From Artocarpus heterophyllus (lineage: Eukaryota; Streptophyta; Magnoliopsida; Rosales; Moraceae): a DNA stretch of 64,000 nt. The notes under the pieces are model-generated. The model worked only from the letters and a program-made list of their open reading frames with translations. It ran no database searches and was not told where the DNA came from. The translations under genes and the position numbers were made by a program. Below are positions 1 to 64,000 of the stretch, piece by piece (positions within the stretch are counted from its first letter, which is position 1; every line of letters begins with the position of its first letter). The DNA lies in assembly GCA_025403435.1 (NCBI GenBank), contig CM046333.1, forward strand, positions 32,075,521 to 32,139,520. Direction: 5' to 3'.

Positions 1-275
1 GTCGCTGATAGTCTTTTTTATTTATATTTCTAAAATTGCAATTAAATGTCTTTTGCTTTGATTTTAATTTAAATTATATTTTTATTGAAAAACATTTTTA
101 AATTTTATAAATTAAACAATAATTAACTAATTAATGGAATAATAATTAATATCAAGTAACATAACATAAAATACAACATAACTTCATAAAATAAAATAAA
201 ATAAAATAATGTGCATGGTCTAATAACATGTAAAAAATAAAAGTGACACAAGTATATTATACAAAATGTCTAATT

Positions 276-2000
276 TCATAAGTTTACATTTTCTTCATCT
301 TCTTTCTCTTCTTCTTTAACATGAGGGACTCTAGACACCGGAGATGGAGGTATGTTGATAGTGATTCCAGGCTTAGTTTGCCTCAATTGATTAACTAGCT
401 CCACGTTGCTAGTAAACATTTGTGTGAACCAATACTTTTGCACTTTTAGAGACAATTGGGTATGCCCTGATTGTGAACCAAAAAATGAGGAACTGGAACC
501 CAACTCTTTCTGACTCAGTCATGGTCTCACTTTGGTTCGATGACTCTTGCATGTCCCCAGCACATTTGCAAGTAGAGCAATCTCGTTTATGGCAAGGGCT
601 ATAGAGGCGGGTGCAACCTGTGTCGCCTGCATTTATCTTTCTTGAACCATTTGGCCATATAATTAAAAGTGAGGAAAATTTTATTAATGAATGAATAAAA
701 TAGTTATGCAGTAAGATTTTATTTAAAGAGAAGTTTATAGTTCACTCACATGTGCAGCCTCCGCAGCCTTATTCACCCAACACCTACCCGACGAAAATGT
801 TAAGTATGCCAGTTATCAATCAAATAAAAATAATCATATCCAATAAAAATACATAGAGTATCTTACATTTCTGTAGCGATGCTATGATTAAGAAACTTGC
901 CCCTGAAAGGTTGACCATTTTCACTTCTTTGCCGTTTACAACATTCGTTTCTGATCGAGCCTGTAAAATAAGTTATACTTTTACTATGCATTTTACTTAC
1001 TCAAAACATATTAAAAAATATTGATGGGGAAACTAACCTTAAATGCTGGTGATGCAAACTGCTCACAACATTTATGCTGGTCTTCCCTCCTCTTCATGGT
1101 TTTTGGCATGACGTTTGGCCCTTTTGTCTTGTAGTGCCTATTTAGATCATTCTTTCAGTCACGATAGCACTTTTGGGCCCCTTGGTTGATGTAAGCCCTC
1201 ATCTTAGGCGTCAGCTTGATTTGAAACCACTCTTGCATTTTAAAAATAAGTTATACTAACAAATAATATGAAAACATAAAAAAATTGAATTGATAAAAAA
1301 GGTATTAGTGTCATGCGGTTGGAGATCTTGTTGTAGTGAGAGGCTACACAATCCCTCATATTCACTCCAATGGTGCTTTTAAAACATGCACCAAACTCCC
1401 CAATGGCCTTCATCGTGTCCTCCTTCCAATTAAGCTATACTGGGTACTCTACATTTTTTGCCACCTACTTGGTGATGTCTATCACCCTGAACTTTCCCTA
1501 ATCCTATGGCTTGATGAAGTTGACATTGTATATATAAGGTTTATGAAATAAATAAAATCAATAAGAATGTGAAAAAAAACATAAATAATTCTGAATTCAT
1601 ACCTGACTAACATTGGAATGGTTGTGTCGTCTCATGTCCTGGTAAGGGCTCAGCTCCCTTAGTTGATCTTGTACATGTAGCAACCTTGGTAGACATGCTA
1701 CATGTCGGTAGTAAAAAATAAGATCAATTTATGCATTATATTTTGAAATGATTGTTACTATAAGTTTCAATGTTTATTAGATGAATACAATATAAAAAGG
1801 ACTCAATCATCATTAGTGCTAGTGTAAGCAGTGTGATCGGAAGAAGCTTGTTCATCGTCTTCTTCCTCAACTTCATACTCAGACATCTCGTCATAAACAT
1901 ATTCCTCAATTGTGTCATCGACCTCAACATGTCATCGATCTCTATTGTGTCATCATCGTCAATGAAACCCATGTTGTCCCATCAGGACTTTACAAAGAGA
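276..2000 (-). pseudogene. Decayed CACTA (Ptta/En-Spm type) transposase-like gene
   Basis: Minus-strand reading from about 2000 down to 276 gives scattered exon-like pieces typical of the plant CACTA accessory transposase family (Pfam Transposase_24-like). There is an acidic N-terminal stretch (around 1930-1800, MSEYEVEEEDDEQ), a middle block with MKAIGEFGACFKS and MRDCVASHYNKIS (1420-1320), then WFQIKLTPKMRAYINQGAQ (1240-1170), KTKGPNVMPKTMKRRE, ARSETNVVNGKEV (960-910), WVNKAAEAA (about 760) and a C-terminal tail ending EEEKEDEENVNL (503-276). The order fits a single gene with introns, but several in-frame stops lie in the 1560-1400 and 1160-1130 blocks. In the family this protein accompanies element mobilisation; here it is non-functional. 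Family assignment is by recognition of block order, not by search. I did not find convincing CACTA termini. Confidence 0.5.
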
Positions 2001-2040
2001 ACATCAACATCTTCAACAACACCAGGGGCAAGTAATTAAT

Positions 2041-2700
2041 AACTAATTAATACTTAACTTTAATTATTATTATTTTTATACTCATTATCATATGAATTAT
2101 TTATTATTAATTATTAATTTCTAATTATTATTATTAATTTAATGCTTAAATAAATTTATAATTCTTAACCACTAAACTAATTAATTACTATTACTTAATT
2201 ATTACTTAAATAAATGTTAACCACTATTAATTTTAATTAATTAACTACTTAAATATTAATTAATTAATTAATTACTTAGTTTTAATTAATTAAGATTTTC
2301 ATCACTCAAATAATTATTCTTAATTTAGATTGTTCATTTTAAGATTCTTAATTTTTAAGATTATTAAACATTAAAATTTAACTATTTTTTAATTCTAATG
2401 ACAACCAAATAAGATATCTCATATAATTAAATATTCAATTAAACATATTAACAAAACCACAAATTACACAAAACCACAAATTACACACTTTACACAAAAT
2501 CATATAATTATGTAACTCATAACTCACATTACACAAATTACATATTCAACACATAATCATGTTCAATCTTCCATATAATCATATCATGTCCAATCAATCA
2601 CATAACATTATCATATTCAATTAACCACATAAGATTATTAATAAACTAACAAATAATTAATTAAAAAAATAAAATCACATTTAATCACCACAAAATCGAG
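2041..2700. other. AT-rich spacer, no gene seen
   Basis: Very AT-rich sequence with runs of TTAATTAATTAA and short near-repeats of ACACAAAACCACAAATTACAC. No coding potential is visible. It lies directly upstream of the minus-strand transposase remnant and is probably part of the same element's 5' region. Confidence 0.4.
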
Positions 2701-3330
2701 GTGATTAGAAACGAGGAGGTAGTGGCGATGGCATATGGCAACGGCAATTCCAGTTTAGTGACGACAGCGGTAGCAGCAGTGTTGGTGGTGGTGGAAACAA
2801 TGGCAGGAAAAGAGAGAGGAGTAAGAGGGAAGGAAAGACAAAGAGAAAGAGAGAAGATGTAAGGCTAGGAGGGGCTGTCAGAGTGGGGGAGGTGGTGGAC
2901 AGTGATGGAAGAGTGGGGGGGGGGGGGCGTTGGGAGCCATCGGGTGAAGGCGACAGCTAGAGGACAAAAAAAGGAAGGAGAGAGAGAAGGGCGGTGGTGG
3001 GGGAGGAAAAAAAAGGAGGGAAAGAGAAGGAGAAATACAGAAGGGGTGGGGCTAAGGGGGGCTATCAGAGTGGAGGAGGCGATGTACGGTGAAGGTGGAG
3101 TGTGGGCGACACTCGGAGCAATTGGATGGAGGCAGTGATTGGAGGAGGAAAAAAAGAAGATAGAGAAGGGCGACAGTGGGGAAGGAAAAAAGGAGGGAGA
3201 TAGAGAGGCGGTAGGGTGGAGACACATGGATCAAATGGCAATTGGTGAGGACAATCATCAAAGGCAGAGAGTTAGAGAGAGAAGAGGGTAGAGAGAGGGG
3301 TTTGTGAGAAAGTAAGGAAAAAGATCGGTT
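2700..3330. repeat. Purine-rich (GGA/GGTGG) low-complexity block
   Basis: The plus strand is dominated by GA, GGA and GGTGG words, including a long G run at about 2917-2927. Near-duplicate segments recur (for example GGGGGCTATCAGAGTGG at about 3057 resembles the stretch at 2872). Open frames on both strands here are compositional and show no domain. It sits between the transposase remnant and a subterminal-like block. Confidence 0.55.
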
Positions 3331-3399
3331 TCTAGTATAATATAATTGTCCTTGCTATAAATAGTTCCAACGATGTTGTTTCAATAAACCTTAATAATA

Positions 3400-3625
3400 T
3401 AACCTTTTAGCTACAAAATTTTAGCTGCGACATGTGTTATGGGTAAAAGTCCCAAAAAAAAAAGTTCCATTTGCCTATTGTTGCCACTTAAAATTTTAAT
3501 AAAAATTAAATTTCAACTTTTAGAGACAACTGGACAACAACTAGCAACAACTACTGTACTCTTGTGAACCCTAAGGTTTTTAGTGACAACATTTTTCATC
3601 GTTAAAAATTAATAAATACTGGCAC
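3400..3625. mobile_element. CACTA-like subterminal repeat block
   Basis: Short motifs of the type TTTTAGCTACAA, TTTAGCTGCGACATG, AGCAACAACTA and TTTTTAGTGACAAC recur in both orientations, the texture expected near the end of a CACTA element. A related string (CTTTTAGCTACAACGATG, then a GTCCC run) is found at about 31,290. No CACTA terminal inverted repeat could be read with confidence, so the boundary is not defined. Confidence 0.3.
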
Positions 3626-3629
3626 CAAC

Positions 3630-4178
3630 TGATATCTTACAAGATAGGATGATAAGATCACATTTCTATGAGTATTAATTTAGGAACTTGGGTCAAGAGT
3701 ACTCACTATTTAGTATGGGATATCAAATATTACTCAAATCCTCATTTATGATTTGTTCACATTCAGGTCCCCCATTAGAGAATTAATGGAACTTATTAAC
3801 GAAGAAATAATTAGAGAGATTATGCAGAAATCTATAAACCTAGCTTTATTTATGCATGTTTTTTGTAGAGGATATTATCACATGATAAATGATTATATCA
3901 ATGGATGATAGTGGCGCAAATCGAAGTTGATAGTTATTATTAATTTAATTTTAAGATCATTAAATTATAAGTAATCATTGGAGCCTAGATTGTATATGTC
4001 CATTGAATCTCCTTGCTAACTCGATAATATTCTTTGATATGGACTAATGAAAATTTTCTTGGATTATTTATGCATGTAGGGACATAATTGTAATTTCACA
4101 CAACAGTCCACCTGGACAATATGTGACGCCATACACATGAACTCTATGAGTCCATGTGGCACCAATTCTATGGTTTAA
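3630..4178. other. Non-coding stretch, nothing recognised
   Basis: AT-rich sequence with no coding signal. It may be the U3 side of the LTR-like remnant that follows, but no terminal dinucleotide plus target duplication could be found to show it. Confidence 0.3.
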
Positions 4179-4630
4179 GGATTCAAATATATTGTATGAT
4201 CTTCATATAATCTTTTTGTTATCTAGGTGTAGATAAATATTTTTTTTTTCAAAAGTTGAAATAGATTCTAGGACAATTATTTATTTTATGAGATAATGTA
4301 TATATATTTGAGAAAATCATAGATGAAACTTAGTTTGAAAGTTAAAATAAATAATATCTTAATTTGAATTAAAATCAGATTTCAGAAAAATACTAAATGG
4401 ATATAGGATCAAATGTATTGTATGATCTTCATGTAATCTTTTTGTTATCTACATGCAGATAAATATTTTTTTTTCAAAAGTTGAAATAGATTCTAGGACA
4501 ATTATTTATTTTATGAGATAATATATATATTTGAGAAAATCATAGAAGATACTTAGTTTGAAAGTTAAAATAAATAATATCTCAGTTTGAACTAAAATCA
4601 GATTTCAGACAAATACTAGATGGATATAGG
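4179..4630. repeat. Direct tandem duplication, unit about 227 bp
   Basis: Two adjacent copies, about 4179-4405 and 4406-4630, share the string ATTGTATGATCTTCAT near their start and CAGATTTCAGA near their end, with a few substitutions and small indels between them. A third truncated start (ATATAGGATCA) follows copy 2. Confidence 0.85.
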
Positions 4631-4637
4631 ATCACAC

Positions 4638-5117
4638 TGTTGAAGGAGGTTTTGACATGTGTCACACCGCTATTAGAGGGAGCATAACACACCTACATAC
4701 TCTGGGAGTTGGTGTGATCACACCTAGTGGGATTTGGTTTCAACTTCCAAGCCACTATATATCTATAAATAGACCTTGGAGGTTCTATTTTCAATAGACT
4801 TTTCTCTAGCCTTCATGTAGTGTTCTTTAGCATTCCCCTTTAGAGTTTAAAGAACCTCTGCTAAGGAAGGCTAGAAGGAGACAATCCAAGAGATTTTATT
4901 AGTGCCTACACACCAATTGATCTACATGGAGGAGAATAGCTAGGAAGATCTGAAGGTTTTTGAATGCTTGATCATCCAAAACTATTGCCAAACCCGTAAG
5001 TTTGCGTTTTATTCAATTATTGTATATAGCATTTTGAGAAGGATCCTAAAAGTTTAAGAAAAATTTTAAAATCCTATTTTGCTCCATTTTACATGTCTTT
5101 CTGGATTCAACCCAACA
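4638..5117 (+). repeat. Probable LTR remnant with TATA box
   Basis: The block begins TGTTGAAGG and ends CAACCCAACA, so the ends are TG..CA with a short inverted TGTTG/CAACA. It contains a clear TATA box (TATAAATAG, 4764-4772) followed by a CT-rich leader, as in plant copia LTRs. No primer-binding site follows and the five flanking bases do not match (CACAC and AATAA). It is therefore either a truncated LTR or an LTR whose left end lies further upstream, inside or beyond the tandem duplication. Confidence 0.4.
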
Positions 5118-5126
5118 AATAATCAA

Positions 5127-5146
5127 TATATGCATATATATACATA

Positions 5147-5180
<34 letters not shown>

Positions 5181-5181
5181 T
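5127..5181. repeat. AT/AC microsatellite
   Basis: Alternating TATATA/TACATA runs pass into an (AC)n run of about 24 bases ending near 5180. Confidence 0.85.
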
Positions 5182-5759
5182 AGCAATAACATCATTGTTC
5201 CACCCTAAAGCAAAGAAAATAAAAGATTACAAAAATAAATTGAAACATGTATTACCTTTTGTTTCTACTTCTCGTCTTTTTATCTGTCTTTATGTCTTTG
5301 TATTTTCTGAATTAACCTTAGATACCATTTTCTAAAACAATAATCAAAATTAAATAAATAATAAGTATTACCATTTACCATGAATTCACATGATGATAAA
5401 CAATTATTACACCCTACACATATGATTTATCATATATTCCTTATATTAAAATTTGGTTATAATAGTCACAAATAACATGTTTGCTTAAGTACATAATCTT
5501 TATAATGAAAGCAATAAGAGGACCATTATCAATACATATTCACATTATTATTTATTTATTCATTTAATTCAAAATATCTTAATCATGAATAGAATATTTG
5601 TTCCTTGTTTTATTGATCTTAACAATCTCCTACTTACCTTAAGTGAGTAAATGTGAGATATTGTGCATCCCTAAATTATCCACGTGTCTATCATAGCTTT
5701 TTGTTGTCAAGACATTCATGAATGGACAAGCTAGATTGTCCTTGGATGCTATCTTTCAA
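5182..5759. other. AT-rich spacer, no gene seen
   Basis: No coding frame, repeat or recognisable element end was found. The right part merges into the decayed pol side of the Tat-like element. Confidence 0.4.
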
Positions 5760-5879
5760 ACCTCCACATCTCCACTCACTACAAAGTTCCTAATGATATG
5801 CCTGTTTGGACAAAATGTCAGTCAGACACATTTGTTGTTAAATCTATGAAAAAGTGTGTCTAGATGGGGACCAGGACAG

Positions 5880-6508
5880 CTCCACCTATCTTGACTTGAT
5901 CATATGCCTATTTGGATAGAATGTCAGCCAATTTTCCATTGTCAATGAGGACTCGACATATTGTGTTGTTGGAAATCTTAAGCTCGTAGACCAGAGCATA
6001 ATTATGTAGATAAAGGAGATTGTCAGCCTCTTCTTCCATGAATGTTATTGACATGTCTTCTTGTCGGTACACCTTATTGATGTGCTCAAACATGTTTTCA
6101 TATAATCTCTCCAACCGACCACCCTAGCCTCCCAGGAATATGTTCTTTAACTACATCATATGTCCCTAGCAACTGGCTCACAGAATATCATATGCATGAT
6201 GTTCGAGGAATCCGAGGCATTCATACCATTGTCGGGAGTACCCTAGATTTGTCGCCTTGGCTGGTCTTCTTGGGCTTGCTGATCGTTTCTCCAGCCATCA
6301 TTCCAAAGGGCTAGTACTTGATTAACCAACTCACTTTGATGGTCATTCCAGACAAAGGCCTAGATTTGATTACTAAGTTAGTTGCACTCTCTTGTCATAT
6401 CACCGATGGCCTTGTGAAATTGCAATATTTGTTTTGATTTCTTTTGCTCGATTTCCTTTTAGCAGAGGAGGATCAGTTTGCAAGTTTTGGTTAACAGTGT
6501 ACGTGTGA
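5880..6508 (-). pseudogene. Tat-like gag end and aspartic-protease remnant
   Basis: The frame at 6114-5908 contains ITFMEEEADNLLYLHNYA followed by CRVLIDNGKLADIL. This matches the plant Tat/Athila-type protease block in which a 'HNDALV' stretch precedes 'RVLIDNGSSADIL'; the expected SS after DNG is KL here. Upstream (6508-6400) are residues of the gag C-terminal part (LQTDPPLLKGNRAKE). Downstream of ADIL the frame soon meets stops. The protease would normally process the gag-pol polyprotein in virus-like particles, but nothing here can be functional. The block ends on the left without an RT domain. Confidence 0.6.
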
Positions 6509-7949
6509 GTTATTGTTAGACATGTATGCTCTAAGGAGTAAAAATGTAATACGTTTTTGGAGACATTTTTATCAATAAAGAATTTATTCATTTATATATA
6601 CCAAATATTGTCCTCTTTACGTTCATATTTGTTGAATGTATGATAAGCAAACAGTAGTCTGAGACTGTCAGTCTAAACCTTAAGAGTTGGGCATATGATG
6701 GGATGATTATGCGGTAGACACGACTCTCAAGGTGATGGTCTAAAATATATGATCCGCAATCGAGGGAATAAAGTTGGGCGCTTTATTCATGTAAAGATTG
6801 TTATGTTGTCTATATCCCTTTTGGGAGATGGTTTGTCTTGGCCATCGGAGTTGGACTCCGTGAATAGAAACATTGGCACGTTGTCATAGGTGACGATGTG
6901 TTGGATCGGGACATAAAGTGAATTGATTTGGATTAATAATTCTATCTTGGCAAATCGATTCACTTTAGACAATCATTTGTATTGTATCTTAATCCTGAGA
7001 TGAATAATGGGCCCGTTGTCTCGATTTGTGTCTTTTGATGTACCAATGGGTGACTCCCACATCTCTATAGTGGCATGCATGCCGGTACGTTGGAGGCATG
7101 ACTCTTGGTAGCGTAGACTTGTTATTCATAGATATGGAATCCATAGCTCCTCTTTAGGAGTAATGATATCCTCTTATATGCGTTGTCCTGTAATTGAAAA
7201 ACTGGAGCGCTCAACCATTTGGATACATAGGTATAACCGAATGGTATACTATCTTTGCATGGTAAGTTTTCTAATGGTGAGACAATGGAACGTAAGATAA
7301 AAATAATCGGGAAGGTAAGACAGAACTTGTCCTTAAGCTGATTATGGATGATCATATGGGGATGCGATACACTATGATATGTCATGGAGACTTAGCTACA
7401 CGAGCTTCGTAATTCTATAAAGTTCGAGAGTGCAGCTCCAAGCTTTTAGTGGAGTAGCGTTGGAGTTGATAATTGTGAAATGTATATCTAGGATATTGGG
7501 TTTCATAATTATCATGAGCTTGAACTTTATAGGTCCATTTTGGTCCCCTTTGCTAGCTCACAAAATCCTGTAACGACACGGCGTGCTTTTCCAATAATTG
7601 GTGACTTATGTCGAATTTATCAGATTGGTTTAAAATTTATAAGAATCAAATAATTCATGTCTGTTTATCGGTTGAATTAATTATGTAAGAAATTAGTTCA
7701 AGATGAACTTGTTGAATTATGGCATTCGGATAATTCTTGTCTGTTTATCGGTTGTTTTAATTTTGGACAATTAGAACAAGATAAACTTGTAGAATTATTG
7801 TGAATTGATTTATTTTCTTAGAGATTATCTTGATAAAGTTTGTTTTGATTAGATATCTTTTCTATTGGGCTATTTGAATCAAAACTGAGACTTTATCCTT
7901 TAGAATCTCGGGTGGAAAATAAAAGATTCGCGGAGATTTTTTTCTCGGC

Positions 7950-8030
7950 AGTTTGGCCTGCCTATCAGAAAGTTCGGCCTGCCGAACTGGCCAGTTCGGC
8001 CTGCCTATCACACAGTTCGGCATGCCGACC
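7950..8030. repeat. TTCGGCCTGCCGAA-type array (4 units) in solo LTR
   Basis: Four units spaced about 20-25 bp: TTTGGCCTGCC, TTCGGCCTGCCGAAC, TTCGGCCTGCC and TTCGGCATGCCGACC. The best unit has 6-bp arms TTCGGC/GCCGAA around a CT centre. The same motif occurs in LTRs of other families in this window. Confidence 0.9.
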
Positions 8031-8147
8031 GCGACAGTTAAGATTACGCGTTTTTCACGCGTATCTTATCAGATATTGATCCGAACTTGATTCTGTTTCG
8101 ATTTTTGAGACCTAATCTGATATGGACTGACCCCAAGGACCAATAGG

Positions 8148-8156
8148 TATAAAAAG
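8148..8156 (+). promoter_or_regulatory. LTR TATA box
   Basis: TATAAAAAG lies inside the solo LTR, about 400 bp before the LTR's right end, at the position expected for a U3/R boundary. Confidence 0.6.
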
Positions 8157-8552
8157 GGAGTGAGTCTAATGATTTACTCAGATCAATTTGAGAGATTAAG
8201 AGTGATACTCTTCTAGTGAGCATCTGAAAACTCCCTGAGAGCTTTTGTTCACAAATCACGAACACTAGCTTTGGGTTCTCTCTATTGGTTGGAAGGAGAG
8301 TCACTAGTGGAAGAGCTGTACGTGTGAGCCCACACTCACTCCGGTTGTGGATAGAGAATAGCAAAGAAGACCAGTTGGTTGAGGCTCTTCTAGAACGTTA
8401 CTTCTCTACACAGGTCGCGGAGGTTCTTTGGCACACTGAGGTTAGTAAGATCTGTTTAATTTATACATATAACATGTCAAACTTGTGTTTTGGAAAATAC
8501 TCTGATGAAAAAATTTTAAAATTCCGCTGCACACTTTGTTTCCAACAGTTAT

Positions 8553-9117
8553 TTCCTTCTTTCTTAACTTGGAGGCCATGAAAGCTACAAAAAGGGCATC
8601 AAACAACTGTTGGGAGGAGCCCATTGTACCCACTTCAATTCGCTGAAACGACTGCCAAGGTAGTTTAGTAAGAGTAAGTGAAAAGCCTTATACATCATGA
8701 CATCTCTTGCATTCTATAGAAGCATGTGTCCTTGTAAGTCTCCAAGTACTCATCAACATCCGTTGTACCATCGTAAGTTGGTATCTAAGGGATCTTGAAC
8801 TTGTTTGGCATAGGAGCTCTTTTGATCATCGTTGTAAAAGGTGGGTTATTCACCCTAGTATCGTCAACGTCATAAAGTTGATTGATGGGTTGATCAATTT
8901 TCCTTTGGAGGTTCCAAAATTTCTAGATGTTTATGTCTTGGGTAACTCCACTTGGTATAAGACATCCTTTTCTTGGTGACCTTTGGCTTGCTCGACTACT
9001 TGTCCATGAGCTAAACTGATGCCTCAACAGCCAAACTGGTTAAAAATAGAAGTTTGGGATCACTCTAAAGGATTGGCCTGACCTTCTTGTGCTGGCTTTT
9101 AGTCATCATCTCCTCCC
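8553..9117 (-). pseudogene. Tat-like gag remnant
   Basis: On the minus strand the frames give NPPFTTMIKRAPMPNKFK, then YDGTTDVDEYLETYKD, then TMGSSQQLFDALFVAFMAS. These match the conserved order of plant Tat-type gag: a 'LPDKFKMP' block, 'YDGTTDPDEHLETF', and 'SIGSFEQLAELFVAHF'. Stops and at least one frameshift separate the blocks. The reading continues across the solo LTR at 6514-8547 and, on the other side, across 9123-12,645, which shows that both LTRs inserted into this gene. The gag product would form the particle shell; this copy is dead. Confidence 0.6.
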
Positions 9118-9122
9118 AGTAC

Positions 9123-12100
9123 TGTAATGCCCCTTATGAACGTCACAATAATAGTTACTTTTACCGTTAATAACATTATTTAAAGACATGGATATATTTT
9201 TTTCTTTAAAAACTGCTTACTAGATTTAACTTTTCCTCCTTGGTTAACCTGACGGAACACCAAAGGCATTCAGCTAACCAATCACCTACAAAAAATAGTT
9301 TACAAAAAACTAATATTTAATAAATACAAACTCACACATATAATACAAGCACTCTTAATATCTAATTAAACAACTAATTAAGACTTATTATGAAGAAATG
9401 TACTATATAGCGTATTCTTTAATGCATAACCTATGAAACTAAAAATCTAAAACACAAATTACATTTAATAAAATATAAGTTTAAAAAAACATATCACAAA
9501 TAGAACTGAGTCTCAAACAAATAAAAATACGAAACATAATATATTAAATTTTGTTTGAGTTTAAATTCCTATCATGACATGACTCCATTTTCAATCCAAA
9601 GCCCCTTGCACACATGCCCATCATTATCTTCCATCCTAGTCAACCTGTATTTACCCTTATCTGCAACATGACATAAACTAAGTAAGCATAAGCATAGTAA
9701 GTACACATTCCTATTTCATAGCATACAACATTTCATAAAAATCATTACATAACATCGTAATCATAATCACAGTAGTGCATGGGATATATGTTTATGTAGA
9801 ACATATCTTTTCATTTAAACTTCCATATTAAAATATTATTCATTTTATCTTTAGGGGCCCAAGCGTCGCACCATTAACATCGTAGGCGCGCCGTCATGAA
9901 GGAAGTAGGGTAGCTAGTCCCAAACCAAACATGACAAGTCTAAACCTTATGGGACATCATAAATATAAACATAGGATGCGCAACGCTTAATTAAGTGATA
10001 CATATACATATATATAAGCTTTATTTGCAAACTTGTCATTAACCATAAAAGCATAAACATCAAAATATCCTTAGGAAAATTCATCATAAAAGGTCTTACA
10101 ATAAGAATATTATATCAGAAACTTTTGATTATAGAACATTGCTTAAATTTTCATAAACTTTATTATGTTGCAGGTGAGAATGTACTTACTTGACTTGCTT
10201 GCTTACTAAACTTTAAATTGGGTGATCTAATTGTGGTTCTCGGTGTGCTCGCCTTTTGGAGCGTTCATGTCAACCATTCATATAATACATGAAATTAATA
10301 TTCATGTTCATAATATCATTTAATATCATGTTATATCATCATACATCATTCTTAATGAAACAAAGCATTTTTGAGTTACAAACATGCACTTAGAGTCAAG
10401 AAATATAAAGACAAAAAACTTGACCTTTAAGCACTTAGAAAAATTAATCTCAACTTATAAGCATGAATAAAGTGTAAAATTTCTTCCATAACATAGCTAA
10501 CATATAAAAATGTTACTCAAATTTTCCTCTTGAAAATATTAATGCAAAATACATTTTTTCAATTTTTAAAACTTTCAAGTAAATCTGTCAGTCACAAAAA
10601 CTGACCTTTAAGGATTCATAACCCTATGTCTTTCAAATCACATTCAATTAGAACATAAAAATTTGTAGGAATAAAATTAACTTATACATATAACACTTAG
10701 ATTTTTCTTTAGCCATAAAAATTTCATTTGATAATTTAAATAAATAGCATAATCAATACTACAAAATCTACCAGCAAAGCCCTGGTAGTGAGTAGTCTTA
10801 ATTAAAAATTATGGATTAAATTATTTATGATATAAAATAATTTATAAAAATTGCTACACATAATAGAGACATAAAATCATGACATATTAAAAATTCAGCT
10901 CCAAATAAATTCAGAATTATTCAAAACACATGTTTGAATTTAGGGTTAATATTGGCATCAGACATGTTAAACAGCGACAAGTTTCGTTCAAATATTTTTA
11001 TAAAATCAAATATGTATGATATGCTTATGAAATTTTTATGTGAATGTTTAACATATAAATAAATACTAAGAAAATAATAAATCATCTAAAATACATTTAA
11101 AAGTATAATTTATTATCTCATGAATTATATAGAGTATATCATGCAAGCATTTATAACCACCGAGTACTTGATGATTAACGAATGTTATCTTAAAATATAA
11201 TAAAGATATGAAGTTAAAAATTTATAAAACTGAGTTAACATATCAACAATAAATTATTATTTTTTATAGAACCAAAAGATACCTTTTGTCCCATAAAATA
11301 GACTCTACAATACACAAATACAAATCCGCCAATAAATAAAATTTCATGAGCAATGTTTGATTGAAAGCTTGTAACCTTAAAAATATATTGAATGAAAATT
11401 TATAAAAAATTCCAAACATTCGTAACATATATATACATATCATTTCCAAAAATCGCAGTAAAATAAAATCATTTGAATTTGAAACATTAACGGTAATCTT
11501 ACCAAATAAATGAAAATATTCTCATATCATATTCCAATGACAAAAATTATGTTAAATTTGTACCAAACTTACACAACCCTAAAAATCAAATATAACATGA
11601 ACATCACAAAATTAAACATTCTCAAAAATTAAAATCATCACGTTCATGTCATGTTATAAAAATTCAACAATTGAAACCAAAGTTGCATATTTTAATTTGA
11701 CAACATACCTCAAATTTCAACCTAATCATACCAAACAATCATAACTATAAATACATTTGATAACATAACCAAAACATTATACACGTAAATAAATTCATAC
11801 CCTGTGTTCTTGAATTCTTTGAGAGAGAAAATATTGAAGAAAACAAAATTCTAAACTAAAGATATGTGAGGTTTAGAGAAGAAAAAAAGAGCATTTAGAG
11901 GAATATGAGAAAAGATAGAGGCAAGAAAAATAGATAGGAATAATATGTATACTTAAAGCCACATATTTATAGGCATAAGTAAACTTAGTCCTAGTTTAAT
12001 TTGGTTTCTCTCTTTTTTTTTTTTTTTTTTTTTTTCTATTTCCTTCACGTCAACTCCAGTACATATGTGTATATATGTTATATGTACAACATTTTTTTTA

Positions 12101-12645
12101 AAAAAATACTTTCCTAGTTACACGTTTTTATCTTAAAATGATGTAATGTAATATAATATAATATAATGATCTATAATACATAATTAGTTATATACAACAA
12201 TAATGTTTGCTCCCATGACCCCAAAAAATATTAATTTCTACATTATTCTTTTGGACATTTTATACTATCGAGTTTCTTAATGTCATAATAAAAATATTAC
12301 ACATGTAATTATTATGAAATCACAAATGTTATAAAAAAAAAAGAAAATAAGCGATAAAATTTATGTCATTGCCAAGAATATAACTCTAGGGCATATATAA
12401 CTCCAGTGTATTATAAAGATTATAAATTTAGAGCAAGTTAAAACTCTTAAAAAGTTAAATACTTTATGCTTATCATCGTTTTTGACATAAACATCCTAAG
12501 CATATCGATCCCTCGTGATAGTCACCTATAATATTACTAAACAAAAAGTTAATTTACTTAACATAAATAATAAGAATACTTAAAATATCATATTCTAACG
12601 TTAAATTAACATAAGTGTCTGTAAAAGAAAACAACAGGTGTTATA
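9123..12645 (-). repeat. Solo LTR, 3523 bp, TSD AGTAC
   Basis: On the plus strand it starts TGTAATGCCCC and ends GGTGTTATA. On the minus strand this reads TATAACACC...GGGGCATTACA. The bases before (9118-9122) and after (12,646-12,650) are both AGTAC. Internal blocks match, in reverse orientation, the solo LTR at 37,972-40,918; for example, CATGACAAG/GGACATC and GGTTTGGGA/AACTACCC lie around the same spacing at 9900-9960 and 39,860-39,930. A TATA-like TATAAATA (minus) is at 11,964-11,971, and a T-run of about 29 lies near 12,010. No coding sequence is present. Unlike its relative it carries no TTCGGCCTGCCGAA array. Confidence 0.85.
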
Positions 12646-12650
12646 AGTAC

Positions 12651-13026
12651 AAGCAAGAACCGTGCTCGAAATCAGCCTCAACTTGCTAGTCATCTCATTG
12701 GCTTGCCTGACAGCTAGCCTCGTCAACCTGAGTTGATGGTGGTTAAGCTAGCTGTATTGCTCGTTGAGGTGCCTGCTAGGCTGCAAATTATTGGGTTAGG
12801 AGACTAACAACCTCAGTGAGTTCTTGGTAGGATCATTACATTGACATGGGTTGTTGCCTAGGCTCAGACGATACAGGTTCCCTAACCCTAACCACGAGGT
12901 GGTGTGTCTGGGTTAGCGGCTTGACCCAACCTTCCTGATTAAGCCTCATTTGCTTGATACAAGTCCATTGCATACCTAGGAACAACTTGTGCGTCAAAAG
13001 TGCTAAAAATACCTAGGGTCCTTTTT
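12651..13026 (-). other. Tat-like leader and gag start region, degraded
   Basis: This segment lies between the PBS-like site and the solo LTR. The minus strand has no open frame longer than a few dozen codons and shows several stops. By position it is the 5' leader and the start of gag of the Tat-like element. Confidence 0.4.
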
Positions 13027-13038
13027 CTAGCACCAAAA
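13027..13038 (-). promoter_or_regulatory. Primer-binding-site-like sequence of Tat-like element
   Basis: Directly inside the LTR the minus strand reads TTTTGGTGCTAGAAA. This resembles the TTTTGGCGCC start found after LTRs of plant Tat/Athila elements. Two or three positions differ from the usual form, consistent with age. Confidence 0.5.
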
Positions 13039-13622
13039 TGTTGATGAACTTGAGTGACTCAATACTATGCAATGGTCAGACTGTCTTTCCCACCTCTAAG
13101 TTGTTTGGCATGCTTAGACCTACAAGACAAGGGCACGCCTTGAAGTGAGGGGGATACTAGTGTAGTGCCAGCTAAGGGCACTCTGTCACTCAAGTTAGGT
13201 ATCTGATTGAGAAGAGCTAGGTACAAAGAGGCAAGGTGTAGGCAAGAGAGTCCACTTACTTTTAAGGTGGAGTTGGTGCTTTTATTTATAGTGTTTGATT
13301 CGGATAGGGTGTGAGTTGGATTTGCCCCGTAACCCAAGCGTAGGGTTGTACGAAGCCTAGGCAGCTAGTGACGGGCATCATGATCTCTAGGTAAGGGGAA
13401 TTGCTTATTAGAGGGCTAAGACTATATCATATGGCGGTTTTTTGGATATTACTCACTTCCACCTGTGGAAGTGTTATTATGCCCGGACTTGTTGGTCTGG
13501 TAAGAAACCAGCCAGGTTGCCAGTTCCATGGCAGGTTCATCTCGTATGATCTTCAGATTGGTCATAGGGAATGCTGGTCGACACGAGATGATGGCGAAGT
13601 GGTAGACTAGACATAAAAAACA
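13039..13622 (-). repeat. 5' LTR of Tat-like element (584 bp)
   Basis: On the plus strand it starts TGTTGATGAAC next to the PBS-like site and is taken to end AAAAAACA at 13,622, giving TG..CA ends. A minus-strand TATA-like element (TATAAATAAAAG) is near 13,280-13,291. The outer boundary is less certain than the inner one because the partner LTR is missing. A perfect 20-bp inverted repeat straddles the outer end. Confidence 0.5.
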
Positions 13623-13666
13623 ATGTATATAGTCTCTCCATTTTCTATTGTTTTTTATGTCTAGTC
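13605..13666. repeat. Perfect 20-bp inverted repeat (hairpin), 22-bp loop
   Basis: The left arm is 13,605-13,624 (begins GACTAGACAT) and the right arm 13,647-13,666 (ends ATGTCTAGTC). The arms are exactly complementary over 20 bp and separated by 22 bp. The left arm ends at the presumed outer end of the Tat-like LTR. Sequence beyond the arms is not symmetric. Confidence 0.9.
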
Positions 13667-15991
13667 TGCAAGTTGTTGTCCTTTGTGGAGCTACAGTCTG
13701 TCATGCCTGTAGTCTTTTGATATTGATCAATCTGAGTTATACATCATGTATAATGATGTATTTGAAAGAGCCCAATATGTGCTTGATTAATGGTGCATCT
13801 GGTTAGTTTTATCTTGTTTGAAACTTGAGACACATATTACCCCTTGAGTTTCAATCAAACCGACTAGTGGTTCCAACTTCTTGTTGGGATTGAGCCGCTA
13901 AATACATGGTAGTCTTTTGCGTTTAATTTGGTGTCCGTAATGTTATAATTTGGAATGCAATGCCATTTAAAAAAAAAATTATAGATCGTAATTACAACCC
14001 TCTATATATATGTATATATTTCTTTTTGTGTATCAACAGTGTGTATCAACAGTGAAAGCTATTCATTCTCATAATTCTCACTACAAAATTATATATATAT
14101 ATATATATATATAGATAGATATAGTCTTAGTGGTTACTATTTCAATGGGTATTGTCATTATTAGCCAATTGATTGAAATCTAAAATTTGTAACAAAATGA
14201 ATAATTGACTAAAAAATTAATGATAATTAATCATATTAAAATTTCATCAATTTTTATTAATATATACCTTAATGGAAATGTAACCATTTAAAACATAATC
14301 ATTCATAAGAAATCTATATATACATGTACACACATAAGTGGCATCAAAACATTTTAGAGCATCTCATACTAAATCCATATCTTGTATATTTAGCAAAAAA
14401 AAAAAAAAAAAGTAATATTCCACGTTCAGTATAAAAGAATTGAGCTATAAATATGGTTTTATTCCACTTGTGAAATTAAATACAGAGGTGGCCGAATTGT
14501 TTACGGAATCATATCTGAGGAGACAATCTCGCAGGAAATCGCTGATGAATGTCGTTTGCCTTCCAATAAATGAAACATTTTTGGAGTGTTGTGGTGGTCC
14601 ATTACGTTTGCCAACAACCTTCTTTCTTATGTTATGCCAGCAAATGTCAAAGAGAATCCAAAACGCATTCCTTCCTTTTAAAACCAAAAAAAAAAAAGCA
14701 AAGTGAAGCCCCTCAAGTGATGATTGAAAAACAAGGCTGGGACGGCGCCCAACAGCACACATGAAGCGCTGGCATCAGTCTGCATAATGATAACAATAAT
14801 AAGCTATACATGCGCAGTTGCACATGGCTTTGTGTGTGTGCGTGAAACTTTGCCGCTTTTCTTTTTTAATTTTTTTCTTTTTTCAACAAATGCATTATGA
14901 TTATGGTCTTCTTGTGACTGAGCCATGCATGGAAAATTTCACGTGGCATGACAGACGGTTAAAATTATTGATCTTTTGTGGCATTAACTTTATTATCTTA
15001 ACAGTAGATACATCTGATAAAAAAAAGTTGACACTCGATTAATATTGTTGTCTGGTATTTACAAAAATTAATGATCATGTGTTTAGCGAATCATTACGAG
15101 ACTCTATAAAAATGCCTCTGTGTAGAGAAAGCACAAAAATGTATGCTTTTTTTTTTTTTTTTAAAAATTTCAAACAAGATTTCGAGCCTTGCTTTCTTCT
15201 TTTCTATTACCCCATGAGGGAAAATTTTTAAAAGAAGAACACAAAACTAAGTAGGTGAATTAAGGGGGTACGTTTTCTACTTTTCTTAGAACATGAACTA
15301 AAGTATGTTATGCTCATATTTTGCTTCTTATCAATTATATGGATAGAACTAAAATATGGTAAGGATATCAAAATATATTTTTTTTTTAAGAAAAGAAAGA
15401 AAATTTTAGAATAATGCATTAAGTATAAAGACTTCACCATATTTTTTAACACTCAAATTTTTGCTCACAATTTTATCATATGATACATCAACAAAAGAAT
15501 TACAGAGTTCTAAAAGGATGATACAAAATCTATAGAGTAAGTTAAGGGGGCAAATTTTTAATTCTGTCTGTGTATATGGAACTTTTACTGTGATAAAATA
15601 CAATTACTCACAAACTTGGTACGATTGTTTTTTTTTTTCCAAATTGAACGCTGAAATTGCAAAATAAAATATATAAATTGTGAACCTTAAATGATACTAC
15701 GATTTCTTATAAACATGATATACCATTGCTTACAAACTTTAAAGGTTAAATATAAAACTTGTTACCTATTGTGAATTGACTACGCATCATAGAACCACCT
15801 TATGTGTGCACGTAGCATTTTTAGTACTACAATTCGTGCGCAAAAGTTGCGGTTAGTATTAGGGGTTCCATGCTACGGACGCTTGGATCTATCGCAAGGA
15901 GATAGTCTCTAAATTGTGCAAATAACGTATCAAATGTTCCAAAGAAACGATAACAATTGTCCATCTCTAATGATATATGTATAAAAAAATT
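13667..15991. other. Intergenic, no gene recognised; (AT)n microsatellite
   Basis: Mostly AT-rich DNA. An (AT)n run lies at about 14,087-14,113 and A or T runs at 14,395-14,411 and 15,147-15,163. Frames of up to about 105 codons overlap on both strands at 14,440-14,764, but none shows a domain and none is clearly favoured by codon use. Confidence 0.4.
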
Positions 15992-16499
15992 ATTTGGCAA
16001 CTATTGCCTCTTAAATTTGTCACATATTAACAATTTGCTATTTGAACTTTTAATTTAGGCAAGTCGCCCCCTAAATTTATAAATCTAAAACAAATCATCC
16101 CCCATTGATCAAAATTTTAAGTTTTTTACTTAAATTGACATGTAATTTTTACACGAGTCATTAATTAAGAACATAAAAAGGGTTTTTCATATAAATGTTA
16201 TCCCAAATTTATGTTCAAAACAAAGTTAACTCAAAATTTTATATCATAATAAAACTTAATTAAAGACATTATGCATAATAAATTTAAGTTAAAATATATG
16301 AAAATGATCATTCATGTCAATAATCAACTATTTACATGCTAATTTCATGACAATTTTGGTCAAAAACTTAAAATTACTATCATTGGGGGATGATTCGCTA
16401 TAAATTTACAAGTTTATAAGATAACTTGCTAAAATTAAAAGTTTAGGGAACAAATTTTAAATGTGCGATAAGTTTAAATAGTAACAATACCAAATACTC
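15992..16499. mobile_element. Hairpin MITE (Mutator-like), 508 bp, TSD TAAAAAAATT
   Basis: The two ends are inverted copies of each other over about 135 bp. The left end reads ATTTGGCAACTATTG..., and the reverse complement of the right end reads ATTTGGTATTGTTAC.... Further in, both contain AATCATCCCCCA and TTTTAAGTTTTT in the same order. The flanks carry the same 10 bp, TAAAAAAATT, at 15,982-15,991 and 16,500-16,509. Long terminal inverted repeats, a 9-10-bp duplication and no coding capacity fit a Mutator-like MITE. The duplicated target is A-rich, so a chance match is not excluded, but the inverted repeat itself is clear. Confidence 0.75.
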
Positions 16500-16509
16500 T
16501 AAAAAAATT

Positions 16510-17546
16510 TAAGAGTGTGAGTGAGATTTAATTTATTTCGAATTATTATTGTTATTTTGTTTAAAGGCAACTTGCAATTTTTTTGTAATGTTTTCGTGTG
16601 CAGGTGACGATGAAACCCGAATAAATATTTGAAAGATGCTACAAGAGTGGCGACTTCAAGAATATTTTGACAAGGATGCTAAAACTGAAGAAAACAATTT
16701 ACGTCTTTTTGTTGTCGTTTTCTACGCGCTTTCATTCATGGATATTATTTCTAAGTGTTAATTGTATAATTATATCTCCTAGTTTTTAACTAGTTATCAA
16801 TATGTCTTTTTGTTTTTAAAAACTATAAAGGTGTCTTTTGAATTTAAAAAACTTATTTCAATTTTATCTCCATGAGTTCAAAAAATTGGACAAAATAGCA
16901 TAAATACCCTTAAATAATTTGAATTACATTTTATGGATTTAGAAATATAAAAATCTTAAAACATAACACCAAATTTTTTTTTAAAAAAAATCTTAAATCT
17001 TAGGACATTTTAAATGTTAAAATAATTTTTAAAATTTTTTATAAAGAAGAAAAATACATTTTGAAAACAAATTCAATATAAATTAATAGTATCCTTGTCT
17101 TATCGTCATTTTTTTTCTATCCAAAAAATTTATAGGGATAAAATTAAACTAGTTTTTCAACATATGAAAGTATAAATACATTCAGTATAAATATATGAAA
17201 ACCTTTAAGCGCTTTATCTTAAAGAGAAAAAACCTTTTAGACTTGTCTAATCTCAATTCTACTCATTAATAACTATTTAGACTTGTCTAATCTCAATTCT
17301 GCCCATTTATAACTATTTATCTAATCATGTAAGTACAATAATTTAAACAAATGAACAAGAACTCCAAACATTCCAACAATTAGATATGGTGCCAAAAGTT
17401 TATTAAAATAAGCTAACACATTTTCCGAAAATTTGAATTTTGTTATAAAAGACTTTCACTATAAAAGGAAAAAAATAACCTTCACGAAAGAATCCAAACC
17501 CTCTGACTGCCACATATTTGCGTATTCATGAATTTGTTCGGTATTG
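16510..17546. other. AT-rich spacer, no gene recognised
   Basis: There is no recognisable element. A short frame at about 16,640-16,764 (KMLQEWRLQEYFDKD, stop after IISKC) follows a splice-acceptor-like TGTGCAG, but it is too short and unlike anything I recognise to call an exon. A duplicated 30-bp phrase (GACTTGTCTAATCTCAATTC) occurs at about 17,240 and 17,280. Confidence 0.35.
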
Positions 17547-17898
17547 CCATCTGTTGGGGAATTAGGCGACTCCTAATTTCAAGGATCGCAAGAATAAACA
17601 ATTGCAGAAAATAAATAGGAGAAAAGAAGAAAAAGAGACACCAAATTTTTATACAAGTTCGTCCAAAATTGAGACTACGTCCTGTTTCTACCGCTTGCAA
17701 ATTCCACTATGATGAAGGAGATTACATATTACAAGAGCAGTTTCTCACACACTCACAGATTGTGCTTACCAAAACTCTCTTCTATCTAACACCCTGTGGG
17801 AATTTTTCTCTCTCAAGGATGGAGCTCTCAAGAATTTTGCCTCTCACAAAATTATGCCTCTCACAATTTTCACACACATAACCCTAGCCATCTTGTGT

Positions 17899-17907
17899 CT
17901 ATTTATA
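17899..17907 (-). promoter_or_regulatory. TATA box of inverted LTR, pointing outward
   Basis: CTATTTATA here is the reverse complement of the TATAAATAG in the right LTR. Any transcription from it would leave the element leftward rather than enter gag-pol. Confidence 0.6.
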
Positions 17908-18018
17908 ACCAAAGGAGGAGAAAAATAGCAACTAATGGGAAAACCTAGTGATTTTCCATTTTTTTGGGACCTTTGAATTCGACTCTGACTCAAAAAACAT
18001 CACGAAACACAGTGCGTC

Positions 18019-18206
18019 AGCGCCGGGCCGCTGGAAACGAGCGCTGCGGCGCTCCCCTGCGGCGCCTAGGCGCTCTTCTCCTAGCGCCTAGGCGCCATAC
18101 ACTTTGAGCCTAGGCGTAATTCACCTGGCGCCTAGGCGCTCTGCACTTGGCGCCTAGGCGCCCTCATCCCAGCGCCGCGGCGCTCTTCTGCCAGTGCCGC
18201 GGCGCT
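18019..18206. repeat. GCGCCTAGGCGC / GCGCCGCGGCGC palindrome array (left LTR)
   Basis: Tandem GC-rich palindromes lie about 20-35 bp apart in an AT-rich LTR. Perfect GCGCCTAGGCGC units occur at about 18,062, 18,084, 18,128 and 18,150, with GCGCCGCGGCGC at about 18,172 and related forms at the ends. The array is the reverse complement of that at 22,389-22,583. Confidence 0.92.
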
Positions 18207-18257
18207 TGCTCCCTGCCTTCGAGAATGCATTTTTCTCCCTTTTTCTTCCTTTTGCTA

Positions 18258-18321
18258 TTTATTTTCTGCAATTGTTCGTTCTTGTGATCATTGGAATTAA
18301 GAGTCGCCTAATTCCCCAACA
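18258..18321 (+). repeat. 64-bp direct LTR (U5) end next to PBS
   Basis: Matches the last 64 bases of the right LTR in direct orientation (TTTATTTTCTGCAATTG ... CTAATTCCCCAACA) with a few substitutions. It is all that remains of a normally oriented 5' LTR. Confidence 0.9.
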
Positions 18322-18323
18322 AC

Positions 18324-18335
18324 TGGTATCAGAGC
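18324..18335 (+). promoter_or_regulatory. Primer-binding site (initiator Met-tRNA)
   Basis: TGGTATCAGAGC, the standard plant copia PBS, lies two bases after the CA of the U5 end. Confidence 0.9.
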
Positions 18336-18355
18336 GGAGGTTTTGATCAAGAACG

Positions 18356-21300
18356 ATGACTAGAGAAGAAGGTATGGCAGCCGGTATCACCAAATTTGAT
18401 GGTTCAGATTTTTCCTATTGGAGGATGCAAGTTGAAGACTATCTCTACAGCAGGAAACTGCACTTGCCCTTGGGTAATAAGCCCGAAGGCATGAAGGATG
18501 AGGAGTGGAATCTCCTTGATGGACAAGTGCTCGGTAACCTTGTCAAAGAACGTTGCTCACAATGTTGCGAAGGAGACTACTACAGCAGGGATGATGAAGG
18601 CTCTGTCAGAGATGTATGAGAAGCCCTCAGCCAATAACAAGGTACATCTCATGAAGAAGCTTTTTAATTTAAAGATGCCTAAAGGTGCCTCGGTGGTAGA
18701 GCACCTGAACAGTTTCAACACCGTCCTAAACCAATTGGTCTCGGTAGAGATTAAATTCGATGATGAGATCAATGCCCTAATCCTCTTGGCCTCGTTACCA
18801 AACAGTTGGGAACCCATGAGGGTGGCCATTACAAATTCTCTTGGGAGTCCAAAATTGAAGTTTGTTGATGTCATAAACTCTATTCTGAAGGAAGAAGTTC
18901 GCAGAAAGGACTCAGGTGAAGCCTCTTCGTCAAACTCGGCCCTTAATGTTGATAATAGGGGCAAGAAACTTGATAGGCAATCCAACAGGGATAATGGCAG
19001 GAGAGGCAAGTCGAGGAATGGGAGAAGCAAGTCTAGGAATGGTAGGACTATGGAGTGTTGGAACTGTGGGAAGACGGGCCACTTGAAAAAGAACTGCAGG
19101 GCTCCAAGGAAGAACGAAGACAAGACTAATGACACAGCTAACGCCACCACTGAAGAGCAACAAGATGCCTTAATCTTGTCTGTCGACAGTTCTTTTGATT
19201 CGTGGGTGATAGACTCAGGAGCATCATTCCACACCACAGCACACCGTCATGTCTTGGAAAATTATGTTGCTGGAAATCATGGTAAGGTTTATCTCGCTGA
19301 TGGAGAACCTCTGGATATTGTTGGCATTGGAGATGTCAGTTTAAAAATGCCTAATGGATCGGTGTGGAAGATTCATAAGGTGAGACATGTTCCTAAATTA
19401 ATGCGCAACTTGATTTCGGTGGGGCAACTGGATGATGAAGGACATAAAGTGACTTTCAATTGTGGAGGTTGGAAAGTCACTAAAGGAGTGATGGTAGTTG
19501 CTCGAGGACGCAAGGCTGAAACTCTCTACATGAACTCAAGTTGCAAAGATACCCTAGCAGTAGCTGATTTTGCTGTCAATACCGAGCTATGGCATTATAG
19601 GCTCGGTCACATGAGTGAGAAGGGTATGAAGGTACTTCACTGTAAAGGAAAACTGTTGGGACTGAAAACCGTTGATCACAGTTTGTGTGAAGCCTGCATC
19701 TTTGGTAAACAGAAGAGAGTCAGTTTCTCAAAGATGGGTAGAGAGCCTAAGTCCAGGAGATTGGAGCTAGTTCACACAGATGTGTGGGGACCTGCGCCGG
19801 TGACTTCCCCTGGTGGCGTAAACTACTATGTTACGTTTATAGATGACTCAAGCAGGAAGGTATGGGTTTACTTTCTGAAAAACAAATCTGATGTCTATGA
19901 TGCTTTCAAGAGATGGAAAGCCATGGTGGAGAACGAGACAGATTTGAAGGTGAAGTGCTTGCAGTCCGATAATGGGGGAGAGTACTTAGATGAAGATTTC
20001 AGGTGGTACTGTGCTGAGAATGGGATAAAGATGAGGAAGACCATTCTAGTAAAACCACAACAGAATGGGGTAGCTGAGAGGATGAACAAGACTTTAAACG
20101 AGCGTGCTAGGATCATGAGGTTGCATGCAGGGCTGCTAAAGATGTTTTGGGCTGAGGTAATTAACACAGCCGCTCATCTGATAAATAGAAGTCCATCCAC
20201 ACCACCGAAGTTCAAACTACCAGAAGAAGTATGGACCCATAAACAGGTTGATCTCTCTTACTTGAGAGTGTTTGGTTGTATTTCCTATACACACATTGAT
20301 TCTGCTGCTAGAAGTAAACTGGATGCCAAGTCAAAGAAGTGTTTTCTGGTTGGCTATAGCAGACTTGAGTTTGGTTATCGTCTCTGGGATGACCAAAGTC
20401 GGAAGATTATCAGGAGCAAGGATGTGATCTTCAACGAAGGTGTTCTGTACAAGGACAGAGACAGCACGGACTCCAGGGGTTCAGGTTCTGAAGACAAGAT
20501 GCCTGAGGTGATTCCATTGAAGGATCTTCCTAAAGTGGAGGTGCAAAATCCAGAGGTTGAAGACCATGAAGACACAGCTCCAGAAGGAAACCAGAGGACT
20601 CCTGCCACACCAGTCAGGAGGTCTAGCAGGACTATAAGACCGCCGCAGAGATACTCCCCATCTCTACATTACATCTTGTTAACCGACAGAGGTGACCCAG
20701 AGAGCTTTGATGAAGCCATGGAGGCTGGAGATTCGGTCAAGTGGGAGTTAGCCATGAGGGATGAGATGGATTCCTTAATGTCCAATCAGACATGGCAACT
20801 GGTAAAGTTATGACAGGGTAAAAATTCCTTGCACAATAAGTGGGTATACTGGATTAAAGATGAATCTGATGGCAGCAAATGGTATAAGGCAAGGTTGGTG
20901 GTAAAAGGCTTTCAGCAGAAAGAAGGCATCGACTTCAATGAGATTTTTTCTCCGATGGTGAAGCTAACCACGATTAGGACGGTACTTGCGCTAGTGGCAA
21001 ATGAGGACTTGTTCTTGGAACAGTTGGATGTGAAGACAGCTTTTCTCCATGGTGATTTGGAGGAGGAGATCTACATGAAGCAACCACAAGGATTCGAAGT
21101 ACCAGGTAAGGAGAACTTGGTGTGCAAACTTTAGAAGAGCTTGTATGGTCTAAAACAAGCTCCCAAGCAGTGGTATAAGAAGTTTGACGGGTTCATGTGC
21201 AGCAACAGTTTCTTGAGGTGTCAGTGAGATCATTGTTGTTATGTGAAGAATTTTGGTGATTCTTACATCATACTGTTGCTATATGTCGATGATATGCTAA

Positions 21301-22244
21301 TAGCGGGAGGTTACAAACAGGAAATTGACAAGCTAAAGAAGGAGCTGTCTAAGGAGTTTGCAATGAAGGATTTAGGTGCTGCAAAACAAATCCTTGGGAT
21401 GAGAATAACGAGGAACCGTAACAGTTTGAAACTGTCACAGGAAGAATATGTTGAAAAGGTGCTGAGCAGATTCAACATGGGTAATGCGAAGCCTGTGAAT
21501 ACTCCTTTAGCCAGTCACTTCAAGTTATCAAAGGAACAATCACCGACCACGGAGCAGGAACGAGACCACATGGCCAAGGTGCATTATGCTTTCGCTATAG
21601 GTAGTCTCATGTATGCCATGGTTTGTACTAGACCAGACATTGCACATGCAATGGGAGTTGTGAGTAGGTACATGAGCAATCCAGGAAAGCAGCATTGAGA
21701 GGCAATAAAGTGGATTCTCATATATATAAGAGGCACTGCGAGTTTAGCATTGTGTTTCAAGAAGTCAGACTTGGGACTACAGGGCTATGTTGATGCTGAT
21801 ATGGCTGGAGACATTGATGGCAGAAAAAGTACCACCGGTTATGTCTACACTTTGGGTGGCACTGCAATTAGTTGGGTCTCAAAGCTACAGAAGATAGTTG
21901 CACTCTCTACAACAGAAGCAGAGTATGTGGCAATGACAGAAGCGAGCAAGGAGATGATTTGGTTGCGGTCGTTTCTGGAAGAACTGGGTCACAAGCAGGA
22001 AAGGAGTGCATTACATAGTGACAGTCAGAGCGCCATTCATTTGGCAAAAAATCCCGCATTTCATGCTAGGACGAAGCATATACAATTGCGGTATCACTTC
22101 ATCAGGTCGGCTTTGGAAGATGGAGTGTTGAAGCTTGAGAAGATTCTTGGGAGCCAGAATCCGGCAGATATGCTCACCAAGACTGTTCCAATTGAGAAAC
22201 TGAAGTTGTGCGCAACTTCAGTTGGACTTCTCCATGAAGCATGA
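18356..22244 (+). pseudogene. copia gag-pol polyprotein, frameshift plus four stops
   Basis: Gag starts at ATG 18,356 (MTREEGMAAGITKFDGSDF). A frameshift near 18,535 moves reading to the frame used by the remaining 3.7 kb. In that frame, counting from 18,498, there is a CCHC zinc knuckle (CWNCGKTGHLKKNC, residues 187-200), the protease DSG (about 239-241), the pre-integrase block (ELWHYRLGHMSEKGM), and integrase with D in HTDVWGP, D in QSDNGGEY and E in GVAERMN. RT with YVDD follows (about 21,285), then RNase H (VDADMAG to about 22,200). In-frame stops are at 20,811 (TGA), 21,132 (TAG), 21,225 (TGA) and 21,696 (TGA). Block order PR-IN-RT-RH defines Ty1/copia, and the sequence looks Tnt1/Tork-like. 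With its LTR promoter pointing outward, expression from its own 5' LTR is not expected. Confidence 0.9.
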
Positions 22245-22290
22245 GAAGTCGTTGCCGCTGCAGTGGGAGACATGGTGATTGATTAGTCTC

Positions 22291-22302
22291 CAAGTGGGAG
22301 AT
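22291..22302 (+). promoter_or_regulatory. Polypurine tract
   Basis: CAAGTGGGAGAT lies directly before the TGTTGCAG start of the right LTR, as expected for the plus-strand primer of plant copia elements. Confidence 0.8.
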
Positions 22303-22388
22303 TGTTGCAGATGTGGAGCCAAATCAAGTCGACAATCTAGCAAAAGGAAGAAAAAGGGAGAAAAACGCGTCCTCGAAGGCAGGGAGCA

Positions 22389-22583
22389 AGCGCCGCGGCT
22401 CTGGCAGAAGAGTGCCGCGGCGCTGGGATGAGGGCGCCTAGGCGCCAAGTGCAGAGCGCCTAGGCACCAGGTGAATTACGCCTAGGCTCAAAGTATATGG
22501 CGCCTAGGCGCCAGGAGAAGAGCCCCTAGGCACCACAGGGGAGCACTGCAGCGCTCGTTTCGAGCACCGCGGTGTTGACGCGC
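22389..22583. repeat. GCGCCTAGGCGC / GCGCCGCGGCGC palindrome array (right LTR)
   Basis: About nine units, four of them intact or nearly so. It lies about 100-300 bp upstream of the TATA box, in the enhancer position of U3. Several units have CpG lost to TG or CA (for example GCGCCTAGGCACC) compared with the left copy. Confidence 0.9.
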
Positions 22584-22685
22584 TGTGTTCCGTGATGTTT
22601 TTTGAGTCAGAGTCGAATTCAAAGGTCCCAAAAACGGGAAATCACTAGGGTTTCCCATTAGTTGCTATTTTTCTCCTCCTTTGGT

Positions 22686-22694
22686 TATAAATAG
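22686..22694 (+). promoter_or_regulatory. TATA box of right LTR
   Basis: TATAAATAG, downstream of the palindrome array. Confidence 0.7.
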
Positions 22695-23075
22695 ACACAA
22701 GATGGCTAGGGTTGTGTGTGTGAAAATTGTGAGAGGCATAATTTTGTGAGAGGCAAAATTCTTGAGAGCTCCATCCATGAAAGAGAAAAATTCCCACAGG
22801 GTGTTAGGTAGAAGAGAGCTTTGGTAAGCACAATCTGTGAGTGTGTGAGAAACTGCTCTTGTAATCTATAATCTCCTTCATCATAGTGGAATCTGCAAGC
22901 GGCAGAAACAGGACGTAGTCTCAATTTTGGACGAACCTGTATAAAAATTTGGTGTCTCTTTTTCTTCTTTTCTCCTATTTATTTTCTACAATTGTTCATT
23001 CTTGCGATCCTTGGAATTAGGAGTCGCCTAATTCCCCAACACCATCAACGTAGCATGTTCAAGCGAAATACATAC

Positions 23076-23715
23076 TGTTAGGTATCTTAGTTGGCATTTT
23101 CGTAACATTATTCAAGAAATCTAAAAAACGAAAATCAAGTTATCTGATCACAGTCCAACCTTGAAAATTCGAACACGAAAAGAAGAAAATCAAATTAAAT
23201 TAATTCAAAGTGCAGATAAGATAAGACTTGGAGTTAAAAAAATCCTAATTTAAGTTGGATTCAGATTTAACTTCAAATAAGATTTGGTTTTTGACTATTT
23301 AAATCAAGAAAATTGAAATTTGCTTCAAGCATTATTTGCTTGAGATAGTTTTAAAGAAAATGTCTGGGAAATTGCATAAAAAAAGTTCAAGTTCACTTCA
23401 GAATTCGGAAAAAAATTTCAGATAACTGTTACAGCACTTCTTGTAACACTTGAATTTTGGAGAGCCTATCCGAGACAAAATTGAGATTCTGAAGCAGCTT
23501 GATATAAACCTCAATTCGAAAAGTACTTTGCACGTCCAAAGAGTTTATTTTACAGAGATTTTGGGCAGGTTTCACTTAGCGTTCTTCGGAAGAAGAATTT
23601 GAAGTCTTTGACAGGAGACAGTCTACATGGTGAAGGGATTCAACATGTATAGATATTCAAGATTGAGTGGTGCTTACTAGATAGATCCATCTAGGTGTTA
23701 TAACATAGAGGTGAC
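23076..23715 (+). repeat. SIRE-like LTR, left part
   Basis: Starts at about TGTTAGGTATCTTAG and runs to the insertion point of the copia at 23,721. With that copia and one copy of its presumed TSD removed, the sequence joins to 30,595 as GACATCAAAATAGGGGGCC. The joined LTR ends at 30,805, directly before a PBS and a SIRE-type gag, which gives the lineage. The left end is approximate. Confidence 0.5.
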
Positions 23716-23720
23716 ATCAA

Positions 23721-23977
23721 TAAACAAAGAAGAAAGGAATTCTGAATGAAAGAATTATGTGTATTGATTCTATTGTTCAATGCCTTACACGGGTGTCCTC
23801 CATATTACTGCCCAAAAAAAAGGGTAAAAAATCTCTCTACAATAGCTCGCTAATAACTAACTTTCCATTTTACATTATTTCCAAATCACATTAATTTATA
23901 GCTAACCAAATATATTTACAACTAATCAAATCTCCTAATCTTCGGTTGAATCACAACAAGATCTCTATTTTCCAACA
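23721..23977 (-). repeat. 3' LTR of nested copia
   Basis: Shares GGAATT(C/T)TGAATGAAAGAATT, CAATGCCTTACA(C/T)GGGTGTCC and CTCCTAATCTTCG with the LTR at 30,322-30,587. The minus-strand start is TGTTGGAAAATAG, preceded by a purine-rich tract (GAAAAAGAG). Confidence 0.85.
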
Positions 23978-24906
23978 CTCTTTTTCAAGCTAGTTTGAAG
24001 ATATCTTCCATAACCAGCTTGCCAATTAAATTATTGAACTGCTTCTTTGGTAATCCTTCGGTAAGAACATCCACAATTCGTTCTACTGGAGGAATGTGCG
24101 GCATGCAAATCAGTCCAATTTCTAGCTTTTCCTTGATAAAATGCTTGTCACCTTCCACATGCTTTGTTTTGTCCTGGAGGACAAGACTATGAGCAATCGA
24201 GATCACTGCCTTTTTTATCACAATAGATCATCATAGGTATAGAATTAGAGACTTTCAAATTCTCTAATAATAATTTAATCCAAAAAAATCCATAAATTCC
24301 ATGGGCAACTACTCTAAACTCTGCTTCAGCACTGCTCCTAGTAACAACATTTTGTTTCTTGCTCCAACAAGTAACAAGGTTACCTCCAACAAATGCACAG
24401 TAGCCAAAAGTTGATCGTCTATCAAAAACACTTCCTACCCAATCTACATCAGTGTATTCTTTAACTTGTAGATGGCCACATTTCTTGAATATCAAACCCT
24501 TTCCAGGAGTTCCTTTTAGGTATCTTAGAATCCTATAGACTCCATCGAAGTGTTTTGGTCCAGGTGAATGCATAAACTAGCTAACCTTGCTAACAACAAA
24601 CGTTATGTCAGGACATGTATAAGACAAGTAATTAGTCTTCCAACTAGCCTTTGATATTGCTCTCTGTTTTGAATTTCCTTGGTCTTGGTAGGTTTTAGCT
24701 TCAAGTTGGCTACAATTGGAGTTTCTACTGGTTTACACCCAAGTAGGCCCCTTAAGTAAATCAAGAACATATTTTTGTTGGTTAACAAATATACCTTCCT
24801 TGGACCTAGCAAATTCCATTCCAAGGAAGTATTTCAATATGCCCAAGTCTTTGATCTTGAAAACAGATGCCAGCTTCTCTTTTAGTCTCTCCAATTCTTT
24901 AATTAT
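23978..24906 (-). pseudogene. copia RT (C-terminal half) and RNase H remnant
   Basis: The minus strand gives KELERLKEKLASVFKIKDLG, LKYFLGMEFARSKEGIF and QQKYVLDLL (RT palm and thumb part), then LGCKPVETPIVANLKLKP, then RNase H blocks YTDVDWVGSVFDRRSTFGYC and SSAEAEFRVVAHG, running out near 24,000. Several frameshifts occur. It continues directly from the YVDD-containing piece at 26,827-27,075 once the solo LTR is removed. It converts RNA to cDNA in the family; this copy cannot. Confidence 0.8.
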
Positions 24907-26826
24907 TGGTTTTGGAAAAAGTTTTTTTACAAAAGGTAGTGGAAACGTGGTAATAGTATGGATCATGTGTAACAAAAATTTTCTCAAAACTTTTGTAAAA
25001 TGCTATAAATTGTATTAATTTTGCATATAAATAAATATGTAAATACTTTGCTTGCCGATAGAGAGATGAAGATGAACCAGAATAAAAATTGCAAAGGACG
25101 TTCTCTATTTATGAAACCAATGTCTTTCTTGCCGAGTCCTCGACACAAGATAGACGTATGTGTAGGCATAGAAGGAATATGGTTTATAATGATCTCTCAA
25201 CTAAATTAAGTCATGAAAATAGAACTCTGTTTCTTTTTCTCTCTCTCTCTATGTATGCCTATGTGAATATTTTTCTACAAAATACTCTTAGTCTCTCCAA
25301 GACTCACAAGTAAGTCCTAAATGAATAGAGGATGCCTTTATTTATAGAGAACAAGAAAGCTAATCAGTTTCGGAAAGTGTCTTTATTTTAATTCTAATAT
25401 CAAATATTTAATTAAAATAAAAGACATCAGTTTCTCATTCTTGCACTGTCATAGGCGCCATACACAAAAATACCCTATCTGTATGTGGCACCAATTCAAG
25501 GATAAGGACGAGAGAAAAAATTGCTTGTTACCTAAACTCATTTATCTCCATATTAAGCTTTCCATATCTAAATTAAATCACATTTATTCAAAATTGGAAA
25601 TACTTAATATAGAAACTTTATAAACAAGCTTTGATGTACACAAGAGGACTTTCCTCTTTGTACTTTGGTCCCACACATAGTGGGACCTACCCACTGTGTG
25701 ACTTCCAAAATTAATTATTTTATTTTATTTATCAAACAATCTAATTATTTAATAAAGATAAATTAATTCATCATTAGTTTATTTTTTAGCGATATTTAAT
25801 TTAGAATTCTATAATTCTAAATTAATTATTTAAACTAATAATTCTACTTGTCCAAACAGTGTTTATGAGGATAACGGGATGGACTAATGGACCCCTAATT
25901 TCAAGCTCCAGTAAAACCAATATATTAATTAAACTCTTTAATTAATATATTACTATTTTATTAATTCCAATGTAACTCCACTAAATAGTTGGAATTACAC
26001 TCTTGAAATTATAGATATTCAATTACTCATTTCTTAGAGTCGTCCATTTGATATAGTCATTACATATAACTCAATCCTCTATAAATAATTTATAATTAGA
26101 GCTATGTAAAATTTGTTAACCTCTCTAATTACTTCTCTGTCCTTGAGTGCCATTGATTCTCTAATAAATAATAAAATCATGAACTTAACCATAAATTGAG
26201 CGCTCTTATTATTCAAGCCCTGAATCAATACTCAAGAGGATTATTTATTTGTTTCTCGTTGGAGAAAGAATGGATCCATTTTGTAATACTGACATTCCTA
26301 GCTATTTACTTTATCGTACCTCCAAGATACAAGGAATAAGAGAATCAAATCCATACCGAGTAAGTCAAAAAACATAAATCCATAAATAGGAGTTTGTTAA
26401 TAACTCAAGATTAAGATCATCTTATATATGACCATTACGTCCCGGTCCTGCATAATCTCATTATGTACAGTGCACTCGTTTAATGACTCACTAGATTAAC
26501 TGTTCGGATAAGACCGTTCCATTCTTAATAGAAATGGCCTGCATTAGAAATGCTCTATTAAAGATTTCATACTTTAATTGAATAATTAATTATAACAATT
26601 AATTATATATTACTGACCTTTTTAATTATCATCTTTAAATATTATCCTCTTGTGTATAATACCTATATACAATATTTAAAGTCACTTAGATAATTATGGA
26701 ATTTTCATGATATTCTTAAAGTATTCAAAATACATACATGCAAATGTAATGAATAAATTCACTTTATTTATTTCTAAATATGTCCATTTTAAGACATCAT
26801 ATGCTTTATGGGCATCTGTCCTAACA
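24907..26826 (-). repeat. Solo LTR inside the copia RT, about 1.9 kb
   Basis: The minus strand starts TGTTAGGACAGATGCCC (right end 26,826, fixed by the RT frame that resumes at once) and ends CTTTTTCCAAAACCA near 24,907. A minus TATA box (TATAAATAAAGG) is near 25,332-25,343. Flanking 5-mers are ATTAT and ATTTA, not a perfect duplication, so the left end could be off by a few bases. The terminal sequence and overall design resemble the solo LTR at 6514-8547. No coding sequence was found inside. Confidence 0.65.
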
Positions 26827-29800
26827 ATTTAACATCATAACTTGTTAGAACTATATCATCAACATAAACAATTAAAATTGCAATTTTTCCTTCTTACTAT
26901 GCTTGTAGAACATTATATGGTTGGCTTGACATTGACAGTAGCCATAGTTTTTAACAGCTTTCCCAAAACGCTCAAACCAGACTTTGGGACATTGTTTCAG
27001 ACCATATAAAGACTTTTTCAATCTGCAGACCTTATTAGCTTCGATTTTCTTTTCAAATCCAGGTGGCATACTCATGTAGACTTCCTCTTCTCAATTTCCA
27101 TTGAGGAAAGCATTCTTCACATCCAATTGGTGTAGGGGTCAGTTAAAGTTCACAGCTAGAGACAATAGAACTTGGATTGAGTTTGTCTTAGCAATTAGTC
27201 TTGCCTCGTATCTTTCTATGGTTCCATTAGCTTTGCACTTTATAGTAAAAATCCATTTACATCTTACTGCCTTTTTCTCCTTATGTAGGTCCACTCTCTC
27301 CCAAGTACTACTTCTTCTCAAAGCGTTCGTCTCTTCCAAAACTGCTAATTTCTAATTTGGGCCATTCAAGGCTTCCTAAATGTTTCTAGGGATAAACAGG
27401 TGTGAGACTTTTTTGGAAAAGGCCCTATGGTGGTTAGAAAGTTTTTCATAAGATAAGTATTTAACAATAGGGTGCTTTGTATAGATTCGGGTTCATTTTC
27501 CAAGGGCTATAGGAATTTCTAGGTCTAATGGCACATTAGAAACAGGAATTGAATTTGAGTCAGAAGTAAGAATACTTGTGATATACTAGGTACCAGTTCC
27601 CGGTGTTGGAGATTGATCTGATTCTAGAATCATGGGCAGACCTTGACTCTTTCATTGGTGTCTCCTCTAAGAATAAACCAGAAGCTCAACATTTGATATG
27701 TTTGCAATGTTTCTCTCCCTGTTGAAGATACATCAATATTTGGCAATTTTTTACTAGGATTTTCAATGATTTTATCAACTTTCCTCACTTTGTTTTTTTG
27801 AAAACGATAGTAGGATTAGAAAAAGAAGAAGTAGGAGTAGAATTAAGAATAGTTTTTAGCATGGGAATAGGGGTAGATCCAAAAAAATTATCTTCCACTC
27901 ATTCTTTCTCCCCTAAAGAGAATCTTTGTGAAAGTAAGTTTGTTTTCCAAAAAAGAGACATCCATACTCACATGAAATTTTTTGTTTGGGGATTATAACA
28001 CTTAATCCTTTTTTGTTTGGAGCATATCCAATGAAAATACACTTCTTAATGGCTGGGAATATATACAAAAACAGTACTGCCAAAAACTTTTAGTGGCAAA
28101 TCCAAGTGAACCTATGACAAAGGAAATTTTTTTTTAAACATTCCAAAGGCGTGTTATATTTCAAAACACACGTAGGCATTCTATTTATCAAATACAAAGC
28201 TGTTAAAACAGCTTTTCCCTACAAATATTTTGGTACATTCATTGAAAACATTATGGCATGAGCCACTTCAAGCAAGTGTTTATTTTTTCTTTCAGCAATA
28301 CCATTTTATTGAGGAGTATCTATACATGCAGAGTGATGATGAATACCATTTTTCTTTAAAAAAGTTCTCAAATGTTCATTAAAATACTTATTTCCATTAT
28401 CAATATGAAGAATGCTAATTTTAGCTTGAAATTGAGTTTCAATCATTTTATAAATATCCTTAAATAGTTTTTCTACTTTGGATTTCTCATTCATTAAATA
28501 TATCCCGTATAATCAAGCATGATCATCGATAAATGAAACAAACTATTTTTCCTTTGAGAAATAGTAGTGATTTTTGAAGGTCCCCAAACATTACTATGAA
28601 TTAAATAAAATAGTTTTGAAGGAATATAAGCTTTTGGAAAATAAGTAGTATGACGACTGTTAGATAGATAACAACTTTCACATTTAAAAGTAGAGCAATT
28701 CAAACCCTTAAACAAAAAAGGAAACAAGTGTTTAAGAAATTGAAAACTAGGATGTCTTTCTTCATAAACAGGAATAGAACTGACATTCCTTAAGCCTTAA
28801 GTCTTTTTATTACTAGAGGAGTCACCATCAAAGTAATAAAGTCCATATATTATTTTAGCATTGCCAATCGTCTTCTCCAAACTCTGGTCTTGGAATTCAT
28901 AGTAAGAATCAAAGAAGATAACATGGCAATTAGACTCCTTTGTAAGTTTACTCATAGATAAAAGATTACAGGTCAGTTTAGGAACATAGAGTATAATTTA
29001 AGATCAATATTTTCAGCAAGTTTCATCAAAACTTTTCCTGCAATAGGTGAGAAACTACCATCTGCAATTTTAATTTTTTCTATGCTAGAACAAGGTGAGT
29101 AGGTATTGAATAAATTAGAAAAACCGATCATATGTTCATAAGCTCCTAAATCAATGATCCATGGAGCAAAGTTTGAGTAACAAAAGAGGGCATTGGATTC
29201 ACTACTTGTTTGTGCAAGAGAAGCACTAGGGATACCAGATGACAATTTGGATTTTAGTAGTTTTAGAAGACGGCCCATCTGCTCCTTGCTAAAGGGACTT
29301 GCTTCAACTTCATTAGTAGTGGGTGTTACACGGCTGGTCCTATCATCAGTTTTGCTACTCTTCCAATTTGCAGGCTTACCATGGACTTTCCAGCAAGTCT
29401 CTCAGGTGTGACAATGATGGTTACAATAATCATACTAAACCTATGGCTTTTCTTTAGCTTTCTTCGAGTAATTTGCTACCTTATCAGCAATAGCTTTAGA
29501 GGCAATTAAGGTAGAAGTCTCTACAGCCCCACTAGTGGTCTTCATGCCCAACATCACGTTTCTACGACTTTCTTCTCTTCACACTTCTACAAATACTTCA
29601 CCGATAGTAGGGAGAGGTAATCTACCAATGATTCTTCCTCTCACTTCATCAAACTCCACATTAAGCCTAGTAAGGAACTTGTATATTCTATGAGCCTCCA
29701 CAGTTTTCTTATTATGATTGGCGTCTTTGGAAAATTTCCATTTGTAGTCATTAAACAGGTCCAAATCTTGCCATAGCCATTTTAGCAAGCTAAAGTACTT

Positions 29801-30240
29801 GGTGACTCTGTCATCTTCTTGTCAAATTTCACTGAGTTTCAAGGTTAACTCATAAGCTTGAGATTGGTTTCCCAAATCAGAATATATTTAATTAACATCA
29901 TCCCATAGTTCCTTAGCCCTAGAGTAGCACATGTAGTTTGAACTGATGTCTTCATCCATGGAATTGATGAGCCACGTCATAACCATCGAGTTCTTTGCAT
30001 CCCATGTAGCATAAGTCAGATCGGTTGATGCTGGTGCTTTTTTGTCTCTTGTCAGATAGCCAATTTTCCCACATCCTCTAATATACATTCAAATAGACTG
30101 AGACCATTGTAAGAAATTATCACCATTATGGTGAATCGTGGTGATCTAAATGAAATAAAAGTTAGTGTTTGAGGCTTGGGATGTTGTGCTGCTGAAGGAT
30201 TAGTTAGAAGAGGGGTGGACTCAGATGATACTTCTGACAT
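26827..30240 (-). pseudogene. copia gag, protease, integrase and RT (N-terminal) remnant
   Basis: On the minus strand gag starts at 30,240 (MSEVSSESTPLL), then WLINSMDEDISSNY, RIYKFLTRLNVEFDEVRGRI and RLPLPTIGEVF. The protease block is APWIIDLGAYEHM (29,160, the expected DSG reads DLG). Integrase blocks are VWGPSKI, LHIDNGNKYFNEHLRTFLKK and NGIAERKN. RT begins EETNALRRSSTWERVDL and KAVRCKWIFT, with LKKSLYGLKQCPKVWFERF and LIVYVDDIVLTS next to the solo LTR. About 20 residues are missing between 'ARLIAKT' and 'NSIQVLLSLA', an internal deletion. Frameshifts and stops occur throughout. Confidence 0.82.
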
Positions 30241-30307
30241 GATGAGTAAACAAGCTATGCAAAGGGATGGCTAGGTTTTTCTAGGTAGAGTTAGGACTTA
30301 AGTTTTC

Positions 30308-30319
30308 GCTATGATACCA
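30308..30319 (-). promoter_or_regulatory. Primer-binding site of nested copia
   Basis: The minus strand reads TGGTATCATAGC, one base from the standard TGGTATCAGAGC, two bases inside the right LTR. Confidence 0.8.
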
Positions 30320-30321
30320 TA

Positions 30322-30587
30322 TAAACTTAGAAGAAAGGAATTTTGAATGAAAGAATTCTATATATTGACTCTGTTGTTCAATGCCTTACATGGGTGTCCT
30401 TTTATAGAAGAAATTACAACCCAAAAATAAGGAAAAAAATCTCTCTACAATAATTGCCTAATAATTACCTTTCCTATTTTACATTATTGACCAAATGACA
30501 CTAATTTACTGCTAACCAAATATATTTATAGCTAATTAAATCTCCTAATCTTCGTCTATATCACAACCAAATCCCTATTTTCCAACA
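30322..30587 (-). repeat. 5' LTR of nested copia
   Basis: The minus strand starts TGTTGGAAAATAG and ends CTAAGTTTA before the PBS. A TATA-like TATAAAAGG (minus) is at about 30,396-30,404. Confidence 0.85.
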
Positions 30588-30594
30588 CAATCAA

Positions 30595-30805
30595 AATAGG
30601 GGGCCTTGAAATTGTTTAAGTCCAATTAGTGATTGTACATGTTCGTACTTAGTGGATTATTCAATAACTGGTGTGGCCCTATTATAGGTTTTATAACCGA
30701 TCCATGATAAAATTGCTTGGTTCTCTTTATTTACTTTTTGCTTTTTGTAAATTTAATTTACTAGGCTTTGATTAAATTTGGTAAAAAGTAAAAGTAAGTC
30801 TTTCA
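30595..30805 (+). repeat. SIRE-like LTR, right part
   Basis: Continuation of the LTR interrupted by the nested copia (ATAGGGGGCCTTGAAATTG...). It ends GTCTTTCA at 30,805. A PBS-like ATTGGTATCAAAGAGC follows at once. Confidence 0.55.
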
Positions 30806-30869
30806 ATTGGTATCAAAGAGCGTTGAGATTTTTGGGTTTATGTTTGTGATTGCAGGTAATAGAACTTCT

Positions 30870-31165
30870 AAAAGAAGGAGGTTCAGTCACACAACCACCA
30901 TTGCTAGATGTAACAAATTATTCATATTGGAAAGCCCGCTTGAAGGCATTTATCAAGGCTATTGATGAAAAAAATGGTGTGCTATTTTGATTAGCTACAC
31001 TCATCTCACCCAAACTAATGGTGATGGGTTATTAAACACTTAAACCAAAAGAGAAGTGGTCAACTAAGGAAGAACTATTGGCCAACATCAATTCTGAAGC
31101 TTTAAATAATCTTCAATGAGGTTGAGTCAACCAATTCAAGCTTATGTCAACATGTAAATCAGCAA
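30870..31165 (+). pseudogene. SIRE-like copia gag fragment
   Basis: The plus strand reads QPPLLDVTNYSYWKARLKAF and IKAIDEKN, then KPKEKWSTKEELLANINSEA, then QFKLMSTCKSAKEAL. This is the conserved order of SIRE/Maximus-type gag: 'PPLLDGTNYSYWKARM', 'TKEEEKLANANSKALN', 'FKLISTCKSAKEAW'. Stops occur at about 30,989 and 31,035 and frame changes are present. The gene stops at about 31,165, where a CACTA-like fragment begins. It lacks everything after the first third of gag. Confidence 0.7.
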
Positions 31166-31167
31166 AG

Positions 31168-31380
31168 GAGGCATTACAAGAATCGCAAGCATAGCGACGA
31201 CATATATGGGACCTTTAGCGATGACATGTCGTTGGTAAAGGTTTAATACAATTACTCAAAAAAGCTTTGAATTAGTAGACTTTTAGCTACAACGATGTAG
31301 TCGATAAAAAGTGGGGTCCCTTTTTAGCGACGACTAAAATTTTTGAAGAAAATATCTGCAAGAAGTGTAATTGAGTTGTG
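31168..31380. mobile_element. CACTA-like terminal/subterminal fragment
   Basis: Begins CATTACAAGAATCG, close to the common plant CACTA terminus CACTACAAGAA, followed by motifs AGCGACGACAT, TTTAGCGATGACATG, TTTTAGCTACAACGATG and TTTAGCGACGACTAAA. Inverted and direct copies of 'TTTAGCGACGA' are the expected subterminal design. No matching right end or 3-bp duplication was found, so it is a fragment or a very decayed non-autonomous copy. Confidence 0.4.
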
Positions 31381-31699
31381 CAAAAATTGGACTTTTAGCA
31401 GCAACAAGTCTGGCACTAAGCACAAATATTTGCACTAGAAGAGCTATGAATTCTATCTCCGTGAGTAGTGTTCCCAGCTACCTATAATACCATGTCTCCA
31501 ATATTTCATTGTTGATCATGTATTTATAAATCTCATCCATTGGTAATCAAAAGACATAATACATAAATGTGAGTCCAGTGGTGTAGCGACCTGACTTTTT
31601 GAGTCATTACTTAACTCGTTAAAACTTGAATTCTTAAATTTAATCTTACTTTATAGTAAGAAAAATACTGAGTAAATTTTTAAAAAATATATGTATAAA

Positions 31700-31866
31700 G
31701 TTTCATTATCATCAAATTTTAGCCTCCTTAATCACCTTCATCTTGTAATCTTCATGAGTTTAGTGATTTTCTTCTCCTTTACGCGTAGTTTTTTTCCCGT
31801 CTTAGGTTTTCATGTAAATCTTTATCTGTTTTTGTTCTTTATTTCTATCACATTATTCTCGTAACA
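31700..31866 (+). repeat. 5' LTR, matching right part only
   Basis: 167 bp starting GTTTCATTATCATCAAATT and ending TTCTCGTAACA. It aligns without gaps in length to 36,168-36,334. Sequence left of it does not match the 3' LTR. Confidence 0.8.
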
Positions 31867-31868
31867 AG

Positions 31869-31880
31869 TGGTATCAGAGT
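31869..31880 (+). promoter_or_regulatory. Primer-binding site
   Basis: TGGTATCAGAGT, one base from the standard copia PBS, two bases after the LTR end. Confidence 0.85.
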
Positions 31881-31898
31881 GTGGCTTTAATCTCAGCG

Positions 31899-34800
31899 AT
31901 GGCAGCAATGAAGTATGACATTTCGCTTTTGGATCACGACACCAAGTCTAGTCTTTGGCAGGTTAAGATTCTGTTTGTGTTGGCGTAGATGGATTTGGAA
32001 GAAGCGCTGTTAGGGTTTGAGAAGATGCCCTCATCGTGGTCGACAGAGGAGAAACAAGTGAGGATCGGAAGGCTTTGACCCAGATTTAACTTCATCTGTC
32101 GAATAGAATTTTGCAGAATGTTTTGAAGGAGAAGACTACTGTTGCATTATGGTTGAAGTTGGAGCAGTGGTGTATAACGAAAAGTCTCACTAGTAAGCTG
32201 CATCTAAAGCAGCGTTTGCATCTACACAAGATGGCTGAAGGTGCGTCTCTTGAAGAATACTTAACCATTTTTAAGGAAATTGTCTCTGATTTAGAGGCCA
32301 TGGAGGTTAAGTAGAGGAAGAAGACTTAAGGTTAATCATGTAGTGTTGGTTGTCCTTATCACATGCAATGTTTAGAGATACAATTTTGTATGGTCAGGAT
32401 ACGCTTACCTTGGACAAAGTTTATGATGCCTTGCTATCTAAAGAAAAGATGAAGCAGCTTGTGAGTGAACCTGCTACTCAAGGAGAAGGCCTTGTTGTTC
32501 CTGGTAGGACTCAGGAGAGGAGTTCTGGTTCTAGTGTTGATCGAAGTCCAAGCATAAGGACAAAGTCTACAACTACTACAAGAAAAAGGGGCACATTAAG
32601 ACCGATTGCTATAAACTACAAAACAAGAATAAGAGAACGGCTGATCAAAAGGGAAAGCAAACAAATAAAATCGGTGAGGCTAGTGTTGTGGAAGAAGTTT
32701 CTAAAGGGGAGTTCCTAGTGATTCCTGATGGTAAATCCAAACCCTGTAAGGTTCTTGACTCTACATGTACGTTTCATATATGTCCCAACCAAGATTAGTT
32801 TTTAACATATGAAATAGTTTCTAAAGGCTCTATTTTGATGGGTAATAACACTCCATGCAAGATTGTTGGTATTGGAACTGTCAAGATCAAGATGTATGAT
32901 GGAGTAGTAAGGACACTAGGTGATGTGATGCATGTCCCTGATCTAAAGAGGAATTTAATTTCCTTGAGTGCTCTAGATTCAAAAGGGTATAGGTACTTCA
33001 GTGAAGGTGGAGTTTTGAAGGTTAGCAAACATGCTCTTGTTATGATGAAAGGGCAGACGAAGACTGATGGTTTGTGTGTTTTGCAGGGTATTATAGTTAT
33101 AGGAGATGCAGCTATTACTACATCTACTATGTCTGATAATGATCTCACTAAGTTATGGCATATGCGACTGGGGCATATGAGTGAGCTTGGGATGGTAGAG
33201 TTGAGTAAAAGAGGATTGCTTGATGGATAGTGCGTAGGCAAGATGGAGTTTTGTGAGCACTAAACAAAGGAGAGTCAGATTTGGCAAAGGCATTCACAAC
33301 ACAAAAGACATTTCAGAGTATGTTCATTTTGACCTTTGAGGACCGTCTACTATTCCTTCTCATCATGGTGCTAGTTACATGCTTACGATTATAGATGACT
33401 TTGTTAGAAAGGTATGGACATTCTTTTTGAAGCAAAAGAATGATGTTTTTGTTGTGTTCAAAGATTAGAAGACCATGGTAGAAAAGCAGATGGCTTGAAG
33501 TTTTGTTCAGATGAATTCAATGTCTTTTGTAAATCAGAAGGAATTACGAGGGATTTAACAGTCCGACGTACTTTGCAGCAAAATGGTGTGGTAGAGTGGA
33601 TGAATAGAACATTGATAGAGAAGGTACGTTGCATACGCTCCAATACTGGGCTGCCTAAGTCATTTTGGCCTAAAGCCGCTTCTACATCTTGCTACTTGCT
33701 GAATCACTCTCCTTCTATTGCTACTAACAAGAAGACTCCATAGGAGGTATGGTTGGGTAAACCTACAGATTACTCTAATTTAAGAATTTTTTGTTGTCCT
33801 GCCTATGCTCATGTTGATAATGGTAAATTGGAGCCTAGATCTATGAAGTGTGTATTTCTTGGTTATAAGCTTGGAGTTAAAGCTATAAGTTATGGTGCCT
33901 GGACACCAAGAAGGTGATTATTAGTAGAGATGTTGTGTTTGATGAGACTATTATGTTACGTGGGACATCTACTACAAGATCTAGTAATGTTGATCAGGAG
34001 AGATCTAGTAGACAGGTGGAGTTTTAGATTGAGACAGGTACATTATACGATTCAACTCCCAATCAAGTTCAGAGAGTCATGGAGATGTTGTTTCCCCATC
34101 ACCACCACCGACGGCACTACAGTATTCTATCGCCAAGGATAGACCTAGGAGAGATGTTAGGCTTCCAAAGAGGTTTGCTAATGCCGACTTGGTGGCTTAT
34201 GCTTTATCAGTGGCATAAGGTTTTAATTGCAGTGAAAAACATTCTACTTATTCAGAGGCGGTTAGCTGTGATGACTTTGGGAGATGGATGATTGCTATGC
34301 AGGGGGAAATGGAATCTCTTCATAAGAATGGCACTTGGAATTTGTTGAAGTTGCCTAAAGGTAAGAAAGCTATTCACTGCAAGTGGGTGTTTAAGAGAAA
34401 AGATGGTACACCAAGAGTTGAGGAAGCCAAATATAAGGCTAGACTAGTTACAAAAGGTTATAGTCAGGTTCCAGTTGTAGACTTCATGGATGTGTTCTCT
34501 CCAGTTGTGAAGCATAGCTCGATTTGAGCTTTGCTTAATATTATGGCCATGCATGATCTTGAGCTTAAACAGTTAGATGTGAAGACCGCATTCTTGCATG
34601 GGGAGCTTGAGGAGGATATCTATATGCAGCAACCAGAGTGCTTAGTTTCAAGTAAGAAGGACCATGTGTGTTTGTTGAAAAAGTCTCTCCATGGCCTGAA
34701 ACATTCTCCTAGGCAATGGTATAAGAGGTTCGACTCATCTATGACCTCTCATGAGTTTAAGAGGAGTGACTATGATAGTTGTGTCTACATAAAGAAGAAC

Positions 34801-35793
34801 CGTGATGGGTCTTATGTCTATTTGCTCTTATATGTTGATGATATGTTGATAGCTTCTAGGGATAAGGAAGAAATTAGAAAGGTGAAGGCTCAACTTAGTA
34901 AGGAGTTTGAGATGAAATACTTGGGGGCCACAAAGAAAATTATTGGCATGGAAATTTCAAGAGATAGGAAGGCAGGCAAGTTGTATTTGAGTCAGAAAAG
35001 GTACATTGAGAAAGTTTTGCAAAGATTCAGTATGCATAGTGCCAAACCTGTGAGTACTCCATTAGCTACACATTTTAGACTTTCTTCCACTTTGTCTCCA
35101 CAATCAGATGATAAGATTGAGTATATGTCTCGAGTTCTATATTCTAATGCAGTGGGATCCCTCATGTATGCTATGGTATGTTCTCGTCCAGACTTATCAT
35201 ATGCAGTTAGTACAGTTAGTAGATACTTGGCTAATCCTGGTAAGGAACATTGGAAAGCAGTTCAGTGGATATTCAGGTACTTGTGTGGTACTATTGTTAT
35301 TTGTTTGCAGTTTGGGAGGACTAGAGATGGAGTTATTGGATATGTTAATTTTGGTTTTGCTGGAGATTTTGATAAGAGGAAATCACTTATAGGGTATGTG
35401 TTTACCGTTGGTGGCTATGCTATTAGCTGGAAGGCTACTTTATAGACTACAGTAGCTTTGTCTAGTACTAAGGTAGAATATATAGTGATCATTGAAGCTT
35501 ATAAAGAAGCTATTTGGCTGAAGGGCCTATTTGATGAACTCAATAAAGACTTGCAGATTACTACAGTGTTTTGTGATAGTCAGAGTGCTATTTTTCTCAC
35601 TAAAGATCAGATGTTTCATGAGAGAACTAAGTACATTGATATTTGTTATCACTTTGTTCGTGAGGTTATTGCTCGTGGTGATATTGTTGTGAGCAAGACT
35701 AATACCCATGATAATCCTACTGATATGATGACTAAGTCATTATCTACATCCAAGTTTAAGCATTACTTGGACTTGGTTGGTGTTCGTTGTTGA
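31899..35793 (+). pseudogene. Tnt1-like copia gag-pol, many breaks
   Basis: Gag starts MAAMKYDISLLDHDTKSSLW (31,899) and contains LTSKLHLKQRLHLHKMAEG (32,190-32,250). After several frame changes, a protease-region block follows (GIGTVKIKMYDGVVRTLGDV, 32,870). Next are the pre-integrase block (KLWHMRLGHMSELGM) and integrase parts ending QQNGVVEWMN (the catalytic E is in this block but the R before M is W). RT begins GKKAIHCKWVFKRK and contains LLLYVDDMLIAS (34,830). RNase H runs to 35,793 ([17 protein letters not shown]). Stops occur at 34,525 (TGA) and 35,443 (TAG), with others upstream. The protease DSG itself lies in a damaged stretch near 32,760. Confidence 0.85.
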
Positions 35794-35885
35794 GGTTTGC
35801 CCTTAAGGGGTGTTTTTGTGGAAGAGGTGAAGATAGCTTGTTGAAGATTTGTTCCTTGAAGTGGAATTCGCATCAAGGTGGAGAT

Positions 35886-36334
35886 TATTAGAGTTTGATG
35901 ACCCGAATTCAGTTTGGCCTAACCCGAAAAGCTCACAGTGCGACAATTGCGGTGAAAAACAAATGTAGAATTTTTCATGAAATCTGTGGTGGTAGTGGAG
36001 GGATTGAGTCATTAGGCTTGATCCTATAGCGCACCATTGATCTCACTTGGGGTGTGAGGGTGGAGCCCCACGGTACAGACCTTTGTATTTTTAGGCCGTT
36101 TACTTTATGTTTTTTGGGCCTATAGAGTTTTGTTTATACCTATATATATATGATGTATTGCATTAGGGTTTCATTATCATCGAATTTTAGCCTCCTTAAT
36201 CGCCTCCATCTTGTAATCTTCATGAGTTTAGTGATTTTCTTCTCCTCTGCCCGTGGTTTTTTTCCCGTCTTGGATTTTAATGTAAATCTCTCTGTATTTT
36301 TATTCTTTATTTCTATTGCATTATTTTCGTAACA
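35886..36334 (+). repeat. 3' LTR of Tnt1-like copia (449 bp)
   Basis: Follows the purine-rich AAGGTGGAGAT and starts TATTAGAGTTTGATG (TG of the usual start reads TA). It ends TTTTCGTAACA. A TATA-like run (CTATATATATATG) is near 36,140-36,152. Confidence 0.75.
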
Positions 36335-36339
36335 GTCAT

Positions 36340-37966
36340 TCTGACTACGGAAGCAACAAACCGTGTCCTTAATATTGACTCCGTAATATTTGATGCCCCA
36401 TCAAGCTATAATGTATTCATAGGGGGAGGATGGATTCATAGAATGGAGGGAGTAGCCTTAACCTTGCATCAAGTCAAGAGATGTCTAAGTCTTGATGGCA
36501 TATCCATGATAGACATAAGAAAGGATCAGTCGATGGCCTAGATCTGCTATGATAAGGCCATATAGGGAGAACAAGCGGAGACCAGTAAGAAAGCAGTAAG
36601 GAGAAATTGACCCAACATCTAGCAATCAAAGGAGGGCCCACCCGGAGAAATTAGGAAAGAGAAAAAAGAGCCAGTTCCAACAACTATGAGCTATTTGATG
36701 AAGTTGGTCTTGATCAGAACAAACCTGACAAGACAATTCTACTGGGTAACCTTCTAGAAAGAGGGGAGAGAGAAAAGTTGATCCTGTTCTTCAGAGAGAA
36801 CAAAGATGCTCTTGCTTGGAGCCATGCGACATGGTCAAGATAGATCCAACAGATGCGGTATATTGTTTAGGAGTGAGGACAAGCCTGAAACCCATTAAAT
36901 AGAAAATAAGGTGTTTTGCTCCCAAGCGAAATGAAATCATAGCTGTAGAAGAGAAAAGATTATTCGACAATGGGATAATTAGGGAAGTGAAATACCCAGA
37001 CTTATCCAATATTGTTCTGGTGTAGAAGAAAAATGAAAAATGGAGAGTCTACATAGACTACATATATTTGACTAAAGCTTGTTTGAAAGACAGTTATACT
37101 CTACCGAAGATTGATCAAATGGTAGATGAAATTATAAAAGTTGACATCTTTTGTTGCTTATTCTGGCTACAATCAAATAAAAATAACCGAACAAGATGAA
37201 GAAAAAGCTGCAGTTGTCATAGAACAAGGGTCATTCTACTATAATGTGATACCTTTTGGTTTGAAGAATGCTGAAGCAACTTATCAAATATTAGTCAATA
37301 AAATGTACAAAGGTCTTATTGGCAAAACAATGAAAGTATATAATGATGACATGGTGGTCAAAATTAAAAAGAAGGAAGATCACATGGTAGACCCAGCACA
37401 GACATTTGCTATCCTAAAGAAGCCTAGAATATAATAGAACCCGACGAAGTGCGCATTTGGAGTTTCATCTGGGCAATTTTTGGGGCACATATTGAGAGGA
37501 AGGAGAATATAAGAAAATCTTATCCAAATTAAGAAGGTTTTAGATGCTGAACATCCTAAGACAATTCAAGATGTGCATTTGTTGGTCGAAAAGATAGTAG
37601 CTTTAAGCAAATTCAATTCCAAAATTTCTGGCAAATGTAAACTTCTATTGAAGTGCATAAGAAGGAAAACTCAAGAAGGATAATAGGGAGAAGAGCAAGA
37701 AGAAACGCTTAAAAAGATCAAAGAATAGTTGATGAGTATGCCAGTTTTGTCAGCCCCAGAAAATGGGAAAGAATTGTACCTTTGCGTGGCTAATTCGAAT
37801 GTGCCTGTAAGGAGGATGTTGTTCAAAGAAGAAGGAAAACAAAAACAGCTATTCTACATAAGCAAAATGATGACCAATGCAGAACGAAGATGTGGGCCAA
37901 TAGAGAAATTGGCACTAGCTTTGGTCCATATTAAAAGAAAATTAAGGCACTATCTTAAGGGGCATC
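36340..37966 (+). pseudogene. Tat-like gypsy pol fragment: protease end, RT, RNase H
   Basis: The plus strand reads VIFDAPSSYNVFIGGGWIHR and MEGVALTLHQ, the plant Tat protease C-terminal block ('DAPSAYNAILGRPWIH'). Then come LGNLLERGEREKLILFFREN and, after a damaged stretch, the RT blocks AYSGYNQIKITEQDEEKAAV, YYNVIPFGLKNAEATYQILV and MKVYNDDMVVK (VDD changed to NDD). RNase H-side blocks are LYLCVANSNV and MMTNAERRCGPIEKLALALV, ending KLRHYLKGHPI exactly at the solo LTR. Reading resumes after that LTR. Several frame changes and stops are present. Confidence 0.75.
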
Positions 37967-38222
37967 CAATATGTAACACCCGCCTATTTTTATGTAATAA
38001 ATTACGTTAAGTTAGTAACGACGTTAATGATATTTTATTAATAATTTATGATATACGTAATGATATATGCTGTTAATGTTACTAACTTTTTATGTCAAGT
38101 TATATGACAGGTGACGACCGTATGGAATCGTTGGGCTCAAGTGTTCATGATTATTTTAATGTATGTTTAATTATGATGTAATGATGACTTGAATGTTTTA
38201 ATGTTTGGTATTTAAGGACAAT

Positions 38223-38350
38223 TTGGCAGGCCAGACTTTCAAGTTCGGCAGGCCGAATAGTCTGCCAAAGATAAGCAGGCCGAAGGAAACCATCGACAGG
38301 CCGAACTTGGTAGAACCGGCAGGCCGAAGGGGAAAATCGACAGGCCAAAC
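38223..38350 (-). repeat. TTCGGCAGGCCGAA array (reverse orientation)
   Basis: About seven units: TTTGGCAGGCC, TTCGGCAGGCCGAAT, GCAGGCCGAAG, ACAGGCCGAAC, CCGGCAGGCCGAAG and ACAGGCCAAAC. The AGGCCG side is best conserved. The orientation is opposite to the array at 40,403-40,598 in the same LTR. Confidence 0.9.
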
Positions 38351-40402
38351 ACGGCTGACAAGTAATCAGCAGAAATCTCTCCAAAATTATGGCTGAGTTA
38401 ATTACGTTAATTGGATGATTTATTGTGATTAATTGGCATAATAATGGAATAATTTTGTCAGTTAAGGAAATTAAAAGATTGACTTTGCATTGATTTGTTT
38501 GATTTTAAATGGTTTTCATTTTAAGAGGGCAAAACATGGTAAGTAGGGAGTGATTGTTTGACTTTCCTTCTTTCTCTCCTTTTCTCCACTCCAATTAGCA
38601 CCATTTGAGTCAAAAAATTATGACTTAATGGAGGGAATTGAATTCCCATCAATTATGCTCATTATGTTAAAATTTTTAACGTTCCTTTTTCATTATTTTT
38701 CTCATTCTCACGTTTCTCTCTCTCAAACTTCTGAGACGTTTGTTTTCTTTCATTCTTCTTCTCTTCTCCATGAATCCTATCTCCTTCTCTCTCAAAAATT
38801 CCCTGCAAGAATATTGAAAGAAAAAGTCATATTTAGTTGGTTGAATTCAAGGATTTTAAGAAGAAATTTTCAAGGTAAGATCTCAATTTTTTCGGTAACT
38901 CTGAAAAGAATCTCTCCTCCTCAATCCGTCTACAATATCTTCCTCTAGGTATTGTATTTTGCTCTGAGTTTTTAATATGATGTTCATGTGTGTATTGGGT
39001 GTTGTTTTTCCAAGTTTCGTGTCATTTTAATATTTCTATGCTAAAATATGAATTTTCTATCCTCTACCCTTCACAGTAAAATATTACTGTTTAACATTGA
39101 TGCATGAAAAATGTAATGTTTATTCAAGAGGTAAATGAATGATGTTTTTCATGAAAGTTGTCAAGAATGTACATGTATAATGTATGATGAATGTATTTTA
39201 TGTTATGAAATGTTTTATATGTTTAAAGGATTTTGATTGATGATGAAATATTTTTATGATGTTGAAATATATGATAATAAGATGTTTGTATGAATTTTAA
39301 AAAGTATGTATTTTTAAATTATTAGAAAACGTTTTCAAAAGATTTTCATGTTTGTAATGTATGAGATGTTTTGATGATAATATTTAAGGAAGCATGTTAT
39401 GAATAATGTTTATATGTGATGATAATTTTATGTAGTCACAATGATGATTATGTATTATGTTTGTAATATGAGATGAATGTATATATGAATGTTATATGAA
39501 TGAATGTTTTATGATAAGTATTAATTTTATTGTATTTTAAATGGAATAATGGCATGAACACACAAAAGAACGAGCACTTCGAGACCGCGGCGTCGTCACC
39601 AAATCACATTAAGGTTAAGTAAGCTAGCATTAAGGTAAGTATATTCTCACCTACAACATGACACATTTTACAAGGTTTGATTATATATTCACAATGTTAT
39701 TCATGATGATTTTATGGTTTTTTTTCCTTAAAGGATTTCTTATGAAAGATTTTCATGATTTAAAAGTTATGTATGTATGATGATGACATGTTTTAAAGTA
39801 TGAAAATTATGTATATATGTATCACCTAATAAATGTTGCACACCAATGTTATAATGTCATGTTTGGTTTGGGATTAACTACCCTTCTCCTCTCATGACGG
39901 CGCACCTACGATGATGTTCATGGTGCAACACTTAGGCCCTTAAGATAAAATAGAATAAGTTTTAAAATTGTCAATGTAATGAAAGATATGTTTCTATGAA
40001 ATTGTGCTTAAGGCACTTTTATGATATGATGACAATGATGATGATGATGTTTATGTAATATTTTAAATTGTGAGAATTATTTGTACTTACTAATTATTAG
40101 CTTAATCATGTTTTATGTCATGTTGCAGATAAGGGTAAGAAAATCATGGAATAGGTGGAGGACACGGGAAGGCGTGTGAGCACAAAGCATGATAAATTGT
40201 AACCGAAAGAACGCCAAAAAGAATAATTTTATGTTTTAAATCAAGTTTTATATTTGAACATAATTTTTATGTTAAGTTTTAAGAATATTTGAACTATGTT
40301 TTATATTTTATTTCATTATTTTAAGTATTATGAACTTCTACGTTTTCTTTATGAAAAGTTGCTTTTGTTTTAAAAATTAAGTTTTCTTTAGGATTTTGGC
40401 TC

Positions 40403-40598
40403 GATTGGCCTGCCGAACATCCTTGGTCGGCCTGCCGATGTCCAGAAGTTCGGCCTGCCAATCACGTTTTCGGCCTGCCGGACAATGATGAGATTTTAAG
40501 TCAGTTTTGCATAGCCTCTGCCGGCCTGCCGGTTGAGAGAACTCCGGCCTGCCGATCATGTTCGGCCTACCGAAGTCCCAAGTTCGGCCTGCCGAACT
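40403..40598 (+). repeat. TTCGGCCTGCCGAA array (forward orientation)
   Basis: About eight units, including TTGGCCTGCCGAAC, TCGGCCTGCCGATG, TTCGGCCTGCCAAT, TTCGGCCTGCCGGAC, CCGGCCTGCCGGTT, CCGGCCTGCCGATC and TTCGGCCTGCCGAACT. Confidence 0.92.
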
Positions 40599-40923
40599 AT
40601 GGGAATATGTAATTTTTAAGTGATGTGATGTTTTTATAAAATATGATTTTACAACTTGGTATGTCTATTTAATTAAAATAAGTTTATGATTAATTTAAAG
40701 TATAATTGAATAAATTATGATATGGAACAAGTTAAGCAATGTTATTTAACAATGTTAAGTTATAAAAAAAAATGTATGTATGAATGGATCCTGGATAAGT
40801 ATGTTTTGTTATATTTAAAGTATTGTATAAGTTTTAGACTTATGTTTATGATTAAAATTTAACAAGTACAAAGGTAATAATATAACGACATTTGTGACGT
40901 CCAAAAAGGGGCGTTGCACAATA

Positions 40924-40947
40924 ACAGTATTGATGAACCAGCCACTG
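40924..40947 (+). pseudogene. Tat-like RNase H continuation
   Basis: A short piece (TVLMNQPL) that continues the Tat-like frame interrupted by the solo LTR. Beyond it the sequence changes to an antisense copia fragment, so the Tat element is truncated here. Confidence 0.55.
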
Positions 40948-41690
40948 TCTGTATTCTTTAATTATAAGTCTAGCCTTAAACTTATCAATTGATCCATCTG
41001 CTTTCATTTTCTACTTAAAAATCTATTTGTAACCTAGTGGTTTACATTCTAGAAAGAGATTCGCTAATCCTCAAGTATGAGTTTGCATTATGGAATCAAT
41101 TTTACTTCAACGGTTGTTTCCACAAAAAGCATTTAGGAATTCACAGCGTCTTTGAAGCTTTGAGGTTCACCCTCCAACAAATAGGTCAAAAAATCTAGAC
41201 CAAACGATTTTTCTATCATTGCTATCTTGTTGCATCTAGGTTTATCCTCAATATCCAATTCTTGTACTTGGTCTTGACTATCTTCATTCATAGTCTCAAG
41301 TGTTCATTTAGACGAACTCATTCCCTCTTTGTACCTACGTGGAAATACATGTTTAAAGAACTGCATTTCTCGATTCCATTATCATGATTTTGTTTATATC
41401 TTGGACTTTTGGCTTCTGCATTAGAAACTAATAAAGCACTATTGTTATGCGTATAGCCTACGAAAATAAAATCAACAATTTTTGGACCTATTTTCACCTT
41501 CTTTGGTATAGGTATAGCCACTTTGGTTAGACATCCCCATATTCGCAAGAATGTATAAGAAGGTTGTCTTCCTTTCCGTAGCTCATATAGGGTCTTATTT
41601 TCTTTATTTTGGGGGCACCTTGTTCAAGAGGCTATTTGCCAATAGGATAAGAACCCAAACCTAGTTAGCTAGAGATCCTAAAATCTAAGT
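40948..41690 (-). pseudogene. copia integrase end and RT start, fragment
   Basis: The minus strand gives LRIWGCLTKVAIPIPKKVKI and GPKIVDFIFVGYTHNNSA (41,548-41,430), the region after the integrase core of plant copia elements. Near 41,040-40,950 are ECKPLGYK, KMKADGSIDKFKARLI and KEYRQ, the start of RT. The stretch between is shortened and shifted. No LTR was found, so this is an orphan fragment abutting the Tat-like piece. Confidence 0.7.
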
Positions 41691-42400
41691 TAAATGAATA
41701 ACCAAGTTGTAAAGACCGTGTGAGCATTGTGGGGTTATCCCCTATCCATTCTTACAATAAAAATAGTAATACCCGTAAGGACAAAGTTAAGTTTTCTTTT
41801 AATGATTCTTAGGCGTCTAAGTTGGAATTCTGACAAGAGTAATGTAGGTTACTCTTAGATAAGAAATCACCTATATGAGAAAGAAATAAAGTCACTTTAA
41901 AAAAAAATTGTATAGGGCTCAATTTTTTAAAAATTCTTATAGAACAAGGGAGATGTTCATAACAAAAACGAACATAATAATGAGAACTGAAATGTGACAG
42001 TAAAATTGTTCAAAAACGTCGCGTCTTTTAATCAACTAGTAAAGTAAATAAATTTTCACAAAGAAAGGCTCAAAGATAATATCTATCTATCATATGCAAG
42101 ATCCAACCATTAAACTCTATCACCATGTCAAAACTTTTTGTCCCACACTTTAATTCGTGTCATCTGTCAATTTCATTCATGTAAAGAATTGTTAAAAAAA
42201 CATGGCTTATTAACCATATTACGTGATCATTTTGAGGCTTGATTATGATACATGGATGAATAAATTTTTTTTGATGCCCAAAGTATGTAGCTTAAAAGCC
42301 TCGTTAAAATGTTTTAAGTGCAGATTTAATTCAGAGGTAAACTAAAGGTTGTAACCTTACGTATCAAATCAGAATTACGTCACAGCATTATTGGCATAAT
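41691..42400. other. No gene or element recognised
   Basis: AT-rich DNA without a usable reading frame on either strand. Confidence 0.4.
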
Positions 42401-42401
42401 T

Positions 42402-43662
42402 TCACAAGTTTTGAAACCCATGGTTCAGGAAGAGCATGCTCATAAGGAGAGCAGGGAATTTTGTTAACTGGACGAGTCGAACATTGCCTGAAGAGGCTAC
42501 AAGACCTCTTACAGAGAAGAGAAGGAGAGCGAGAATGAGTAGCTCTGGAAGACTCCAATCTTGCTCAAACAATAGCAGATCAATGAGAAGAGTCATTGCG
42601 GTTTAATGCTCTGAGATTGGGTTAAGAATGCCAATCGGTAATACCAGAATCAGAACCGCGGCCTCTAGGAGCGAAACAATGAAAGCCTTTTCTGGGGAAT
42701 TCCGTTGTTGATCAGAGTGACCACGATTTGCAGAACGGTAAGAATCCAAAACTGGGTCGAGAGCCAAATTTTTAGGACGAACGGGAAAGTTCCCTCATGC
42801 AAAACCAGTAATCGCCAATTTTCAGAAGAACTAGAAGAATTAGATACTTAGAATGAGGGACCCTGACTCTGCTGAAAAAGAGAGTCAATGGTGGAACGTA
42901 AATCCCAAGGATAAGGTCCTCCTCATCAGGCTTAATCCTAGAGACAGCCGGTTCAGTATAAGTAGAAAGCAGAGTAGTAAGGAGGCAGAGGATAACTTAG
43001 TGTTTTAGGATTATCCCAATCAAAGTCAAGGGCAGAGGCGTGCAATTTTTGAAGTTCACAAATTTTTAGGTCGAGGGTAAAACTGCCCAAAGTAACTATG
43101 ACCATAAATTCCTAAAGTTTGAGACCAGGAAGGTCCAGAAACTTCATAAAGGTGGAAATAGTTTCTGATAGTACAATCAGGAATGTTAGACTAGTTCTTC
43201 CCAATGACAATGGAAAGCTTGCCCTAATGGGGAAGATCAAAATATTAATCCCCTTGTTAAGTAGCATTCTAGTTTGAGCCACATATAAACCTACTCTGAA
43301 AAAATGATAACAATGGAAGATGTAGAAAACAGTTGATGTTCCAAGCAATGTTGACTTTAACAATATGGCTGAGACAAGAAAGAATTTGATAGACACTGGG
43401 GGAGAAATTTTTGCAAACTGAAAGAAATCAGCAAAAAGTTTTGGAAAGGGAATTTCAATGTAGCAACGCTTTCGACAGGAATGACAATTTGGTCGGGACC
43501 AACTCCTACATCAATAAAGACATTGGCCCTAGGAGGAAAAAAAATCGTTAAAAACAGTAGTTGGAATCTTGTATTTCCTACGGATTTTTCGAAGGATATG
43601 ATCAGACATGGAAAGGAGAGACAAAGTTGAAAGAAGTTGAAAATTTGAGACTTAGGACCCAA
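42402..43662 (-). pseudogene. Possible plant gypsy-type transposon protein remnant (PF04195-like)
   Basis: The minus strand contains FIDVGVGPDQIVIPVESVAT (about 43,520-43,460), then IPFPKLFADFFQFAKISPPV in the adjacent frame, then TLSYPLPPYYSAFY and further blocks down to 42,400. The 'RFPFPKLFRDFF ... LSP' pattern recalls the 'putative gypsy type transposon' domain found in uncharacterised plant repeats. Frames change often and stops are frequent. I recognise the pattern only loosely; the alternative is unrelated decayed sequence. Confidence 0.3.
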
Positions 43663-45104
43663 GAAGGGGCATGAGGTTTAAAAAGAGACAAAAGTTTTTC
43701 CTATAAAATTGAAGTCCTTGAAAACTTGCATTGTTTTAGGAAAATGAGGCTGACGTGGGAGGCCATTTGAAGTCAAAATTACAACAAGTAAATACGACAC
43801 CAAATCTGAAAGCATATTGAATAAGTGAAAACCAAGTAAAAGGAAATGACGCATTTAGACTAAAAGAAAGGAAGTGGAGTCAGAAAGAAACCAGAGGCAG
43901 AACGGAAGATTGAAGAAGAAGTACGGACGCAGAGCGACCAAAAGAGGCCGACTAGCATAAAGAAATGTGTAAACAGTATAGATATTTAGGGAAAGGCAAT
44001 TAAGAACAAACACCCAACGCCAATAAATAGGTGTAGAATCCAATTATTTGTAACACTTTTACTTACCTGAGAATCAGTAAGAATGTTTTAGAGGTTTATT
44101 TAATTTTTAGGTCCAATTAAATAGAGTATATCCTTGTTTGTCTGCTCAGGGAATGTCGACACAAACACATGTTTAATTAAATTGAATATTGAGACTCTTA
44201 CTACATGATAAATAACAATTCTTTTTCTTTTTCCTCTCATTGTTTAACCCTTAAATGAATAGAGCCTCCCATTTTTAATAATCTCGCTTAAGCCAAAACT
44301 GGATACTTTCTTTAGGATGTTTTGCAATATGACATATACATCAACAGCATGCATGAGCCTTCTGCAATATGGCATACGGTACACATTTCTAAATACCATA
44401 ATACGGCCAATCCACACCTCGCGAGGAGTTGGGCAAGGTCATCAAAATCTCGTCATGTTGCAAGACCACGATAGATTAAAGGAAGAGAGAGACAGACAAG
44501 AAGAGAAAAATTAAAGGAAGAAGTAGATGAAAAAGAAGAATAGTTGAAAGTGAAAAGAAAACAAGGAGGAAAAAAATACAAATATTATCACTCTTAAGTG
44601 AAAAAAATACAGATATTATCTCTATTTATAGGGACGTTGATGAAATTTAGACTTACTAAGAACTTGAACTTCTATTTTAAAAGGTCAACTTGTTAAGCAG
44701 AATGTCTCAATGTCTTTATAAGTAGGTGCTTGTTTTTATATTTTAACAATATGAGACTCGAGTTTCTTTTGTACTTTATACGCTTTGCAATATGGTACTT
44801 TTTTTGGAATCGTCAATCTTGTAATAGATGAATTAAGTGGCTTATTTAAGTTTGTTGGGCTCTAAATTTGTGATGGAATTTGAACTTACTAAAGAACTTG
44901 GACTTCTATTTTAAAAGATCAACTATAAAATGGAATGGCTCAATATGTTTATAAGTAGGTGTTTGTTTTTATATTTTCACGATGCAAGATTCGGGTTTCT
45001 TTTACCCTTTATAGATATAAAACCTAATAATAAATAAACTTCTAAGGTTATCCAATTGTCAATTAATCCTGAATAATCCTAAAAGATTGAAAGCATCGTT
45101 GAAT
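43663..45104. other. No gene recognised; imperfect repeated phrase
   Basis: AT-rich sequence. A phrase including GGAACTTGAACTTCTATTTTAAAA and the following AATGTCTCAATGTC...TTTATAAGTAGGTG occurs twice (about 44,650-44,740 and 44,890-44,985), a diverged direct duplication of about 90 bp. No coding signal. Confidence 0.4.
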
Positions 45105-45620
45105 AATATTGTTCAAGTTATCATGGACGTTGCATGTCTCAATTCTTTAGATCATATTGGTGTTGGGCTAGTGGCTGGAGACTATAATGAGTTATTGTGG
45201 GCTGGTGCGGCTACTATTCAAATGAAAGGGCGTTTTTTCCCACATGTAGCATAATGTTTAACTATTCGAGAGAGGGGGGCAAAATTTGCTATGACCAGTT
45301 GGTTTTCATGTTAGGTCGCGGAGTTGGGCGCGATCAACGCAGTAAGTGCAGTGCAACACCCCCCAAGACCATTCGTTGGAAGCAAAAATTGTTAAACATA
45401 TTCGAGATGTCTTTACTGAAGCTCATTGCATAGTTCTATTAGTTACACCTCTTGTGAACGGAATGGTATATCCCCTACATTATCAAGTCATTTTTGTTAC
45501 TCTCTGCTAATTGTTATTAGCATCATTCTATGTCTTCTTTTATTAGTTGCTTTGTATTCCAAGATTTATTGAGTGACTAAATATATGATCCGTTTTATTT
45601 CAAAAAATAATAATAATAAC
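45105..45620 (+). pseudogene. RNase H (RVT_3-like) remnant, possibly LINE 3' end
   Basis: The plus strand reads VMDVACLNSLDHIGVGLVAG and DYNELLWAGAATI, then FFPHVA, a stop, CLTIRERGAKFAMTS, a second stop and AELGAINAVSAV. After a frame change it reads HIRDVFTEAHCIVLLVTPLV. This is the order of the plant RNase H domain (RVT_3) found at the C-terminus of L1-like LINEs and related host pseudogenes: 'GIGVVARD..G', 'AEALAIREGLKFA', 'DI..L...F....V'. About 150 bp further on is an A-rich tail (AAAAAATAATAATAATAA) near 45,604, consistent with a 5'-truncated LINE copy. No target duplication was verified. Confidence 0.45.
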
Positions 45621-45762
45621 CCTAATAGATAAATCAAATCCCGTGATCATAGGCATAGTCTACGGCAATTCCACGTCTGAGTAAACTATTCTAGGATACG
45701 TTTCAAAATCAATTTCAAAAGAGCCTTTTTGAGAAGTTATATTTTGTGGCTTTGACTAGAAG

Positions 45763-47944
45763 TGTCACACCCTAGAGTACGAGATGTGACGTGACGGTTT
45801 AATTAAGTTAATTAAGTAAAAATTTGGTTAAAACATAAGTTTAAGAATTTAAAATTAATTATGAAAATGTGATAATTTAAAACCTTTTTAAACAAATGTT
45901 TGTAATCATTTAATAAATAAGAATAACAAAATAAATAATAGGAAATAATAAAATAATAAATAAAGAAAGTATAAAAAATGCGAGTTGGGTCCCACTGGCC
46001 CACATTTTGTGCACACACATAGTACTGACAACATTAAATTGCATCCACAGTCCAAAATGGAGAGAGAAAGCTAAAGTAATACATGCCTTGATTTTTATAA
46101 TTCAAATAACCTACTTGGCTTTTCTACTACTCGTATGTCCCATCTGTGGACTCTACTTCAATCCTAAGCTGAAATCCACCTAAAGGGAGTAAAAGTTTTA
46201 AAACAAATAAAATGTGAGCGAAAGGCTTAGTAGGACTTTATTTTTAGAAACATTTAATTCTAAATGTAAACTTTCATTATCCAAGAAATTATTTAGAAAA
46301 TAGACTTGAATAGATGAATAAATAAAATACAACAAAAATTAATCTTACCAAAACTACTTGTTGGTCGACCAAAAAGAATATCATTTTCTTTTCTTGGGCA
46401 AACCATGTATATATCACCATCGTGGTGGCCCAACTGGGTTTCAGGACCTGCCCTCAAGATCGCACGTTACACGACCCGATCTCTGATATGGCATCATACC
46501 CTTCTATATATATTTTTTATAATTATTGAAACAAATCTCTTTTTATCAAGTATTTTCATTTACATTAATTATGAGGTTTATTATGAAAATCATCTCAATT
46601 TATTGTTTATAAAAAAACAGCCAATGAAAAACCCCTTTTCAATCATTCATTGAAAACATTTTGATAAAATCCTTTTGAGGCCGAAATCTTTTAAAAACCA
46701 GGATACAAAGAAAAAGGGTAGAAGCCTTACCTCAATACTTGTGCCGATGTCCCACACCGTAATCCTGATTCGCTACATGTCAGCTCCGCGAAACTACGAA
46801 CAACCTTAAATGTATAACAACTAGGTCTATCAGTATCTAGCTTAAGATACCTACGTTGCTACATTATTTCTTAATGTTCTAGTGTGCCATTTATACTTAT
46901 AAAATCATTTTATAAAGTTAGAATTTCAATCGGGGTTCAAAATAGTAAAAACGGATGAAAAATAACAAAATTTTACCATGCCTGATTGGCCTGCCGGTCG
47001 GAAGACCAAGTCCAGTTGGCCGAACTTTTACAGGTTTGGCCTGTCGGACATATGAATCTGACCTACTGAATTGGAAAATTTCAGAATTTTCTAGGCACAG
47101 GTTTTCGGCCTCCTGAGCCTAAATCCTCATTTCAACCTGTTTTTCTCAGTTTTCAGGCATAAAAAACATCTATAGATGATAGAAAAACATCATAAAGCAC
47201 TTTTGAGCTAAATTAAACAAGGTTTACACAAAAATTTTGAAAAATTCCAAAAATAGAGAAAATTAGAGAAAAATAAAAAATCTAGATTCGAATTCGTTTT
47301 TCTTCAAACAAAGCTTAGATTCTAGTTGTTTTAAGTTTCTCTAACTTAGATCAAAGATTTTCTAAGCTTAAATGAACTTAGATTTCAAAACATTAAGAAA
47401 ATTAAAAAGTTTTGAAAAAGTTTGAAATTTAAAAACTAACCTTAAATTTAAGCTTTGATTAGAAGTTGTAATCATCTAAACGTGTTCCCTAGCTTCCAAT
47501 CCACTAAAAACCAAAGCTTCGGCTTGATTTGAAATCAAAATTTTGAGAGGAGAAGAGAGAGAAAGAGAGGCGAGTGAGAGAGAGAGAGAGAGAGACGCAC
47601 GAGAGAGAGTGAGAGAAAGCTGAGTCAGTGAGGGAGAGTGGAAGAAAGGGAAAGGCAGAGATGAATAAATAAGGGAGGGAAAGGTAGTTTGCCGCATGAA
47701 AACCATGTGCAGCAGCACACCGATTTCAAATGGGACATATTCGGTATTTGACAAATTGTTTTGTTTCAAAATTCAAAATAACAATTAAAAATAATTTGAA
47801 GTAATTAAAAATATTTGAAATAATAAAAATGACATTAATTTAAAAATTTCACATAATTATCAAATTAAGTTTAAAACATTCATTATGGCACACTAATCCA
47901 CCATTTTTATACTAATATCACTTAATTAATTTTGGAGAGTTACA
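45763..47944 (-). repeat. 3' LTR of old chromovirus (2182 bp)
   Basis: The plus strand starts TGTCACACCC and ends GAGAGTTACA. It contains the eroded palindrome array (46,981-47,075) and a (GA)n tract at about 47,560-47,605. It matches 52,670-54,896 almost collinearly. Confidence 0.9.
46981..47075. repeat. Eroded TTCGGCCTGCCGAA array
   Basis: Four or five degenerate units (TTGGCCTGCCGGTC, TTGGCCGAAC, TTTGGCCTGTCGGAC, CTGACCTACTGAAT). Most CpG sites have become TG or CA. It is shorter than the array in the partner LTR at 53,879-54,040. Confidence 0.75.
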
Positions 47945-47962
47945 ACTCTCCACCCCTAAAAG
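47945..47962 (-). promoter_or_regulatory. Polypurine tract of old chromovirus
   Basis: The minus strand reads CTTTTAGGGGTGGAGAGT directly before the TGTAAC start of the 3' LTR. The same sequence lies at 58,422 in the young element. Confidence 0.8.
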
Positions 47963-47992
47963 AAATTTCACCCTCAAAATTAACAAATCGGT

Positions 47993-50900
47993 TCAGAAAT
48001 AAAACAAATGTGGATACAACTCCCGAATATTCGATTCTAATTCCCAAGTGGATTCATCAACCTCGTGATGCTGCCACACGACCTTTACTAACGGGATATC
48101 GCGATGACGTAAGCTAATCACTTTCCGATCAATAATCTGAATGGGCACTTCCTCATATGTCGTGTCTTCTTGAATCTACACATCGTGAAATGAAACTATC
48201 TTGTTCTGCTCAGGCGGACAGTTCTGAAGCATGGACATGTGGAATACATCGTGAACATGAGAAAGTTCAGGAGGAAGATCGAATCGATAAGCAACCACAC
48301 CGACACGCTGAGTAATTTCAAACGGTCTAGCATATCTTGGTGCCAGCTTTCCACTTACTCTGAATCGCACGATGCCTTTGCGAGGCGATACCTTCAAGAG
48401 AATAAAATCTCTTATCTTGAATTCCAAGGGTCGATGTCTTCTATCCGTGTAACTCTTCTATCGACTCTGAGCTCCCTTCAATCGGTCTCGAATCACAGCG
48501 ACTTTCTCATTACTATCATGAATCTCATCTGGCCCAAGAATAATTTTGTCTTCCGGTTCAGCCTAACACAACAATGACCGACATGGTCGTTTATATAGTG
48601 CTTCAAACGGTGCCATGCCAATGCTCGATTGATAACTATTATTGTACGCAAACTCTACCAGATACAAATATTTCTTCCAATTCCCGTCGAAGTCTAACTT
48701 ACATACACGTAACATATCCTCAAGAATCTGAATAATCCGCTCAGATTGTCCATCATTCTGAGGATGAAATGTCGTGCTGGAATTCAAATCTGTACCCAAA
48801 GCCTCTTGAAAGCTTCTCCAGTACTTAGCATTGAATCTGGTGTCTCTATCTAATGTGACGGACAAAGGAACTTCGTGTAGTCTTACTATGTTCTGCAGGT
48901 ACAATTCCCTAAGAACCTTTCTTGAACATGTCAATCTGAACGGGATGAAATGTGTCGATTTCGTTAACCTGTCAATCACGACCCAAATTGCATCATGCCT
49001 TTGCTCCGTCCTCGGCAATCCGGTAAGAAAATTCATAGTCATGTGCTCCCATTTCCACCCTGCAATAGAAAGTGACTGAAGTTGACCTGCTAGCTTCTGA
49101 TGTTCAGCTTTCACCTGAAGACAAGTTGCACACTTAGCCACATATTCTCGAACATTTTTCTTCATACCTCTCCACCAATATTGCCTCTTCAGATCACAGT
49201 ACATCTTCGTGCTTACAGGATGAATGGCTAACTGAGACTTATAGGCTTCGTCCATTACAGCCTTCGTCACTTTTGTGATTGCTGGAACTGCTAGACGCTC
49301 CCTGAAGTACAATGATCCATCTGCATGAATCCTCCATTCTTCAAATTGCTCTCCGTTTTGAATTCGCGTCCAGCTTCCTCGCAAATGTAGGTCTCGCCAT
49401 TGATTTTGTTTCACCATCTGGATGAGAGTTAGGGTCATCTCCATATGATACACCGAAACTCGATCGTAGTCTTCGTAATACTGTAGCCCATACTCACTTA
49501 TCGTCGTATCTCTTTTTCAATCTTCAAGAGCCAAACAAGCGAGAATCCCTGAGGACTTTTGACTAAGTGCATCGGTGACTACGTTAGCTTTCCCGGGATG
49601 GTATTACAGCGCAAAATCATAATCCTCCACGTATTCCATCCACCTTCGCTACCTCAAGTTCAAGTCTCTCTGGGTGAACAAATACTTCAAGCTCTTATGG
49701 TCAGAGAAAGCCTAGAACGTCACCCCGTACGGATAACATCTTCAGATCTTCAAGGCATGAATTACCGTTGCGAACACCAAGTCATGAGTAAGGTAGTTTT
49801 GCTTGTGAGGTCACAATTGCCTCGATCCATGAGCCACTACGTGTCCATGTTACATCAATACGCACCCAAGTTTGTGTCCTGAAGTATCTGTGTAAACTTC
49901 ATATGGCTCATCACTATTGGGGATAATCAATACCGGAGCTGAGGTCAACCGATTCTTCAATTCTTCAAAAGCAAGCTCACATTTTCATCCCACTCAAACC
50001 TGACATTCTTCCTGATCAATCTTGTCAACGGAGCTGCTATCTTCTAGAAATCCTTTACAAACTTCCTATAATACCCTGCAAGTCCTAGAAAACTATGAAG
50101 TTCTGCTACATTCTTCAGTCGTTCACAGACCACTATGGCTTCCACCTTAGAAGGATCCATCGAGATACCATGCTCGAAGATGACATGCCCTAGAAACTTG
50201 ACTTTCGTCAGCCAATACTCGCACTTTTCTTTCTTAGCGTACAACTGGTGCTCCGCAGAGTTTGAAGTATGATTCTGAGATGCTGCTCATGCTCCTCCCA
50301 AGTCTTAGAATAGACCAAGATGTCATCGATGAACACGATTTTGAATTGATCTAGATAAGGCCTAAATATCCAGTTCATTAAATCCATGAATGCTGTTGGA
50401 GCGTTTGTCAACCCATACGGCATCACCAGAAACTCAAAGTGTTTGTACCGAGTCCTGAAAACTATTTTGGGGATGTCCTTCTCCTTAATCCTGAATTAAT
50501 GGTATCTCGACCGCAAATCTATCTTTGGAAAATACCACGAACCTCCCAACTGGTCAAACAATTCATCGATCCTAGGCAAAGGATATTTGTTCTTCATCGT
50601 GACCTAATTTAGCTGCCAGTAATCTATACTCAACATGAGAGTTCCATCACATTTCTTAGTGAACAAAATCGATGCTCCCCACGGTTATGTACTATTCTTG
50701 ATGTATCCCTTATCAGCAAGCTCTTGAAGTTGCTTTCTTAATTCTTTCATTTTTACTGGTGCCATCCGATAAGGTGCTATAGAAATTGGTGCTATTCCTG
50801 GAAGCAACTCAATACCAAATTCGATCTCTCGATACGGTGGTAATCCTGGCAACTCATCGGGAAAAACATCTTCAAATTCGTCCACCACTAGGACTGCTGC

Positions 50901-52564
50901 GTTTCTTCTTGAGGCACTGGGCTCTCCTTCTAGGTTCATGAGGAAGGCATAGCAAGCTAGGTTCTTCCGCCCTCTAAGACATGTCTTCACGAGTCGCTCA
51001 CTCATTAGCCAATCACCACCACCTTGGTAAGTGATCGTCGTCCCCCTATCAGACACTAGGGTCACTTTCCTAAGCTAACAATCTACAACTGCATTATACC
51101 TGGATATCTAGTCCATCCCTAGGATTACATCATACGAACTCATGGGGATTACAATCAAATCACTCTTCAAAATCTTATCCCTAATCTTTATTTTACAAGC
51201 TTTGCATATACAATTCACACACACCCGCCCCAATGGTGTAGCTATAACTAGGGGTTCATCAAACTCTTCTATGTCTAATCCCAAGGCATATACAAAAGAA
51301 CTTGAAATAAGAGAATGAGTGGTACCAGTATCGAACAAAACATGAGCTAGTGATTGGGAAACTAAGATCATACCACCGACAACCGCATTACTGGTTTAGG
51401 CATCCAAACTCCCTGTCGTCATGGTGTGAACCTACACTGGAGCTTTCCCTTTTCCTCTACCAACATTACTAGGTCCTAGGGTAGTTGATCGATATTACTG
51501 CAATAGAGGTGACTGCATATTCGCTGTACTCGACGCTCGGTACTGAGGGACATTGCACTGGAAGTTCTGCGGTTGATGTCCTTGTGCTCGGTATGGTTGT
51601 TGCTGAGGAGAGAACTGATGGAACTGAAGCTAAGGAAACTGTTGAGGTGAGGTTAGTATCTGGGACTGAGGCTAACGGCTGGCTCCTTTTCTAGCCTGAA
51701 GCCCTAGGCGAGCACTCCTAATCAGACAGTTCCTCTTGATGTGTCCCAGCTGCTGGCAATTGTGCCAGTTAAAGCTGTAGAGGTTGCTGCTCCCGCTGCT
51801 AGATGAACTACTACTACCACTGTTTACGCTACCCTATATGTTCTTTCCCAGAGTTGAACGGCTGCTGGTGCTCCTCCTACTGCTCCTCTTTGGCCCTCTT
51901 GACGTCTTGGCTCGATTATCACAATATTACGCACAATCATTTCTATAGATATTGTTGACAACACAAGCTCACCAAAATTCTTGAGTCGTAGGGCAACCAC
52001 CTACTGTCGAATAGAGGCTTTGAGCCCTTTTTGAAACTTAATACACTTCTCACGCTCCAATGCCACTATAGAGGGAGCAAACCTAGCTAGCTCATTAAAC
52101 TTCGCCTCATATTCCTGAACTGACATATAACCCTGTTGCAACCTGTAGAATTCAACCGCCTTCTAGTCTGTATATCCTTACGAAAATATCGATCGTAGAA
52201 CAGCTCCTCAAACCTGTCCTAACTTATGTTACCATTATTTTCCAAACGTTTAGCTTGCTTCCACCAAGTATTGGCACCACCTTCGAATTTACATGCTGCA
52301 AACTCCACACAATATTCCACTAGCATGCCAAGAGTATGCAAGTGTTTTACGATCAAGTCTAACCAATACTCAGCCACTTGTGGGTCCCCATTTTCGTCAA
52401 AGGTCGGCACATATGCACATTGAAACTCCTTAAAATATGCATGCCGGTGACTAGCCTTGAAATCCTCCGGTCTTGCCCTCGCTGTCATCTGTCGGAATGT
52501 GGCAAACATGGCTCTCATCATTTTCAAACTCAGCGTCAACTGTCGAACAATGTCTAGGTACCAT
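47993..52564 (-). pseudogene. Chromovirus gag-pol, heavily broken
   Basis: The original start codon (minus, about 52,564) gives MVPRHCSTVDAEFEND before a frame change. Gag continues FKEFQCAYVPTFDENGDPQV and EGGANTWWKQAKRLE. Protease is VLFDTGTTHSLIS (51,371-51,108; DTG intact). RT parts are at 51,065-50,685 and 50,426-50,044 ([10 protein letters not shown] intact). A 296-codon integrase frame (49,453-48,563) carries the HHCC finger, D in MTMNFLTG changed to N, D in LDRDTRFN and E in NDGQSERII. A C-terminal part (48,427 down) resembles the chromodomain end of the young copy. Multiple frameshifts and stops separate these pieces. The D-to-N change at the first integrase catalytic position is itself disabling. 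Confidence 0.88.
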
Positions 52565-52653
52565 TCTTTCACTTCTGAAAACAAAATTTGAACTGTCAGT
52601 GGTGTTTCATTGTCGTATCTATGTGTGAATAATTCTCAAAGTTCATAACCTTG

Positions 52654-52665
52654 AGCTCTGATACC
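52654..52665 (-). promoter_or_regulatory. Primer-binding site of old chromovirus
   Basis: The minus strand reads TGGTATCAGAGC four bases inside the 5' LTR, the initiator Met-tRNA type used by plant chromoviruses. Confidence 0.88.
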
Positions 52666-52669
52666 ATTC

Positions 52670-54896
52670 TGTCACGCCCTGGAGTATGGGAGATGACGTG
52701 ACGGTTTAATTAAGTTAATTAAGTAGAAATTTGGTTAAAACATAAGTTTAAGAATTTAAAATTAATTATGAAAATGTGATAATTTAAAACTTTTTTAAAC
52801 AAATGTTTGTAATCATTTAATAAATAAGAATAACAAAATAAATAATAGGAAATAATAAAATAATAAATAAAGAAAGTACAAGAAATGCGAGTTGGGTCCC
52901 ACTGGCCTACATCTTGTGCACACACATAGTACTGACAACATTAAATTGCATCCACAGTCCAAAATGGAGAAAGAAAGTTAAGGTAATATATGCCTTGATT
53001 TTTATAATTCAAATAACCTACTTGGCTCTTCTACTGCTCGTATGTCCTATTTGTGGACTCTTCTCCAATCCTACACCTAGAGGGGGTAAAACTTTTAAAA
53101 CAAATACAATGTGAGCGAAAGACTCATAGGATTTTATTTTTAGAAACATTTAATTCTAAATGTGAACTTTCATTATTCAAGAAATTATTTAGAAAATAGA
53201 CTTGAATAGATGAATAAATAAAATACAATAAAAATTAATCTTACTAAAACCATTTGTTGGTCGACCAAAAAGAATATCATTTTCTTTTTTTGGGCAAACC
53301 ATATATATATCACCACCGTAGTGGCCAGCTGGGTTTCGGGACCTACCCCCAAAGTCGCACGCTATACGACCCGATCTCTGATATGGCATCATGCCCTTCT
53401 ATATATATTTTCTATAATTATTAAAAAAATCTCTTTTTACCAAGTATTTTCATTGGCATTCATTATGAGGTTTATTATGAAGATCACCTCAATTTACTGT
53501 TTATAAAAAATCAGGCAGTGAAAAATCCTTTTTCAATCATTCATTGAAAACATTTTGATAAAATCCTTTTAAGGCCGAAATCTTTTGAAAACTAGGTTAC
53601 TAAAGAAAAAGGGTAAAATTCCTACCTCAATACTTGTGTCGATGTCCCACACTGTAAACCCGGTCCACTACACGTCAGCTCCGCGGAACCACGAACAACC
53701 TTAAATGTATAATAACTAGGTATATCAGTATCTAGCTTAAGATACCTACGTTGCTAAATTATTTCTTAGTGTTTTAGTGTGCCATTTGTACTTATAAAAT
53801 CATTTTATAAAGTTAGAATTTCAATCGGGGTTCAAAATAGTAAAAACGGATGAAAAATAACAAAATTTCACTATGCCCGGTCTGCCTGTCGGTCACCCTA
53901 GTTCGGCCTGCCGAACTGCTACTGGAAGACCAGGTCTGGTCGGCCGAACTTTTCTAAGTTTGACCTGCCGGATGCATGAATCCAGCCTACCGGACCCATG
54001 AATCTGGCCTGCCGGACCCGAAGTTCGGCCTGTCAAACTGGAAAATTTTAGAATTTTTCAGGCACGAGTTTTTGGCCTCTCGAGTTCAAATCCTCGTTTC
54101 AACCTATTTTTCTCAATTCTCAGGCATAAAAAACATCTATAGATGATAGAAAAACATCATAAAACACTTTTGAGCTGAATTAAACAAGGTTTACACAAAA
54201 ATTTTGAAAAATTCCAAAAATAGAGAAAAATAGAAAATCTCGATTCGAATCCATTTTTCTTTAAACAAAGCTTAGATTCTAGTTGTTTTAAGTTTCTCTA
54301 ACTTAGATAAAAGGTTTTCTAAGCTTAAATGAACTTAGATTTCAAAATGCTAAGAAAATTAAAAAGTTTTGAAAAAGTTTGAAATTTAAAAACTAACTTT
54401 GAATTTAAGCTTTGATTTGAAGTTGTAATCGTCTAAACGCGTTCCCTAGCTTCCAATCTACTGAAAACGGAAGCTTGGGCTTGATTTGAAATCAAAATTT
54501 TGAGAGGAGAAGAGAGAGAAAAAGAGGCAGAGTGAGAGAAAGAGACGCGCGAGAGAGAGTGAGAGAGAGCTGAGTGAGTGAGGGAGAGTTGAAGAGAGGG
54601 AAAGGGAGAGATGAATAAATAAGGGAGGGAGAGGCAGTTTGCTGCGCGAAAACCATGTGCAGTAGCACACCGATTTCAAATGGGACATATTCGGTATTTG
54701 ATAAATTGTTTTGTTTCAAAATTCAAAATAACAATTAAAAATAATTAGAAGTAATTAAAAATTATTTAAATAATCAAAAATGACATCAATTTTGAAATTT
54801 CACATAATTATCAAATTAAGTTTAAAACATTCATTATAACACACTAATCCATTATTTTATACACTAATATCACTTAATTAATTTCGGGACGTTACA
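52670..54896 (-). repeat. 5' LTR of old chromovirus (2227 bp)
   Basis: The plus strand starts TGTCACGCCCTGG and ends CGGGACGTTACA. It carries a palindrome array at 53,879-54,040 and a (GA)n tract at about 54,505-54,575. Confidence 0.9.
53879..54040 (+). repeat. TTCGGCCTGCCGAA array, partly eroded
   Basis: Seven or eight units over about 160 bp, including TCTGCCTGTCGGTC, TTCGGCCTGCCGAAC, TCGGCCGAAC, TTGACCTGCCGGAT, CAGCCTACCGGAC, TGGCCTGCCGGAC and TTCGGCCTGTCAAAC. Confidence 0.88.
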
Positions 54897-54901
54897 GGAA
54901 G

Positions 54902-56266
54902 CTCTTCCAAAAAACGAAAGCTCTTGTAACAAATCATCTAACAAACCCAAAAAATCAAAAGCAGCTTTTGCTAAACTGGTCCTAAGAGAGAAACACGGAG
55001 AAGAGAGATCAAGAGAGACAATTTGATGTATAACTCTTGTACGAATTTCTAAAATATCACAGTTTTGTAAACTAGGACAACTAGAATTTGTGATTCGGCA
55101 TACTGGCATGCTACACTAGAAATCCTTGACTTAGAAATGAGCATAACTGTTTAGTTACAAATCATGTTCATTCGTAACCTTTGAGCTAGAAAATTGATGA
55201 TGTCCTCCATAGTTTCAAAGACGTATTTTAAAACTACCAGTATTATTAACAATTATAATTAGGAGACACCTTTAAATTGAAAATTGTCACGTCAACAACT
55301 TGTGAGATTGTCAAATATTAAGAACTTGGGAACATATTTACTTACCACACCAGAAAGGCTTTTTTCTTCCCTTTTTTTTTCTCTTTTTTCATCAGAAACT
55401 TTTTTGTTTTCCTGATCTTTTTATGTTTACTTCCTATTATACCAAAACATATTGACATCCCATAAGGATACATATGATCCCATGAAGAAATCAATGTTTT
55501 AACCCCCTATCTTTATTTTCCTAGCTTTTAGCTCATTTAAGCTAGAATCTATATAAAGCAACTTCCGTTTGGTAACGTGTAAGCAGATTTCTCCATTAGT
55601 GCACAAAGTATTGAAATGAAGAAAAGTAGATTTAAGTGAACAGAAATGCATGGAATGATAGCAAACATGTCCCATGTTGTGGTTGATTGTTACCTTTGGT
55701 TGATATAAAAATTAAAAAGAAAAGTACAGCACATGAAAAAGCAAGTGGAAAATAATGGGGTCTTCTCGCACCAACTAATAGAGAGAATCCACCAAACAAT
55801 TGAAAGCTCACCAAACCAGCGCGTTCAAGGAATGCAATGCAAAGCTTTGTGACAATCTAAGCACGAGTAATCATGATTCATGAGTCCCAACTTAAAAAAA
55901 AAAAAGAATTATTGTCCGTTTAGTTCATAGATTTGAATAGAAATTTAATTCTTGTAAGATAAAATACTGTAAAAAATAATTCAAACTGTGGTTTAAACCT
56001 GTGAATTAAATGGGCTATTAATATATTAAATAAATTATATAGAAATTGTGCGAAACGTTCGATTCAATATAGATGACTACTTTTGTTTTGGTTGAGAAAA
56101 AAAATAGATTCGAATTCTAAATCTCAATATTAAGAATAGGAGAGTAAATTTACCATTAAATTAAAATGTTACCATGATATGGAGAAATACTTTTGATTCT
56201 ACAATAGAAGAATATTTTGTGGTTCTACAAAGGACCTCACGAGAGAAAGACATGTTCTAGTGTACT
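54902..56266. other. Spacer between chromoviruses, no gene recognised
   Basis: No reading frame with a recognisable domain. The left 130 bp contain repeated AAAGCTCTT/AGCTTTTG words (AGCTTTTGCTAAACTGG) of the kind seen in small hAT-like repeats, but no boundaries were found. The last five bases (GTACT, 56,262-56,266) are the presumed left target duplication of the young element. Confidence 0.4.
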
Positions 56267-58421
56267 TGTCACGCCCCGGAGTACGGGAGGTGACGTGGCG
56301 GAATATTTAGATTAATTAAAAGAGAATTTAATTGAAATTAAGGGTTTAAAAATCCAATTAAGCAAGAAATAAAGAGATTTTTCCACCACATTTGATAAAG
56401 AATTTAAAATCATTAAACAAATAACAATAATTGAATAAAAACCGCGAATATGGGTTCCACAACCCACAACTTGTGCACACACATGGATCTGACAATATCA
56501 CAAATACAATTACAGTCCAAGTACAAATGAAGTTAAGTCTTACATGCCTTGATTAATAAATACAGATTGTAAATGAATTCTCCTATTGCTCCTGAGTTCG
56601 GTCCGAAGAATCTTCTCCAAACCTAAATGGGAAACCACCTAGAAGGGGGGGGGGGATTTAAAACAGATAAAACGTGAGCGAAAGGCTCAGTAGGACTAAG
56701 TTTTATAAAATAATTTAATGCAAAGAAACATAACATTATCAGGAGTTATACAAAAGGGAACTTGAATAAATAAATAAATAAATTGAGTAGAACCGTTCTG
56801 ACACATAACAGTCTACTCGTCAAATCAAAACACCAGTTTACATTTACCTAGGCAAACCATGAAATCACCACCGTAGTGGCCCAGCTGGGTTTCGGGACCT
56901 GCCCCCAAGGTCGATCACGACCCGATCTCTGATATGGCATCATGCCCATGTGGTTATTATCATTATCATTCAAAACCCAATTACCGAGTGTTGTCAATTA
57001 CATTCATTATGAAATTCATTTCATGTCACGGTATATAAAAATATAACCGATAAAACCATTTTCAAACAACCGTTGAAAACATTTTGATAGAAATCATTTT
57101 CAAGGCCAAATCATTTCAAAACCAGGCTACCAAAGAAATAGGATAGAAGTCCTACCTCAGTACTCGTGCCGGTACCCCACACCGTAATCCCGGTCCGCTA
57201 TACGTTAGCTCCACGGAACCACGAACAATCCTAGATACCAACTAAATCAATCAATATCTAGTTCGAAACATCCTATGTTACTAAATCATTTCATGATGTC
57301 CTAGTGTGCCATTTGTATCATTAAAATCATCCTATAAGGTTGGGATTTAAATCAGGGTTCAAAACAATGAAATCGGGTAAAAATCACAAAATTTTCCATG
57401 CCTCGGTCGGCCTGCCGGACGCCCTGCTTCGGCCTGCCGAACTGTACAGTTCGGCCTGCCGGAAGCAAAGTTCGGCCTGCCGAACATGTCCCCAGATTCG
57501 GCCTGCCGGTCGGAAGAACACCGGCCTGCCGATCATCACTCCGGCCTGCCGAACATGAACTTCGGCCTGCCGAACTGGGAAAATCCAGAAATCCCAGCCA
57601 CGGGTTTCTCGATCCCCAAAATCCAAATCTGAATTCCAACCTGTTTTTCTCAAATCCCAGGCATGAAAAACAACTATAATTGATAGAAAAACATTCCAGA
57701 ACATGTTTGTAATCATTTAAACAACATTTGAACTCAAAATCCTCAAAAATCCGAAAATGAGAAAAAGAGGAGAAAAATGAAAATCTTGAATCCAATCCGT
57801 TTTTCTTCAATCTAGGTTTAGATTCTAGTTGTTCTAAGCTCATTTAACACAAATCCACGGTTTTCTAAGCTAAAACAAACTTAGATTTCAAAAACACACA
57901 AAATCAAAAATTTTGTAAAAAGTTTAGAAATTTCGAATCTAACCTCGAATCGAAGCTTCAATCCGCGTTCTCGGTCGCCGAATCACGTCCCCGAGCTTCC
58001 TCCTTGCTGTTCCGAAGCTTGGATTCGAATGGAAATCAAAATTTTTTGAAGAAATTAGAGAGAGAGAGGGACTGCCGAGAGAGAGAGGAAAGAGAGAGAG
58101 AGAGAGCTCGTGAGAGTGAAGAGAGAGAGAGAAGAGAGAAATAAATAGAGAAAATCGGTGGGCGGTTTTACTGTGCGAAAACCATGTGCCGCCCACGGTT
58201 TTGCAAAACGGAGTATTTTTAACATTTTACAAATTGTTGTGTTTTAAAACTCAAAACATCATTTTAAATCAACAAGGAATCTTTTGAACACATCAATTTA
58301 ACAAAACAACCAAAAACTAAAAATCCAACCAAATAATCTAATTAAAGTTAAAACTTTAATTATGGCACACTAATTCATCATTTACATTACATTAATATTA
58401 AATAAATTTCGGGACGTTACA
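56267..58421 (-). repeat. 3' LTR of young chromovirus (2155 bp)
   Basis: The plus strand starts TGTCACGCCCCGG and ends CGGGACGTTACA. It contains a G11 run near 56,646, the best-preserved TTCGGCCTGCCGAA array (57,403-57,577) and a long (GA)n tract (58,050-58,140), CT-rich in the transcribed orientation, next to CTATTTATTT (minus). Confidence 0.93.
57403..57577 (+). repeat. TTCGGCCTGCCGAA array, eight well-preserved units
   Basis: Eight CGGCCTGCCG cores at about 20-29-bp spacing, most flanked as TTCGGCCTGCCGAAC or GGCCTGCCGGA. Each core is an inverted repeat (CGGC/GCCG or TTCGGC/GCCGAA) around CT. On the plus strand the motif lies in the part of the LTR away from the GA-rich tract. Confidence 0.95.
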
Positions 58422-58439
58422 GCTCTCCACCCCTAAAAG
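58422..58439 (-). promoter_or_regulatory. Polypurine tract of young chromovirus
   Basis: The minus strand reads CTTTTAGGGGTGGAGAGC directly before the 3' LTR start. Confidence 0.85.
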
Positions 58440-58469
58440 AAATTTCGTCCTCGAAATTTACAACTCATC

Positions 58470-61400
58470 TCAAAAATAAAACAAATGCGGATACAATTCC
58501 CGCATACTCGACTCTAATTCCCAAGTGGCTTCATCAACCCCGTGATGCTGCCACACGACCTTTACCAACGGTATCTCACGACGACGCAAGCTAATCACTT
58601 TTCGGTCAATGATCTGAATCGGCACTTCTTCGTACGTCGTATCCTCCTGAACCTGCACATCGCGAAACGATACTATCTTACCCTGCTCAGGTGGACACTT
58701 CCTAAGCATAGACACATGAAACACATCATGCACATGAGAAAGTTCGGGCGGAAGATCAAGCCGATAAGCGACCACACCAACACGCTGAGTGATCTCGAAC
58801 GGCCCAATATACCTCGGCGCGAGTTTCCCACTCACTCCGAACCGCATAGTTCCCTTACGAGGTGACACCCTCAAGAGAACAAAATCTCCAACCGCGAACT
58901 CTAAGGGTCTACGTCTCCTATCCGCGTAGCTCTTCTGCCGACTCTGAGCTGCTCTCAACCGATCCCGAATCACCGCGACTTTCTCGTTGCTGTCACGAAT
59001 CTCATCTGGCCCAAGAATAACTCTATCTTCCGGCTCGGCCCAACACACAGGTGACCGACACGGTCGCCCATACAATGCCTCAAATGGTGCCATACCGATA
59101 CTCGCCTGATAACTATTGTTGTACGAGAACTCCGCCAAATGCAAACATTGCTTCCAATTCCCGCCGAAGTCCAACGCACAAGCACGCAACATATCCTCGA
59201 GAACCTGAATAACCCGCTCAGACTGCCCATCAGTCTGAGGATGAAACGCCGTACTGAAGTTCAAATCTGTACCCAAAGCCTCCTGAAAACTCCTCCAGTA
59301 CTTAGCATTAAACCTGGTGTCTCGATCAGAGGTGATGGACAAAGGAACTCCATGCAACCTCACAATGTTCTGCATATACAACTCCCCGAGAATCTTCCTG
59401 GAACACGTCGACCTAAACGGAATGAAATGCGCCGATTTAGTCAACCTATCGACCACAACCCAAACTGCATCATGCCGCTACTCCGTCCTCGGCAAACCTG
59501 TGAGGAAATCCATCGTCACATGCTCCCATTTCCACCCTGGAATAGGAAGCGGCTGAAGCTGACCTGCAGGCTTCTGATGCTCAGCTTTCACCTGGAGACA
59601 CGTCGAACACTTGGCCACGTACTCGCGAACATCTTTCTTCATGCCTCTCCACCAATAGTGCCTCTTCAAATCACGATACATCTTGGTGCTCCCCGGATGA
59701 ATAGCAAACTGAAACCTATGAGCTTCATCTAGAACGGATTTCGTCACCTCGGCGATAACTGGAACTGCAAGACGCTCCCGAAAGTACAACGATCCATCTG
59801 CATGCACGCTCCATTCCTCGAACTGCTCCCCGTTCTGAATCCGCGACCAAATCCCCTGCAAATGTCGATCCTGCCACTGACCTTGCTTCACCATCCGAAC
59901 AAGAGCTGGAGTCGCTTCCACATGATACAACAAAACTCGATAACCGTCTTAATGATACTGTAGCCGATACTCGCTCACCGTTGCATCCCTGCTCCAGTCC
60001 TCAAAAATCAAACAAGCGAGAATCCCTGAAGACTTCCTGCTAAGCGCGTCCGCGACTACATTAGCTTTCCCAGGATGATACTGCAACGCGAAATCATAAT
60101 CCTCCATGTACTCCACCCATCTGCGCTGCCTCAGATTAAGATCCCTCTGAGTGAACAAATGCCTCAAACTCTTATGATCGGAAAAGACCTGAAACGATGC
60201 TCCATACAAGTAACATCTCCAAATCTTCAGCGCGTAGATCACCGCTGCAAGCTCTAAATCGTGAGTAGGATAATTCCGCTCGTGAGGTCGTAGCTGTCTC
60301 GATCCGTACGCAACCACACGTCCATGCTGCATCAACACGCATCCAAGTCCGCGCCCTGAAGCATCAGCATAAACCTCATACGGCTCGTCACTACTAGGAA
60401 TAACTAATACTGGAGCTGAAGTCAACCGGTTCTTCAATTCCTGAAAAGCAGACTCACAGTCTTCATCCCACTCAAACCTGACGTTTTTCCTGATCAACCT
60501 CGTCAACGGAGCTGCAATCTTCGAAAAGTCCTTTACAAATTTCCTGTAATATCCAGCAAGACCTAAGAAGCTGCGAATCTCTGCTACATTCCTTGGTCGT
60601 TCCCACTCCAATATAGCTTCAATCTTGGACGGATCCACTGAAATACCATGCTCCGAGATGACATGACCCAGAAATTTGACCTCAGTCAACCAGAACTCAC
60701 ACTTTTCCCTCCTAGCATACAACTGGTGCTCCCGCAAAGTCTGAAGCACGATCCGAAGATGCTGCTCATGCTCCTCCCATGTCTTAGAATACACAAGAAT
60801 ATCATCGATGAACACGATCACAAACTGATCCAGATATGGCCTAAATATCCTGTTCATCAAATCCATAAAAGCTGCTGGAGCATTCGTCAACCCGAAAGAC
60901 ATAACCAGAAACTCGAAGTGCCCATACCGAGTCCTAAAAGCTGTCTTGGGAATATCCTCTTCCTTGATTCTGAGCTGATGATAACCTGACCGCAAATCAA
61001 TCTTCGAGAAGTATCGCGAACCTCCCAACTGATCAAATAGCTCATCAATCCTAGGCAAAGGATACTTGTTCTTCACCGTAACACGATTCAACTGCCGATA
61101 ATCCACACATAACCTGAGAGTCCCATCGTGCTTCTTAGCGAACAAAACTGGTGCTCCCCACGGAGATGTGCTATTCCGAATATATCCATTATCAGCAAGC
61201 TCCTGAAGTTGCTTCCTCAATTCCTTCATTTCTGCCGGCGCCATCCGATAAGGTGCCATAGAAATCGGTGATGTCCCTGGAAACAACTCGATACCAAACT
61301 CAATCTCCCGATGCGGTGGTAACCCTGATAACTCGTCGGGGAAGACATCCTCGAACTCACCAACCACCGGAATCGCTACACTACTACTCGAAACATAGGG

Positions 61401-63062
61401 CTCGCAATCTAGATTGGCAAGAAAAGCAAAACAATCTAGATTCCTTCGCCCTCCTAAACATGACTTCATGAGACGCTCACTCATTAGCCAATCACCACCA
61501 CCCTGGTAAGTGATTACCGTCCCCCTATCAGACACTAGGGTCACTTTTCTAAGTTGGCAGTCCACAACTGCACTATACCTGGACAACCAGTCCATCCCTA
61601 AAATCACATCATAGGAACTCATGGGGAGTACAATCAAATCACTTTTCAAAATCTCATCCCCAATCTTTATTTTACAAGATTTACACATACAATTTACACA
61701 CACCCGCCCCAAGGGAGAAGTTATAACTAGGGGTTCATTAAACTCTTCTACTTCTAATCCCAAGGCATGTACAAAAGAATTCGAAATGAGAGAATGAGAG
61801 GCACCGGTATCAAATAAAACGCGAGCTAGAGATCTAGAAACCAAAACCATACCATCGACAACCGCGTTACCAATCTGAGAATCTGACCCTCCAGATGCCA
61901 TTGCATGAACCTGCACTGGCGCCTTCCCTTTTCCTCTACCGACATTGCTGGGTCCTGCATTACTCGGCCGATACTGCTGAGATGGAGATGACTGCACACT
62001 ACCTGTACTCGACGCTCTATACTGAGGAACACTGCGCTGAAAATACTGCGGCTGCTGCCCCCGTACCGAATATGAGAATTGCTGAGGAGAGAACTACGGA
62101 TACTGCAACTGCGGGTACTGCTGAGGCGGAGGTAGGGTCTGAGGCTGAGGCTGAGACTGACGACTAGCATCCTCCCCGGTCTGAGATCCAAGACGAGCAC
62201 TCCTGATCGGGCAATTCCTCTTGATGTGTCCGGGCTGCTGACAAAAATGACAATGAAAGCTGTAGGGGTTGCTGCGCCCGCTGCCAGACGAACTGCTACT
62301 GCCACTGGTCGCACCGCCTTGCTTGCCTTTCCCCGGAGCTGGACGACTACTAATGCTCTTCCTGCCACTCCTCTGCGGTCCTCCTGAAGCCTTGGCTCGA
62401 TCCTCACAATACTGCACGTAATCATTCTCCACGGAGATCGCCGACGACACAAGCTCTCCGAAACTCCTAAGCCGTAGAGCAACCAACTGCCGCCGAATAG
62501 GAGCCTTGAGTCCTTCCTGGAACTTGATGCATTTCTCGCGCTCCGATGCCACAGCTGATGGAGCAAACCTAGCCAACTCGCTAAACTTTGCCTCATACTC
62601 CCGAACTGATAGATCACCCTGCTGCAATCTATAAAACTCAGCTGCCTTCTGATCTCTATATCCCTGCAGAAAATACCGATCATAGAACAGATCCTCGAAC
62701 TTGTCCCAACCGATATCGCCACCGCGCTCCAGACGCTTAGTTTGTTTCCACCAGGTGTTAGCGCCACCCTCGAGCTTATACGCCGCAAACTCCACACGAT
62801 ACTCCTCAGGCACACCAAGAGTATCAAGATGCTTCAAGATCGAATCCAACCAATACTCTGCTAACTGCGGATCCCCATTGCCATCAAAAGTCGGAATAGA
62901 CGCCCGCCGAAATTCCTTAAAGAAGGCATGCCGACTACCAACACTGGAGTCTTCCGGTCTAGTCCTGGCTGCCATCTGCCGGAAAGCCGCAATCATAGAC
63001 CTCATCAGGCCCTCATCATTTCCGAACTCGGCGTCAGCTGTCGAACGACGTCTAGGTGCCAT
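58470..63062 (-). pseudogene. Chromovirus gag-pol, one frame with three stop codons
   Basis: Starts at ATG 63,062 (MAPRRRSTADAEFGND) and stays in one frame for 1530 codons. Gag has WWKQTKRLE and a CCHC knuckle (CHFCQQPGHIKRNC, residues 271-284). Protease is [15 protein letters not shown] has [13 protein letters not shown] and [10 protein letters not shown]. RNase H has [21 protein letters not shown] and VFSDHKSL. Integrase has an HHCC finger (AIHPGST..., AKCSTC), then D in TMDFLTGLP, D in SDRDTRF and E in TDGQSERV. The C-terminal tail (IDRKVISLRRREIPLVKVVW..., WELESSMRELYPHLF) resembles the Tekay-type chromodomain, which targets integration to chromatin. Only three TAG/TAA codons interrupt it: 62,094-62,096 (end of gag), 59,949-59,951 (after RNase H) and 59,478-59,480 (inside integrase). 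No frameshift was seen. Confidence 0.93.
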
Positions 63063-63152
63063 TCTCTCACTTCTGAAAACAAAATTTGGACTGTCAGAGG
63101 TATTTCATTGTCAAACCTATGTGTGCACAATTCCCAAGGTTCATAACCTTGA

Positions 63153-63164
63153 GCTCTGATACCA
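63153..63164 (-). promoter_or_regulatory. Primer-binding site of young chromovirus
   Basis: The minus strand reads TGGTATCAGAGC, three bases inside the 5' LTR. The gag ATG follows 90 bp later. Confidence 0.9.
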
Positions 63165-63167
63165 TTC

Positions 63168-64000
63168 TGTCACGCCCCGGAGTACGGGAGGTGACGTGGC
63201 GGAATATTTAGATTAATTAAAAGAGAATTTAATTGAAATTAAGGGTTTAAAAATCCAATTAAGCAAGAAATAAAGAGATTTTTCCACCACATTTGATAAA
63301 GAATTTAAAATCATTAAACAAATAACAATAATTGAATAAAAACCGCGAATATGGGTTCCACAACCCACAACTTGTGCACACACATGGATCTGACAATATC
63401 ACAAATACAATTACAGTCCAAGTACAAATGAAGTTAAGTCTTACATGCCTTGATTAATAAATACAGATTGTAAATGAATTCTCCTATTGCTCCTGAGTTC
63501 GGTCCGAAGAATCTTCTCCAAACCTAAATGGGAAACCACCTAGAAGGGGGGGGGAATTTAAAACAGATAAAACGTGAGCGAAAGGCTCAGTAGGACTAAG
63601 TTTTATAAAATAATTTAATGCAAAGAAACATAACATTATCAGGAGTTATACAAAAGGGAACTTGAATAAATAAATAAATAAATTGAGTAGAACCGTTCTG
63701 ACACAGAACAGACTACTCGTCAAATCAAAACACCAGTTTACATTTACCTAGGCAAACCATGAAATCACCACCGTAGTGGCCCAGCTGGGTTTCAGGACCT
63801 GCCCCCAAGGTCGATCACGACCCGATCTCTGATATGGCATCATGCCCATGTGGTTATTATCATTATCATTCAAAACCCAATTACCGAGTGTTGTCAATTA
63901 CATTCATTATGAAATTCATTTCATGTCACGGTATATAAAAATATAACCGATAAAACCATTTTCAAACAACCGTTGAAAACATTTTGATAGAAATCATTTT
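63168..64000 (-). repeat. 5' LTR of young chromovirus, cut by window end
   Basis: Starts TGTCACGCCCCGG (plus strand). The visible 833 bp are nearly identical to 56,267-57,100. The palindrome array would lie beyond the window edge. Confidence 0.93.

Follow-up and report, generated by a model that had tools for sequence, protein, structure and literature searches.

A Copia insertion with an inverted left LTR and two U5 termini inside one target-site duplication

A single Tnt1-like Copia insertion, at positions 17552–23041 of the window (the whole stretch of 64,000 nucleotides analyzed here), carries its left LTR in inverted orientation, and both outer ends of the resulting composite are U5 termini. 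One perfect 5-bp duplication of CCATC encloses the whole structure, which fits a single integration event. The explanation we favor, with a probability of roughly 0.6, is that both ends of the cDNA were U5 termini by the time it was integrated. If true, the locus shows in a natural setting that the Copia integrase of a plant can complete both sides of an insertion from a pair of U5 ends, and that an inverted LTR is now and then built during reverse transcription. It also leads to a searchable prediction: that there are inverted-LTR insertions inside one target-site duplication that go unreported by finders requiring direct LTRs.

The geometry, the termini, the duplication, the microhomology, and the divergence of the LTR copies can all be read directly from this locus, and the features are collected in Table 1. 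The inverted LTR is 706 nt long, ends on the outside at the U5 terminus, and is without the first 35 nt of U3. It aligns with the 3' LTR at 94.5% BLAST identity over 706 alignment columns. A first-pass annotation of this DNA had described the left LTR as an inverted copy of LTR positions 34–739 or thereabouts; the inversion stands, and the alignment moves its start to position 36. The direct U5 of 64 bp that had been placed before the primer-binding site was found as described, and it becomes 67 bp if the CTA common to both sides of the inner junction is counted in. With the two LTRs not in direct orientation, this is an abnormal Copia copy and structurally not a standard member of the group.

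Table 1. Features of the composite insertion (LTR positions refer to the 739-bp 3' LTR)
Feature	Position in window	Strand	Basis
Left target-site duplication, CCATC	17547–17551	none	sequence
Inverted LTR, reverse complement of LTR 36–739	17552–18257	-	sequence comparison, BLAST
TATA-like motif of inverted LTR (LTR 384), directed leftward out of the element	17900–17907	-	motif, letters checked
Inner junction, 3-nt microhomology CTA	18255–18257	none	inverted U3 end (LTR 36–38) and direct U5 (LTR 673–675)
Direct 5' LTR remnant, last 64 bp of U5 (LTR 676–739)	18258–18321	+	sequence comparison
Primer-binding-site-like TGGTATCAGAGC, 2 nt beyond U5	18324–18335	+	sequence
Longest open frame	18498–20813	+	Pfam, scanned in two pieces
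Open piece with RVT_2 reverse transcriptase	21243–21698	+	Pfam
Polypurine-tract-like AAGTGGGAGA, directly before 3' LTR	22292–22301	+	sequence
3' LTR, 739 bp, TGTTG...CAACA, normal orientation	22303–23041	+	sequence comparison
U3 array, ~22-bp palindrome-bearing units (GCGCCTAGGCGC type)	22434–22535	+	repeat scan; in stretch with strong hairpins
Right target-site duplication, CCATC	23042–23046	none	sequence

A comparison of the window with itself recovered the inverted LTR pair, as the earlier annotation had anticipated. It gave 14 repeat pairs (at least 100 bp, E <= 1e-10, some overlapping), 12 of them direct, and the element's LTRs make up one of the two inverted pairs. The other inverted pair lies outside the Copia element at 9651–9936 and 39855–40138 (~285 bp, 75% identity, 30 kb apart). 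Beyond this element, sequence comparison found no further copy of the LTR in the window.

The outer ends of the composite are like those of a Copia integration product. It starts with TG at 17552–17553 and finishes with CA at 23040–23041, and its two termini have 27 identical bases, the last difference falling at position 712 of the 739 in the LTR. The same U5 terminus at both ends and the perfect CCATC on both sides had been claimed at the outset and are borne out here; given the base composition, the right-hand 5-mer would be CCATC by chance with a probability of 0.0006. The outer boundary of the inverted LTR coincides with the U5 terminus to the base and includes no letters of the primer-binding-site spacer, in agreement with 3' processing of a genuine U5 end. 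The two bases that lie between U5 and the primer-binding site are missing from both outer ends of the composite, which is what trimming of both to CA by integrase would leave. The inner end of the inverted segment is ragged, at LTR position 36, in line with a jump, and there the CTA reported earlier does fit both sides, giving 3 nt in common with the direct U5.

Several simple routes to this arrangement fail on the geometry. Plain inversion of a left LTR is rejected, with the last 64 bp of U5 occurring both inverted and direct. A second, nested insertion of an inverted LTR would carry its own target-site duplication and would need to land exactly on the terminus of the first element. Autointegration, in which an element end attacks its own LTR, is likewise rejected, the inner junction joining LTR 36 to LTR 673 with no element terminus.

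In normal reverse transcription, after transfer of the plus-strand strong-stop DNA, the minus strand is extended through U5, R, and U3 of what will be the left LTR. Among retroviruses, aberrant cDNAs that carry inverted LTRs are known. For the element described here, we infer the timing of the switch (during reverse transcription), the strand that jumped, and the action of integrase. The minus strand, while being completed into the 5' LTR, would copy about 67 nt of U5, and its 3' end (...TAG) would then find a 3-nt match at LTR position 36 of a minus-strand template and re-pair there. This template could be the strand's own 5' arm or that of another, co-packaged copy. The jumped strand would copy this arm to the template's 5' end, which would be set by the tRNA primer at the U5 terminus, thereby accounting for an exact outer boundary and a ragged inner one. 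A mirror version would end in an identical molecule: a nascent minus strand at LTR 36 would jump to the U5 of another minus strand and act as the plus-strand primer. Integrase would trim both U5 ends to CA and insert them in the normal concerted manner, duplicating 5 bp of the target.

The element itself encodes an integrase core domain (PF00665), which we count in favor of a two-U5 cDNA as the substrate. Passages of work on HIV-1 integrase in vitro report that the enzyme favors U5/U5 pairs over U3/U5 and U3/U3 pairs and that most of the sequenced products have a 5-bp target-site duplication (PMC8742673). The HIV-1 preference makes integration of a two-U5 molecule plausible, and by analogy the Copia integrase may act on U5 pairs as the HIV-1 enzyme does. 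For insertions of plant LTR elements with an intact outer target-site duplication, template switching has likewise been put forward (PMC1950507).

A strand-transfer error during reverse transcription, yielding a cDNA with two U5 ends, was the explanation offered in the first-pass annotation, and it remains the most economical reading, but the CTA microhomology suits end joining between cDNAs equally well. The chance of an overlap of at least 3 nt at the inner junction is about 0.06, and the overlap would count as weak evidence for a strand jump. In the end-joining alternative, two cDNAs are joined before integration: one has lost all but 67 bp of U5 from its left LTR, the U5-bearing LTR 36–739 end of another is attached to it, and integrase uses both U5 ends. 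Microhomology-mediated end joining would give the same product, with an outer target-site duplication, two U5 termini, and a ragged 3-nt junction. Passages of a 2025 review (PMC12786077) describe alt-EJ as a participant in the second-strand transfer of mdg4 and IAP elements and in their circle formation, and state that plants have the pathway. However, the joining route requires two truncated molecules, including a 704-nt LTR piece, against one jump for the strand switch, and we consider it rather unlikely.

The two ends of the LTR are inverted copies of each other over 5 nt, TGTTG/CAACA, and the first five bases after CCATC would therefore be the same in a normal element. With these 5 nt common to the U3 and U5 termini, a two-jump template switch after a normal insertion would yield the same left junction. 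A replication fork in the 5' LTR would jump at TGTTG to the opposite strand at a U5 terminus, copy 704 nt backwards, and return at CTA, with an inverted LTR and 67 bp of direct sequence as the outcome and no error of reverse transcription involved. Template switches of this two-jump type occur in eukaryotic genomes, and here the normal and observed left ends have TGTTG in common, with 3 nt at the second junction. The earlier statement that inversion cannot explain the structure therefore holds for a plain cut and flip but not for a two-jump switch using this 5-nt and 3-nt microhomology. Such a switch nevertheless takes two jumps, and one of these must land precisely at the element's terminus; the chance of at least 5 nt of microhomology there is about 0.007, though microhomology would guide the jump. 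It has a low probability in our estimate and is ranked as less likely than a two-U5 cDNA formed before integration.

The timing of these alternatives can be approached through the divergence of the copies. Between the inverted and 3' LTRs there are 37 substitutions at 704 sites (29 transitions and 8 transversions; K2P 0.055) and one 2-nt indel. Unpolarized, 8 of the 37 differences resemble CpG loss in the 3' LTR, 4 resemble CpG loss in the inverted LTR, and the other 25 are of other kinds. At substitution rates of 1.3e-8 or 7e-9 per site per year, this divergence corresponds to about 2 or 4 million years.

The 64-bp overlap of the three U5 copies offers a further comparison. It holds 7 variable sites, of which one is private to the 3' LTR, two to the inverted LTR, and four to the direct U5; the sites are unpolarized and rest on 64 bp and on the three copies at this locus. 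Formation of the inverted LTR before integration predicts a star pattern, which is not rejected (the probability of 4 or more of 7 is 0.17). Under later copying from the element's own 5' LTR, the probability of having so few sites private to the 3' LTR falls to 0.04 at 40% of the element's age and to 0.02 at 50%. With that template, these seven sites would favor a jump before about 40% of the element's age had passed and disfavor later times. If the 3' LTR served as the template instead, the 1:2:4 split has its best likelihood, 0.29, at about 40–50% of the element's age, compared with 0.13 at insertion, and jump times up to about 80% of that age are allowed. The split of private sites would thus fit a mid-life switch from the 3' LTR slightly better, by about twofold on seven sites, than a cDNA with two U5 ends formed before integration.

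LTRs are places where assemblies can fail, and the segment at 17552–18257 could in principle be an artifact of assembly or of haplotype merging. The inverted LTR copies neither of the other segments, however, with 37 of 704 sites differing from the 3' LTR and four private differences in the direct U5, and its left edge matches an exact terminus and an exact target-site duplication. The 37 differences suggest that the inverted LTR is old and unlikely to be an artifact, and we regard this explanation as very improbable.

Apart from the left LTR, the cis-acting sites of the element are ordinary. The 3' LTR, the polypurine-tract-like run, and the primer-binding-site-like sequence stand in their normal positions, and TGGTATCAGAGC is presumably a match to initiator-Met tRNA. 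The left LTR is a different matter. The TATA-like motif on its minus strand agrees with the proposal, made from the first inspection, that the 5' promoter points out of the element, and the sequence fits a putative left promoter directed outward. Because there is no direct U3 or R at the left, the copy would have no sense promoter of the usual type.

A minisatellite of ~22-bp units with the palindrome GCGCCTAGGCGC is present in the U3 portion of both LTRs, at 18061–18188 and 22434–22535. The predicted DNA fold of 22303–22602 reaches -68.5 kcal/mol compared with -52.5 kcal/mol in shuffled sequences (z = -4.0), and none of 200 shuffles folded equally well. In this fold model, U3 hairpins might stall the polymerase or keep strands together, a possible aid to the switch.

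The coding content places the element with Copia. The longest open frame encodes gag (Retrotran_gag_2 and a zinc knuckle), Pol_BBD, gag_pre-integrs, the integrase core, and an SH3-like domain. The integrase core (rve, PF00665), in the piece at 19539–20810, precedes RVT_2, at 21243–21695, in the order found in Copia (Ty1-type) elements, and the 5-bp target-site duplication and the TG...CA termini are likewise of Copia (Ty1-type) form. To our knowledge, DIRS and other tyrosine-recombinase elements make no target-site duplication, and a DIRS-like identity was rejected on the presence of both that duplication and the integrase core. The coding region is broken overall, with shorter open pieces beyond the longest frame, and the first 390 nt past U5 contain a stop in each of the three forward frames. 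A protein search with the gag piece (347 residues) gave 2133 candidates, of which 926 passed the threshold of E 0.001, and the best of the 120 listed matches, at 64% identity, was "Pol polyprotein from transposon TNT 1-94" of Euphorbia lathyris. The other named matches noted among those listed were from plants, mostly eudicots, which suggests that the host is probably a eudicot.

Viral contigs, which are not expected to contain plant DNA, held no exact copy of the junction 25-mer and none of the U5-terminus 21-mer; a search of viral contigs with a 173-residue piece (19080–19600) gave one stretch that fit a pattern and none that was confirmed. An Rfam scan of the window at gathering thresholds gave no matches.

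The window is rich in other repeats. Direct repeats of 99.4% identity at 56267–57100 and 63168–64000 flank minus-strand frames for Ty3-type gag, protease, RT, and RNase H, and 56267–64000 looks like a young Gypsy-type element running to the window end. Direct repeats of 2.2 kb and 88% identity at 45763–47944 and 52670–54896 match the 56–64-kb element in parts at ~69–75%, so that 45763–54896 is apparently an older, related Gypsy-type element. A second Copia-like element, judged by its repeats and frame, occupies 31700–36334, with 167-bp direct repeats (89%) as short, normally oriented LTRs around an RVT_2 frame at 34531–35445. The ~260-bp direct repeats at 23720–23978 and 30321–30588 (82%, 6.6 kb apart) are a possible old LTR pair. 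At 4170–4634 a 223-bp unit is tandemly duplicated at ~92–93% identity. Four short tandem arrays (7949–8039, 40545–40595, 53964–54019, and 57407–57575) have a CCTGCC core in common, which stands as CGGCCTGCC in all of them except 53964–54019.

Within this single locus the two LTRs of the composite make up a long inverted repeat, with ~700-bp arms and a 4.1-kb loop, and for this reason read-through transcripts could possibly give LTR dsRNA. A broader proposal would be that U5–U5 cDNAs are a regular by-product of reverse transcription in Copia and are efficiently integrated, that inverted-LTR insertions are perhaps a recurrent class overlooked by annotators who require direct LTRs, and that read-through LTR dsRNA could silence the whole family. 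We put this forward as a long shot.

In the open-licence literature, covered by title or start of abstract and with most subscription journals outside its scope, no account was found of a plant LTR element inserted with one LTR inverted inside a single target-site duplication. The portions considered of PMC2151762, PMC11302176, PMC10085805, PMC5618025, PMC3536649, and PMC10236774 hold no case of such a form.

Among known systems, the closest in content are the Tnt1-94-like Copia elements (Pseudoviridae type), with which this insertion has in common the Copia domain order from gag to RVT_2, the 5-bp target-site duplication, the TG...CA termini, and the primer-binding-site-like and polypurine-tract-like sites. 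Unlike them, it has a left LTR that is inverted and short by 35 nt, 64–67 bp of direct U5, and neither U3 nor R in sense orientation ahead of gag. Inverted LTR arrangements are described in parts of the animal literature: the HERV-K(HML-2) provirus c7_C is a gag-pro-pol fragment described as flanked by an LTR of opposite orientation (PMC2525661), and the locust Gypsy-25 has an inverted LTR pair (PMC8786324). These elements are animal and not Copia, and the likeness is one of description, with no target-site duplication, end type, or mechanism entering the comparison. DIRS-1, as presented in part of PMC5633606, has inverted terminal LTRs and an internal piece complementary to the ends, but it uses a tyrosine recombinase, whereas the element here has an integrase core and a target-site duplication.

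With the HIV-1 integrase reactions, in the passages considered of PMC8742673, the likeness lies in the U5 pair and the mostly normal target-site duplication. Those donors, in contrast, were short linear DNAs that each had a U5 end and a U3 end, and the U5 pairs came from two molecules, whereas the insertion here is natural and apparently came from one. Finally, Sabot and Schulman (2007) described three-LTR, two-core complexes of Angela, Squiq, and Opie in wheat relatives, rice, and maize (PMC1950507). Of the features of such template-switching complexes, the outer target-site duplication is present here, and two core regions and an internal full LTR are not. Theirs have three LTRs and two core regions, whereas this element has one core, an inverted LTR, and two U5 ends; in both cases, a single 5-bp target-site duplication surrounds an abnormal insertion that is argued to reflect an error before integration.
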